This document shows, in pieces, positions 1 through 64,000 of a DNA stretch of 64,000 nt (its first letter is position 1; each line of letters starts with the position of its first letter). The stretch spans positions 2,170,001 through 2,234,000 of the forward strand of contig JADNRZ010000006.1 in assembly GCA_015501605.1 (NCBI GenBank), read 5' to 3'. Position numbers and translations under genes: made by a program. Source of the stretch: Panaeolus papilionaceus. Lineage: Eukaryota > Basidiomycota > Agaricomycetes > Agaricales. The notes below the pieces were generated by a model, which was given only the letters and a program-made list of their open reading frames with translations, searched no databases and was not told where the DNA came from.

Positions 1-661
1 GGAACACTTGGATATTTGGTTTTGGCGTTCTAGTGATCGTTAGCATGATTTGAATGGCAACAACAGGTACACTTACGGTTTAGGAGTAATTTGCAGGAAT
101 CCTGCTGAGTTAACGGCATTGAGACGATTCCTCAATGAAATACATCAGGATGCCATATAGACATTTAAATAAGTATGGATATTTGACCGGTTCCAGTAAT
201 TGAAGATGTATATCATCATCCATAAGTCAATGGCAGATGGCAGTTTGATGGGTGCTTACATGTAAAAACAGGAGACTCGATAAGCTGGACCAGCTTGCCA
301 ACTTGAACCAAAAACATGGGGACGGTGATCACAAGGTCAGCACTAAATACTCATCAGAAGTAGTCGTAGAGTGATGAAAGTTGGATCGCACAATATATGC
401 AGGAGATCGGATGCATGTTCATCTGCCTGGGCTAAGAGGCATAGTGCAAATACGGCAACAGCGTTGTGGCACCATGAAGGATAGAGGGTAGAGCAGAGAA
501 CTTGTCCATCCTGATGTTGTCAGAAACAAGATGCAGCAAAGAAATATCCCGCTCACTCTCGTCTCCAAATTCCTCAGACGTTTCCTGAAATCTGCAAGCT
601 CTGGTGAAGTTATGAGGATGAGGTTTAGTTTCTGCACGATGACACTATCAAACTCGAGCTC
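1..661 (-). pseudogene. VAC14: VAC14 homologue, 3' part, decayed
   Basis: VAC14 is the scaffold of the vacuolar PI(3,5)P2 kinase/phosphatase complex (Fab1-Vac14-Fig4). Read on the minus strand, exon 661-557 gives 35 residues including SPELADFRKRLRNLETR. Intron 556-511 leads in phase to exon 510-392 (WCHNAVAVFALCLLAQ), and intron 391-343 to exon 342-260, which contains LVQLIESPVFT. These blocks match the conserved C-terminal region of VAC14. The donor at 259 (gtaagc) has no AG acceptor before the next conserved block, LQLLEP and YPYLFKCLYGILM (about 211-145). After that block the frame breaks, and LRNRLNAVNSAGF resumes in another frame (about 133-92). Nothing of the upstream two thirds of the protein was found beyond 661. 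The copy continues past the left edge. Identity is strong; the loss of an acceptor and a frame break argue for a relic. Confidence 0.8.
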
Positions 662-3600
662 CTTAAATATAAGGATGAGCAGTCAATGCATGAGGGCGAG
701 AAGGAAGAAGAACGAAGTGAAACAGGCTCTTGACGTGACTTATGGTCTCCAAAGCAAGATGACGACGGACCGAGGACGGGCCGAGAGGCGGATGAGCGGC
801 TTGAGGCGGTCCGGGTTAACTCCGAGACAGCAAAAGTTCAGAAATGGACTTAGGGTTAAAAGGCCGCTGCTGGCGACACGGCGAACGGGGGTTTACCTTT
901 TTATTTCTGCTTAGGACACAATCGGATTACCACACAGAAATATTAAATAAACGAATTGTCAAGGACGTTGCATAGGTGCGTGACCTTGAATTAGTGAGCA
1001 CCTCAAGCTCAGAGTTGAGCTGGTGATTCCAATCTCCCCAGTCCGGAAGAAGCGAGTCGTAAACTACGAGCAAGAGAATGTCGTTTTACATGCATGAGCA
1101 GACAGCCAGAAGTCAACAGCACAAACACTTAATGGCACAGAAACGAACATAGCTTATACAGCAAGTAGGCGATTTGTCTGCTTTGACCTCAATTCTCTTC
1201 CATCAATGATTGCCAATAAGACACCAAAGTGAAATTAAGGTGATCTGAGCTCGCTAATTTAAATTCTAAGTATGCAGGTCTACATCCACGCACTGAACGA
1301 ACAATAGTTAAAACGCGAAGGTCCTACATTTTTGCTAAATGGAGTTACAACCTCGGCCAAAGCACACCCTCTCATCGCGAAATGGTGTCTCGGACCAAAG
1401 GACTCGGTTTACTTCGTAAACCCTCGTAATTGCAAGTCTTTAGTCTGGCTGACATCTCACGAATTTTTTTCCCCTAAATGTTTGCGAACTCCGGAGGCAG
1501 CCAGCGATAACTTGCATGGTTATATCCAAAAGCTAGACTTCGACAGTCTCATCGACGAACCACAAGTAAGCACTACGCTCGATGACATCCCAGATCTGGA
1601 TGCGGATGTCTGGGTAAATTATGGTCACACGAGCCACTCGCCGCCCCCTCAACTATTGTGGCACAAATCCTAAATGCATGCGTTCAAATATGCGATGTTG
1701 TGTATCGTAGCCTAACCAGACCTTGGTGACGCGTCGATGAATTCGCCTTTCAGCCAGGACGACATACTATGCGAAGCATCGAAAAATGCTGGCTTCCGAA
1801 TGTTTGATTCCTGGTAGCTTAGAACCACGCCATGGATGCAATACGTGGCCAGCCAGTCTATCTCAGCGTTGTTGGCGTCGCGAACATTACTCATGACCCA
1901 GCTCCCGATACTCGTTACTAATGGAGTACATCAGCGATCTCAGAGCAAGTTTCCTCTAACCCTCATCAGATCATCGTTTCGGTGGCCGTCGGAGACGACT
2001 GGGAAGCAATATTCAAAACTGCAATGCGTTACTCCCATCGTCACTTCGCCGCTTCTCCTCTGCGATCATTCTCGCTCGTTATCGTAGTAAATTCACTGCA
2101 GCAATTCCCTAGGTTCTTCATCTTCTACCCAGGAGGCGTATGTTTTTCTACAACTCTAGATCTGAACAACGACCTGGAATTTCGAGAAATACAGAAGACG
2201 TTATTCAGTGTCCTCTGTGGCAGTCTCCTGTTGCTTAAATTGGCGTATGAAGGGCTATTGGTGCCGTTGCAGGCATGAAGAAGTGCATACTATCGGTAGT
2301 TAGTCAGGTTAATGGTTCATTAACAGCGTTAAACCTTTGTATTAATGTAAAACGTTATTCCATACTTGATACAAGTGCTGTGAAATGAATGATTGCGACG
2401 CGATCGGTACTGGTACCATTGGTTTGGGACGCAAAAAGAAAGGCCTCTAACTAAGCATGCATACCACCGAGATATTCGAAGCATACACGAACATGAAGGC
2501 GGGGAATACCATGCCGTGCAATATTCTATTGGCCTACCGCCGGCGCGACGTATGTATGGTTTGGGCGCCAATGTGTTAAAGGCCTTACAACACTACCTCC
2601 GGACTCGGAGTGTCCCTGGGCAGAAAGTGCGCACACTTCAGGCGAGAGCTGGGAGTAATATCACAGTCTTCAATCTGTCATTTTTTGGGAGGTCATTGAC
2701 CGGCTTTAAGCTTCGATGCCTTTAAGGCGTCATGAGACCAATGGATGTCCGAGACGCTCAAGTGAGGTTTCTCATGGCCTCAACTATCATTGACAAGATT
2801 GAGCACTTCTGAAAGGGTCTTCCTTCATTGATATCGAGCTCAAAGAATCGTGTTGTGAAATGCTACCTAATTCACAACTTTGAACTGAACGACTTGGCGA
2901 CTGTTATGCATCATGGGCATCGAAACTACAACTGTAACAGATCCTGCGAGTAGGGTCATGGACCACCGTCAGTTAAATCAAAACCTTGCATATGGTTTTG
3001 TAGCTGCGTTTCTCGCCTCCTAAAATAATATCTGAATGGCTTTTCAACAGGGTCCCATAGTAAGGGACGAAAATATCCATCTTGTGCTCACTTGATATAC
3101 CGCCTGATCGAGTGCACCATAAATACATTTTCGAGTTTCTCATGAGGACGCCACGAGCTATGCTCATGATGCGAGCCAAGTACATAATCTTTTCGATCAG
3201 CTAGGGAGTTTCTGGTATTAAGTCGTTCTAGGGGAGATAAGATGCCTTCGGGGCATCATCAGACTGCACCGACAGCCTAAAGTAATGTTGGGTGGGGTTA
3301 GTAATAGCTGTAGAATGCACTTCAACATATATGTTTTTCAATTTTGATTTCTATTTGTACCACGAAGATGTCTAAACCATGAATGGCATTGCTCTTCCTC
3401 CACAGGGTGGTCAATAACATTACAGTTCATCATATGGAGAACACTGACGTGGCCACCATTTCACACCTTCCTGGTTCGACTGATTGGGTTTAATTTTCGC
3501 GCAGCGTCGAAGGGAGCGGTGTTCCTTCAGTGGTAACTCTTGCGCGGGTCCATTGCTTATTTTTATGTCCTATCACCCTTCACATACAAGGAATCCCACA

Positions 3601-4045
3601 GGGCTCGGGACTAAAATCCTACAGATCTGAGTCAACCAACAAGGTGAAACCCTTGATAGTTAACCATAACTAAGCCAAGCTATTGCATAATCGAAAGACT
3701 ATCCTGTAAGGTATTGTGGCTGCCAGTTTACAAGATACTTAGCAGATTCGAGTGCGTCAATTATGTCTTCGGAAATTTGGGGTGATTTACACACTGACTT
3801 CCCCAGAATTTAGGATCCGGGGGCCACGTTCCGTTGAAGATAGGAGATGGAGCCGACGGATCGACGGGGCACTTGTTACATCACGCCTCGTGTCCCGAGG
3901 CTGTCAAGAAACTTTGTCACTGAGGTTGAATCTCAACGCCTCAAATGACCTGGTTCCTGGTCAAATTGTATGGTAATTACGTTGCTTCCAGCACAACCAG
4001 AGGCCATAAGGTCATACTAGTTATGGGAGAACGACGCCTACTGGA
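662..4045. other. No recognisable gene
   Basis: Open frames here are at most about 113 residues and none shows a motif, a codon pattern or a plausible exon chain. Base composition is even and CpG is common, so this is not the AT-rich signature expected of repeat-induced mutation. It is probably old decayed sequence. A further 5' piece of the VAC14 relic was looked for up to about 1.0 kb and not seen. Confidence 0.6.
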
Positions 4046-4047
4046 TA

Positions 4048-4936
4048 AGGTAGCGGACACTCATGTCCCACCAACCCCCGTCACGGGTGACACACTTACC
4101 AAATTGGGTTGATAGGACACGGAGATAATGGAATTATCAGAATTTAGCGGTAATGATTGGTCTACCTCAGGAGAAATGTACAATTATAAGATGTGTAGCT
4201 ACTGTAGACGTTAGAAAAGTTGAACAAGTTAGAGTACTGATGCAAGTTAAAAGTATCCTAAAAAATTAGATTAAACAAGAGAGAATTATGCAACTTATTA
4301 AGCAGATCATGTGTAGATGGTGAGAGATTTCACATGAATGGCATGCCATCTTCTGTACATTCCACCTTGCATGGTGGCATACGCAGGAGCATTTGATATA
4401 TCTGCAAGATTAGAGCGTTCTAAAGATGAAGAGGTACCTTCCTTTAATGTTTTTAATACAAATAACTCATTTTCTCAAATTTTAGCACTCACTTCATGAC
4501 CAATTTCACTGTTTTCATCAGTGCTTTGACGCTTTCCTGGGGTTGGATCATGTTTTCCACCAAGTTTAGCTAACCTAGCTGTGTCAACACGTTTCCGGCA
4601 TGCCATTGTGTCCATCCAGCACTCAGAGTTAACGAGAGGAGAATTTGGAGGTTGTTAATGTGTTGTATTAGCAGTGTTCAGGCTTGTTTGAGTTATTTCT
4701 CCTGAGCATAAGCTCCGATAGTCACTAAAATTGGTAGTCTCGTGTAAAATTATCTTTTTAATAACATGTTCAATTTTTTTTTGTTCAAAAATTATGCTAA
4801 GGAAGTAAAAACACGCTTTTTGTTGTAAATTAACGCGAAAAACGCGAGTTTTCCCACCCTTTTTAGGGCGGAATCCGTTTTTGGAAATGGTGGCTGTGCA
4901 TCACGCAGGTTGGTGGGACATGAGTGTCCGCTACCT
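4048..4936. mobile_element. 889-bp inverted-repeat element, TA target duplication
   Basis: The ends are perfect 28-bp inverted repeats at 4048-4075 and 4909-4936, beginning AGGTAGCGGACACTCATGTC. The element is flanked on both sides by TA (4046-4047 and 4937-4938). Perfect ends plus a TA duplication fit a non-autonomous member of a Tc1/mariner/pogo-like family. No complete transposase is inside; one 46-codon open frame on the minus strand may be a remnant. The intact ends suggest a younger age than the surrounding sequence. Confidence 0.8.
4475..4615 (-). other. 46-codon open frame inside the TA element
   Basis: An ATG at 4615 opens a 46-residue frame ending in TGA at 4475. The product is charged and basic (it includes RKRVDTARLAKLGG and PGKRQSTDENSE), which looks more protein-like than neighbouring frames. 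I do not recognise it. It may be a leftover of the autonomous element's coding region, or chance. Confidence 0.25.
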
Positions 4937-4938
4937 TA

Positions 4939-7900
4939 GAATGAACACAAGACTAAGGTGCTTCTAATTATATCCTAGGGCTTATGATGAAAGTATCCCA
5001 TTCGCCTTCGACGCCCGTCATCCATAACGGCACGATGCAAAATTTGTGAAGCCATTCTAGAACCGTTGGGACCATCTCAACATTTAGACCCGGCTTACGA
5101 CAGGTTAAGTAGTATTCACGCTAGTGGGAGGTTAACTTGGAGGGAAAATGTCTACCTGCCTCATCAGTAAAATTCAACGAGCCTTGCCATAAGGGTGCGA
5201 GGCACTGAAAACCAGTGGCCCGGGTGCGGCGAGCGGCCCTTCTGATACGAGGTGATCAGCGGGTTATACTGGTATGGTCGATTTATAGGAAGTCCCTTTC
5301 CCCATGTTAGTAGGTTACCGCAAAGGATTCCATCACAAGGCCCTAGTATGTTCTCTACTGACGCGCCCTTTCGGCCAGCACAAGGCCGATAGGATTCGAA
5401 AGGAAAATATCCAATGCATGTTCGCGAATGGTGCTTATTAAGGTCAATTATCACTATCAGTGACTATTTCCTAGAGTCACCCAAAGTTATATAAGAGTCG
5501 GGTTTTGATGTGTCCATAAGTCCCTCTCAATGAATAACTTCTGATTCCTGAATAGCATACGCACGACTGATGTAAGGGGACGAAAAGCAAGTGATCGTAT
5601 TGTTTGAGTATTTTTAGGTCCTGGTCTGCCGGCGGAGACATGAGGCTCGTATACCAACTAACCAAAAGGGTGCATCATCAGGAGGAACATGATCCCGTAA
5701 CTTGATTGAACTCGCAGATCTCCCAACGGGATGGCGTTCTTGTTAACCCAACTAACCTTGTGTCACCAACAAGCTACAAATTGAACAATGCTGGACAGTG
5801 AGTGGGTTGCTCCGGCTGACATTGGTGACGCTCAGGAGTGGGTTGTATCCCATCGCCAAAACGTCGATTATAGGCCTTCGAGAATCGGTTGGCCATTTCC
5901 CACTGACAACATGAGCACCAACTGCAGACGCAGGCCAAGGGTGGGAGGATACCGTCCATGGGAAATCCGGGACCTTCAATCTTCCCACTGCAACATGAAA
6001 CACAGCCTGTCAAAACCAAAATCTCGGATTTCATCTGGTGGATTACGCTGAGGTCCCAGGACATGTCCTCGGAGACAGGATTCAAATGCATTCGTCATGT
6101 GGGTCGGAACGCTCGTGACGAGTAATTCACGACACATTGACAGTGCGCGTCTGTCCAGAAATAAAAGATAAGTATAGATATCTATTTCAGAATTTTCTGA
6201 GCCCAACGACTTCCTTTGGGATATTCCGAAGAGTTAGGAAGCTCAAATAAATTGAATGAGCTCACTGGACGCATGAGCAGGGATATTTTTTTCATCTTGG
6301 GTCTTAAGATACGCCAGTGATATAGGGATACAGATCCGACCTTTTGTCAGCTCTGGTGGCCACCACGCCGATATGCAATACTAATCTGTCAAACCAGCAT
6401 GAAAGTCGTCGTGATTCATCGATATGGCCTTAAAAAGTCTAGAAAATCGGACACACGTTCGAAGACTTTACACTGTCAACATGAAAATATATTTCACGTC
6501 AGAGGGCAGATAGCTTACTAGTGGATATTCGGAATCGTCATTGACCCTAAGTCAGATAAGTTACACCCCACTCGCAATTGAGATTATCTGGTCAGACTGG
6601 TCATGGCATTGCGTGAGTAGCCCTGCGACAGAATATACGGTGATAAAAAGGCTATAACGTGCATCCACCACAAGTCATGATACCAGGTGAGCGCGGATCT
6701 CGTATGATCACAGGCTATTGGGACTCGATGTTCAGCAAGCTCTTAACGATGACCAACCAGAAGGAATCGCTGACAGATGAATCCCACGAGAAGGAGATAC
6801 TCTGCGCAATCAGCTCCTTGTTTTGGGTTGCACCCCAATTTAAGCTGATAACCCCCAACACGAAAGCGGAAAGCGGAAGCTAATCTCCTTCAGTTGACAA
6901 TGGCAGGACCTGACATCGAGCTGGAGTTTTTCACGAGTCTCGTGTTAATATCACATTAAGGGCACGCGAAGTTCGGGATAATTAGGTCGGGTAAATTTCT
7001 GCCTTTGTTGTTTTCCCGGGACACTTCGACGGATTACCCACCAACGCTGAAAGCTTAAGGATGCTATTCACGGCTGATGCCGTAAAATCCGCATGTTAAC
7101 CGTACTGAAGAAACTCGGTGAGCCCACAAGACAATCAAGGATCGAAGACCAGAGCATGATTGTGACAAGATAGACTCCTATCCTTCGTGAATGCGTCTGT
7201 CTTGACCAATAAGCAGAGTTAAAATCAGAGGATGACATCAGATAGATGAGGCTCTGGGTTGGAACCCAACAGTGGGCGCAGCCTCAAGGCACCAGTGAGA
7301 TTATCTGTGTATGCCACTCACGGTTGGTCGTGAGTAACTAAAGGAGCATCCTGCTGCTCGTGATCATATGAGTAAAACCGGCCATCCAAGCTTCTTAGGC
7401 AGCGATAGATGGGATTACTGAGGTTTGAAAGATACACGTACAGTTTAACGAACGTTTATCCTTTCCGGATTGCAGAAGTTAGAAGTGAGCCATTGTTTAG
7501 GTTACGCAATTCGAAATTGATTGACCGACGACCGACGAGTTCCCAGTGACCCAGTCATGCGCGCAGACAGACCGCCCAAGAAAGTCGAGTTTTGATAAAG
7601 TGAGAGAGACGGTTAGGTTGTAGATGGTAGAAATGGAACCCTTTATGCCCAAGTTCCTACCACAGCGAATCAACGAGACCCCACTTCGTTTTCCAAAACC
7701 ACAGAAGCCGTTATCGCTGAATTAACACGGATATCTCTTATCATAGTGCGATACAGCTCCAGAAGTTGCCAAGTCCCTGCGATTGTAATGATTTTATGGA
7801 TAAGGAGAAAACCGCGAAGATGATGAGGGTACGGAAAAACCTCTGAAGTGGCAAATATTCCGCCGGCTTTCTACGAGCATCGAATGTTCTCACGGGACTG

Positions 7901-10900
7901 GGCGCACCGGCGGAAGGCGCGACCCTCTTTACACCACTGTCTTTGACAGTGATACGCTACATGCATGCACATACCTAGTATCAAATCTGGACATCTTAAT
8001 TAATGAGCGCTTATTGATAGCACTTCTAAACGTACAATGCCATGCACTGCATGAAGCGTTTGGATTGGGCAGGAAACTCATGTTTTGAATTTACGCCGGT
8101 CTATCAATCCAATGTCGTTCAGTCTTTGCGATGACAGCTTGACTATGTAGCCTTTGCTGTTTGCATATCCCAGATAGTATGTGCATGATTCTGATCATCT
8201 GCTACTCTAGGCCGATAAAATTGATTGTTGCAAAAGGGCCTATCGGCGTTCTCGACGAACTTCGTTACCGAAAGATAACCCTTGTTTTAGGCATTTAGGG
8301 ATGAGACTCATACCAAGTAAATGACCTTACCTCAATACTGGACATACCTTCTGACCATATAACAATCAGCGCTGCCGCTGTATGACAAGCTGACCCTGAA
8401 AGGCCAGATCAGTGCCCTACTTTTTTGACACCAAGAGGGCGTTCTATAGGGCAGCATGAACAAAGATTCGCATGATTCCCCATTGTTAGTACATATTCAA
8501 TGGCTGATGTATTGACCACGAGTTACGTATACAGCGCCACCTATAGGAGTATCAGGATATCTAACACTTGAGTGCGAGACACGTGAAGACCAGTTGTTCG
8601 AACAATCGGAGTGTCTGCAGATAGACCCTAGTCTCCATATTAATCAAAGAAACCTGATCTGGGCACGTTGAAAGCTGAATATACTCGTACGACACCCACA
8701 TTCTATGAATACCTACTATTGAATGGGTCCCGTCGTCCTGTTTGTTTGAGGTGCGTGAAGCCTTGTCTTCGATCGATCGAAAATTTCAGCAGGTTCTACA
8801 TATTAGAACAACTTCGAATGCGTTACAGGGTTCCAAAAGCGTTCGGTAAATGTGTCTGTCCGTTCATGGACAAAATTTCTGCTCGTGTTCAACCTCTTCT
8901 TAGTCTTTGTTCTCTTGAGTACGACAAAGGACGTTTGCAGCCGCAGCAGTAATCTCTGGGAGCCGACCCTATTCTAATCTCTTAATCTGAATGGATCTCC
9001 CATCGCAGCGACCCTGCCTGTCAAATGCTTACCGTCCACCCCTGTAAATCCATTTTAGGGCGCGAACCCCACATTCAATCAGCTAACACATGATCGAAAC
9101 CATCTTTAGACCTATTCATTTGAAAACAATTTGATTCCGCAGGCTTGGTTAACATTGTGGTGGAAGAAAGAAAACTCTTCTGCCTTTTGTATTACTTAGC
9201 AGACATCGACCATCGATATCAACGTTAACTTGTAGGGCACCAAATTCCCGTTCTCCTGGAACATCATAGCGACCTAATGAAATCCGGGATTTTATTAGAT
9301 ACAGTGGGCTTGGATTGCCGGGATACCGATCCACCTGTTCATCGTAGGGACATAGCAATTAAACATGCACCTTGCATCCAGCTCTTCAACACGTCAGCAG
9401 GGAAACAGCGCACTCGTATTCTCGAAGAACAGGACGTCCAGAATTCAAGTGGAGCAGAGGAAGGCACGAAAGAGGCAGTGCCCCGCCTGCCAACCGCCAG
9501 GTCCAGCCACAGCCATCCAGGCCTCCGACGTCCACGTCGCTTTACTTATTACGCAGCACACACGACCACACACTGGTTACTCATTTAGATATTTGTGTAA
9601 CTGTGTAGCGTGTAGTGTGTAGGCTCATGATTGATACCTATTCTAAGCAGCACCTAAAGGGCCTGGGTTCCTCTCTCAAGTGTGGAGAACTGGCGTGTCA
9701 ACACATGAAGCAGGACGATTACTCACCGGTTGACGGACTATCAATGCCGTTCCGGGATAAATGGTGTTGGTAATGTGCCCCAACTGAGTGGATTGGAGCC
9801 GAGTCAGTCATTTCTCAAGGCTCCGTTGTCTATTTGTTTAGTTGCTTACTCCAGTATGTACCGTTAGCTTATTCATTCAAATGGCAAAAATCTATGAGAA
9901 ATCCTTAGATTAACCCGCTCGTTCACGTACCGCTCTAGAAATTAACTAAATTTTAAAAATGGTTTAACGAAATGAGACTTAAGCTGATTAGATGAGGGAC
10001 ATACGCGATTAGATAGCGTGATGAGCTGAAGATCAGAAAGCCGTCGAAGGCGTGCATTCTTCCAATTACGATAAACCGCTCAAAAAGCCTCACCCTTACG
10101 GGTCGTATCGAAGTTATCAGTCAGTACTAGCTATCAGGAAGTAAATAACGGTTTAACCCTCGTTGAATTGCGCCCACCATCTACTGATGGCTTTCGATAA
10201 CAATTACCTTGATCTGTCTGAATGGTTACGACTCGAGGTGCGAATGAGACTGATTTCAATATCAAAAGTTAAGTCCCTACTCATTTCCATTGACCAGAAC
10301 TCACCCCACACCTAAGCCCGGTTTGGCATAAACCATGCAAGAAAATGAGGGGGCCTGAGTCAGTGCTGCATTTGAATGCGTCGCGCGCTGCGTAAGTCAC
10401 TATGTCACTCCGGCATCCACAACACGATGTGAAATGTCTCTACTAGCCGACCACAGGGGTACTCATGGTCGTGCGTGATTTCAGCCACATATCCCGGTAA
10501 AATAATGATACCAGTTTAACGAGTCAGTGCTGACTCTGTCATCGATGTGCTAAGTCAGCTATATCGTCACAATCCCTGTTTATCGGGACACATGCACCTT
10601 GGGCATCATGCGCATCGATGGTGATCGAGCTTGATCGACACGACAATCGATTGCTGCTGGCTTCGGCCGTAGGATGGTAACTAGTAGGAACATCTTACCG
10701 ACGGGTTGAAGGAATTATGGTCAAGGGTTTGCTAACCCGACTCTTAAATTTGCCAAAGCGGAACGACTGTGTGGTATGTTAGGATAGAACGCTTTCTCGA
10801 ATGTCTAAATTAATGACAAAGGGTCCTGCTCATGTCAGTGTTGGACACCAAATGAAGTCGGAAAAGAAATCAAGTCGTTTCGACAGATATCAGAAGTGTC

Positions 10901-12500
10901 ATCGGATGCAGGTTCGCATTCGTCCCTAGAGTCTGTTTCACACCTTCGCATCATCGGAATTCATTTCAAGTTACTTGGATGGGTGGGTGATAAGTGATTG
11001 GAGGTTAATGAATCGGTTGGAATCTAAGGTACTGACGGGTAGCTTATGTGAACACTGATAATGCAGAAATATGGTGCTAGAGTAACGAGAGAAGGACAAA
11101 CATCTCAAGATAAGGGCTATTGTACTCGTAACTTTGTTGTCTAGCCCTAGTCAAGACCTCCCATATTGAAAACCGGTCTAGTGTAGCACCAGATCTACGG
11201 GACCTGACCCTATTAGCGCTTCGAGGAATCCAATGCGCGCTAAGCTTTTGCTTTCTAGGATCCCTAAATCCAACCTAGAATCCAACGAACCTCAATCTCA
11301 GAGTTATTACGAAACGCAAAGGTTAATTCTAAAGCATACGAGCTCCAATGCAACGCTGAAATTACAAGCTACCAGGCACCCACTCGCGCGTCAACCACGA
11401 CGCAATTGAACCACAATTTTAGGTTATCCTCGGCCAAGGGGAGCCTGAACTCATGAACGTTATTACACAAACGGAGAATCAGGGTAAACGTCAGTATAAC
11501 GGAACATGAAAGCTCATGATTACATTACTTTTTACTCATTCAAATTACACACATTGTGACCGAAAAAAAAAACATAAGCAAGCGCCGAGTCACCAGAAAG
11601 GGGTAAGAGGGTGTTGTGGTGTGGGGATTGTGGAGGTGTGGCGAGTTGTACGACGTCAGGTTGGAACCTTTGGATGCAACGATGATGTAGAATCTGTATT
11701 GGTGCCTAGGTATCTGCAAAGAAAAGGAAAAAATACCGAAGCGGGGTTAGTTGTTACGCGAGAGTCTAAAATACTTAGCGGCAAAGTGTCAAAGGTTAGA
11801 AGTAAGCATATGGGCGGGGTTCACTTTGAATCGCAGCTGGGGAATTAATATTCACTAGCCTAGTGCTGGGTTCTAACCTACGCTGAATGGCGTTCTAATA
11901 TCGCGTTCTAATTGTGAGGCTAATTGAAACAACTAAAGAGCCGTCGGCCACTGGCGGCATCGAACGAATCATGCTAGCACACGTAGTTCTGCACACGACC
12001 TGTTTGAGAAGACGATGTGGAGCCGCACCAGATTAAAGAAGTCGGTACTAGTAGCGGTGGTATGCCATTAACTTATCAAACTAAGCGAGAGGGATAGCAG
12101 CATCTAGGGTTCATTCGTTTGTTCGAATCTGTATGTCGTGGCGCTTAGAACCTCAAAGCCAAAGCCTTCAAATGTCAGATCCCTAGGAGTTAGACGAGAC
12201 AAACCCAAGGCACGTCGCCAGACTTGCCAAAAGCGCGAATCACCCTCCTTCGAAGCTTTCCATGAATGAATGAATAATAATTGCCTTCATTGAAGATAAG
12301 CACCGCATGTCCCAACAACGGAACGTAAATGATACCCCAGTGGCGAAGCAAAACCTGACGAATCTCAATACTACCTCAGATCCACCCCGCTACCATTCAT
12401 TCAAATCGCGCAAAAGCAAAGCAACCACAAGCAACATCAAGCAATAAAAAACTCTCAGGTACTTGCGAATCGCACGAGCGCTGGAGCATCAACGCAATAT
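4939..12500. other. Gene-poor stretch, nothing recognisable
   Basis: About 7.5 kb were read on both strands. Open frames are short (at most about 105 codons) and no conserved motif, tRNA-like fold, tandem array or long inverted repeat was recognised. CpG is not depleted. I can only say that nothing supportable was seen; very diverged relics cannot be excluded. Confidence 0.55.
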
Positions 12501-14768
12501 GACGCACGCTTTCATCAACAATGACGAAGCGAATGATGCTCTGATGCTTCCTTCTCCTTTTTTAGCACATATCCTACCCTTTGCACTCTTACACTACCGC
12601 TCAACTATCCCAAATTAATCTCAGCGGCATCAACAAGGTGGAGACGCTGCGTGGCGAGGGAATGGTAACCATCGGTTCTATGAAGAAGAGGAAAGAATCG
12701 AAGGGAAGGTTCGATAGGCCTTCGAATCTTCGATCACCATGTAGGCCGGGAACGTGCGTTGAATTGATATGTGGAGGGACGAGCTTGAAGCCACGATAAG
12801 GTCGCTAATAATACACATTCATGTTGTAATGCGTGGTGCATGCGTATGTTTGTTTTTCTCCGAAAACATACCACTTATCATAACATATGTACATATCCGC
12901 AGGTTAGGGTACTAATAAAAGCACCCCTTCCGCACATGTATTTACCCAAACCTCAATGAGTTGATACGACAATGATGCAAGACAACTCCACCAAGAAATC
13001 ATGAGTAGGCCATCAACAATGGCAAAACAGGTGAATGCCCAAGTAAAGCAAGTCATGAGCCCATCCCATCCACGTTGAGCGCTGTCAACCACTGCCAAAC
13101 ACATAAACGTAAAAACGTAAAGCATGCTATAACCTCCGTCCCGATATCCTATGTCGTTTTCAGGTCATTTTTTACTGAAATAGCAATCCTCCGTCTTGAT
13201 TCAGAATTCAGAAATACTTATGTGCGGAATCGCTAGTAGGGCCTGGTCTAGATGAAGTTGGATGAACTTGCATCCTCCAGGCTGGAGTCAGCTGAATTTT
13301 ATACCGATAGATACGTATGTAAACTTGGATTGAATTGAATTGATTCCGGATAACTCTATCTATGTGTATAAAGCCTAGCATGGGTTAATGAGCGACGATA
13401 AGGCATTTAACCATGTCTGTATGTTATAAATCTGTCTGTAAGTATGTATGTACAATTGAATATTTTGAATGCCACATCAAAGCAGCATTTTTCATAAGGT
13501 GAAATGAAAGAGGAGAAAGAAAATGAAACAAAGGAATTATAAAAGCGGAATATGCACTACGACACAGCAAGGAACAAATCCGGCAGAATCCATCCATCTA
13601 GAGGGGAATGGAAAAAAGGGGGACAACATCGACATGATAAGATATCAACGCCTCAATTATCATCAACAAAATGGAAAGTCGGTGCTTGGAGGGAGAATAG
13701 ATAAAGGTCGATGCGGATGTGGGTGTAGAAGGAAAAATCATATAAGCCAGTTGGGGGGTGGAAGGAAACCGACATATATAGTAGATTCAGATAGGTGGTG
13801 ATGGATGAGTGGAAGTAAAGGAGTCAGGAAAGAAGAGGGCGGAAGAAAGAAGGAAAACAAAACAAATACCGCCGGCCAAGCACGTCAAAGGGGGGAGTTA
13901 AAGCTGAACAGCATATGTAGATAGTACTTTATAATACGATACTTGTGTGGGGGATGATGAACAATGCTTTTGAGACGAGACGAGCATCCGCTGCCGCCAC
14001 ATGTTGCCATGCTTAGCGTATGCTGACCCCGCCTGGAATGAGAAGGAAGAAAAAAAGAGCGAACAATGAGAATTTTGAACGCCAACAAGCAGAATGTTAA
14101 AAGCAAGTAACAAGTTGAAGGGATAGTAAAAGCACATAATTAGTTACAGCGTATGTATGTATGGGTGTATGCATGGGACGATGAAGTGAAGCGGAATAAA
14201 ACAAGTGAATGGTCGATGAAGCGGATTAAAACAAATGAATGGATTGAATGATTGACGCATTTAAAAAATCAAAGAATGGACGGGTTCGTGTATGTATGTA
14301 ACAACAAAACAAAAAGCAAAGTAATAAAGACGCAAGGAAGTGATGAAGAAAGGAAAGAAATGCGATGCACATGCTTGTGATTGTAATAGCTCCTCCGTTC
14401 CAAGACTGCGAAAGAGAGAGGCAGAAAAATATAAGCGTTTTTAAAAAGAGAAAGAGGAAGAGGATATTGTATGGATAGGACCGTGTAACCCAGCCAAGTT
14501 ATATAAAAAGGACGAAGAGGAATAAGACAGCAAAATAGGAAGAACAAGAGAAGACGAGGAGGGAGAGGGAGGAGATAGTACACTTTAATTTTATTTTGAA
14601 TTTGTTGAATAAAGCAGGAGAAAGCGAGAGCGAGACGAAATAGCGAAAAAAAAAGAAAAACACGAAAGTGAATAAAAGTACATAAAAACCATATTCAAGA
14701 ACCAAAAACCAGCGCATAAAACCAAAAAAAAAGAGGACGAGTCAAAAACCCAAAATTCTATAGCAACC
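12501..14768. other. Intergenic region downstream of the 14.8-18.6 kb gene
   Basis: This region is purine-rich on the plus strand towards 14.76 kb and A-rich just below the stop codon of the next gene, as expected for its 3' flank. Open frames of 70-104 codons here are compositional (long Phe/Leu/Ser runs on the minus strand) and are not called. A two-copy 30-bp repeat is listed separately. Confidence 0.5.
14188..14247. repeat. Tandem duplication, about 30-bp unit, two copies
   Basis: Two adjacent copies start GAAGCGGAATAAAACAAGTG and GAAGCGGATTAAAACAAATG at 14188 and 14218 and differ at only a few positions. It lies in the 3' flank of the next gene, with no evident role. Confidence 0.7.
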
Positions 14769-17700
14769 TCACACAACAACACCTCCCTTCCCCTCCTCCC
14801 TCCCCTCCCCATTAACATTCCCACCCAAAAACTTCCTCCACACCCATCCGCCCACACCCCATCCACTTCTCCCCCTCTCATCCCGCTTACTCCCATCCTC
14901 ATCATCAAAATCAATCCCACTCGCCGGCCTCCCCAGCCCCTCCACATTCGCAAAACTCACATACCCCTCAATCTGCCTACAATGCGCGCTTGCTTTTCTT
15001 GCGTTGAACGTGGCGGTTGCCAGCCCTGCTGCATTGTGGGCGGGAGAATTGGAAGGCGAAGCAGAGGGGTGAATGGAGTCATGCGATCTGTTATGCACCG
15101 ACGGCGAAACATGTCGAGAAGCAGGGGAAGAAAGACCCATCGGGCCAGGCGTACTCTGGCTCCTCTTATGTTCCCCCCTCATCTCATAATTCATACTCTC
15201 AAACAACCTCTCCTCCAACCTCGCAACAGGACTAAGGGGTGGCTCATCATCCCCACCCTCATCCGCACTATCCATCATCTCCCGCCCGCCCGTACTCAAA
15301 TCATCCCGACTCGCCTCAGTCCCTTCCTCCTCCTTTTCGTCTTCATGCTTCGACCTCGACCTCGATCTCGACGCCGGACTCGGACTTCCCAGCCCCCCAA
15401 GACTCCCATACCGCCCCGCAAACCCAAACAGCTTCCTCTTCACGCCCTCACCGCCCAGAGCACTTTCAAAAGACGCCTTATACGGGCTCGGACAATACCC
15501 CTCCAGGTCATTCCCAATCTCAGCCACCATCCTCGCCGTAAACGGCGGTGTCGGTGGTGGCGTCAACAAACTCGCATCTTCGTCTTCTTCCTCGTCCTCC
15601 TCCGGTGCCCTCTTCCCATTCTGACGAAGGAGATGCTGATGAATCGCACCGCCGAGGATACCATCTTCATGGTCCACATCGGGTTCAAGCGGCGGCGTCG
15701 TTCCCGTGCCGATAACCTTCCTAACCACACCCCTCCTCGCAGTTCCAGAAGCTGTAACACCTTGCCCTGCGGGCGCAGTCGACGTGCGACGTGGTGACGG
15801 GGCACCACCAGGTGAAACCGTGTTCCTCCTTGGAGACGCCGCCGCCATTGCAGCAGCTCGCGCAGGCGATGCCAAAGGCGTCCTACTCGTGGTCGCGATA
15901 ACACCCTTCACAGGCGTCCTCGGCATCGTCCCAAAATTCGTCGCAGGCTCCGTCTTACTCCTCACCCGATGTCCCGTAGGTGTCGTCGGCGACTGAGTAT
16001 GACCTTGCCCCTGACCGCGGGCACGGAATGGCGTACTGGGACTCTGCGAACGGAGGGCTGTGCTGGGGCTCTGAGAACGAAGTGCGGTGTTGGACGTCTG
16101 ATTCCTGAGCGCCGTATTGGATTTCTGATTCCTGAGCGCAGGGTTGGACGCCTTGTTCCTAAGTGCAACCGGACTTTGCGACCTCGCCGCTGCAGGACTC
16201 TTCGTTGGCGTCTGCGGGACCGCAGAAACAGACTGCGAAGCCCGACGATGCGCAGGTAAGAAGGGTTTATGCGCGAGTGGGGATGTTGAGGGGGTGGCGA
16301 CAGCGTTGCCAGCAGTCATAGAACTAGCCGTATTGGAACGGGAACGAGGATTGGGGTGGGCGTTGGTGGTGGTGAATGACGTAGTAGCCTCAGCGGAAAC
16401 AGGACTCGTCGTGAACTGTCCTGTCAGAGGCTGTTGATGGACATATTGCATTGTATGCATCATAGAGTTGTGTCGTTGATGGACAGAATAATAGTGTCAT
16501 AGGTGAGGTGCATAGTCGTTGTCAGAGATGACAAATAACCACAGCCAGACATCATGCACGAGCAGAAGTCGTAAACCAAAGCGCACATCGGATGTATTTG
16601 AATGCGTTGGACATGAGGGATGACGTCGTCGAAATGGCGGGGGTGACAACGGCGTCAGTTGAAATGGTGGGTTTGACAACAGTCGTGGTCGCAGCGTCAG
16701 ATGAATCGGCAGTCGTCGTCGTAGTGGTGGTGGTGGTGGTGGTTGTAGTGGTCGTCAGGTCGGATAAATTCGTAGCAGAAGTCGAAGTAGACACCGTTGT
16801 CGAATTAGTCGAAATAATTGAATTTGTTGCATTGGTTGAATGGGTCGCAGCAATCACCACATCATCCGAATCAATCGGGATGGAGCAAGAAAAAATAGAG
16901 GAATCAAAGACTTGGTCAGAGATCTGTATAGAGCGGAGGTATTTCGGAAAGAGAGATAAAGTGAAGGAAGGATAATGAGGAAGGAAAAGGAAAGGAAAGA
17001 GGGAATAGGAGTGAAGAAAGTAAAATGAGATGTAAGAACCAGAAAGAAAAAATCCACAAAATAGAAAAATAAAACAGAGCGCAGCGCCCTCCCGTCCAAC
17101 CATGCCAAAAATCCACAAGAATTCAAAAATAAAACAAAAAAAATAAAACAAAACCCACCTCATCTTCGCCATCACCACTAACACGACTCCTACTCCTCTT
17201 GCTGCCCCTCCTCTCTTCTTCCTTTGTCGTCGTCGTTGTCGTTTCATTCAACATCCTCTCCAACTTCTCCCTCAAATGCCTTTCATGCGGGCTCATCTGC
17301 GCCTGAGCTTGCAAACTCCTCCTCCTCCTCTCCCTATCCACACCACCCCTCGCCGAATCAACGGTATTCCTCCTCCCCAACGCACTCCCACCCGCCACAT
17401 GGTTATTATCCTCGTCGAGGTTCAACACAGCAGGCCTATGCACATGCGTCGGCGTCGGCGTCGGCGTATTATCCATCCTCTCCTGATCCAAAAGCTGTCG
17501 TTTCCTCATCGGGGACGGCGAAGGGCTCTGGTTCCTATACATCACACTCGCGGCAGCCGCACGTCTCGATGCAGCCGACGCAGCAGAGGACCTCGAACCA
17601 GCCGGAGAATGCGGTCTCGACCTCGTCGCACCCTGACCACACCCGTGTTCAAGGGCATGCACATCACCCTCTGCATCTCCCGTCCAATACGCCGACGCCG

Positions 17701-18640
17701 CTGGCTGCCTCGACCCCGCACTCGGACACGGGCTCGCACTCGCACTCCTAGGCACACTCGGATTCGACAAGGCCGTCCTAAACAGGAAAACGCCTCTATA
17801 CGTCTCCTCTCTCTCCCTCTCCCTCGCCTCCTCTCTCCTCCTCTGCGCATCCGCATCCTCCTGGCTTCCTCTCGACGAAACAGATGGAGTACCCGTATTC
17901 GGACTCGCAGAACTCTGCGTCGTTGTCCCAGCTCTCGAATTCCTCCTCGCTCCTGTAGAAGTAGTAGCGCCTCTCACACTCCCTGCCTGTCTCTCCTTCT
18001 CATCCCTGATCAATGCATCCCTCAGTAACCTCTCCGACCGACTCGCTGGCCTCTGGTGCTGTTGCTGGATCTGCTGTTGTTGCTGATGATGCATCTGCAA
18101 ATTCGCAGGAGAAAGGGGCAATGGCGTTGTCGTCGATTCGTAGTCGTAGTTGATATGTTGTTGGGGCGTGGGGTGGTGTAACACTGGCATGGTCTGATGA
18201 ATCTGCTCCGCTGACGGAGTCTGTTTTATACTCGAGGTCGTCTGACTGAAGAACGGATCCCTAGATGGTGATCGAGTCGGAGAAGCAGGGGCAGAATGGG
18301 AATGATAGTACGCGTTTGTGAATGGTTGGAGTAACCTCAAAAGTGGACTTGGGCGTGGTTTGGAGTTGGGAGATTTGGGGGTGGGTGAAATTGTATGAGG
18401 CGATGATGAAGGGGGTGAGGGTTCAAATTGTAATGGTGGTAGTTTATGAGAAGAAGCAGATGGAACGGTTGGTGTAGTTGACCTGCGCAAGGGGGTAGGC
18501 GTGGATGGTGCGTGTTGTTGGTATGGATGATGAAGCCTTGTCCCCGGAGATGAAGGTCGATGATGATGGTTTTGTAACAAGAGATTGTTAAAAGAAGAAA
18601 AGGACGGACTCGGAGTGGGCAACTGTGGCTGGTCATCCAT
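14769..18640 (-). CDS. Hypothetical Ser/Pro/Arg-rich protein, at least 3 exons
   Basis: Exon 1 runs 18640-17159 (494 codons) and ends GAG before donor gtgggt. It is Ser/Pro/Gln-rich (HHQQQQQIQQQHQ) and carries two conserved-looking blocks, QSPSPSPMRKRQLLDQERMD and MSPHERHLREKLERML. An acceptor at the end of a pyrimidine-rich stretch (tatacag, about 16926) opens in the correct phase onto a Thr-rich exon that closes at 16552. The last exon is the 16463-14769 frame, which contains TPPPTPPFTARMVAEIGNDL, SPVARLEERLFESMNYEM and HCRQIEGYVSFANVEGLG. The second intron could not be placed uniquely, so two separate genes are possible: the pyrimidine-rich stretch near 16.95-17.1 kb could be a promoter, and the last frame has its own ATG at 16463. 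Mostly disordered; probably a basidiomycete-specific regulatory or cytoskeletal protein, function unknown. Confidence 0.6.
16032..16166 (-). repeat. 27-bp coding minisatellite, five copies
   Basis: Codons 100-144 of the 16463-14769 frame are five consecutive 9-residue repeats: ALRNKASNP, ALRNQKSNT, ALRNQTSNT, ALRSQSPST, ALRSQSPST. The last two are identical, suggesting recent slippage. The repeats are serine/arginine-rich and could be phosphorylation sites. Confidence 0.85.
16711..16758 (-). repeat. ACN trinucleotide run coding poly-threonine
   Basis: On the plus strand this is an interrupted GTC/GTG/GTA/GTT run; on the minus strand it encodes about 15 consecutive threonines in the middle exon. 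Mixed codons show it is not a simple microsatellite. Confidence 0.8.
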
Positions 18641-18652
18641 TACTCCCCCCCT

Positions 18653-18673
18653 ATTATTATTATTATTATTATT
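18653..18673. repeat. (ATT)7 microsatellite upstream of the start codon
   Basis: Seven ATT units lie about 15 bp upstream of the ATG at 18640, next to a C-rich tract, so within the probable 5' UTR of the minus-strand gene. Confidence 0.85.
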
Positions 18674-18674
18674 A

Positions 18675-21600
18675 AAAAGAATTATTAATAAAAATTAAAA
18701 ATGAATTCAGAAAATGGACAAGGTCAAAGGTCAAGATCTGGCGTGTGGGAAGGAATGTGAATGAGATCGAGATTGGCTTTTGGGGTGCTGGCTGCCCTTT
18801 CTCAAAGGCAATTGTAATCCTAAGGACAACCACCCAATTCAAAATCAGATTTCAGCGAATGCACAGACCACCTGATTCAAAATCAATACTCACCCTGTCA
18901 AGACCTAAATCCCAGGATTCTATATGGTCCCTCTAAGTATACCACAGTCCACGAATACACGTCTGCAACGCACACGATGCACACACGAGGCAGAAACCAG
19001 AACCAAGTCAGGCAGGACTGACTCGGAAGGATGACAAAGGCTGGATGAATGCGGTGATGATGGTCGAGTAGAGTAAGCAAAGTAAATCACGTCCACGCGT
19101 CAATGTACACCAGGTACTCCTGACTATATGCGCGTCACCAGACCAGAATAGTCAATGCCGAGTGGTAATGTAAACTGTTATGCAGACAACACAACGCGTA
19201 GAATAGTCAAGTCAATGCCAACGACGACGAAGGCACAGGCGTAGAATAACAGAGGTAGAAGGACGGCGGTGGTGGTGGTGGTATTGGAGCAAGTCTAATA
19301 TTTTTTTCAGTCATGGAGTTTGTTTCCCCCAATTAATTACCCTTGCCCACCAACCGACGGCAGCCAATTCGTCTAGTGCATCACGACAACGGCATAAACA
19401 TAAATCAAACATTCAAAAAATTCAAATGACGGCGTAATTTCCATCATATTTCCCGAATAAACCTCCAAAGCAACGCCGAAATCGTGCCATAAATCCAATT
19501 TTCCCAGCTCTACTTCCACCGATCCCGACGCGCCTCACGACCCAAATGGAGGGTTGTTGCCTGTTGTTGCCCCCGTATGATCCGAAAATGGTGCTGAGTA
19601 ACCGGCTCTAACCAGGAATTTATTTCATTGTATTATTTTTATTTGTATTTTTATTTTATTTTGTTTTTCTGAATTTAGGATTAGGAAAGGGAATAAATAA
19701 ACAAAGATCATCAATACCATCAATCACACTGAAACCTACAAACACTTGCTTGCACAGCGACACCGCAAATTAAACGCTCCAATTGCGGAGGTCCGAAACG
19801 CAACGTAACCTACACATAAATAACACAAGCCTCGTTGTAATAACCCACTCAATTAGCACGGACTAGCGCTATTCGCATCCTGGGGTACCGGAACTTCTAC
19901 CTCAAGTGCACCAATGAAGCGCGTTCAGAACTGTACAAGCAAGTAAAGCAAATAAATTTTCGCCATGATCCACCGCGTCGGCGTATTACGAGTACCCTGA
20001 ATAGCAAACGTCCTCATTGCAAATGCTCAATAGGTCTCAATTGCATTATCTAACCAACTAACCAACTAGGAGGAAAATGCCTCACCTTGTATGTACACCA
20101 CCTACGGCTTCTGGTCTTTCAGCTCATGGAATCTCAATGGAAGCCGCGAAAGAAGGAAAGAAGGAGGAAAGAACGAAGGAAGACTCGATGCCGCATTGCC
20201 AGTACAGATTCGACGAATCGTAGTATTCGCTCAAATGGCTGTATTCGCGCTTCCCGGACTTCTTATACTAATTTAAATTACATTACATATAATCATGCCT
20301 CTTTGCCTTTTTACTTAGCCTGATTTGACGATGACGAGGTGGCCTCGTTGGAGCTTTAGATTAAGTGAGTGGAAAGGAATGAGCCAGTGCCAGCGATGAT
20401 GACGATGGAGATGAAGCCAGTGTACGGTGTGAAATGAGGGATTTCAGCGTCTAATACACATGCATCAACGACACCATAAGTAGATGAGAATCACGTTCCT
20501 TCTGTCGTTTCGTTTCCTCTATCGATCTCTCCAACCCATTCCTTCGTTCGATAAGATTCAACCTGCAGCTGTACAGGATCTCCAACTTCTTCTATCGGTA
20601 CATACCGCAATCACTGCATACTATGCTCAAGAGGTGGTATACCCTTTCCATGTTGAGAGACCGGACGAGCATGGGTCCGCTCAAAGAATTTCTAGATCTA
20701 CCCTCTGACTTGGCTTCCCATGCAGATTCGTCTTTACCTTCCCTTCAAGATTCCAAAATCCCGCAACCTGCAAACCCAGCGGATTTTCTAATTTAAATCG
20801 ACACATAAACACGTAGAGTATTTGACCACCGGATCCACGCATTCCGCTCTGCCTTGACGTGCTATCTTTATTTCCGAAATTCGAATCAGTTCCTCTTTTT
20901 CCTTGATCTTTTTCCTTGCTCTCTTTCCTTTCTCTTTCCGTCCCCTCTTTCTTCGTCCTTCCCTCCAACAATTCCACCTTCCGCACTCCCAACGGAACCA
21001 TTTTTCCGAGTATTAACAGACATTAACCAAACACCACAACCGGTTTAAACTTTATGAACTGCCAAAAGCTCCGAATAACCATGCGCACCAACCCTCACCC
21101 TTATAAGTACTTACTAACGCCACACTACAAGTCGCGGAAGCACAACAACGCGGGAACACGGGGTGCGGAGTGCGGGGTACCGTTCGCTTTAGCGCAGTGT
21201 GGTTGGAGAAGTTGGTGGGAAGGCCGGTGTTTAAATGAATCTATGGTGGATTTTAGATTATTGTCAAGCTCAGAAGAGGGACGATGGGTCTTGCTTGTGG
21301 GCCTGGGTGAGTGGGGTCGATTTTGGGCCGTGTAGTAAGTACTCAAATTACTGGAAACAATCGACGATAATTCTTGATACTTGGTGGTATGACTGAAATC
21401 TTCTGGGATGGTGTGGTGTGCATAGCCTGAGCGCACGCGAGCGAAAAACAGAGCTGCCGTAGGCCCAGAGCTACAACCGCTTCAGAAGCGTGTTGTCGTG
21501 CTCCTCTTTCAATCTATTCGCTTCCCATTATTGAGCTTTGACTTGAAGTTTGACATATGTATTAGAATCTGACTTGGCGAGTGAAAGGCGGGTCGCAGGT

Positions 21601-22355
21601 AAGATAAGTGAAGCGAATGACACCTGTAATGGGTGATGCCACTGGCAGGAATGGCAAGATGCATGACACCTCGCGTGCGTTTCATTCATTTCATTTCGTC
21701 CAATTCACTTCATTTGAGAGTCCTTTTGGAGTAGGTGCCAACCTTTGAATACGAGTGTCAATCATAATGCATGTGTCATGAAGTTTTATTGAATTCGAAT
21801 AGAGTACTAGTACCTGCTTACCGAAATGCCAGAAGGCTCCACGACATTCTACCGTCTTCCTTCTTTCTGGCACATGAGTCGTACGCCATTATCGATGCCA
21901 ACGTCGCCAGACATAAAAGCAATCTTATCAGGCGGCTCAAAGACACTCAAAATCCAGATAGAAAATAAGTTTAAGTTAAAAGCGTGCGACTCAGATTATT
22001 CGAATGGTTCGAATTCACGTACCTCGAGGTATATGACGTCCACAGTCGAAATTAAACACCGATGGAACAGAACCCAGCACCCCGAAGTATGTATTCTACT
22101 TAATTCCTACAAAGTAAGCTTCGTACCCGTAATAATACACCGGCGCTGATGCTGCCGCTCTACAGACTACTATCGTTGGTCACCAGTCGGGTACAGCTTC
22201 ACTAACTTGCGACTGGAATATTTTCCTCTGCTCCCCTGACATTGAGGCTTGGTAAACCTACGTAATTTTTGATTTTCTACTTGAATATGAATTTTTATTG
22301 AAGAAAAACGAGGGAGAACGAGCGTCGGAGTGGTATCGGTGGTGTCTAGTCGAAA
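18675..22355. other. Intergenic, no supportable gene
   Basis: The first 600 bp are the probable promoter side of the gene starting at 18640. Beyond that, open frames are below about 110 codons and unremarkable. Short repeated phrases (AGAATAGTCAATGCC-like) occur near 19.15 and 19.2 kb. No RNA gene recognised. Confidence 0.5.
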
Positions 22356-22358
22356 ATA

Positions 22359-22794
22359 CCACCACTCGGGTTTTTCTGTCACGAACTGTCACTGAGGTGG
22401 AAAAGGTCAGTTTGGCAGAAAGTGATGCCATCAAATCACTAGACTTCATGGATGCACGAAACGTATTTCGTTGCCCATGAAAGCGCATAACGTCGAGGCA
22501 GTCTGATATTTTGCAGACAGATAGTAAGACACTACATTAAGTTTCAGGCCGGATTTTGGACGGATTTGAGCTCTACATCGTGCGGGATCTGGAAAATAAC
22601 ACGCATTTTACGTGACTTTTTGATGCTCACGTTTTGGTCTGCAAATTCCTGCACTTCATATTTCTATATTTTCTTAAATCTAACTAGAGATCCTGGTGTA
22701 TTCTACTTACCTCTACCTGGTTTTAAATTCTCAACTTTTATATCGCATAATTGGGCGAGATATCTGCAAATTACCAAAAAAACCCGAGTGGTGG
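22359..22794. repeat. 436-bp structure with 17-bp inverted ends
   Basis: CCACCACTCGGGTTTTT at 22359-22375 is perfectly complementary to 22778-22794. Just outside the left end an AGTGGTAT/ATACCACCACT hairpin is present. The CGAGTGGTG phrase recurs at about 22806 and CCCGAGTGGG at about 22848. No target duplication is visible, so it may be an old miniature element or a locally duplicated hairpin. Confidence 0.5.
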
Positions 22795-22799
22795 ACATC

Positions 22800-23200
22800 C
22801 ACGAGTGGTGACTAACGATTGTACATCCATCGGTAACGCGTTTATGATGCACCCGAGTGGGTTCTTATTCGTGTATGTATAAAGACTCGCAGAGAAGTCT
22901 TCGAAGCTTTAAAAGGACCAGTAGCAGATTACACGGTGTTCTCCGCCATCGTGTTCGGGCGTGCTTCGAACGTCCTAGGTAGCTAGCGTGCTTAGAGCCG
23001 CTTTGTTTTGCTTCTCGAATCAATTCTCTGTTTGAGGTGTGCACTGGTGGGCATCAGATTCAGAGCAGGGAGATGAGGATGAGAGAGTCCCTCGAACGCT
23101 GCCATATGGCCCTTTACTGAAACTACAAAAGAATCCAACTAGACCATATATATGTACAATTATGGGAAGTGTCTTGTTATCGAGTATCGACTGGGCATAA
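22800..23200. other. Short intergenic stretch
   Basis: Nothing recognised except the two CGAGTGG repeats at its left edge. Upstream exons of the 23.2-kb hypothetical gene could lie here. Confidence 0.4.
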
Positions 23201-23214
23201 CTGACAATTAACGA

Positions 23215-23762
23215 GCAGACGTCCAGGTTGGGATGTCGTCAAATGTGGTATTTACTATCACCTCATCGATGAGACAGCCAAAGTCGTCCCGTCCAACTTC
23301 GGGATGTCATCGTCATCGCTGAGTGCCTCCGGAGTTCGCAGACGCTTAGGAGATAACATTCGTGATGTCTCAGTCGGCCCAAACTCCTCGAGTTCTGGCA
23401 TTGTGACTAGTCAAGTTGGAGAGATTGGTTTTACTTCATCATGCAGTGAGAGAGGGCAAGTCATAGAATTGACAACTCAAGCGATTGCAGAGCAGGTATA
23501 TGACCTAAAATGGCCGTATATAGTATGTAGAGCAAATGAACGAGAGCGTAGACGACAGAAACTAGAATGCCCATCCTGGAAGCGTTGTCCTCCGTCCGCA
23601 ATCGCCAAATGCCTGCAATTAGGGAGATTTCGTAATTGTGGGATTGGCACAAATGACTATATTTTCAATAAAGAGACTCAAGCTGAAATGCTTCCAGCAA
23701 TGATGCGTGACAACCAGAAGAAGAGGCAAGGGGGCCCAATGAACAACGACTTAGTTGCCTGA
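23215..23762 (+). CDS. Hypothetical protein, probable spliced fragment
   Basis: A coding-like frame enters near 23215 after an AG and reads through WDVVKCGIYYHLIDE and TAKVVPSNFGMSSSS to 23495. The ATG at 23304 is the first in frame. From there one reading stays open to TGA at 23762 (152 codons). An alternative uses donor gtatat at 23496 and acceptor at 23551 (56-bp intron), then ends at TAA 23633-23635 after PILEALSSVRNRQMPA. I do not recognise the product. The true 5' end is not visible and the whole may be a relic. Confidence 0.4.
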
Positions 23763-24276
23763 AAAACACCTTTGAAGCCGGGGTACACAGGAAATGGAGA
23801 GTCAGGGATTGCATCTGTAGTTGTGACTTGTATATGAATAATAAGGTTTTGTCGCAATGCACCCATTCATACAACCGTCAGAGAGCAACCTAAAGTTGGA
23901 CCATCAACCTTAGGACGCGTCTCCGCCTATAATGGCTGTTATGGGACTCGGGAGTAGTAGTTCGCCTTTATTTGTTGGTGTGACTATGAACTCTGATATT
24001 GAACAATGAATACGCGTCAACTCGACATTGCGTATCACCCTTAAATTAATCTGGAAGAATGGGAGAGAAATCATGAGACTGTTCTTTGTGTATTTATTTC
24101 AGCTACTCGACTATATCTTGTCCTTGTTCCTTCATCATAACCAGTTAAAACCACCTCCGAGTCATTGTCGCGATTAATCAAGCATTTACCGTATCGTACG
24201 TAACAACAAGATGCCAGACTCCTCTTATTCTACATGTCGGCATGCTGACTAGAGTTTGTTTCTCCAGATCTCGACA

Positions 24277-24536
24277 ATGTCATCGAACCGCACTGAACAC
24301 CAGGTCGAAGAGCACGATCTTACATCACCAATCTTTCTGGAAGATAAGGAGGATCACGGTGTAGAAACTGTGTCCATCTCAGTCGCCACTTTGCGTCCCG
24401 TTGAGGAGGGCCAGGATATCTTGGTTAGTCTTTCAATAAGGCAATGATAAATTGGAACTAAATATCAATGAAGGAGGAATGGCGCGAGGAGGAAGACATC
24501 ACTGAAGCCATCCTATCATTTGGCGACGTGCAATGA
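24277..24536 (+). CDS. Small acidic hypothetical protein, 69 aa, two exons
   Basis: Exon 1 is 24277-24423 (ATG, 49 codons), the intron 24424-24473 (gttagt...aag, 50 bp), and exon 2 24474-24536 with TGA. The join is in phase and avoids stops in the unspliced frame. The product is strongly acidic (EEWREEEDITEAILSFGD at the C-terminus) with no signal peptide or known domain. It could be a small genuine gene or the surviving piece of a larger one. Function unknown. Confidence 0.4.
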
Positions 24537-27247
24537 TGAAAGTTCAATCACTCGGAGGGCTCCTCATCAACTGATCTCAAACGTTCAAACGCTGTAGCGC
24601 CACTTGACTACATATGTCATCCACACGCTCTCCTGTTACACTACTATCTGCTTTATCAATCTCCCCATCACGCTGTACACTACTACAATTCATTTTTTTG
24701 AGTACCCATTCCCAACTTTATCAGCACAAAGGGATAAGTGATTGCATATCATGGATATGTCTAATGTAAAAGGACAATGGAGAAGCGGGGCATTTCCCGA
24801 GGAATTCCTTCACGGCACCCTGTAGAGCCGGCATTGTAATGATATATTGCCGCATCTTAATCTATCACATCTTTCATTTCTGAACAATTATGCATTGTCG
24901 TCCTATGAGTTAATGCATTTAGGCGTCTAGTTGGGCGCCAGTCGTGGAGTTGTGTCTGGGACGTTTTGATGGCATATCGGCATGAAACGGCGAATCGAAT
25001 TTCTGGGCTCCGCTTAAACTTTATTTGGGTGTCTGGACTCTGCCATGGTTGTTCGCTCGCAACATCGGGATGGAGCACTGGATTTGTGGATAGAAAGCTG
25101 AGCCTCAGCTGGAATTAACATAGACGAGCGTCTGATGCTGTCACTGGGCTGATTTAGTGAGTTTGTCCAATGATTTTCTGTCAACATCCTGAAAGAACTA
25201 ACCTGAATCATAGATGTAGCAATCGCTTTGTACTCGACTTCGCGTAATTGTGAATGAACGTTTTCAGTCTTCGTCAACTCTCGGTGGCTGAGTGATTAAC
25301 TACGTACAAGTGAAGACTTGACGTGCGCTTTGATAGTTCCTATTCTGGGTACTGTCGTTTGGGGGAGCAACCTGGAACTTGTTGGGAACGAGCGGAAAGC
25401 CAAGGGCGAAGTTTAGCGACAACATCTTGCTATGTATGGTGATTCTATGCATGATTCTTGAAGGTGAGTATGGTCGTCCTTATGTGACCACAACTGTCCT
25501 CTGTGCCATTTTTCATCAGGTTCTGCTGTGGGAGGGCCGTTGAACAGCGCAGCGGACTACCAGACAATTGCAGCTGGTATTGAGCAGCTTGCTTTTTGAG
25601 TCCATGGGAGGGACACCTAAGAGTGTCAGTTGCGTCCATCCCCTTCCCAGTCAAGTAATTTCGCCAGAAACCAGCGCTATCTGCTCTAGATGATCACGGT
25701 TTCAGTCGCCAATGCAAAGGGTGGATGTTTGACAAATTCGATCAAGCTTGAAAATACAGGAAGTTGACGCGTTAGCGTTGAAACTGAAGGCTGACTAGCG
25801 AGCAGTGTGCTCAACAGAGGGGGTAACGAGGCGAGGTGCTCGCTCACATTCGTTAGAGATATCAGTCTCGTTATGGTCGTCATGGCTCGAAAGAGTCGTC
25901 CTGAACAGCCACTGAAAGAGTTTCCGACCAGCGCAGATTTTTAAAATCAGTGCCCATCACAAGTAGGCTCCATGTTGTTGTTCCATGTTCCGCAATATTA
26001 ACAAAATCAGACAGGGAGACTTTAACATTCCTTAGCCAGCTTATCCGTCGTGACCCGACTGTGCCTAAGGATGGTGCAGGTCATTGCTGCCGGAAGCACA
26101 ATGAACTCTATCCAAGGTGGGTGCGCCCTGCCTGAGACGTATTTGAGTCACTACACGAGCAAGAACTGTAAGTTCACGATTTTATAGGAATAATGATATG
26201 TCTCACCGTCTTCTAGAAGTATTACTTATGCACAGGCAGGACGATTCCAGATCGTTCTCGGCGGCGTTTGGAGGACAGTGGCAGGAAAATCCTCAATACG
26301 TTGAGGCACCCCTGGTCTATGATGTAAACCGACATGGATGAGAATGGTCTCCTGCAGAGCGAGGCTTCCAAGCGGCTGGGCAAATTTCAGTGTTGCAAAA
26401 TTCTTTAAAAACATAAAAAGCTGGCAATTTAACCATAAAACGTCCCAGTAGCACGGGTGTGCGGAAAGGACATGTCTAATATTTTTTCTCTTTCCCTTCA
26501 GGCAAAGGAGCACAGAACGTATTCGTAACAGCCTGGAAACTCGAAGGTTGTTGCATCCTACCGCAGGCGGGCTTTTTGTTTAGAAAGCGTTTTTATCTTC
26601 ACGGGGTAGGTGAGCAACGTTGAAGGGAACCTAGCAACGGAAATCGCTGATATTTTATTTTATTTTATTTTAGCTATAGCAACAGAATCATACGCTCACC
26701 TTTGCTGCCCTACTCGACATGCGTCCGCAGACGCAGACGTTTAGAAATAAACATGAGATAACGGATGAGGTCCATGTTCTCGGTTCACTCCGACATGGTT
26801 GCTTTTTTTTTTTTTTTTGCGCAAAAAACAATACGTTGGCCTGTTGCATCGCTTATTTGGAGGAATCCTCATGCCCGCCTTTTCTTCAACTTGAGCCGCC
26901 CTTCGTGCAGCCTATCTATTACATTTCCTCTCAGCTCCAACACACACACTACGCTCTTAAGCACCATTGTAAGCCGTTTCATTACCATTTCTAACCTTTG
27001 TTACAACGATCTAATGTATAATTTATCCTCAGTTGTCAGACACGGCTAATACCCGTGGCCAACGACCCCAGAAACACCCAAGAGCCGCGAGTCTTCGACC
27101 AAACCACCACAATGAAAAATACCTAACAGCAAAGAGCATAATGTTCTATACATTAGCAAGCAGCAGTCGCTGCTGAGCCCATCAAGCCGACGACTGAATA
27201 AGTCACCTTCATTCAATTCTCGTCAATGACGACGCACCGGCAGGGAG
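24537..27247. other. Intergenic, weak coding-like pieces only
   Basis: Minus-strand frames at 25686-25883 and 26226-26513 look mildly protein-like but have no recognisable motif or convincing splice partners, so are not called. A pure T run of about 18 lies near 26.8 kb and TTTTA repeats near 26.65 kb. A phrase near 25.27 kb resembles a tRNA D-arm but has no matching stems. Confidence 0.4.
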
Positions 27248-27599
27248 ATGAAGAATATTGAATTCGGGTCGGAAAATGATCCGTTCGCCTTCCAGATGAA
27301 CGCTGTAGAAGTCATCTTCACCAACCCCAATGATATCGAAGACGCTGGTCGTCCGTAAGTCTCCCTTTGTATATCTACGTCAATTAGCTGACCTAAAACA
27401 GACCATCTGACACGTAAACGGTAAAAGCACTCCTAAACCACTGTCAGTATCCAACCCTCGTCAAGCCATCCTTAATCTCGTAGTCTTCTACAACTTTGCT
27501 CGCCCTGTATACACTGTGGCCTTTGGAGACAGTATTCGTGAAATGGTAATGGGAGTCAAAGTCTTTAAATTTGTGCATATTTCCAACCTTTTCAAATAG
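27248..27599 (+). pseudogene. Relic of an unrecognised gene
   Basis: An ATG at 27248 opens a convincing exon to 27354 (NIEFGSENDPFAFQMNAVEV), followed by donor gtaagt. About 90 bp on, the frame NPRQAILNLVVFYNFARPVY to FGDSIREM runs to a stop at 27599. No pair of splice sites joins the two pieces in phase: the acceptor at aacag leads to a stop within five codons. This fits a decayed gene; a missed small exon is possible. Product unknown. Confidence 0.4.
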
Positions 27600-28286
27600 C
27601 GGAAACGTCAGATTTCCGTCTCCTAGAGCTTCACCTGACGTAGGAGAGCCGACAAAGCAGGTCTCGCAGTTTGTTGTTGATAAACGAGAGAGAACTGATG
27701 AATCAAATGCCTAAATAATTCTATATTCCCACTAACCGAAAGCCCAACATTCGAGGATGAAAGCCCTTGAAGTAAAGTTTTAACTGTGAGCCCGCCACTT
27801 GGTTATAGAAAGCAATATGGGCGGACGAAGCACTACGAAACCGCATTGTGCTGACAGGGAGGCACGTTTTGTAATGCCTTAGCAATTCAGGCTCGGCTAG
27901 ATCAAAGTGATATGATGGTCTCAATTAGAAACCCTTTGATGCTGCCTTTGTGGATGCCAGTAGCGAGCTTTAATTTTGCGTCAAAGAGTTGGGCTTGGTT
28001 AAAAGTTTCCTCATAATGAGCCAATGTCTTTGTCTCATTTACAATGCTTGGTTCCCATGCACATTTGACCAGCCCAACTCTAAGATCAGTGGCACCCCTT
28101 TGTCACAGCAGATAGAAAGGCGCGTTGTTGGCGTTTGGTGTTGAAAGGTCAATAACCTTTCAACACTCCATGAGTAGGTAGCGATGTATTTACCTGGTCT
28201 CTTTGTCCTTATGGTATACATATAACTTTCTAGCCAGATGATAGCATACCCACTCGTTTTCAACGCCAAGTTCGCCTACTTTGGAG

Positions 28287-28872
28287 ATGCATACCTCTCG
28301 TGCTGAGGTTGCTTTGCTGGCTGCACGTTCAGTTCTGATTTCCCGAAACGCCACTCGTTCTAATTTACCCGTCGGTTCTGGAGTCAAGACAAAGGGAAGT
28401 AATGCTGGGGGTGCCACCAGACGATATAGAGGGCCGTACAATATGAGAACAATTTACAACCCCTATCCATCATCGGAAAGCCCAAAGTCAAGAGCGGCAT
28501 ATTTTCGATGGCTCACCCGAACACGAAGGAATTCGTCCTCGCGTCTTTTTCTATTTCCAACCTCGACTTATGTAGGTCTCCCCTCGAGCACATACTTGTC
28601 ATCAGGCTAACGGATGCTGCCAAATACTTTTTATAAATTTGCAGTCCAATATAGAGTCTACGTTGGACCATGAACGATATTTTCGGGGATCATTTTCCGT
28701 GCCAGAAGCCATCACATTAGCATCCCGCGAGGTCCCTGGCAGTCTTGGTCTAACACTCGCAGATATTAACTTGCGACGAAGGGAATCGTGGGACGTGACC
28801 TCGATAGGCGCCTATAGCTTACAGTCTGTACAGACACCGATCCCTGACTATAGCATGTTGCACTCATCATAG
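28287..28872 (+). CDS. Hypothetical protein, 170 aa, two exons
   Basis: Exon 1 is 28287-28571 (ATG, 95 codons), the intron 28572-28644 (gtaggt...tttgcag, 73 bp), and exon 2 28645-28872 with TAG, all in phase. The N-terminal half is basic with several Ser/Arg stretches; the C-terminal half includes DHERYFRGSFSV and LGLTLADINLRRRESWD. No domain recognised. Upstream exons cannot be excluded, as the start is simply the first ATG in the open frame. Confidence 0.4.
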
Positions 28873-29382
28873 AAGGATTATGTTATAATTATAGATGCGC
28901 TTAGGCTCTAGACATAACTTATGCATATATAATATAGTTTGATACTCATAGTTTCAATGGATTTGGCTTGCAGTCTTGTTTAATGACTGTGCTTGACCGA
29001 GTGTATGTACGTTGGCGGTACCTGGGGTGCCCACGAAGCGATGAACCTTCCCATTGTTCGATGGGATTCTATAGCTACATCCATTATTTAATGTTTATGA
29101 CTCAGGTTGTCCATGTTGGAAAATGAACAATGGTAGGCAAGGATATTGCCAAAAGGCGCGGTATGTTGATTTAGGGTCACCAGGAACACGATGCACAATA
29201 AATTCGTTGAATTTTGAACATTCCGCTTCATCTTAACCCACACCATTTGTGACTCTGTCTTATCGAACAAAAAACTTATTTCACCGTAGTAATAGTAAGT
29301 TTATACTGCTCCAACGCTACCCTGCCATTGCCTGACTTTCTTTCCCTCATTGCTTCAGCTGAACCCAACGAAAAGAACAGAC

Positions 29383-29685
29383 ATGAACCCAGATTCTAAC
29401 TTTCCTGAGCGCTATACTGCTCCTCGCTTATCTACCAGAACCTATGTCAGCCCCCAGATTACAATTGGCAGTAGTCGCCCACCCTGCCTTACCAAGTCGC
29501 ACAAGGAGCAACTGAAGGCTACTAGTGGCACCAAGCCCAAGAACAAATTCAAGCATTATGTCCCCAGATCTCTCAGTGACGCCATCCATAGAGTACCTCG
29601 AAGGGCTAGGGCACCGAGGGACTACTCTTTTCGCTTTCCGAAGGCCTCTTGCATCCCAGATCTAGTTCACGTTAACTATGGGCGT
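29383..29685 (+). pseudogene. Host gene X, 5' part, interrupted by LTR element
   Basis: An ATG at 29383 opens 101 codons that run straight into the retrotransposon at 29686. The last codon, CGT, is part of the GCGT target duplication. The same frame resumes at 42498 on the far side (APIDYNRYRKAWKHK), so the uninterrupted gene would read VHVNYGR then APIDYNRYR with no frame change. The product is basic, with Lys/Arg/Pro-rich stretches, and I do not recognise it. An upstream exon is possible because an AG lies just before the frame opens. The allele is broken by the 12.8-kb insertion. Confidence 0.6.
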
Positions 29686-29730
29686 TGATAGGGCTGGGCC
29701 CCGACTCAGGAGAATTTACGGATTAAGGTT

Positions 29731-31278
29731 CATCAGCAAATTCTGATTTTTTCCCATAGCTCCACATAGCGTGTGAGCCATCACCTGTAGTTCACCACTT
29801 GGCACTGTAGTGTGCTGTAGCACTGTAGCACTCCAGAGTGTTATGTCATTTATCAGAGACAATACAGATTTTTCTTATAGTAGTATGGAGCCATTGGTAG
29901 TTGGCCCCTATTCATTGATGTGCATCCTGAGCATTAATTAATAATTATAGAGTTTTGGATTCCATTCTAAATAAAAACAAGTTGATAGTTATCATTTAAT
30001 ATATAAAGCCAGTACCCCAATATAGTTTGCATGAGCTTAAGTTAAATTTCGGGCACTTGTTTTGTAGTAATTATGAGTGGTGATCTTATATATTTCTGTG
30101 CTGGGGCCTGAATGATCATTACCCAAGCTACCAAATAATAATTAAATAATTGACATTTATATAAGCTATTTTAAAAGCAAAAATAATGATTCACCGCATA
30201 TCATCTTAATTTTATGAGGACTTGTTTCAAAATATCATTTCTTATTGATGACGAAAACCTCAAAGTCAAAGTTTAAGTGATGTTGTCACGTTGTGATTGG
30301 TGTGATCATGTGATCACAAAAGTCACATTCAAAACCGAACTGTTCGCTTTTGAATGTGATCGCGTGAAAGGATGACAAATCCAGTCTAAAGAAATGATTT
30401 GTGGTTTGTTCTCGAAAACTCCAACATTTTCTCCTTCAACCACCACTTGCACCGCACTTCATGTGTTAGCCTTGCTTCACAACTGACAGTTGGGTTAGTT
30501 TATGTCTTATCATGGTGTAAAGCATACAGCTGACTGTAATTTCACAGCATATCATTGGGAACACGGGCATTTAGTGATGAGGTGGCAGCATTGGGGCATT
30601 CTGGTATGTTCCCTTGCTCTCGTTTTTTTTGTTTTTTACTTATTTATCCTACCTGGACAGTAATTCTGAATCGCTTTATTTCTCCTCTCACCCTCCCACC
30701 TCCCTATTTACTCTTCTGTCTCAGGCTTCCCTCCCTCCTTCAGCCTGATCTGCCATTTCTCAATTTGCCCTATACCCGCCAGGTAACATGTAAGTGGTCT
30801 TCGTTATGCACATGTTCTGATACTCATACTTCTCTTTTCTACAGTTTGCCATAGTATATCCTTTATAGGTTTGGAACATCATTCCCTCTAGTTGATTTGC
30901 GAAGATTTTCTATTTTATTTTATTTTTTGTAGATACTGTGGTCACTTTTATTATTTCACACTCGTATTTTTGATGTATTAGGTAGTTTGTGAATATATAT
31001 ATTTATTCTAATTTTTATCGCTTGTGTCAGTTGTGTTGTATTTCAAAATCTAAGTGCCATTTTAACAACGGAAAATTGCACCCTATAATCCAGACCCACT
31101 TCAGTAGTGTTCTGTAGCCACCTTATAGCACTCTGTAGCACTCTGTAGCACGAAGGGGGTGCTACGTAACACTATGGATATATGGGAGAGTGCTACGTAA
31201 AGGGGTACCCTTGCTACAGCACTACAGGGCTATGTAGCACTACGTAGCACTCTGTAGCCCTGACAGGGTTTGCTGATG
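29731..31278. mobile_element. 1,548-bp non-autonomous relative of the 17-kb element
   Basis: The ends are CATCAGCAAA and TTTGCTGATG, flanked by TT on both sides. Its left end (CATCAGCAAATTCTGATTTT) resembles the right end of the 17-kb element read inward. Its right end read inward (GTAGTGCTGTAGCAAGGGTA, then CCCC) resembles that element's left end. Both ends have clustered GTAGCAC/GTAGTGC repeats. No transposase is present. An internal hairpin (TCACATTCAAAA/TTTTGAATGTGA, about 30.32-30.36 kb) and low-complexity AT stretches fill the middle. It looks like an internal-deletion derivative, mobilised in trans. Confidence 0.85.
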
Positions 31279-31701
31279 TTGAAACGAAGAGCACAATAGG
31301 ACGGCGGGAGGAAGTGCACGTGTCCATCTGTGGGAACAGCGTCAGTACGAAATACAGGACTGATAATGTTCAGCGAAACAGAAAAGAACATTTACTCACC
31401 TACCAACGGGTACGGGCGCTACCACTCCTGCCAGTAACCTCACAAAGCCGAGCCCTCCCTATCGAGAATAGGGGAAACCACTTACCATAACGGGGTGTCG
31501 AGCGCTTGAGACGACCTACATGTGATAACCGTAAGGCCGGGATACGAGTTACCGAGGAAAGGGTCAGCTGAGTACCAAGACACCAAGAACGAGGTCGAGA
31601 CCGATCGGAATGGAATAAGAGATACCAAGTTAAGACAAAACCTAAGCAAGCCAAGGGAACGAACTTAGAAGAAAAAGGGGGAAATAAACGATAGAAAATA
31701 G

Positions 31702-31710
31702 TATAAATAG
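31702..31710 (+). promoter_or_regulatory. TATA box in 5' LTR
   Basis: TATAAATAG lies about 390 bp before the end of the LTR. The identical site is at 42100-42108 in the 3' LTR. It is the likely start signal for the genomic transcript. Confidence 0.6.
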
Positions 31711-32097
31711 GCAGAGAAATCAACATGTAATATCAGAGAATCCCCCATAGAAATCTACAGGTTGAATCTAAAGCTATTGAGGATTTGTCAGCCCAAAGCA
31801 GAGCTTAAGTCAAGCAGCGTCGAGTGAACAGTTAGCCAAGAAGAAAAGGAATTCATTTAGAAGTCAGATCACCATTATTGGTTTTTAGCCGCTTCCGCGT
31901 CGGAGGACAACGAGCAAAGAACATTCTATTTCGGTTACGGATTACAGGGACGGATTAGTCTACGCGTAACTACGGAGTTTCCCCATTGCCCCCAACGAAC
32001 TAGAACTCGACCTCGGCATTAACCCCAGATATCCCCCGCTCTCGACAGCCAGTCTCGAGCGTGTGTGTGTGTTGGTGTCCGTAACGAGCTCGTCATC

Positions 32098-32109
32098 TGG
32101 AGCCCACCG
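32098..32109 (+). promoter_or_regulatory. Probable tRNA primer-binding site
   Basis: TGGAGCCCACCG starts two bases after the LTR end and begins with TGG, the complement of a tRNA CCA tail. The priming tRNA was not identified. Confidence 0.5.
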
Positions 32110-32158
32110 CGAGGGGGTTTTGGGTTGAAACTTTGAATTTGCGCCGTGCTTTTCCAAA

Positions 32159-33883
32159 TTGGAGCAATCCAATAGTGATTACGAGCCAGACCTATCAGAG
32201 TTATTTGAAGCGTTAGCAATAGCGTCGTCGGAAACAGAAGAAGAACAAGAATTTTATACCGATACCGAGTCAGAAATACCGCCTAGAAGAACCAGAACAG
32301 CGTTGAAAGCAGGAGAGTTGCAAGGATTAGAGAAGGAACCAAGATATACCAAACCAAAACGAAAACCTACCGAAAATAATAACCAAAATATGTCGGACAA
32401 CGGAGAAAACCCCGAAGTACCACCAGTCGGGAACGGCGGCGGTGGCGGAGGGCGCAATAAATTCCCGAGCCCACGGGACCGACACGCACCAAGATTTGAT
32501 AAGCTTGAGGTGCGGGAATTGGGGCGATTCATAGCGGAGATGGAGGAGTTGTTTGCCGAGTTTGAGATAACCGACGCAAGAACGAAAATGGACAAGATCG
32601 TGAGGTACACCGACAAGGGTACCGAGGATAAGTGGAAAGGAATTGCGTCGTTTGACGAGAACGATTGGGGAAGGTTTAAGGACGATTTGATTAGGAGTTA
32701 TCCGGAGGCGAGAGATGATCAGAAAGGGAGTTTGAAACGATTAGCTCAGATCTCGAATAAGTGGAACGGACTCACCGCTCGGGATAATGAAGAAATACAC
32801 GAATTAATCCTCGCGTTCCAAGCCGAAGTGCGAAAGTTTAAACAACGAGAAGCGATTGGGAACGGAGTGACCTCCCAACGGGAACTGGTAGAGATGTTCC
32901 TGAACGCGCTGACGGACGAGTTTGCGGAAAGGGTGAAACAAAGCATAGACTTTGAACTGATGATGAGCCATCAAGCTCAGGTAGCATTGGCGAGACACAA
33001 CAACTTACCGATCCCGGTTATGACAGAACGGACGTCGGAGGAGCGCTACACGATTGATGAGATCGTTGCACACACGAGGAGCTTGACCGATAGGTCGCCG
33101 GTCAAGAGTGTGAGAGAATCAAAGGGAAAGAGTGTACAAATAAAGGAAGATACCCCAAGAGAGATAAAGAAAGAAGGAATGGGGGACGAGTTGTTGAAGT
33201 TTATGATGAAAATGGAAGAGGCGCGACAGCAGAGTGAGCAGCGCCAATTGGAGTTCATGCAGCAGAGCCAGGAAAGCATGCGTAAAATGGTGTTTGAAAC
33301 CACCAGTCAGCTACAGCACTTAACGATGCAGAACCGAAACGTACCTGCGCCTGGCTTTGCACCTCCGGCACCAACAACCAACGCTTTCAATACGCGACAA
33401 TTTGCGGGAGCGAACTTTGCTGCAGGGGGAGCGAACTTCGCGCGTCCAATGGGAATGGCGGCACCGAGGAATGATAAGTGCTTTTACTGTCACCGAACGG
33501 GCCATCAGTTGCAGGAATGCCAGACGCGCTTCAGCGATCTAGATAAGAAGTTAATTGTGGAGGACGATAAAGGGTTCACGAAGTACCCCGATATGAAACC
33601 GATCCAACGGTACCCGGAGGAAAAGTCAATGAAGGAGAAGGTAGAGGATTGGCACCGGAATAAAGCCAATAACTTTCAAGGAGTGGAGGACGTATTGATG
33701 AGCGGAGCGTCGATGTCGATGTTCGTGAACGCAGTGAGGGATAAAAGGGACGAGTTGATAGAAGATAGCCTTAAAGCGAAGGGAGAGACATTGGAGGAGT
33801 TGCAGAACAATCTGCGAGGAGGGTTGTTGAACACGAGAAATAAGCAGTACAACTTACCTTCGGACCAGTCGGGTTTCGAGTAA
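32159..33883 (+). CDS. gag: Gag polyprotein of the Ty3/gypsy element
   Basis: The frame is open for 574 codons. The first ATG in frame is at 32390; upstream codons are open and coding-like (acidic, DYEPDLSELFEAL), so a non-ATG start or a leader splice is possible. The central part resembles a retrotransposon capsid (FIAEMEELFAEFEITDARTK to YTDKGTEDKWKG). A zinc knuckle of the CX2CX4HX4C type, CFYCHRTGHQLQEC, lies at about residues 440-455, as expected for nucleocapsid. The frame ends GAG TAA, where gtaagt also makes a possible splice donor. It packages the element's RNA. Confidence 0.85.
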   Translation: MEQSNSDYEPDLSELFEALAIASSETEEEQEFYTDTESEIPPRRTRTALKAGELQGLEKEPRYTKPKRKPTENNNQNMSDNGENPEVPPVGNGGGGGGRNKFPSPRDRHAPRFDKLEVRELGRFIAEMEELFAEFEITDARTKMDKIVRYTDKGTEDKWKGIASFDENDWGRFKDDLIRSYPEARDDQKGSLKRLAQISNKWNGLTARDNEEIHELILAFQAEVRKFKQREAIGNGVTSQRELVEMFLNALTDEFAERVKQSIDFELMMSHQAQVALARHNNLPIPVMTERTSEERYTIDEIVAHTRSLTDRSPVKSVRESKGKSVQIKEDTPREIKKEGMGDELLKFMMKMEEARQQSEQRQLEFMQQSQESMRKMVFETTSQLQHLTMQNRNVPAPGFAPPAPTTNAFNTRQFAGANFAAGGANFARPMGMAAPRNDKCFYCHRTGHQLQECQTRFSDLDKKLIVEDDKGFTKYPDMKPIQRYPEEKSMKEKVEDWHRNKANNFQGVEDVLMSGASMSMFVNAVRDKRDELIEDSLKAKGETLEELQNNLRGGLLNTRNKQYNLPSDQSGFE

Positions 33884-33897
33884 GTTCGAGGAAGGGG

Positions 33898-34923
33898 GTG
33901 AATAAGAAGAACGAGAAGGCATCACCCCCGGAGGACAAGAATAAGAGCCCGGTAGCACAACAAGAGGGAATGTCAAAGTTGCCGATAGCGGATATCAGCG
34001 AGATCTTACCGAGAGTCGAAGATAGGGAAGGTTTCGAGGCAAGGCAGCGGAAGTTCAGGGAAGCAAGGACGGAGTCGGTAGAGTCAAGCGATACAGCAAG
34101 GAAGATTTTGGAGCGAATACAGAAGACACATGTGATGATTCCGGTAGAGGAGGCCCTTCGAATTAAAGGGGTGAAGGAATTAATGGATAAACAGACAAAG
34201 AACGTAACAAGGGCGAGTGCGGAGGGAACAAAAAGGAAAGTGGCAACCGCACCAAGAGTAGAAGAGGTTGAAGATGAGACAATGCGACAGTTAGCATTGG
34301 AAGAAGACCATACGGTAGAATGGGACGACTTACCCATTACCCAAGTAACAGTACTGCGACAAGCCACGGAGGGTCTACCCCAGGGCGCTATAGTAGTCTC
34401 GGATCCGGTACTGCAGTACCTGGAGGGTATGGATCCCGAATTGGCCAAAAGGAAGATCTTCGTAGCAAGAGAATCGCACTCGTTACGCGCGATTTACCCT
34501 ACCGTGAACCGAGACAAAATGGTGGAAACCTTGTTGGATAGCGGGTCCCAGATAGTATCCATGAATTCCAAAATAGCACGTGCATTGGGAGTAATGTGGA
34601 ACCCCGACATTCAGATTCAAATGCAAAGCGCCAACAAGCAAGTTGAAAGCTCGTTGGGCTTAGCTAGGAACGTACCATTTAAAATCGGAGAACTCGAGTT
34701 GTACCTCCAAGTCCACATTATGCGAGATCCGGCATATGATGTATTGATGGGTCGACCATTTGATGCACTCACCGCCAGCCAAATCAACAACAGTACCAAC
34801 GGGGATCAAGTTATTACATTAACGGATCCGAATACAGGAGCACGCTGTACAATTCCTACCTACGAACGAGGACGTGGACCTCCGGGGGTGGAAAATTTTA
34901 TAGTGACCTCGAGGAATTGCTGA
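33898..34923 (+). CDS. Retropepsin-like protease region
   Basis: This open frame of about 341 codons is not in the gag frame and overlaps the start of pol by a few bases in a third frame. The motif VETLLDSGSQIVS with the catalytic DSG sits about 210 residues in, and VLMGRPFDAL fits the second half of a retroviral-type aspartic protease fold. The N-terminal 150 residues are charged and of unknown role. No ATG at the start suggests expression by frameshift, splicing or reinitiation from gag. It processes the Gag and Pol polyproteins. Confidence 0.75.
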   Translation: MNKKNEKASPPEDKNKSPVAQQEGMSKLPIADISEILPRVEDREGFEARQRKFREARTESVESSDTARKILERIQKTHVMIPVEEALRIKGVKELMDKQTKNVTRASAEGTKRKVATAPRVEEVEDETMRQLALEEDHTVEWDDLPITQVTVLRQATEGLPQGAIVVSDPVLQYLEGMDPELAKRKIFVARESHSLRAIYPTVNRDKMVETLLDSGSQIVSMNSKIARALGVMWNPDIQIQMQSANKQVESSLGLARNVPFKIGELELYLQVHIMRDPAYDVLMGRPFDALTASQINNSTNGDQVITLTDPNTGARCTIPTYERGRGPPGVENFIVTSRNC

Positions 34924-37900
34924 CGGAGCGACGAGAGGTGGCGTTGACTGTGGAATTTGTGGAAGGAGAATTGAGGGTGATAGGGAGTCGGTTACCGGAG
35001 AAAGAGAAGTTCAGTAAAACCGAACTTAAGGACGCATATTTGGAACAGATCGCAGAAATGGAAGTTTTTCAAGGGGAAATGAAACGAAAAATACATACCT
35101 ATTTGAACGAAAAATACCGAGCCATCGAGGATAAGAAGAAAGGAGTGAAGAAAGAGGGACAGACCTTTTGTACCTTTGGGCAATACGTGATGGGACGAAG
35201 ACCGCTGCGTGCGCAATATGGGAAGTACAAACCTGTAGCGCTGAAGGTGAAGCCGGTATTTCAAGAATTACCGGCGAGATTTAGAATCACGCGTAACATT
35301 ACTGGCGACCCATTAGCGGACTTACCAGAGCTACCCACGGTTCCGAGAGACTTTGAACCAACAGGAAGGTACACGAAGGAAAGAATGGAAGAAATGGATA
35401 AGGCGCATAGCGGTGATTTCCTGCTGCCAGAGGAAAGGAAGTTGCTGCACAACTTCATGATGATGCATGACCAGGCGTTTGCGTGGACTGATGAAGAAAG
35501 GGGTCATTTCAAAGAAGAATATTTCCCACCAGTAGTCATACCGGTGGTAGAGCATAAGCCCTGGGTGATGAAGAACATTCCGATACCGCCAGGTCTCTAC
35601 AACGAAGTCTGTGAAATGATAATGACTAAGTTGAAAGCGGGCGTGTATGAACCAACCAACTCTTCCTATCGAAGTCGATGGTTCCTGGTGCTGAAGAAGA
35701 ATGGGAAGCATCGGATTGTACATAGTCTTGAACCCCTGAACAAAGTGACAATAGCGCACTCAGGGCTACCACCAGCAACCGATGCTCTAGCAGAGAATTT
35801 CGCAGGCAGAGCATGTGGTGGGATTTTAGACCTGTACGTGGGGTATGACGAAAGGATGTTAGCCGAAGAATCGAGGGATTTGACGGCGTTCCAGACACCA
35901 TTCGGAGCGTTGAGGTTGACTACCTTGCCCATGGGGTGGACCAACTCCGTCCCCATCTTTCACGACGATGTAACTTATATATTGCAAGATGAAATTCCCG
36001 CCTACACTATCCCTTACATTGACGATGTGGCTATACGAGGACCAAAGACACGTTACGAGACAGGTGACGGAGACTGGGAAAGGACAGAAGCGAATAAGGG
36101 CATTCGGAGATTTGTGTGGGAGCACTTTACGAACATGAACCGGATCGTGCAAAGGATGAAATATAGTGGAGGGACGTTTTCGGGAATGAAATCAACCCTG
36201 TGTGCGGCAGAAATCACGGTGGTGGGGCACTTGTGTTCATATGAAGGAAGGAGAGCTGCACCTGAGAAACTGTGGACGCTGAAGAACTGGGCACCGTGTA
36301 AGGATGTGAGCGATTTACGGTCGTTCCTGGGAACGTTCGGAGTAGTGAGACCTTACATTAAGAATTATGCTGAAAAGGCGGAGGTGCTGCAGAAGCTTTT
36401 GAGAGGAAAGGTGAATTGGAAGTGGGGAGAGGCGGAACAAGCGTGTATGGACCGGATGAAGAAAGCACTGGATCATACGGAGTGCTTGAAACCGATAGAT
36501 TATGACGCACCAGGAAGAGTGGTGCTGTCTGTTGACACCTCATATGTAGCGGTGGGATATCACATCTACCAGGGAGATCCCAACGAGCCTAATAAGCGAA
36601 GATACGCCAGGTTCGGTTCGTTGGTTCTCAACGAAAGAGAACGGAGGTTCTCCCAACCCAAACGGGAGCTCTTCGGGCTGATGAAAGCGCTTAGTGTGTG
36701 TAAACATTGGTTGTACGGGTGTCGAAAACTAGTAGTGGAAACAGATGCGTCGTATATCTTCGGAATGTTGAAGAATGCCGGTCTGGGACCGAATGCGACG
36801 ATTAATCGCTGGATCGATGCCATATTGATGTTCCACTTCGAAATTCGACATGTGAAAGGAAAGACATTTGCAGTAGATGGACTGTCGAGACGACCACATG
36901 CTGAAGGAGATTTGGACGAGCGTGAGGGAGAAGAAAGTGATGACGAGGATGTGGGCTTTGGGGCACCGAAGTTAGTAAAAACGAATGAGGACGACCCTGA
37001 TCCACTAGAGTGGATGGATTTTAGAGAAGATATCGATACAAGGGGAGGTTATTATTTGAGAAGTGCGCTAAGTGTCGAGGCATTTGGGGAAGAAGCGGCA
37101 CAAGCGAGAGAAGAGGAAGTACAAAGAATTAAACATACCGAGAGTATTAAAGTCACACCGAGGGAAGAAAGACACCATGCGAGACTAGTCCAGTCGCTGA
37201 AACAAACGATTAAGACACCATTGGACGAGTTACTAGAAGCGGAGGATGAGACTTACCCAGAAGAGAAGCGATCGGTAGAAGGACAGCTACAGGATGAGAG
37301 ACTGGAGAAGATCAAGGAGTGGTTCGTAGATCCACAACGAATAATGAAGAAAATGGATCAGAAGGAATTCTTGACTTTCAGGAGGGCAGCGTCCCATTTC
37401 TTCATGGATAAAGAAGGCAGATTGTACAGGCGGGACCCAAATGACGAGCACAAGTTAGTGGTGAATAAAGAAAAGAGGATGTGGATGCTGAGAATGGCAC
37501 ACGACTCGCTGGGTCATCGAGGATTCTATGCGACGAAGACACTGATAAACAAGCGATTTTGGTGGCCGGAATATGAGCGGGATGTGAGTTGGTATGTCAA
37601 GAGTTGCCATCTTTGTCAAATACGACAGAGGGAGATGATCTCGATACCACCAACGCTCACACATACACCTTCATTATTCCAACGGGTGCACATGGACACG
37701 ATGCACATGACACCAAGCTCAAACGGACGCAAATATATTTTACACGCAAGAGACTCGTTATCGTCATGGGTGGAAGCACGGGCAGTGAAGAAAGAGTCGG
37801 CGAAGCAGATTGCGGATTTTATATTCGAGGAGATATTGTGCAGATGGGGCACGGTGAGGGAGATAATCACGGACAATGGAACACCTTTCAAAGCGGCAGT

Positions 37901-38711
37901 AGCGTGGATTGCTCAGAAATATGGTATTAAGTACATAACGATATCACCCTATAACTCTAAGGCGAACGGAAAGATCGAGCGCCCCCATTGGGATATCCGA
38001 CAGATGTTATTCAAAGCTACGAGTGGCGATACGTCGAAATGGTATTGGTTCTTGAACCATGTGCTATGGGCAGATAGGATATCAGTGAGGAAAGGACTAG
38101 GGTGCTCACCATACTTCATGGTTACAGGAGCGCACCCGGTTTTACCTCTGGACTTGACAGAAGCCACCTGGCTAGTTAGGTTGCCGGATAGGACTCTGAG
38201 TACGGCAGAGCTTATTGGATATCGGGCGCGCGCACTGGCGAAACATCGTGCACATGTGGAGGAAATGGTAGAGAGAATCGATGAGCGCAAGCGAAAGGCA
38301 TTGGTGAAGTTTGAGGAGGAGAATAAAAATAAAATTAAGAACTATACCTTTACGAGGGGAGATTTGGTGTTGGTTCGAAACACCATTGTGGAAGGATCAT
38401 TAGATAAGAAAATGAAGGAACGATACCTAGGTCCTATGGTGGTTCTAGAGAGACTCGAGGGTGGCGCATACATTGTAGCTGAGCTTGATGGGTCTGTGTG
38501 GCAGAATAAGGTCGCAGCATTTCGTGTAATCCCTTACTTCTCCCGAAGAAAAATGAGTCTACCTAAAGAACTTGAAGAGTTTATGGACTTGTCAAGGGAG
38601 GAACTGAAGAAGCTCACACGAATTCTGGCGGAGGGTAAAGAGAAAGACGACGACTTTATATTCGAAGGCAGGAATTTGGAAATACAAGAGGAAGCAACCG
38701 AGGACGGATGA
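34917..38711 (+). CDS. pol: Pol: reverse transcriptase, RNase H, integrase
   Basis: The frame is intact over 1,264 codons. The reverse transcriptase palm motif is YIDD (in PYIDDVAIRG). RNase H acidic residues are seen in VVLSVDTSY and LVVETDASYIF. The integrase zinc-binding region is HDSLGHRGF ... CHLCQ, followed by the catalytic core with aspartates in HMDTMHM and ITDNGTPF and glutamate in NGKIERPHW. A GPY/F-like module (GPMVVLERLEGGAYIV) follows; no chromodomain was recognised. The order RT-RNase H-integrase places it in Ty3/gypsy. It copies the RNA genome and inserts the cDNA. It overlaps the protease frame by 7 bases, consistent with -1 frameshifting. Confidence 0.9.
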   Translation: MLTERREVALTVEFVEGELRVIGSRLPEKEKFSKTELKDAYLEQIAEMEVFQGEMKRKIHTYLNEKYRAIEDKKKGVKKEGQTFCTFGQYVMGRRPLRAQYGKYKPVALKVKPVFQELPARFRITRNITGDPLADLPELPTVPRDFEPTGRYTKERMEEMDKAHSGDFLLPEERKLLHNFMMMHDQAFAWTDEERGHFKEEYFPPVVIPVVEHKPWVMKNIPIPPGLYNEVCEMIMTKLKAGVYEPTNSSYRSRWFLVLKKNGKHRIVHSLEPLNKVTIAHSGLPPATDALAENFAGRACGGILDLYVGYDERMLAEESRDLTAFQTPFGALRLTTLPMGWTNSVPIFHDDVTYILQDEIPAYTIPYIDDVAIRGPKTRYETGDGDWERTEANKGIRRFVWEHFTNMNRIVQRMKYSGGTFSGMKSTLCAAEITVVGHLCSYEGRRAAPEKLWTLKNWAPCKDVSDLRSFLGTFGVVRPYIKNYAEKAEVLQKLLRGKVNWKWGEAEQACMDRMKKALDHTECLKPIDYDAPGRVVLSVDTSYVAVGYHIYQGDPNEPNKRRYARFGSLVLNERERRFSQPKRELFGLMKALSVCKHWLYGCRKLVVETDASYIFGMLKNAGLGPNATINRWIDAILMFHFEIRHVKGKTFAVDGLSRRPHAEGDLDEREGEESDDEDVGFGAPKLVKTNEDDPDPLEWMDFREDIDTRGGYYLRSALSVEAFGEEAAQAREEEVQRIKHTESIKVTPREERHHARLVQSLKQTIKTPLDELLEAEDETYPEEKRSVEGQLQDERLEKIKEWFVDPQRIMKKMDQKEFLTFRRAASHFFMDKEGRLYRRDPNDEHKLVVNKEKRMWMLRMAHDSLGHRGFYATKTLINKRFWWPEYERDVSWYVKSCHLCQIRQREMISIPPTLTHTPSLFQRVHMDTMHMTPSSNGRKYILHARDSLSSWVEARAVKKESAKQIADFIFEEILCRWGTVREIITDNGTPFKAAVAWIAQKYGIKYITISPYNSKANGKIERPHWDIRQMLFKATSGDTSKWYWFLNHVLWADRISVRKGLGCSPYFMVTGAHPVLPLDLTEATWLVRLPDRTLSTAELIGYRARALAKHRAHVEEMVERIDERKRKALVKFEEENKNKIKNYTFTRGDLVLVRNTIVEGSLDKKMKERYLGPMVVLERLEGGAYIVAELDGSVWQNKVAAFRVIPYFSRRKMSLPKELEEFMDLSREELKKLTRILAEGKEKDDDFIFEGRNLEIQEEATEDG

Positions 38712-38807
38712 TTTAAAAAGTGAGAGAGGGGTAGGGATAGGTGTTGTAGCTACGAACTCAAAGCAATATATACACAACGACCCCAACTACACACAAAAAC
38801 CTCTAAG

Positions 38808-40094
38808 CTAATTACCACGACGACGAGTGGAACGAGGCGGCTCGGTAACAGTCTCGATGAGGGAGCGAATAAAGTCGCGGATGCGAGTCATCGTGTTGAT
38901 ACGGGCCTGCATCATGTCAAACTCGATCTCGAGCTCACCAATGACACCCAAGGGACCGTAATGGCGAGGATCGGAAGGCGGGAAACGTTGGTTGTTATGA
39001 TTGTTTTCAGCGAGACGAGGACGGTCAGCAGAGCGACGAGAGCCGGAGTCGCGATCGTGAGATGAAGAGGGTTCGTCGAAGCGAGAACGAGGGCGCGGAG
39101 CTGGAGAGGCAGCGACGGACTCATCGGCCTTGCGCTTGCGAGACTTGAGAGCCTGATATTTGAGGTATGAAGGAGAGTGAATGTCGATAGAAGGAAGTGA
39201 AGAGTAGGAAAGCATGAAAGGAAAATCGTACGGAGTAAAGCGCTACGAATAAGTAAGATAATAAGAGAAGAGAAGAAAAAGAAAACGAACCGAAGTGTCT
39301 GGAGCAGCAGCAGGACGAGAAATGGTGCTGACCTCAACAGCACCACTGTCACTGCGCTCGGAAGAGCCGTCAGACGCAGTAGGAGCAGCGGATTCGAACA
39401 TAACCTTGCAAGCGTTCAGGGTTATGTGCTGAAAGGAAGTGGATAGACGTACGACGTCGACATCACCGAATAAAGAAGCGGTGGACTGGGGAGTGTCGTT
39501 GCGATCAGCTTTCGGCTCCGTAGGGACATTAGGCTTCGTAATAACATCGTTGGTGGATGCAAAGACCGGAGCAGGAACGGCTTTGAGTTTAGAAGAAACG
39601 GAAGCTTCGTCAAGTTTATCCTGAGCAGCCTCGGAACGGCGCTTGGTCTAGGAAAAGAAGTATAAGCAAGAAGACCCAAAAGAAAAGAAAGTAAAACACA
39701 CCGGAGGGCGAAGTTTAGCGGCCTCTTGAGCAGTACGAACCTCGAGAAGACCAGAAATGGTCTTCATGAGATTATCAATGCCATCGGTGAAGCAGCGCGG
39801 GACTTCGACATAGGGATGAGTACGACCGATGCTCTGATAGTGAGCATGTATAGCCGTAATGAGGTCAACGGCAGCGGACTTCTGGACGACTCGGGACAAG
39901 TCGTCCTTCCAAAAGATCTAGAAGAAAGAACTAAGGGATGACGAGAAGAAAAGAAAAAGGTCAAGACTTACTGCAATCTCAGCAGCACTGTTCAACTCGC
40001 GAACCTGACGGGGTGGGGTGTAGTCAGCATCGTTGAAACCAGCCAAGTGGCGCTTGATGTCAGAAAGAGCGGGTTCGAATGAGAAGGGAGCCAT
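38808..40094 (-). CDS. Antisense spliced gene B of the retrotransposon, 376 aa
   Basis: Four exons join in phase with canonical sites: 40094-39972, 39917-39702, 39647-39291 and 39242-38808. The ATG at 40094 lies about 45 bp below a clear TATAAAAG box. The protein begins APFSFEPALSDIKRH, has a helical-looking middle (DNLMKTISGLLEVRTAQEAA) and a basic stretch, KSRKRKADES, that may be a nuclear signal. Near the C-terminus ELEIEFDMMQARINTMTRI could form a coiled coil. The family is unknown. It lies convergently 96 bp downstream of pol and is free of stops, so it appears maintained as part of the element rather than accidental. Confidence 0.7.
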
Positions 40095-40137
40095 GTCGTA
40101 GAACGAAAGGATGAGGAATTACGAAGAATAAGATAGG

Positions 40138-40145
40138 CTTTTATA
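40138..40145 (-). promoter_or_regulatory. TATA box of antisense gene B
   Basis: TATAAAAG on the minus strand, 44-51 bp upstream of the ATG at 40094, in a pyrimidine-rich context. It supports independent antisense transcription. Confidence 0.6.
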
Positions 40146-40302
40146 CGAAAAGAAGGGCACCGAAGATGAGAAAAAGGGGTAGAAAACCCGATGAGATTAT
40201 GCAAATAGGAGGAAGAGGCTACAGGAGGGGAGCAACTACGGTACGGAACTCCTACGGAAAAATCACACAAGGTGAAAAACTACCAGAACATTTCCAACGA
40301 GA

Positions 40303-41492
40303 TCACAAGACGACAGCTTCAGGAGCATCTACTGAGGGCGCATCCGCTTCCCCTGATGCTGAGAGCCGCGGTTCCGGCCCTGGTTCTTCATTCGAGAGCG
40401 AAATTGAGTCGATCTGCGGGAGGACGAAGTTGACGGCAGGGAAGGAGGGCGATCCTGGTTCCGACTCGGAGTCTGTAACAGGAACGAGAGGAGGCATGGA
40501 TGGCTAAGGTCAACAATGAGGAAGGAAGAAGAAGAGATAAGTGGTGAAAGGATACATACGGATGCAAAGGGATCAGCATCGAAATAGTTAGGGAGGGAAG
40601 CGTTTACAATAGCCGTAGCAGAAGTGATAGGAGCTACCGGGGCATTGAACAACTCATGAACTCGGCGGAGAGTCTCGTGATCAGGATCGGTGGGGGGACG
40701 ATTGTGATTCGAGAGCCAGAGGCTAAGGTTTACCAAGCGCTCGTGGATGACTTGCCAATCCATTAGGGAAACCGTAGCGTCGGAACGAGCGATCTCATCA
40801 GGCTAGTAAAGAGACGGTCAGAAGAGAGCTCCACACCAAGAAATAAAACACATACCAAGCGCCGAAGGACAAATCGGAAGTATCTCTGCATGATACGACC
40901 GTCCCAGATGCGAGCGAACAGGAGAGTGTCTACATCCGTGACCCAGAAGTACGGAACGATATGACCAGGGCGGAAATCACTGACCAGAGAGGTGTTGACC
41001 CCTAAGGTACGATGGCCTTGAAGGGAGAACTGGGAGTAATCAGAAGAAGAAACACAGTAAAACTCGGGAAGCGGACTTACCTCAGTCAGCTCAGACTTGA
41101 AGAGGGCAGGACCATCGTCGCCATCAGGCATGCAGAGCAAGGCGAGATGAGAACGGATGTAGGAAGTCCGGAGGACAGGGTAGAGAATGTGTAAACGGTC
41201 AAGGAGGAACACCACGACACGACCGCGTGTGACCACAGCAGGGTGGATACGAGACGCGGGATCGCGAGCCATCTGAGGAACAGGACAAATAAAACTCAAC
41301 CAATTTCCAAGCTTTGGGAATAAGATTACGAAGATGTACCAACGTGTGTGCAACTGTTTCCAAACGGTTCTGGAGGATGGTGGAATCATCAAAGGAAGGC
41401 TTGAGGCGTTCACTGGTAATGCTCCAGACTTCGAAGAGAGTATCGTCGACGTCTTCCCAGCGTGTTTCAGTAGCAGTAGCGATGGAGGACAT
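40303..41492 (-). CDS. Antisense spliced gene A of the retrotransposon, 320 aa
   Basis: Five exons join in phase: 41492-41340, 41272-41081, 41029-40856, 40802-40560 and 40503-40303, with introns of 51-67 bp. The ATG lies about 140 bp inside the 3' LTR boundary and about 40 bp below TATTTATAG. The middle resembles a globular domain (SDFRPGHIVPYFWVTDVDTL, RRLPDEIARSDATV), and the C-terminus is acidic and Ser/Pro-rich. No family recognised. The position recalls the env-like or accessory genes some gypsy lineages carry after pol, but it is antisense and spliced, so it is not an ordinary envelope gene. Confidence 0.7.
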
Positions 41493-41528
41493 GGTGCTGA
41501 GGAACGAATGAGAGGAGCAGTCGGGCGC

Positions 41529-41536
41529 TATAAATA
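41529..41536 (-). promoter_or_regulatory. TATA-like box of antisense gene A
   Basis: TATTTATA on the minus strand (TATAAATA on the plus) lies about 37 bp upstream of the ATG at 41492 and within 100 bp of the 3' LTR. Confidence 0.4.
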
Positions 41537-41623
41537 GGCACCGAATAAACTTACCAAGGGAAAACAGAAATGGTGAACGCGGATAAGGAGCAGGTGACCG
41601 AGGACGGTCATTTCAAATTTAGT

Positions 41624-41633
41624 GAGGGGGAGA
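41624..41633 (+). promoter_or_regulatory. Polypurine tract
   Basis: GAGGGGGAGA directly abuts the first base of the 3' LTR, the expected place for the plus-strand primer. Confidence 0.75.
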
Positions 41634-42493
41634 TGATAGGGCTGGGCCCCGACTCAGGAGAATTTACGGATTAAGGTTGAAACGAAGAGCACAATAGGAC
41701 GGCGGGAGGAAGTGCACGTGTCCATCTGTGGGAACAGCGTCAGTACGAAATACAGGACTGATAATGTTCAGCGAAACAGAAAAGAACATTTACTCACCTA
41801 CCAACGGGTACGGGCGCTACCACTCCTGCCAGTAACCTCACAAAGCCGAGCCCTCCCTATCGAGAATAGGGGAAACCACTTACCATAACGGGGTGTCGAG
41901 CGCTTGAGACGACCTACATGTGATAACCGTAAGGCCGGGATACGAGTTACCGAGGAAAGGGTCAGCTGAGTACCAAGACACCAAGAACGAGGTCGAGACC
42001 GATCGGAATGGAATAAGAGATACCAAGTTAAGACAAAACCTAAGCAAGCCAAGGGAACGAACTTAGAAGAAAAAGGGGGAAATAAACGATAGAAAATAGT
42101 ATAAATAGGCAGAGAAATCAACATGTAATATCAGAGAATCCCCCATAGAAATCTACAGGTTGAATCTAAAGCTATTGAGGATTTGTCAGCCCAAAGCAGA
42201 GCTTAAGTCAAGCAGCGTCGAGTGAACAGTTAGCCAAGAAGAAAAGGAATTCATTTAGAAGTCAGATCACCATTATTGGTTTTTAGCCGCTTCCGCGTCG
42301 GAGGACAACGAGCAAAGAACATTCTATTTCGGTTACGGATTACAGGGACGGATTAGTCTACGCGTAACTACGGAGTTTCCCCATTGCCCCCAACGAACTA
42401 GAACTCGACCTCGGCATTAACCCCAGATATCCCCCGCTCTCGACAGCCAGTCTCGAGCGTGTGTGTGTGTTGGTGTCCGTAACGAGCTCGTCA
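41634..42493 (+). repeat. 3' LTR, 860 bp, intact
   Basis: Starts TGATAGGG and ends GTCA, with TATAAATAG at 42100-42108. It matches the 5' LTR base for base wherever compared and lacks the 1,548-bp insert, which shows the insert arrived after the retrotransposon. Confidence 0.9.
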
Positions 42494-42850
42494 GCGTGCT
42501 CCGATAGACTATAACAGGTATCGAAAGGCATGGAAGCACAAGACGCTTGTGTTGCCTCCTGATATGCCGCCTTTGGACGAGTTTATTAAATGTATCGACC
42601 GTCGAAGACCTGTAAGCTCTTTACTGGATGCTCGCGTATGTTATATTGGTGCTGATCAGATGCATAATCTCAGGTGGCTCCGCCGTCGACAGTGCCAACC
42701 ATCCCCGACATCCCAGACTCTGAGTTCTCCAAGTTGTTCAAGGAATCTCTCGGCGACGCCGATGATTGGTCTGGATACATGAATGCCATCCTAGCAGAGG
42801 GCGATGAAGCACTCATGGACGAAGACATCGAGAATAAGCAGCAGCAGTGA
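42494..42850 (+). pseudogene. Host gene X, 3' part
   Basis: After the GCGT duplication, codons 42498-42611 continue the frame from 29685 (DYNRYRKAWKHKTLVLPPDM). Intron 42612-42673 (gtaagc...ctcag, 62 bp) is followed by exon 42674-42850, ending in TGA. The C-terminus is acidic and Gln-rich (GDADDWSGYMNAIL, IENKQQQ). With the 5' part the uninterrupted protein would be about 197 residues. No family recognised. Confidence 0.6.
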
Positions 42851-43429
42851 CGTGCCCAGCATCAATATACACTCTTCGTCGTCCTGCGTCTCGAAATGAC
42901 CATGTCAGTTCGTCTGCGGGGTTGATCCTCTTTATTACGTTCCCCAATATGGCGCCTTCTTGTATACGAGATGGCTTACCCGCGCTCCTACTTCGACCGC
43001 TAGATAGTACCTCACGCTTATTCATTGTAACATACGCATTTGCAATACCGATTGATTTCTCGTCACAGCCTCAGTTTGAGTATTAGGTTTGATCATTGTG
43101 GGAGTAGTCAAGAGACTATTGAGGCCCCGGGCTCAAGGTCAACTGGCTCCCCTTGCCACAATGGCGGCAGGCAAGCCCCACTCAACAGCATTTGCTTAGG
43201 CATCGTTCGCATTCGGAATGCGAAAAACATGTTGTAATATTCAATACTCGAAATGCGGTGTTAAGCCATCTTGTCACTCTGATTCGTGACAGAATCCCCA
43301 TTGATGGGCGTGATTCAGATGACATTGGATTGCAGTACGATTGTAGGGCAGCACACTGTTTGAACACAACCACCACAGCCTTCTAATATCGGAATATCTC
43401 TGTCTCTTCTTTTCTACTTTCCCTACTAA
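42851..43429 (+). other. Intergenic
   Basis: Contains no coding-like frame beyond about 80 codons. Pyrimidine-rich DNA near 43.39-43.43 kb precedes the F-box-like frame and may be its promoter or an intron end. Confidence 0.4.
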
Positions 43430-43430
43430 G

Positions 43431-44275
43431 CCAGATCCAACTAATAACCTACGAAGTTCCACTAGACATCATCGAGCATCTAAAAAATACCCGGTCCTAT
43501 GAAACCATCCATGCTATGGGGAGGGTTTCCTCTGGTTGCCTCCATCTTGCGCGTAAAGCCATCTTCACGACGCACACCGTCCAGCTGTATGCAGATTGGC
43601 ACAGAGATTCTTTAGCATTTTTGCAATCTTTCCCTGATATTGTACCCTATATCCAGCAGCTGAAAATCGATCTGGACATTCCTGCGCCATCAAGCATTGG
43701 TGAAGCTGCAACGTTCCTTAGGCAGATAGAGTGCATCAATCGCCTCCGTATAACCACGACGGACCCTGATCCTGGCCAGTATTCTTATTCTTATACTTCT
43801 GACTTTCCTCCGTATAAGGACCTAGTTGCCCCGATACTTGAAATTCAGGCTCTGAAAGAACTGGAACTGGTCGTCGACTTGGGTTTCGGGTTTCGCTTTA
43901 CATCCCAACATGTGCTTTATATCCACCTCTCTGGCTGTCCTGGCGCTGATATAGAGTTTCCATCTCATCCCTTGAAAGAGGCGAGTCTGTTGGCACATAT
44001 GTAATTCCTATCCTGAGACGCGTTATCAGAGTTTTATGTCCAAGCTACAAACCGCTTGCGTGGCTTCCACTGTTGAAGAACTGGGGGAGGTCCTCCCATT
44101 AAAATCCTTCTCGATCGACCTCCTGGGTATAGAGCCCTATCGACCTTTCGCGGAGACCTTATATGATCTGCTCCCCAGCCTTCATCGCCTCCGGTTGGAA
44201 TATATCGCTATTAAGATAGCAGCGGCTAGAGATGGTCAGTTCTCCTCCTGCTACCACGTTTTAAGAACCAACTGA
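43431..44275 (+). pseudogene. F-box-like protein, frameshifted
   Basis: A frame entering near 43431 starts with an F-box-like segment (YEVPLDIIEHLKNTRSYETI, then SSGCLHLARKAIF). It continues as the leucine-rich type of protein common in agaricomycetes (PYIQQLKIDLDIP, LKELELVVDLGF) and stops at 44004 after EASLLAHM. A second frame, open from about 43.99 kb, continues naturally (SFMSKLQTACVASTVEEL, YDLLPSLHRLRLEYIAI) to 44275. The two differ by one frame with no good intron between, so a small indel near 43.997 kb is the simplest reading. F-box proteins select substrates for SCF ubiquitin ligases. Confidence 0.55.
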
Positions 44276-44401
44276 ATCCAGGTCGAATAAGAATAGACAT
44301 TGATTGCGTCTAAAGTGAGTTGGTAATGTATGCAATTTAACGGATTAAAAACTAATGAGCGTCATTAGCACCGAACGTTAAATGTCTACCAACCTCGCAT
44401 C

Positions 44402-45078
44402 ATGCGGCTCTCTACACGTCTATCATCACACCAAGGAAACCACAAACTAGCTACAACATCCCTCAAACGCAGCATAACTTTATACACGACACAAAGTACT
44501 CAAGCACACGAACTCTACGCGTCACATCTCGCCTATATAACAAGCCTATCAATTGGAAGCACGGCAGTGTCTTCGGGGGATGCCAGTCTCAAGCCTCTAT
44601 CAGCTATCAGAGAGCTTCACGATCTCGTGTCTCATAACGAACATGGGGATGTATCCCGACTGGCACTCGTTCTGGAACTACGAGAGCTGATGTACCACAG
44701 ACTATGGACTCGTTTCGGACATGCATTACAGCGTGCTGAAGATGCCCACGACATCACATTCCCCGTCGCTGCAGAAGTATCGCCGACAGAGCAGACTGAA
44801 ATGACACCAACAAGCGATGTTATGAAAGTGCTGAGAATTCACGTTCTCATATGCGGTTTAATTTTCTACACCCATGTGGGAGATGGAGATGCTACGCAGC
44901 CTAGAATGAAGAGGTTGCACGATATGCTGGATAGTGGCCATGGGGCCTTGAGTGCTTTGGGACCTTGCGGATGTGTGTATTTCTCTTAATGGGCCGCTCT
45001 CTGACTCCCAGTTGTTAATTTATATTTGCTATTTTACAGATACCTCTTGCGAATTCTACTCCTCTTCAAGTCCAGGTT
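44402..45078 (+). pseudogene. MAU2/Scc4-like cohesin loader, left fragment
   Basis: An ATG at 44402 opens a 191-codon exon to 44974; intron 44975-45039 (gtgtat...tacag) is followed by exon 45040-45078 (IPLANSTPLQVQV). The protein is helical and TPR-like (AIRELHDLVSHNEHGDVSRL, LVLELRELMYHRLW). The frame is cut after GTT by the 17-kb element and resumes at 62326. MAU2 with Scc2 loads cohesin on chromosomes. The assignment rests on my recollection of fungal MAU2 sequences and is moderate. The usual N-terminal part is not visible upstream, so this may already have been a partial duplicate. Confidence 0.5.
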
Positions 45079-45386
45079 CATCAGCAATGTTTGGGTCAGC
45101 TCCGGAGCGCTCTGTAGTGCCCCGTAGCACCGTAGTGCTGTAGCAAAGGGTACCCCTTTTGGAGTTGGTCCGATCAACTCCGTAATTACATGTAGCTTAA
45201 TGATGACGTCAGTAATGCTCTGTAGCGCTCTGTAGCGCTCCCATGACACTCTGCTCTGCTTGTAGGTGACCTGGTAATGCCCTGTTGCACTCCCACTGCA
45301 CTCTGCTCTGTTAGTAGGTGACCTGGTAATGCCCTGTGGCACTCCCATCGCACTCTGCTCTGCTATCAGGTGACCTGGTAGCTTTC
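45079..45386. repeat. Left terminus: inverted repeat, GTAGCAC cluster, 52-bp tandem repeat
   Basis: The first 10 bases match the right end inverted. Within 70 bp follow GTAGTGC, GTAGCAC and GTAGTGCTGTAGC. From about 45.2 kb three partial copies of a 52-bp unit occur (ACTCTGCTCTG at 45248, 45300 and 45352, each followed by GTGACCTGGTA). Such subterminal arrays are typical transposase binding regions. Confidence 0.8.
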
Positions 45387-45745
45387 CAAAGAATCATGTG
45401 AAAACTATGGGGGTATCAGTGTCGGCTCTATATAGCTATAAACCCTCATTGCAGGCGACCAACTAGGAATCTTAGGATTTGTTGTACTAGGTGGGTAAAA
45501 TATAGATGCATGCACCGTTTATTATTAATAGCTAGTATAGGGAAGAACAGGGTTTCATTTGTAACAAAAGTGAATAAAATCAGGACGTTCAATATAACAT
45601 AGAAAAGTGATGAAAGTGTCAGAAAACTAGTCCAATATACACCCCACATGCCTACCCTTCTTCACTTTGGGAGGATTAATTAGATCCCTTTAAGGAAAAA
45701 ATAGGTATCAGAAACGAGTGAGCACAGATAAAAGAGGCGATTCTC

Positions 45746-48666
45746 CTACATTCCTGCTTTGGCCCATGCTCTCAGCATGTCTTCCAACTTCTTTCCGTGG
45801 TATTTGTCAGCCTTGATAGCATCTAAGACAGTGAGGATGTTGTCGTAGGTATCGGCATAAAGGTTACTCTCAAAAGGGATTGCAATATACATTCCCTGAG
45901 AGTATTCGTCAATACAGTTGTATATCTACAGCGGATAGTGAGCAAAAAGTGTTTGATGGTGTGAATGGAAACATACGCAAATCGCAGCAAGAGCTAACAC
46001 TCGAATAGGAACCGCTTCCTCAAATTGTCCTGGAAATCGACGAGCAAGAGAGTCCTTCTTCTTGTAAAAGAACTCTAAGACAAGAGCTCTGATACATGGA
46101 TGAGCGAAGTTAGACTTCTTTCCCTACAGAAAAGTTAGTGGGTGATATTGCTAGAGGGTATTTAAACGTGAAATGAACAAACATTGATATCAACAGGACC
46201 ACAATGCCACTTCGTCCCGGAATCCCCTTCCTGGAGTTTGTAAACCTGTTTGGCGATTACTGAATGTGCCTCGGCTTGACTATGAGCACCATCAATGTAG
46301 CCTTCTTCGCCTTCATCTGGGAGTTCAAAGTGTTTTCCATAAAATTTTTCCTTGGTGACCAGATTCTTACAGACGTCCTTCATCTTTCCTCGGAAGGTTG
46401 CACACTCTTTGAAGACCTGTATATATCCATGAGTGTAAAATGCGATGTATCCATTAATGCAATCCTAACTCACCAATATGTCCATGCTTCGTGTATGCGA
46501 GAATTCTTGAGAAAACACCATAGTAATTGAGTAACAAATAAGAGAAACGCCTAAAATTTAAAACATACCAGGATCAAATTCGACATTGTTTTCCTTAATA
46601 TGGTATTGGATGCGCTCAGCAAGAATGCTAGAAGCAATGCTGAGGTGTTTCTCCCGGTTGGGAAAGGCGAACTCCAATGAAACATACAGCTGAATGTAAT
46701 ACTTGGACTCGACCAAAACCATTTTCCAGGTACCAGAGGACGAATAAAATCTAAGAGTCGCTGGATTGGGTGCATCTGGAGAAATCCTGACACCTCGTCT
46801 AGCCACTGGAGCTTCATCGTCAGTAGATTCTTCATCGCTCTCGTCCTGAGAATCCTCTTGACTATTAGTCGCAATATTGCTGAGTCGTCCTTGGTGCTGA
46901 GCGGCAAGATGAAGATGTTCCTCCTGAGGTAAATGTCGAGCATGATTTCTAGCACGGTGACTTGCCAGAACGTCTTGCACAACAGGAGGCTTAAGGAAAA
47001 ATATGGAAACATGGATCTAAAAATTATTGCAAGTGGACCACTCACTGTAGGGTCTCTCTGAGACGCTGCTATGGATTCTTGTTCATCCATGTCCTGGAAG
47101 TTTTGTTGAGCGGCTTTCATGACGATTAGCATCTAAACACCAATCAAAAAGTCAAGATAAAGAACAAAGTATACCACCTGTGAAAATCGACATTCAGCTT
47201 TATATCTTGGACCCAACTAAGGCAGTAAAACATGAGAGAAGACATCGAGAGTGACTTGCCTTTATCAGAAACATATTCTAGTTCTGCATCATCGTCTTCT
47301 TCCATGGTTGGGTAATAGCTAGGTTGATGATTTAAATGAATGGGACCAGGGGTTACTACATGCTTGCGTCAGTAAGCCACTATTGTGAAAAATAAATCAA
47401 ATAGATACAAGTTATGTCCTCTGTTGAGGCTCGAAGTTTTCCCAAATTAGTATGGTCTTCCATTCCATAATCCTCTTTGTCGCTATTATTGCTGCCATGT
47501 ATGTCTTGAAATTCTTCCTCATGCCCTGCGTTACCAATGGTGCGCGGTTCTCCATCTTCTTTATCACTATTGTTGGCATGCGCTTCTTCATCTTCAGACT
47601 CAACAATGGCCCTGGTTCTTTTTCTACCATATACAACGGTGGCAGGTTTGGAGAACAAATTGCCGATGTCGTCTGTGTAATAACATAAGTAGAGGTCAGA
47701 CGATTTGGAATTCTGAATTGGCTTACCATAGTTGGTGTCGTCATCGACATATTCTTCTCTATCGGCAGAAGGCAGAACCCTGGAGGTGATCTTAGAGTTA
47801 ACACCTTCCAGAGTGTCGATACTGTCCCAGCTGTGTTCTCTGATGGTGGCCTGAAGCATCAGGATTAGTTTATAAATATCAAGGGAGGAGAATTGGGAGC
47901 GACCGTACATTGGGTTTCAAAGCCATTTCATGGGACTTGGAGGCTGGATTTCCAGTGACGTTCCTTGCCAATGCCTGTTGCATGGAGAACCCACCTTCTC
48001 CGACAACTGGCTATATAGCCACAATTAGTTAAGAGCAGTATAAGGGAGATGAAAAGAGTACTTTAGATGGTAGCAACATTTCTGGACCTAGCGCAAGTGC
48101 TGCAGGCGGTTTTAACTGATGAAGAGTGTAGGTGTTGTTCTGAAAAGGGTCGACAGACAATGATGGTGCATCTTTGCAGGATGCAGGCTGAAAGTAAATA
48201 TTAGTAATGCCCAATATCCATGAAAACAGACATACATCAGCTATAGTTTGGTTGAGCTTCAAGCGTTTATGGGCGGGCTGAAGGATGGCTCTTGGAGCCA
48301 TAGGGTTATCTGGCAAACCTGAAGGCATATTTTTTACAACAGCCATGGGCTTCACAGAACCGCGTTTGGTGGTTGTCTTTGAGGGTTTTGGTTGGCCTAC
48401 TAGGGTTTCAGTCAACTTATCCCTGTTCACAATGGTACTTTTGATCTGTCGCTTTTCTCTGCCTGAAGCGAGAGAGTTGGCTGGTTGATTCTCTGAAAAA
48501 GACCAATATTGAGTCTTATGAACTTGGAAAAGAGGTGAACAAACCTTTATTTGCAGGTTGAGCTGCTAAACCTGTACTCAAACATTTTTTAGACTGTAAT
48601 AAACGAACTTGAAGGTAACAAAAAAAAGTGCGTACCTCTAACGGCAGCAGTAGTTTGCTTGGCCAT
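45746..48666 (-). CDS. DUF6532-like protein, 717 aa, 15 exons
   Basis: All fifteen exons join in phase: 48666-48636, 48571-48545, 48492-48236, 48187-48062, 48010-47909, 47850-47727, 47672-47409, 47355-47273, 47216-47178, 47132-47046, 46989-46569, 46505-46474, 46416-46183, 46123-45977 and 45925-45746. The N-terminal half is Lys/Ser-rich and disordered with acidic stretches (ESEDEEAH, NNSDKED). The C-terminal 280 residues look globular and end with NFAHPCIRALVLEFFYKKKD, ALAAICIYNCIDEYSQGM and KLEDMLRAWAKAGM, the pattern I associate with DUF6532, a family abundant in agaricomycetes and of unknown function. It is the first gene inside the left end. Intactness over 15 exons implies recent selection. 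A nuclear DNA-associated role is a guess. Confidence 0.8.
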
Positions 48667-48967
48667 GGTTAGAAACGGGTGAATACTGGCAGCCTGGATA
48701 TTTAAAAAAATGTGGATAAGACAGACGACTCTGAGAATAGGGCGAAGGAAAAAGACAGTCGAGCATTGAATTTCATGTTGGTTTTCAGGTTCACAAGGTT
48801 TATAGTTGTTTGTTTCAGGTTCGACCATGACAACCTAGGGTCACCCCATTTCACTCCTAGTCAAGCAGATATTACCATGCCATAGCGAACAACTAGATGC
48901 AAAATATATGGGTTACCAGTGTATTATGAGAAGTAACAAACCACTTTTGAGTGACTACAGAATACAG

Positions 48968-49540
48968 TTAGTCCAGAATCGCAGATACTAGGTGGCCCTT
49001 ATTATTGAAGGCAGTAACAACGCCGTCTAGAGAACATAAAAGTAGTATCAGCTTTACACACCAAAGACTTGGAAATTACAATATGTGCATAGCTACCTTG
49101 TTCAACAGTCAACTGTGAGTCAGGATTGTGTTGGTGTAGAGCCAGTGGAGCGACATAACCTGAGATGTGGATAGCGTAGGATAGTCGTCCTATTCTTTGG
49201 TCAAGAAGGAAAAGTTGTTCTTCTGCTCTTTCAAGGTCTTTTGTAGCCTGTTGCAGCCTCTGGAGTGATTGCTCTTTTAACTGAAAATGATGCTCATGAA
49301 GTTTGTTGGCCTTCGCAATCAAGGCATCTGCAGTGCCTTGCGAGATAATCAGAAAGGGCTCTTCCTTGGACATTTTGATTGAAGAAATTATAAGATATCG
49401 ATGACGCATTCCCAAATTAAATTAATACATACTAGACTCAAATTACAGTCGTCAGATGTTTCAACAGAGGCAGATTCGACCTCCAAGTCTAATGTAGTTT
49501 GTTGAAGGTGATTATTTGTTGTCGCCAACTTGGAGCTCAT
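48968..49540 (-). CDS. Small charged helical protein, 144 aa, three exons
   Basis: Exons 49540-49433, 49364-49097 and 49026-48968 join in phase (introns 68 and 70 bp). The N-terminus is Thr/Asn/Glu-rich. A helix with coiled-coil character (LKEQSLQRLQQATKDLERAEE) spans roughly residues 60-95, and the protein ends DGVVTAFNNKGHLVSAILD. No family recognised. It lies head to tail with the TET/JBP gene (stop 255 bp upstream) and the DUF6532-like gene (start 301 bp downstream), same strand, suggesting a module that moves together. A DNA-binding or partner role for the dioxygenase is only inference. Confidence 0.65.
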
Positions 49541-49794
49541 GGTAGACTTGCTATTTTGGGTAAATGATGAATGCTATATAGTTTTAATCAGTGTAACACA
49601 GTAAATGTTAATATATCGCTCACTAGAGATGTGGGGAGAGTGGTAGTGGTTGTTCACAAGGAAGGAGAGGTGTGTGAAAGTATACACTCATCAACCATTC
49701 ATAATCATTTGTAAATGTTAACATGTACAAGAGCGACGGGAAGTACCAAATATAGGTCACATGATTAGAAACCCCTCTGAAGAACTGGTACTAG

Positions 49795-52700
49795 TTACTC
49801 TGAAGGGGACACTCTTTTGATAATAAACCTTGAGGGCAGCCAACCATTACGCCTAGCGTTCCATATAGCTAGGGCTCCATCAGTATGAAAGACAAGGCTA
49901 ACTCTCTCCCCCACATAATGAGTATTAAAGTGCGAAAGAGCATTAGAAACAAAAACGACTGCATCACCACATCGTAGAGATAGACGCAATCCAGCCTCCA
50001 TTAGACACAAGTCCCCTCCTTGACAGTCCTTCGTTAGAGCAAGAACCACACATATGCCAGCGTCCTTCTCATCTCGATGGACTTCTGTACAAACATTGAA
50101 GTTGATGACAAAACCGCCAAAAGGTTCGACAGGAGATCGTCCTCCTCCAGGCAAATCTTTAGCTAGTGTTGCAATGAGCTGGATTTCATCTGGAAGAACA
50201 TGCCTCATCTGTAGAAATATGGATTTATTTCCAGAAAAAAAAAGAGAAGGCAAAGGACGAACAGCTTCATATAACCATTCAAATACAGGATCAAGGACTT
50301 CGCACAGTGTTGTATATTCCTCCAGGTTATCCTGAGTCTCCTTTGATGTTCGGGGCATAGTTTGTGGTGTACTACACTTTTTATGCTTCTGTTGGCGTCT
50401 CTCGTAGTCCACAGGGTGTTCATCTGGTTCTGCGTTATCGCCCTATTAAAACATTAGCTACAAGTAAAACCTGCAAAAGCTATACAAACTTACCTGAAGT
50501 GAGTATCGGTTATACCAGACAAAGTGAAGACTGGAGAAGTCCTCTACCTGTTCGCTAGAAGATCTATGACAGATCTCTTGGTCGAAGAAGGTTGTCTTTA
50601 TGGCGTTCAAAAGATTTCTGCGCAAATCTTCAGGTAAATCTGGAAGTAATGCAGCAAGAAATTGTCCATCTTTTCCATTAATACGTAGTCGACGTCTAAT
50701 CCATTAGTATTAGCAATGTGTAAGCATTGGAGGATATGTGATGGACAACGCACCCTGAAAGCATTTCTGGTTTGATTTGAATGTAATCTGAATTGGAGCG
50801 TCGATAGCCAGAAGAGAGTATTCTGTTGAGCTTGAAGAAGGTGCCGAATGTTAGAATTGAATAGTTTTATCATCAAAGAGGAACTCACCTGCTCCTCTAC
50901 CTCACCAATAGACATGGTGGGGCATGCACTATCAGCAAACCTTCGGTGGGTGTCGGTATATTTTCGGGAATTTTCGAGAGAACAGTTTGCAGGGTATTTT
51001 TTCGACCGGTTATAAGGATGATGGAGGTCAAAAGGTGTATTGATGATGTCCAGCTCCACTGGAGGATGTTGCGAATATTCCAACTCAGTAGGTAACTCTT
51101 CATTGTCAGTGATTTGGGACATAGGTGAAGGAAACCTATCTGGATTGGCAGTTATGAGGGCGTATGGCTGAGTGGTGTTAGAGGGGAGTGATTGGAATAT
51201 AGACGACTGTAGAAGGTGAATTGAAAATGCTTCCTCATCATCCACGGGTAGAAGACAAGCTGCCCAGGCCTTAAAACATCTGGGGGGAATCATGGTACTG
51301 GATCGAAAAAAATTTAACGATTCAAGTACAATGTCTAGAGCAAAAATAGATACGTACTTCACCAAGAGCGAGTTAAAAAATCTATCAGAATCAGATAAAT
51401 CTGTTGATATATCAAGTTCTCCTCTAATGCCACCAGGTATAAGGAATGCGTCGTCGAAAAATGTGGCGAACTTTAATTGATATTTCTTGCGAAGGAGGGC
51501 AATGACTGGAATTATGTATTCAATGACCTGCGCCCCTTTCTCATCATCTAGAACCTTGCAGCATTAGAGACCAGTAGCTTGAACGATAGAAAAGAAATGA
51601 CCATACCAGTAGGTGCTCTGATTAGGTGACATAATCTAACCAAAGTATCATGTGTAAGCTTGAAGAACGATATCCCGGAACTTTGCTGATAGCATGCAAT
51701 AAGGAGGAGTAACAGAATAGTACCTGAGAAAGGATGAGTTATCGATAGACAAGTAGAATATATGGCTTACCTGCTCCGGCTAGGATAATGCACCTTCGAC
51801 CATCATCATAATAGGTTCGCATTGTTTTAACAGTCAGCATGCCTGTTGCCGTTGTAATAGCCGCTCGTTTTAAGATGGTCTCTTCAGACTCATTACTGAT
51901 CCCCTGTCGCCTAAGAAGGTGTCAAGATATTAAGAATACCGCAAATTGGAGACACGCACCTGTGTACATAGATCGCCAAGTACATAGTACTGATCATATA
52001 GTTAAAGGTACAAAGAGCACCTCCTTGCTTCGCCTTATAGCAGCGAAGAATCAAATTTTGTGGTGAATCCACACTCATAATCTGTTGGGCGATGCTAGAA
52101 TCCTGAGAGAGAGCCAGTTGAGGAGCAGATAGTCTTTGGAAAGTGAGGTCAATAGTGTCTAGGACCGTAGAAGCCTCGTGTACAGGCTTAAGGAGAATGT
52201 CCCTGCAGAGAGTGGCAAGCCTTTGAAAGAATTGCAGTGGGAGACGTGCAAGCACTTGAGACTCGAGAATTGGGGGAGAGGTCTGCACATGATCAAGGAC
52301 ATCGCCTGCAGTTGGCTCAAAAGGCATGGCCTCTTCATTGGAATCTATGTATTCCCTATCGTTCAGATGCCGTGACACTTGTGCCATACCACCCCTACGG
52401 TCAGCTGATTTTTTGGCGCGTGAATGACGAGGACGTGCTTCTTGACCAATGACCTGAGTTTTTGCTTGTGACTTCTTGGAATCGGAGGATCTGGTCTTGC
52501 GGGTTGGTTTGGTAGTTGGGGTGGCGGACTCAGAGACTGGTGTAGATAGGGTAGAAGAGGCCTTGTAGATCTTTAGTATGAGGTCGTGCAGGTGAAATAA
52601 TAAAGAATCAAGACATACCATTATGCGCTCGGATCGTCGCCTGGACTGCTGCTCCTCAGCCAACCCCAATACACCTGCTAATTTAGTCTCCACGATTTTG

Positions 52701-52807
52701 AGGATATCAGACGAGCTTGACTGTAGCACAAGTCCTGAATGGGCGATAAGAAAAGTGTGGATGGCCTGCGCTTCCTCCTGAGTGAGCGACAACGATTCCG
52801 GTGGCAT
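49795..52807 (-). CDS. TET/JBP-type 2OG-Fe(II) dioxygenase, 860 aa, nine exons
   Basis: Exons 52807-52619, 52570-51960, 51910-51771, 51723-51607, 51547-51358, 51297-50889, 50830-50754, 50695-50494 and 50442-49795 join in phase without stops. The C-terminal domain carries the metal triad HxD in NVCTEVHRDEKD (His767, Asp769) and the distal histidine in SNALSHFNTH (His816), with the 2-oxoglutarate-binding arginine in GERVSLVFHTD (Arg825). This spacing and the flanking PFGGFVINFNVC and GGDLCLMEAGL match the fungal TET/JBP family, which oxidises 5-methylcytosine or thymine in DNA. The N-terminal 600 residues are Ser/Lys-rich, then helical, with no recognised domain. Such genes are expanded in mushrooms and linked to KDZ-type transposons. 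All catalytic residues are present. Confidence 0.85.
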
Positions 52808-53100
52808 GAGTGATGACTAGAGTAAGACAATAGCTTCATGAACAATAACAAGTTTATTAGCGTAAATAAATGTCATAAAATCAAACAATTGTGAATTGCG
52901 ACTTACTGTAAGGTCAGGGATATGGGGTTGGAATGGAAGTTAAAGAGTATCGCAGGAGGGAACACTCGGAATGCGACTTCTGAACTTTCCCACACACACG
53001 GCTGACTTCAGATCTAGAGTCGCAGGCCTGCTTGAGAGGATCCAAAGTCCGAGTCTTTCAAAGAACGTACACAAGAAATACAAGTTAGCATAGAGTTTGA

Positions 53101-54446
53101 GTAGGTGGAGGCCGTGATGATTATTATTCATCATCGTATCGCGGATACCCACCGCCCCCTCCAGGATCGCATGGTGTGCCTCCCCCGCCTGCGTCTGTGC
53201 CAGGTCATGGCCCGCCTTCACAGGCAGCAGCGAGTGCACCACCACCTCTCCCTACGGGAGCAGGAGTGAGTTCGATCCCGCCGCCTCCTGGGATTGTCCC
53301 AGCGTCAATACCTATACCACCCAGCCCCGTCCCCGGACCCGTATCATGCTCAGGTCCAGCGTTGACTCCTACGCACACCACCGTCCCTCCTGTCGCCTCC
53401 GTTTCAGGTCCAGGCCCAGCACCGGGCGCGACGACGCCCAATATAAAAGCCGCTATGATGACGACTGCGAAGCTGCTCCCTGGGGTGCCGTGTATGCTCG
53501 AGGGCTGCGATTGTGAGAGCTCGAGGGCGTGGAGGCCTGATAGGAAGCGGGCGGAGAGGATTGATAGGGAGCGGGCGGAGGAGAGGGAGAGGGAGTGGAG
53601 GGATAGGGAGCAGCAGCAGCGTGAGCGGGAGAGGAGGGAGTATAGGGAACGGGAGATGAGGGAGAGGGAGCAGAGGGAGAGGGTAGGGAGGGAGAGGGAG
53701 AAGCAACATAGAGAGAGGGAGAGGGAGAGGAGGGAGAGCAAGGATGAGGTTATGGGGAGTCCGGAGAGGGTGGCGAGCCCCCCTGTTGGGGGTAATGGCA
53801 ATGCGGAGGGTGGGAGTAGTCCTAATCCGAATGCGATCGTCGCGAGTCCGACTCCCAATCCTGCTATTGCCAGTCCCAACCCTACTCCTAGCGCAAACGC
53901 AAATGCGAACCCCAGCATCAACATCACCAACGGAAACGCGAATGCGAATGGGAACGCGGGTCTAACAGCGCCCACGACGCATGCTATGATGCCTTCTCCG
54001 CCTATTTCGCACTCGAGTGCGGAGAGTGATGGGGAGGGGAGAAGGAAGAAGATGAGGGAGGAAGATGATCGGGAGGAGAGGAGGGAGTTCAAGGATAAAG
54101 AGGGGAGAGAGGACAGAGAGGGTAGGGAGGAGAGGAGGGAGAGAGAACGAGACAGAGAAAGGGGCGAAGGAAGAGAGGATAGGAAGGGGCCTGTGTCGGC
54201 GCTGATGGGATCCTCGCCCAGCTTCCCTACGTATTTGCCTGGCCCATATCCTCCGCCGTTACTTAACCAGAGGAGTTCAACAGGGAGTGGGGTTTTGAGG
54301 AGTGGTGCGTTCTATTCTTTTATGTTGTATCTGAAGACTTGCTGATTGCTGACTTTGGCGTTGTAGGTGTTCCAGCACTTTCGAGGAGAGTAAGTGCACC
54401 TGTGAGGGAAGGATATTCCACAGGTGAAGGACCGGGCTTTGGATAG
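53101..54446 (+). CDS. Host-like Pro- and Arg/Glu-rich protein, 5' end missing
   Basis: The frame is open from about 53101, beginning GGGRDDYYSSSYRGYPPPPP, with no ATG until a Met-Met about 115 residues in, so the true start is absent or in an exon not seen. Exon 1 ends 54304; intron 54305-54366 (gtgcgt...tgtag) leads in phase to a short last exon ending at TAG 54446 (SGVPALSRRVSAPVREGYST). The protein has a Pro-rich N-terminus, a possible short Cys cluster (CMLEGCDCES), long Arg/Glu runs and an Asn/Ala-rich linker. It is GC-richer than the transposon genes on either side. It looks like a captured host gene with a complete 3' end. Function unknown. Confidence 0.5.
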
Positions 54447-54649
54447 TGTGGTTGAGGTGTTGTAGACATGTTTAATGGTGGGGGTGCAGGAACGGGTGGA
54501 TGAGGACACCTCGGCGTAGGTGTTGACGATCCTACGCTATTAGTTGGATAGAGCCTGAGTGTCTCGTTCGTCCTTGATGATTCCAGACTTTGTGACCACA
54601 GAGTTGACTATAAGTGATAGATTAGTGTTATGAATTCAATAATATAGAA
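54447..54649. other. Short intergenic stretch between convergent cargo genes
   Basis: Lies between the stop at 54446 and the end of the minus-strand cargo frames. Nothing recognised. Confidence 0.4.
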
Positions 54650-57453
54650 AAAAATTTGAACACACTAGCACTGATGAAACTCATCCCTCTTCCGGATCTT
54701 CCATCTCCACCCAAAGCAGGGGGTAGTCGTGCGCCACACGCTTTGAGGTAAAAGCTTTGAGTGGGGCGACAATAAAACATGCCGCAACACCCAGTGTCTG
54801 TTAAGACGATCAATTCCACTTTCAAAAAACAAAAATAAAAAACGTACGGCAAAGGAGTGTGTAAATCCAAACTGGAATCACTATCCCCACACGTATCCTG
54901 CATCTCGTCTCTCCCAGGCTCAACCTCCCCAAACTCGCCTCCTTCGGTGACCTCATTCGACATCATGCGCTGCCTTCCGCGATTCTGCTCTCCAGGAAAG
55001 CCAAATCCATGGTCAACCCAACTCTCCTTACCCGCTTCTGGTCCACTGCTCTCGCTGGCCCTTCTCTTCCCGCTGGCACCAACAGACCTAAACGCACTTG
55101 GCACACCATCCAACAAGCTCTTGTCAGAAAGCGCCGAGACACTGGCAAAGTTCCTAAGCCTTGTCCTCCCCTTTTCGCTGTGAAAGAAGCAGAGAAGGTA
55201 TATGTTGGCGAGCGTGATAGCAAGGAATTGGCATAATGTCCATTTGACTTGGTGCCAGGTTGCGGTTTTGGAGTGGACGAAAGGATGGCTTCAATATCAG
55301 GGGACGGAGACCTGGTATCACTAGCCTCCTTACTACGTGCTCGCAGGCGCAATTTCTGGGACTGAGAAGGGTTGCTCAGAAGGTCTTTCAGCAATCAGTG
55401 TCCTTGCTTGTCTGAATTAGAGTGTACGCGGTGGAGGACCTGAAAGGTATGGGAGTGCCTTGAGGCTGCGAGGGTTTAACCACCACATGATGAGGTCATG
55501 GAACCCAAACGATACGCAGATCATAGCAAGCACCCCTTCCTCACAACCTCAATCCTCTTCACATACACTCCCGCCGTAACGCTGAACATCACACTCCTCC
55601 TCTTCTTATCCCCTCCTCCTCCACTCACATTATCCACAATAACCAACGAAGACGTACTCCCCGGCGGACTCACGCGCCGACTCGTACTAGGACTGAGTTT
55701 GGGGCTTTCCCCATCCTTGGGTTGACCCCGCTCCCGCTCTGTGTCTGATTTCCCCCAAAACTCTGGTTTTCTTTCTCAGCGCTCCTATCACTCGCCACAC
55801 TCGCACTACCCTCGCTGCCTTCACCAATCGGTGATGCCCGTGCGGCGTCTCTCGCGATCATACGAGGGATATATATATGCGTACGGGTGAAGACTCGAGC
55901 TTTGAGGTTGGCTTTGGTCGGACGTAGGCGACGGCGTTGCAGGAGGCCCAGAGGGAACACGTACCCCGCTGAAGCGAGTGAATAAGATGTGTTGATTTTG
56001 AGGGTGGTTTCAGTCGATACAGGTGAAGGGGATAGGAGAGGAGAGGAAGGAAAATGTAAATGACGACGTAGGGAATGTGGATAAATCCACGATTTTCCTG
56101 CGTTTGTCGATTTCGTCAACTGTGAGGTTAAACATAGGCAATGCGGGATTCTGGATCTTTGTTGTTGTCTGCATCAACGTCTAGTTCAACTTCGTTTTCG
56201 TCGTCAAATACTGTAGGGAGTGTTGACGAAGGGAGAGGAGTGCCTAGGCCCACCATATTCTCAACGTCACTCTCAAACCCAAACTTTTTCTCCCCGCTCA
56301 TCTTCCACTCTTCACCCCGCAGCACGCCCTTCACACGTCCATCACGGTGTTATACGTGACACAGTATGAGCGGAGAGGGATGGTAGTATCTGACGGTCTC
56401 CGTGTATAGGGACTGCAGGTTATTAAATTTACGTTTGAGTTGGTGTTGGGAGAGGTTGAGGTTAAGTGCGACTGGGAATGAGATGGCAACCGCGTGTGGG
56501 GTGAGAGGAGCGCAGGGATTGAAAATGTAGGTGGCGATGCAGATGGTGTCGTCGTAATCGGGGACAGAGTAATTTTGGGGACACCTTCACAGGCGTTGGT
56601 GGGGTCCGGGCATGAATGGGTATAGGACCAGGATACACGGTGGGAAGGAAGACATAGCTGAGGCCGGCGGAATTTCGAGGGCATCAATGACGGGGATTCA
56701 TGTACGAGTGAGGTGGTGGTGGTGGGGATGTGTGTGAGCGGTGATGCAGCGTTCGCTAAACATGAGGTGGTGGGTGAGGCGGATATGGTGCATCGTTCGC
56801 CTGAACGGGTGGCGGATTGGGATGTGTGATGCCGGAATCTGGGGCCAGAATACAGGTGAGTTCATTGTGCAAAACAGTGGAAAGAGAGACGACATACGTA
56901 GTATTAGGAACTCTAATAACAACCCTTGTAGTCCTCCCCTCATCTTCATCATCTTCATCACCATATAAATAGCAAGCCCAACAATACCATCACCGTCGTC
57001 TTCTTCACCACTCGTCGCACTCATCTCTCCTCTCTTTTTCTCTCCTGTCTTTATCTTTCCCATCCTTTTCCTTCTCCTTGCTTTTCATCTTCAACCCCCT
57101 CTTTCACAAAGGCAAAGCCACGCCCCTCGTACCCATCACGCCTAAACCTGCAAGCTTGAACCCGGTAGCAGAGGGCGCGCATAAATCTGGAATCAGTATG
57201 CATTCAGAGTCGAAGGGAATGATACGGGGATGGAGAAGGGGTACGAGGCGTTGGGAGTGTAGAGTGCCGAGGTGGACGTTGTGCTACCTGCGGATGAGCT
57301 TGAACTTGGGATAGGGATGGGGTCGGAGGATGAGGACCTGGACTTGTATGAGGAGAGGGACATTTGACATTTTGAGGCTGTTGTTGAAGACATGTCCAGG
57401 GCAGCGGTAGGATGGTAGGATAGAGAAAGGAAGAGCAGGCCCCGTAGACGCAA
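54650..57453 (-). pseudogene. Host-like low-complexity gene(s), broken frames
   Basis: Several minus-strand blocks look translated but lie in different frames. They include a Ser-rich start (about 57.4 kb, MSSTTASKCQMSLSSYKSRS), a Lys/Glu stretch (about 57.05 kb), a Pro/His stretch with an in-frame stop (about 56.8 kb), and GFESDVENMVGLGTPLPSS (about 56.25 kb). Near 55.75 kb QPKDGESPKLSPSTSRRVSP is out of frame with its neighbour RSAEKENQSFGGNQ, with a run of five Gs in between. Near 55.0 kb RRASESSGPEAGKESWVDHG is followed by a plausible intron. Real introns can explain some switches, but not the stop and G-run shift. One or two degenerate host genes are the simplest reading. Confidence 0.4.
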
Positions 57454-57579
57454 ATTGAAGTAGATTTAATTTAATTTGCCTTGCCGAAATAAAATCGAAA
57501 GATATTGTTGCCAGATTTCGAGAGCAGCCTGAGTCACGGTTGTGGCGCGAAATAGCAGTAAGTAATGGCAAGTCGAGTG

Positions 57580-58148
57580 CAGTCAGACAGTGAGGCGATG
57601 CACAGAGGAGAGTCACGATAACGGAGTAGAGAGGGCGGAAAGACTTGTCAACTGATTCAAGAGGTTAGAAAGGTGGCGATAGTGAGCAGATGAGATATGT
57701 ACCAAAAGCCTGAGTAAACATCTTGGAAGCAAAGCCAGTTTCAACGATAGACTGATTGGGAGACATAATTCTTTTCTAGGTTGTTCGACTTGTCGCTGGT
57801 CCACTTGGATGGAAGATCGGCTGCGATTTCCGCAGTGAGGTTGGCATACGCCTCGGTCAAGAAGAGGTGAGTACTCCAGTTCCATTTCTAAGAGTCATTC
57901 GGAGCCCAAGAGAAGGCTGTAATCCCCTGGTAACGGTGGATAATGGGATGTCCCATAGTCCTGTTCAAAGTAGATGAGTCAGGCATGATGCGTAAATATA
58001 AAGTGACATCAACTTACTCAAGACCGGTCCTCTTGTTGAGGATTTGCGAAGTCTCTGCCAATTCGCTCTGGTCATACAACCACTGGGATGAGTAACGATT
58101 CAAAAAGGTGAGTACACAGGACTTGAAGTCTTGAAATTGTGAAATCAT
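57580..58148 (-). pseudogene. Unrecognised host-like gene with stop and frameshift
   Basis: Exon 1, 58148-58018, starts ATG (MISQFQDFKSC) and reads LYDQSELAETSQILNKRTGL. Intron 58017-57961 (57 bp) joins in phase to TMGHPIIHRYQGITAFSWAP. A TAG at 57890-57888 interrupts NDS and KWNWSTHLFLTEAYANL, but the frame continues coding-like (AAEIAADL-like, then WTSDKSNNLEKNYVSQS). It then shifts to IVETGFASKMFTQAF, and after a further 51-bp intron to VDKSFRPLYSVIVTLL. One stop and one shift in otherwise strong coding sequence mark a young pseudogene. I do not recognise the family. Confidence 0.5.
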
Positions 58149-58440
58149 TCTGCCCAAGAGCAGTAGAGTTTAAGTGCCAGTGAAAAAGGAGATGCAGATA
58201 GGTCAATGATAGACGATGTATGGATTAAGCAGAGGTGGGGAAACCGTTACAATGAATTGAGTAGAACTCAAACAGTTGTGATGAGAAAAGCATGATACCC
58301 ACTTCCTGACTTTCTCACGGGTCATAATATCCAGAAATGATATCCTTGACCTACTCACGCACTTCAACGAGTATCTGTCCACAGCATCTCTCCTCCCAGC
58401 AGTTCTTCTGGTTTACATTTAATTTCAAATACACTCTGAC
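58149..58440. other. Divergent upstream region of the transposase gene
   Basis: About 290 bp between the cargo pseudogene start (minus) and the transposase ATG (plus). Pyrimidine-rich near 58.36-58.42 kb, consistent with a fungal promoter. No other feature seen; the cargo/transposon junction probably lies here. Confidence 0.4.
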
Positions 58441-61400
58441 ATGGTTCAACACTCTACTAGAGAAGCTTTGGTTCCAACCAACCCTTGTCCTCGTTGCGGT
58501 CGTTGTTTTTTCACCAAAACAGATGTTCTCCAGCATATGAACCAACCGATCTCCAGATGCTCTGCTCTTTACCAGTTTCGAACCCAATCTCTGGAGGGCT
58601 CTTCCCATAGTTCTGCTAATGCTGAACCAGCAGAAAGCCTAGCTTCACTGGAAAGTCTCGGTCCCGCTATCATGGATTTCCAGCTGGAGGCCCAGCAGAT
58701 GGAAAACAACAACGGGATATCCACTGGTGCCCTCGTGCAAGACACAAATCCCAGCAGAGATGAAGTAGGGAATGATGCTACAGCAATGGATACAGCAGAA
58801 GACACATTCACATTCTCGCAATCACAGCAGGGCTCTGTTGGACAATCGATCTTCGCTCATCCCAATCCCAAACACAACACTACCAAACCCATCATCGAAA
58901 AGTACCCCCACATTTCCCCAACTTTTATGATAGAAGGACAAACATTTATGGACAAATTTGACCAAGATACACATGCTTCAAAGCGAAAGATTAACCTCTA
59001 CTACCCTTTCTCCACAAAAGCAGAGTGGGAACTGGCGTACTTTCTTCTTCAATCGGGACTTAGTATGTCTAGTATTGATGACTTTCTAAAGCTTGATCTG
59101 GTAAATTCAATTAATCTTTGCAATCAACAAGCACTGATGTTTTTTCTAAGATCAAATTGTTGGGATTAAGTTTCAAAACTGCACAGACCTTGCGAAATCT
59201 TGCAGAAGTGCTCCCCGGTACGCCTTCCTGGGTATCCACAACTATCGAAACAAAAGTCCCCACAAAAAAACCTGTAACTCTCTACTACCGCGATCCTATA
59301 CAATGCGTTCAGTCTATTCTCCACAATCCTATCATAAATGATTTTCTTGAGTTTGATCCCTACCGGCTGTGGCAATTTTGTGAGGAGACCCATGCAACAA
59401 GAACTCGACTTTATGGAGATTGGCTTTCAGGGGATATGGCCTGGTTTATCCGTGTAAGTGTTCTTTCTATCTTTGAATATAATGAGCTAGGTACTCAGAG
59501 AGATACTTAGGAGAAATTACACCCCCAGGCGACACTGCTAGGGGTCATTCTGTCTTCTGATAAAACCAACATCTCCTCAGGAACTGGCGCGCGCTATGCA
59601 CACCCTTTGTTGCTATCACTTGCCAACTTAAGCAAAGACTACCGAAACAAAGCAACCAGCCATGCTTTTGTCCTCCTGGCCCTTCTTCCCATACCAAAGT
59701 TTATCCATCGCAAGCGGAAGATTCGAGGAATATTGGAAGCGCGCCTCTTTCACCAGTGTCTGGATATCATTTTGAAGCCTCTCAAAGTTGCGGCTCAGGC
59801 TGGCCACATGCTCTCTGATCCCCTGGGATACACGCGCTGGTGTTTTACTTTCCTTGCGGCTTACATTGTCGATACACCAGAATCTGCTCTTATTGCATGT
59901 GTTGCAGGCAAAACCTCCTCTGTAACACTGGCAAGTTACAAACAGTTTGGCGATCCATTTCCTCATCTTCGACGACATCCCAATCATACCCTTGAAGCGC
60001 TGTTGGCTATCAAGAATGCTGTTGATGATATCTGGGACTTGGAGGCTTATGAGAAGGAGGCAATGAAGCACCGTCTGAATGGAGTTCATGAACCGTTTTG
60101 GAGAGACTGGATTCTCTCTGATCCCTCTATCTTTTTGACCAGTGAACCGCTCCATCATTGGCACAAGCAATTCTGGGACCACGATGCCAAATGGTGCATA
60201 AATGCAGTTGGAAAGGAAGAAATTGACTTTCGTTTCTCTATCCTTCAGCGGCATGTGGGTTTCAAAGCGTTTAAAGAGGGGATATCAAGCCTCAAACAGG
60301 TGACAGGCAGAGAACATCGAGACCTTCAGAGGTACATTGTTCCAGTGATTGCTGGAGCAGTTGCCACTGAATTTGTCATTGCTATTCGATCACTGATGGA
60401 TTTTCGATATCTAGCCCAAGCACCAGTTGTTTCCTCTAAAGTATGCAGCATGATCACCCAATCTCTCGGTATTTTTCATCAACATAAAAACGCAATTATG
60501 GACGCTAAAGCGCGAAGGGGGCAGAAACAACCAATCCTACACTGGCGAATCCCCAAACTTGAATTTTTTCAGACGGTAGCATCAAACATATGCTATAGTG
60601 GTGCCGCAATACAATGGTCTGCAGATACTCCTGAGCATGCCCATATCAGATTCATCAAAGAACCAGCTCGTGCGTCGAACAACCAAGTGTATGAGCCACA
60701 AATTTGCAGGTAATTAACTCATGTTATCGTCATATAATATCAAATCTTTTATCATTGGGTTATAGATCTCTTGATCGTCAGGATAAACTCTGGCATTTTG
60801 ATCTTGCAACAGCTATCAGAGAAGCAAAGATCGACTTCAGGGGCCCAGGAGGAGAGCCTACCCAGCAGGGGCCATGCTCAGCAGACTTGGAAGATGAAAC
60901 AGAAAGGGATGATCCTGGGTCTGGCGTCAGCCAACTCGAAGCCTCCACTGGCACCTTCGACACAATAGCCAAGGATTCAATTCAAATAACAACGACATCT
61001 GATCTTTTGGCAGCAATCACCTCTACACGACATCTCCCTGGCGCTCAAGCAATCTCTGGGCTTGCGACATATGGCATTACCAACTATTTCTACAGGGCCA
61101 CACTTTTGAAACAAGGTTACATTGCTAATGCCGCAACACCTCATCGCACCATCCAAAGCTCTCCAACAACCGTTTTTCATCTTTCTAGAGATCCTTCCAG
61201 TCAGTTTTCAGGGTTGGATATCGACACATTGTCAAAAAAGTTTGATATTGAAGATCTCAGGCCAGCCATTGGAGACTACCTTAATAGGTTGAAAACAAAT
61301 CATCCAGATACCTTTATACCAACCATTGGAGGCCGACGCACTTCCCTCCCTGGCTGTCCACTACCTATTTCCAACCTTCAGGTTTGGAACTCTGTTCGTC

Positions 61401-62016
61401 TACAGTCTACCACCTATCATTATCCACATGCTATACGCCCTCCAGTCACCATAAAAGCAGAACCTGGACAGGGTGGATGGAATACCGGTATTTTTTGTAT
61501 TGACCCTTCCAAGCAGTGGCCTCAATCTGGACTTTCTGGTATGACTTCTGTTTTTATTCTCAACGTCTGCACATATCTAAATACTATTCACTTTGACAAA
61601 TAGGGCATATAATAGCGGATATTAGAATAATTTTTCAACTTGTACCACCAAAGAATAAACCTGGATGTTTGGGAGAAACACCTGATAGGTTTCTAGTGTA
61701 TATCCAGAGATACGACATTGTTCCGCAACCTGACCCGAACCCACAGAATCCCAGTTATGTTGCCAGAGGGAACTACCCTGAAGGCTCAACTGCTCTATAC
61801 CTCCTCAAAAGGGCCACAAGGTCTGGAAATCATGCAGCCCTTTTAGGCGACATTATTCCCTTGGATCAGCTTTGTGCACTTGTTGATATTGTACCTAGAT
61901 TTGGAGGCAAGGCGAATCCAGGTCTGACTCATTTAAATAGTCTTCAGTTTAGTACAGAATTCTGGTTAAATAAGTACTTTGATAAAGAGTTGTATTATGC
62001 CCTTACACTATCCTAA
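58441..62016 (+). CDS. Plavaka-type transposase, 1,115 aa, five exons
   Basis: Exons 58441-59100, 59151-59453, 59511-60709, 60766-61538 and 61604-62016 join in phase, introns 50-65 bp, with no stop or shift. A C2H2-like finger (CPRCGRCFFTKTDVLQHMNQ) lies at residues 17-40. It is followed by NLYYPFSTKAEWELAYFLLQ, DPIQCVQSILHNP, LLGVILSSDKTNISSGTGAR, SDPLGYTRWCFTFLAAYIVD and GREHRDLQRYIVPVIAGAV. These are hallmarks of the large Plavaka transposases of mushrooms, related to the KDZ and CACTA groups. ILSSDKTN probably carries a catalytic aspartate. It is expected to bind the subterminal repeats and cut at both ends. The intact frame implies recent mobility. The ATG chosen directly precedes the finger domain. 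Confidence 0.85.
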
Positions 62017-62139
62017 TTTTAGGTGCTTTGGCTGGCAGTACGTAGGTCTCTACTAGTACCATACTATTCCAACTGTACAAGCAAATTTATATTAAGCAAT
62101 CCAGAGAAGAAAAAAAATTAAAAACACTAATATAAGAGA

Positions 62140-62323
62140 AGACACTCTGTAGAGCTACACAACTTTCATGTTGCAGTCCATAGTGCTATGGTGAAGGAGG
62201 ATATATACCAACTGCTACATAGTGCTACTGCGCTACAGCTGTCTACTGCGGCTATCATAGGTGCTACAGCCATCAGTGGCGATGCTATACGTGGGTACAA
62301 CCCAAAATCGGAAATTGCTGATG
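62140..62323. repeat. Right terminus: GTAGC/GCTAC cluster and inverted repeat
   Basis: Read inward from 62323 the end is CATCAGCAATTTCCGATTTT, then GTAGCAC, GTAGCGCAGTAGCAC and GTAGCAG motifs. The first 10 bases match the left end. It resembles the left end of the 1.55-kb element even more closely (18 of the first 20 bases). Confidence 0.8.
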
Positions 62324-62616
62324 TTACTCATCCCCGCGTCATTCTACATCCGGCATTCCTCATCAATTCCATTTCAAAACGGGATCCGGTTGGTCGTAAA
62401 CCTAAACGTAAATTATTTGCGGGTGAAGGTGTCAGTGCTCTTGAAAGGGACATCAAGTGGGAGATCGAATGTAGGTTGTCTTCTTCTCACTTCTGTCTTG
62501 CTTATATCTCACTTTTGGTGATAATTTAGTGCCAACATGGTCCTCGCAAGATGAACTGGACGCGATTTACCTCAGAATGCATAAAATAAAGGTGGATATG
62601 TTATGCGAACTCACCG
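62324..62616 (+). pseudogene. MAU2/Scc4-like cohesin loader, right fragment
   Basis: After the TT duplication the frame from 45078 continues from 62326: THPRVILHPAFLINSISKRD, then GRKPKRKLFAGEGVSALERD, to 62470. Intron 62471-62529 (gtaggt...tttag) leads in phase to LPTWSSQDELDAIYLRMHKI and VDMLCELTG, ending near 62616 at a possible donor (gtggac). The expected following exons were not found in the next kilobase, so the copy seems truncated at this end too. The gene name is my best match and not certain; the interruption itself is directly visible. Confidence 0.5.
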
Positions 62617-63663
62617 GTGGACAGGTTTTTATCACACTTATATTCGCATTGCGTTGTCACTCACATATTCATCTTCCACATTCCCCTTTCCTCTCTTGGA
62701 TCCATGTGCAATCAAACACTCATACTTACGTAGATACATGCCACAATTGCTATCGTTTACGTTTTATTATTGTCTGTCTTATTGTTCATGGTCGAATATC
62801 GCCATTTACGTCTTCATCTGACTCCTGAGTGTCCAACTTCCAAAGCAGGCGACATGGGTCTTCAGGGTGGCATCAGCTGCTCATGACACACACCTCGACG
62901 CTATGTATGCATGTTGTAGGACTTTTCATTCGCGTCTGTTTAAATTTTATCTTATAGGGATCTCATGGAGCCCTTGCTATCTCCTTCTCCAGGAGAAGTC
63001 ATTTTAATAGATTCGTGACAAACCAAGGGTTTTTCCCGGGTTTCGCCCTACTTCTTCACAGTGATTATCAAAGTGGACCACGCTCCTGCTGTGTGTATAC
63101 TGTAAATCTGTATTGGGTTGTATCCCACGTAAAGTCATCCACAATGCTTTTATTATGGCATGGGGTGGTGTAAGGACATGAAGCTGTCCCGGGATGTCCT
63201 TCCCTCCGTTCCCTCCGTCTAATTTATTATGAATTGGCTGCTTGCCTTGGCGAGGCCGTTCTTCACTCTATTTGGTTGTATTGCGACTTGAAGGGGGGAG
63301 GTGAACCACCGTTCAAGCACCAGGTTTTCCAATATAAATATTTTTTACTTTTTTTTCTTCTTTTGTACGTACTTATATCCGAAACTACATTTTTTACAAG
63401 TTATGGGTTGGTGCGGGGTCACCAGTCGTCATTAAGTTATGCAGAGACTATCATGACGCAGGCGAGCACACGAACAAAGGAATCGGAGAGTATCCTAGGT
63501 CGAGAATAAATATCAACAAGGCATGAAAAGACAACTACGAGAAAGGGAGAGGGGAACGAGAAGATGCAAAAATAGATAGATAAGCACATGCTACCGCTGA
63601 ATTGGCAGGGGAGAGACAGCTGGCAGGGTCGTTGCAATTTGGGCCTAAAATCGAGCACAAGTG
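62617..63663. other. Mostly noncoding, one coding-like scrap
   Basis: A short frame near 62.84-62.91 kb (PKQATWVFRVASAAHDTHLD) looks coding and could be a displaced exon of the neighbouring fragment. Otherwise nothing is recognisable. The last 200 bp are the probable 3' flank of the minus-strand gene at the right edge. Confidence 0.4.
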
Positions 63664-64000
63664 CTACTTGCCGTGGTACACTCGGAATTCCCCTGTTGCC
63701 TGTGAATCCTGGGCGAAGTCTTCCCATACCTCAGAAATAGCCTGGAGCTGGGACTGCGAGCCGAGAATGCCAGCGTCTAGCTCACCAGAGCATGCAAAGC
63801 GCTGATGAGCTAGATACCCGCCATCAACGGCATTAGCCGAGAAACCCCAGCCCATCTGATATGACATTGATGGAAGCGGTGGGTCCCTGATCGTTTCGGG
63901 AATCGGTACCTCAACCTGAGATGCTGGGAAAGGCTTGTCAAAGACCAAGGTGCTCAGATCTATAGTAGCTGCAGGAATTTGCGAGACCTCTGCTTGTGGG
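63664..64000 (-). CDS. C-terminal part of an unrecognised host protein
   Basis: A minus-strand frame enters from the right edge and stays open for about 111 codons to TAG at 63664. It includes FPASQVEVPIPETIRDPPLP, MSYQMGWGFSANAVDGGYLA and QLQAISEVWEDFAQDSQATG. The composition (Pro, Gln, acidic) resembles the C-terminal tail of a fungal transcription factor, but no domain is in view, so no function is assigned. The gene is partial; the start lies beyond 64000. Confidence 0.5.
   Translation of the reverse strand, partial: PQAEVSQIPAATIDLSTLVFDKPFPASQVEVPIPETIRDPPLPSMSYQMGWGFSANAVDGGYLAHQRFACSGELDAGILGSQSQLQAISEVWEDFAQDSQATGEFRVYHGK

Follow-up and report, generated by a model that had tools for sequence, protein, structure and literature searches.

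The stretch of Panaeolus papilionaceus DNA analyzed here (the window, 64,000 nucleotides) most likely contains a single PlavakaB-type transposon, which we call W. It spans 17,245 bp (positions 45,079 to 62,323). It combines a Plavaka transposase gene, a divergent DUF6532 gene, and a predicted TET/JBP-type dioxygenase gene that would strip silencing methyl marks. A patchwork of six host loci, likely copied during break repair, fills the gap between the dioxygenase and transposase genes (Table 1).

Table 1. Features of W and its insertion site, in window coordinates
Feature	Position	Strand	Evidence or source
Target, left part: duplicated fragment of a MAU2-like (earlier reader's name) sequence	44291..45078	+	96% to C12; resumes 62326-62612
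Target site duplication TT, left copy	45077..45078	.	single TT at paralogous empty site on C12
Left terminus CATCAGCAATGTTTGGGTCAGC	45079..45100	+	first 10 bp perfectly inverted at right end
Subterminal tandem repeat, 52-bp unit x 2.9	45230..45380	.	
DUF6532 gene, 14 exons, 731 aa (= BJ165DRAFT_1525751)	45746..48666	-	public protein P0006 maps exactly; PF20149 9.5e-30
Small helical gene, 3 exons (hand-built)	48968..49540	-	dN/dS 0.17; 1 stop when projected on C11
TET/JBP-type dioxygenase gene, about 9 exons; predicted catalytic core 49798-50208, HRD...SHFN...R	49795..52807	-	PF12851
Sequence 5' of TET gene, common to C11; gap's left edge	52808..52996	.	local alignment scores 43.5, against at most 16.5 in 200 simple shuffles
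Host piece F1	53112..54402	+	C14:131137-132399, His/Pro-rich gene, weak C2H2 finger match
Host piece F2	54401..54563 (right border 54551 in another alignment)	-	C2:802352-802502, gene with JAB/MPN domain
Host piece F3	54559..55370	-	C16:695308-696123
Host piece F4, three aligned blocks	55533..57601 (right border 57642 in another alignment)	-	C5:548803-551400
Host piece F5, intron retained	57606..57750	-	C3:1215042-1215182, amino acid permease gene
Host piece F6	57770..58086	-	C23:352942-353252, Hsp70-related gene ending in HDEL
Sequence 5' of transposase gene, common to C11; gap's right edge	58173..58440	.	local alignment scores 35, against at most 20.5 in 200 simple shuffles
Plavaka transposase gene, 5 exons, 1,111 aa, with DUF6830	58441..62016	+	PF18759 8.6e-90; PF20722 4.1e-40
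Right terminus ATTGCTGATG	62314..62323	+	
Target site duplication TT, right copy	62324..62325	.	
Target, right part, same duplicated fragment	62326..62612	+	C12 match

Boundaries and insertion site

The ends of W read CATCAGCAAT and ATTGCTGATG, with TT duplicated on both flanks. The assignment to the PlavakaB type was made from the termini, the target duplication, and the PF18759 domain. PlavakaB elements have 5'-CATCA..TGATG-3' termini, which are present in W, and target site duplications of 2 or 3 bp. The same ends are found in C11, a sister copy of 33 kb with a TA duplication, and in ~1.6-kb copies. Sixteen of these short copies were fetched; they were chosen where both ends matched, so that the paired ends are by choice, and the duplications were not selected for. 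A perfect 2-bp duplication was found in 13 of the 16 and was absent in 3. The left-terminus pattern had 27 exact matches in the genome, compared to 0 for a reversed-pattern control.

When joined, the flanks of W are 96% identical to an uninterrupted stretch of another contig (C12:192,246-193,262), which has one TT at the insertion point. This means that the 17,245-bp element plus one TT forms a single block relative to the paralog. The preliminary description had given the inverted ends, TT flanks, and coordinates, which proved exact to the base, and had proposed a single mobile unit. That proposal is borne out by the continuous paralogous site on C12 and by C11, which has both modules between one pair of ends; the other copies sharing both ends and the empty site (here a paralogous one) that it had named as checks were thus found. 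The two modules differ in their divergence between W and C11. dS is 0.72-1.03 for the left module versus 0.41 for the right, and noncoding stretches are 68% versus 76% identical (p 0.002).

The same description had an open reading frame, called MAU2-like, cut at 45078 and resuming at 62326. The interruption stands, but the target is a duplicated fragment of 1.08 kb with a longer form on C12, where more open stretches lie on both sides. A Pfam search of two pieces gave no match to MAU2, and a gene scan of the longer form gave no single clean gene. A knock-out of a single-copy cohesin loader is therefore unsupported.

TET/JBP-bearing Plavaka elements have already been described (Kojima 2025, PMC12730594). 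Like W, the TET-bearing PlavakaB elements of Agaricus bisporus and Gymnopus confluens have CATCA..TGATG ends and 2-bp duplications and carry a Plavaka transposase gene and a TET/JBP dioxygenase gene in an Agaricales host (PMC12730594). Unlike them, W is from a different genus and its dioxygenase has an HxD motif in place of the HxE of their PE-type enzymes. W also contains DUF6532, which is absent from the main text on those elements, and captured host DNA, which the portion of that paper available to us does not mention for Plavaka (PMC12730594).

Host DNA between the divergent genes

In W, the dioxygenase and transposase genes are divergent, and the gap between them contains pieces of six host loci on six other contigs. 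In C11, the other element compared, the same gap holds pieces of five other loci, one of which is nested within a second. Two weak matches to C6:1204.7-1205.0k in the low-complexity part of F1 were left out before counting. The region had been labeled host cargo, and rightly so, but its content is a mosaic of fragments. Since F5 retained its intron, capture took place at the DNA level. Junction overlaps of 2 and 5 bp were seen in one alignment, the second of which becomes a 7-bp gap under other scoring. Because they vary with scoring, these overlaps are consistent with template switching but are no proof of it. In the proposed mechanism, a break arising between the divergent promoters would be mended by a switch of the repair template to host DNA. 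W and C11 have in common about 190 bp 5' of the TET gene and about 270 bp 5' of the transposase gene, which rules out that captured DNA replaced both promoters.

Several other origins of the gap deserve consideration. The middle of W has a higher GC content (0.49-0.60) than the gene modules, as would fit two separate insertions (45-53 and 58-62 kb) flanking ordinary host DNA by chance. This is extremely improbable and, assuming a correct assembly, is ruled out by the continuous empty site on C12, by C11, where the same left and right modules lie inside one pair of ends, and by the match of the middle, almost end to end, to six loci on six contigs. It is possible, although unlikely, that the patchwork was gathered in a related species and that the element entered P. 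papilionaceus by horizontal transfer or hybridization, the pieces differing as orthologs do. In drift simulations covering F1, F2, F3, and F6, with comparison within the P. papilionaceus genome only, the differences of F1, F2, and F3 from the local gene were skewed to synonymous changes beyond what neutral drift after capture from this genome would give; for each piece, none of the 300 simulations was as low. The four pieces pooled gave the same result (0 of 300; fraction nonsynonymous 0.48 versus 0.56-0.64 simulated). However, F6 by itself is compatible with neutral drift from the time of a local capture (93 of 300), F3 carries frame-breaking indels and F6 stops, and selection after capture would yield the same signal. 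Improbable, in our judgment, is the route proposed for Pack-CACTA in Arabidopsis, where two neighboring elements with complementary end deletions fuse around chromosomal DNA. Plavaka is related to CACTA/EnSpm (PMC12730594), and the unequal divergence of the left and right modules is as expected for different source elements. But this route would take in one contiguous stretch per event, whereas six sources contribute to W and one source is nested within another in C11, and both W and C11 retain sequence 5' of the two genes.

Capture by break repair within the gap, the reading we prefer, has parallels outside Plavaka. Animal Pack-TIRs, for which a gap-filling (FoSTeST) model exists, likewise have an internal capture site and short junction overlaps, with template switching proposed (PMC8277862). 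A bias to the same chromosome is reported for them, whereas none of the six and five sources of W and C11 is on the element's own contig, and W carries transposase and TET genes, unlike Pack-TIRs (PMC8277862). Plant Pack-TYPE elements (Pack-CACTA, Pack-MULE) are also DNA transposons with terminal repeats and coding-gene fragments from several loci (PMC8903248, PMC13317346). Their characteristic feature, coding-gene fragments from elsewhere between terminal repeats, was found in W, but they are defined as non-autonomous plant elements, whereas W is fungal and has an open 1,111-aa transposase frame (predicted) and other genes (PMC8903248, PMC13317346). No report of host-gene capture by Plavaka was found in the articles covered on Plavaka, Pack-TYPE/Pack-CACTA, and fungal gene capture, most of them at the listing level. 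Among fungal elements, Helitrons lack terminal inverted repeats and target duplications. The gene-capturing ones resemble W as mobile elements with host gene fragments in fungi but, unlike W, are rolling-circle elements (PMC4289320, PMC5148889). A transposase-bearing element and its sister with different host patchworks at the same internal spot offer a defined location for studying the onset of capture.

The dioxygenase gene and CpG depletion

The TET/JBP-type gene named in the preliminary description was recovered with its HxD...H triad and arginine. All 7 aligned sequences have the three residues of the iron triad, His, Asp, and a distal His (in SHFN), and the 6 that extend to the following Arg all have it. 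The PF12851 score lies at the cut-off of 34.9 bits, with 33.8 for the predicted W protein, 33.1 for the core exon, 28.6 for P0001 (the sister-copy model), and 36.5 in the genome scan. The gene reads open in a 7-exon model in which at least one splice site looks wrong; by-eye comparison with P0001 adds two introns, giving 9. dN/dS between W and C11 is 0.23 for the 7-exon model and 0.11 for the core exon. Projected on C11, this model shows 4 stops, mostly at positions that are intronic in the public model. A dead TET gene in C11 was rejected, as the in-frame stops come largely from unspliced introns and P0001 is open. The TET-gene stretch of W has no match at a host locus; apart from W itself, it matches C11 alone. 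The predicted fold of the core (pLDDT 48) was too poor to help, making a Foldseek search meaningless, and sequence searches against solved structures gave no match at E up to 1.

The motif is HRD in W, C11, and P0002-P0005 and HKD at C4:775740 (45%), the third TET with HxD, which is 9.3 kb away from a Plavaka match that is divergent and partial. None of these has the HxE of the PE type. AG-type enzymes have Gly/Ser at CcTET 331 and Asp at 337 (Kojima 2025, PMC12730594), whereas D and V stand at these offsets here, counted ungapped from His326 with CcTET itself unaligned. The HxD dioxygenase would be a further kind of TET on Plavaka.

The predicted dioxygenase would oxidize methylcytosine on W. 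The observed/expected CpG ratio is 0.59 in the left module, 0.53 in the transposase, and 0.76 in the patchwork, compared to 0.82-0.90 in the six source regions and 0.77-1.05 in the window outside W. This depletion is as past methylation would leave it and suggests, from base composition, that W was methylated despite its TET gene. The escape from methylation-based silencing proposed earlier is supported only indirectly: the TET gene shows purifying selection and W is CpG-depleted, but the depletion suggests that W was not kept methylation-free.

A TET-like enzyme that does not demethylate, but makes another cytosine or thymine modification or has RNA or adenine as its substrate and aids transposition in some other way, seems rather unlikely to us. 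Such an enzyme would fit the continued CpG decay and the departures from the PE type and, by ungapped counting, from the AG type, and other activities were left open for the PU and PE types (Kojima 2025, PMC12730594). The invariant triad and Arg and the strong constraint on the core argue against it. With demethylation as the preferred reading, anti-silencing might also work in two ways, by a methyl-erasing dioxygenase and by a disposable, single-copy, CpG-rich host spacer between divergent promoters that is renewed by repeated capture. We hold this extension to be quite improbable; if true, no two copies would share the stretch targeted by a repeat-recognizing methylation system. W would be a site to study both silencing evasion and host-gene pick-up by transposons, and the CpG gradient from element core to captured pieces to host sources could be a clock of the methylation acting on it.

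The transposase and its DUF6532 neighbor

The preliminary description was also right about the Plavaka transposase and the DUF6532-like gene, both of which have strong Pfam matches (Table 1). Its exon counts (5, 9, 3, and 15) agreed for the transposase (5) and the small helical gene (3). The DUF6532 gene, for which 15 was probably meant, has 14, and the dioxygenase gene has 7 in our model, or about 9 by the sister-copy model. The PF18759 match covers the full profile (1-325) at 301.7 bits, in a search with the form of the protein without its first residues. Pairwise dN/dS between W and C11 is 0.19 and 0.15 for two parts of the transposase, the second of which has 1 stop when projected on C11. 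The transposase, likely with DUF6532, would move W and its short relatives. The small helical gene had no Pfam match.

After merging of 31 DUF6532 and 112 Plavaka matches into 25 and 62 loci, 21 of the 25 DUF6532 loci found in the genome lay within 20 kb of a Plavaka transposase (PF18759), compared to 1.2 expected from coverage with transposon clustering ignored. The divergent layout was found at 17 loci; 4 more were near Plavaka but otherwise arranged, and 4 had no Plavaka within 20 kb. Other DUF6532-Plavaka pairs with wide spacing are at C45:2184k, C67:2159k, C17:428k, C7:1190k, C56:2101k, C14:804k, and C4:1676k, and in tight pairs the distance is 2.4-3.6 kb. Going by these sequence matches, DUF6532 is a usual predicted partner of Plavaka in the P. 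papilionaceus genome and not an odd accessory. DUF6532 is listed among enriched domains in a published study, and no report of it as a Plavaka partner was found in the articles covered on Plavaka and DUF6532, again mostly at the listing level. The pairing gives this domain of unknown function a testable role as a partner protein of Plavaka transposons. Its predicted structure was uninformative (pLDDT 30). dN/dS between W and C11 is 0.27 for the gene and 0.10 for the domain. The exons projected on C11 show 2 stops and 39 gapped codons, none of them in the domain, and the public C11 model (P0007) is open.

Insertion site and copies of the element

Re-reading of the sequence showed that the ends and flanks of the Plavaka-type element (W) given in the preliminary description were exact, with perfect inverted repeats formed by the terminal 10 bases and TT at each flank. 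When the joined flanks were used as a query, they matched a site on contig C12 with 96% identity, unbroken across the junction and with a single TT (1,035 of 1,083 columns were identical in a longer alignment). Because the flanks are contiguous there with one TT, the insertion was precise, into a duplicated gene fragment. The C12 site is a paralog of the target and not a proven allele; C12 has more open stretches on either side of the part matching the target. In the window, the target consists of a fragment of 1.08 kb and, after it, 199 bp of 76% identity. The element does interrupt an open reading frame, as described earlier; the name MAU2-like comes from the preliminary description, and no match to a cohesin-loader family was found in the pieces scanned. 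Outside the element, the target fragment is a duplication, and ∼1.3 kb of its source is absent before the second piece (76%).

A genome search gave at least 34 matches to the left end and at least 30 to the right, the window counted in, and a strict terminus pattern had 27 exact matches genome-wide compared to 0 for the reversed control. Other copies sharing both ends, on which the earlier proposal of a single mobile unit hinged, were found: one long copy on contig C11, and short copies. The C11 copy has the same ends as W, a TA duplication, and an identical order of modules with 74 to 86% identity. A CACTG..CAGTG element of 13.8 kb, with AAA on each side, interrupts its transposase gene; this nested element looks young because its CpG observed/expected ratio (o/e) is 0.85. 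Sixteen short copies, fetched where both ends had matched, measured 1,543 to 1,596 bp and were 94.7 to 100% alike (median, 95.9%), and 13 of them had a perfect 2-bp duplication. They have ∼90 bp in common with the long element at the left end and roughly 50 to 90 bp at the right. Since the longest frame in the one short copy scanned was no more than 94 codons, these copies look like noncoding passengers.

On contig C30, matching Plavaka ends lie on one strand, 22.5 kb apart, and the interval contains no match to a Plavaka transposase; this is perhaps a large carrier lacking a transposase, or two truncated copies. The window also has an LTR retrotransposon, Ty3/Gypsy-like by its frames, with 100% identical 300-nt direct repeats and long open gag/pol-like frames. 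It is probably a recent insertion. Directly adjoining it is a stretch 82% identical to positions 21 to 81 of the left end of W.

Coordinates of the element, its copies, and other features
Feature	Sequence	Position	Remarks
Element W	Window	45,079-62,323	17,245 bp
DUF6532 gene of W	Window	45,746-48,666	14 exons
Patchwork of W	Window	53,112-58,086	
Target region, outside the element	Window	44291-62815	
LTR element	Window	31278-41975	Repeats 31278-31577 and 41676-41975
Stretch similar to left end	Window	31199-31258	
Match to joined flanks	C12	192,246-193,262	
Second long copy	C11	201,466-234,401	32,936 bp
Nested element	C11	203526-217326	Loci L039-L041
TET gene	C4	774240-777557	Locus L080
Paired Plavaka ends	C30	25467-47960	

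Host gene pieces within the element

The patchwork of W is tiled by pieces from contigs C14, C2, C16, C5, C3, and C23 (F1 to F6, in that order) with 74 to 92% BLAST identity, and some of the source genes matched JAB, amino acid permease, or Hsp70. The "host cargo" noticed previously is host derived, in the form of a mosaic of pieces of six loci. The filler between the third and fourth pieces is 162 bp, and the others are shorter; the first join overlaps by 2 bp, and the second overlaps by 5 bp in one alignment and is a 7-bp gap in another. The equivalent gap of C11 holds pieces of C67, C6:65-66k (nested within the C67 piece), C70, C56:1.66M, and C6:852k. The two patchworks have no source in common, and no source is on the same contig as its element. 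Host matches do not occur everywhere; as a control, the TET-gene stretch matched W and C11 only. Upstream of the TET gene, ∼190 bp are common to both copies, as are ∼270 bp upstream of the transposase gene, so the two patchworks have the same edges. The C3 piece retains the source intron, GT..AG included, and was therefore copied from DNA.

Local capture followed by neutral drift was simulated 300 times for F1, F2, F3, and F6. The nonsynonymous share of differences in F1 to F3 was below that of all 300 simulations, which may mean either that the pieces were already diverged at capture, for example, in another species, or that they were kept under selection, where a low share is equally expected. 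F6, however, is compatible with local capture and drift (93 of 300) and speaks against divergence before capture.

W is confirmed as a mobile element of a known kind. In the portions of the literature covered, terminal-repeat transposons capture host genes in plants (PMC8903248, PMC13317346) and animals (PMC8277862), and Helitrons do so in fungi (PMC4289320, PMC5148889). What is new is the combination of a transposase with a collection of host gene pieces at a fixed spot inside the element, a usual DUF6532 partner, and an HxD dioxygenase.

Genes of the element and their partners

The public DUF6532 protein P0006 was placed letter for letter on W, and the transposase carries a full-length PF18759 domain and DUF6830. 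The TET-like protein scored 33.8 bits when spliced (cutoff, 34.9) and 36.5 bits in the genome scan; HxD is retained in it, as are the distal His and the Arg that follows. Between W and C11, dN/dS was 0.27 in the DUF6532 gene (domain alone, 0.10) and 0.17 in the helical gene. The TET gene, in a 7-exon model, gave 0.23 (last exon, 0.11), and two parts of the transposase gave 0.19 and 0.15. Counting against selection, the DUF6532 gene projected on C11 contains 2 stops, with 39 codons gapped, and the helical gene and the second transposase part have 1 stop each; in the public C11 models, the DUF6532 and TET frames are open. The dS was 0.72 to 1.03 in the left half compared to 0.41 in the right, and selected noncoding stretches were 68% and 76% identical, respectively (P = 0.002), which hints at different histories of the two halves.

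DUF6532 is a usual partner of Plavaka in this genome. The scan gave 31 DUF6532 matches merging into 25 loci, W and C11 included, and 62 merged Plavaka transposase loci; 21 of the 25 were within 20 kb of a transposase compared to 1.2 expected from coverage alone, clustering ignored. Seventeen have the divergent layout of W, with the domain matches 2.4 to 3.6 kb apart in seven pairs and 9 to 17 kb apart in the other ten. Four are in nondivergent orientation (C11:43k, C17:16k, C30, and C31:167k), and four have no Plavaka nearby (two on C10, C32, and C67:1937k).

In the parts of Kojima 2025 (PMC12730594) covered here, Agaricus bisporus and Gymnopus confluens are reported to have TET+ PlavakaB families with ends as in W, and Plavaka is placed under PE-type dioxygenases, with HxE as the hallmark. 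In contrast, HxD is found in the W, C11, and C4 enzymes and in four database relatives; in the literature covered, Plavaka is not reported with a dioxygenase of the W type. A partial and divergent Plavaka match lies 9.3 kb away from the C4 gene (45% identical), near which the genome scan gave no DUF6532 match. At E values up to 0.1, Tet_JBP matched nine places, with W, C11, and C4 near Plavaka; the other six (L073 to L076, L078, and L079) had no Plavaka match within 20 kb and were under the curated cutoff. Two of these, read in frame, have a differing motif, HADFANLPFGW in L076 and HSNFANLPFGW in L078, where Asn replaces Asp.

CpG depletion

The CpG o/e values in W were 0.59 and 0.53 for the gene modules and 0.76 for the patchwork, compared to 0.82 to 0.90 for the six source regions and 0.77 to 1.05 for window stretches outside the element. 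C11 minus its nested element had 0.39 to 0.58, and one short copy had 0.38. Source CpG became TpG or CpA in the element at 71 of 222 sites, compared to 40 of 191 in reverse (P = 0.014). Such loss matches what deamination of methylated CpG leaves. This suggests that the element came under methylation and was not kept free of it by its TET gene.
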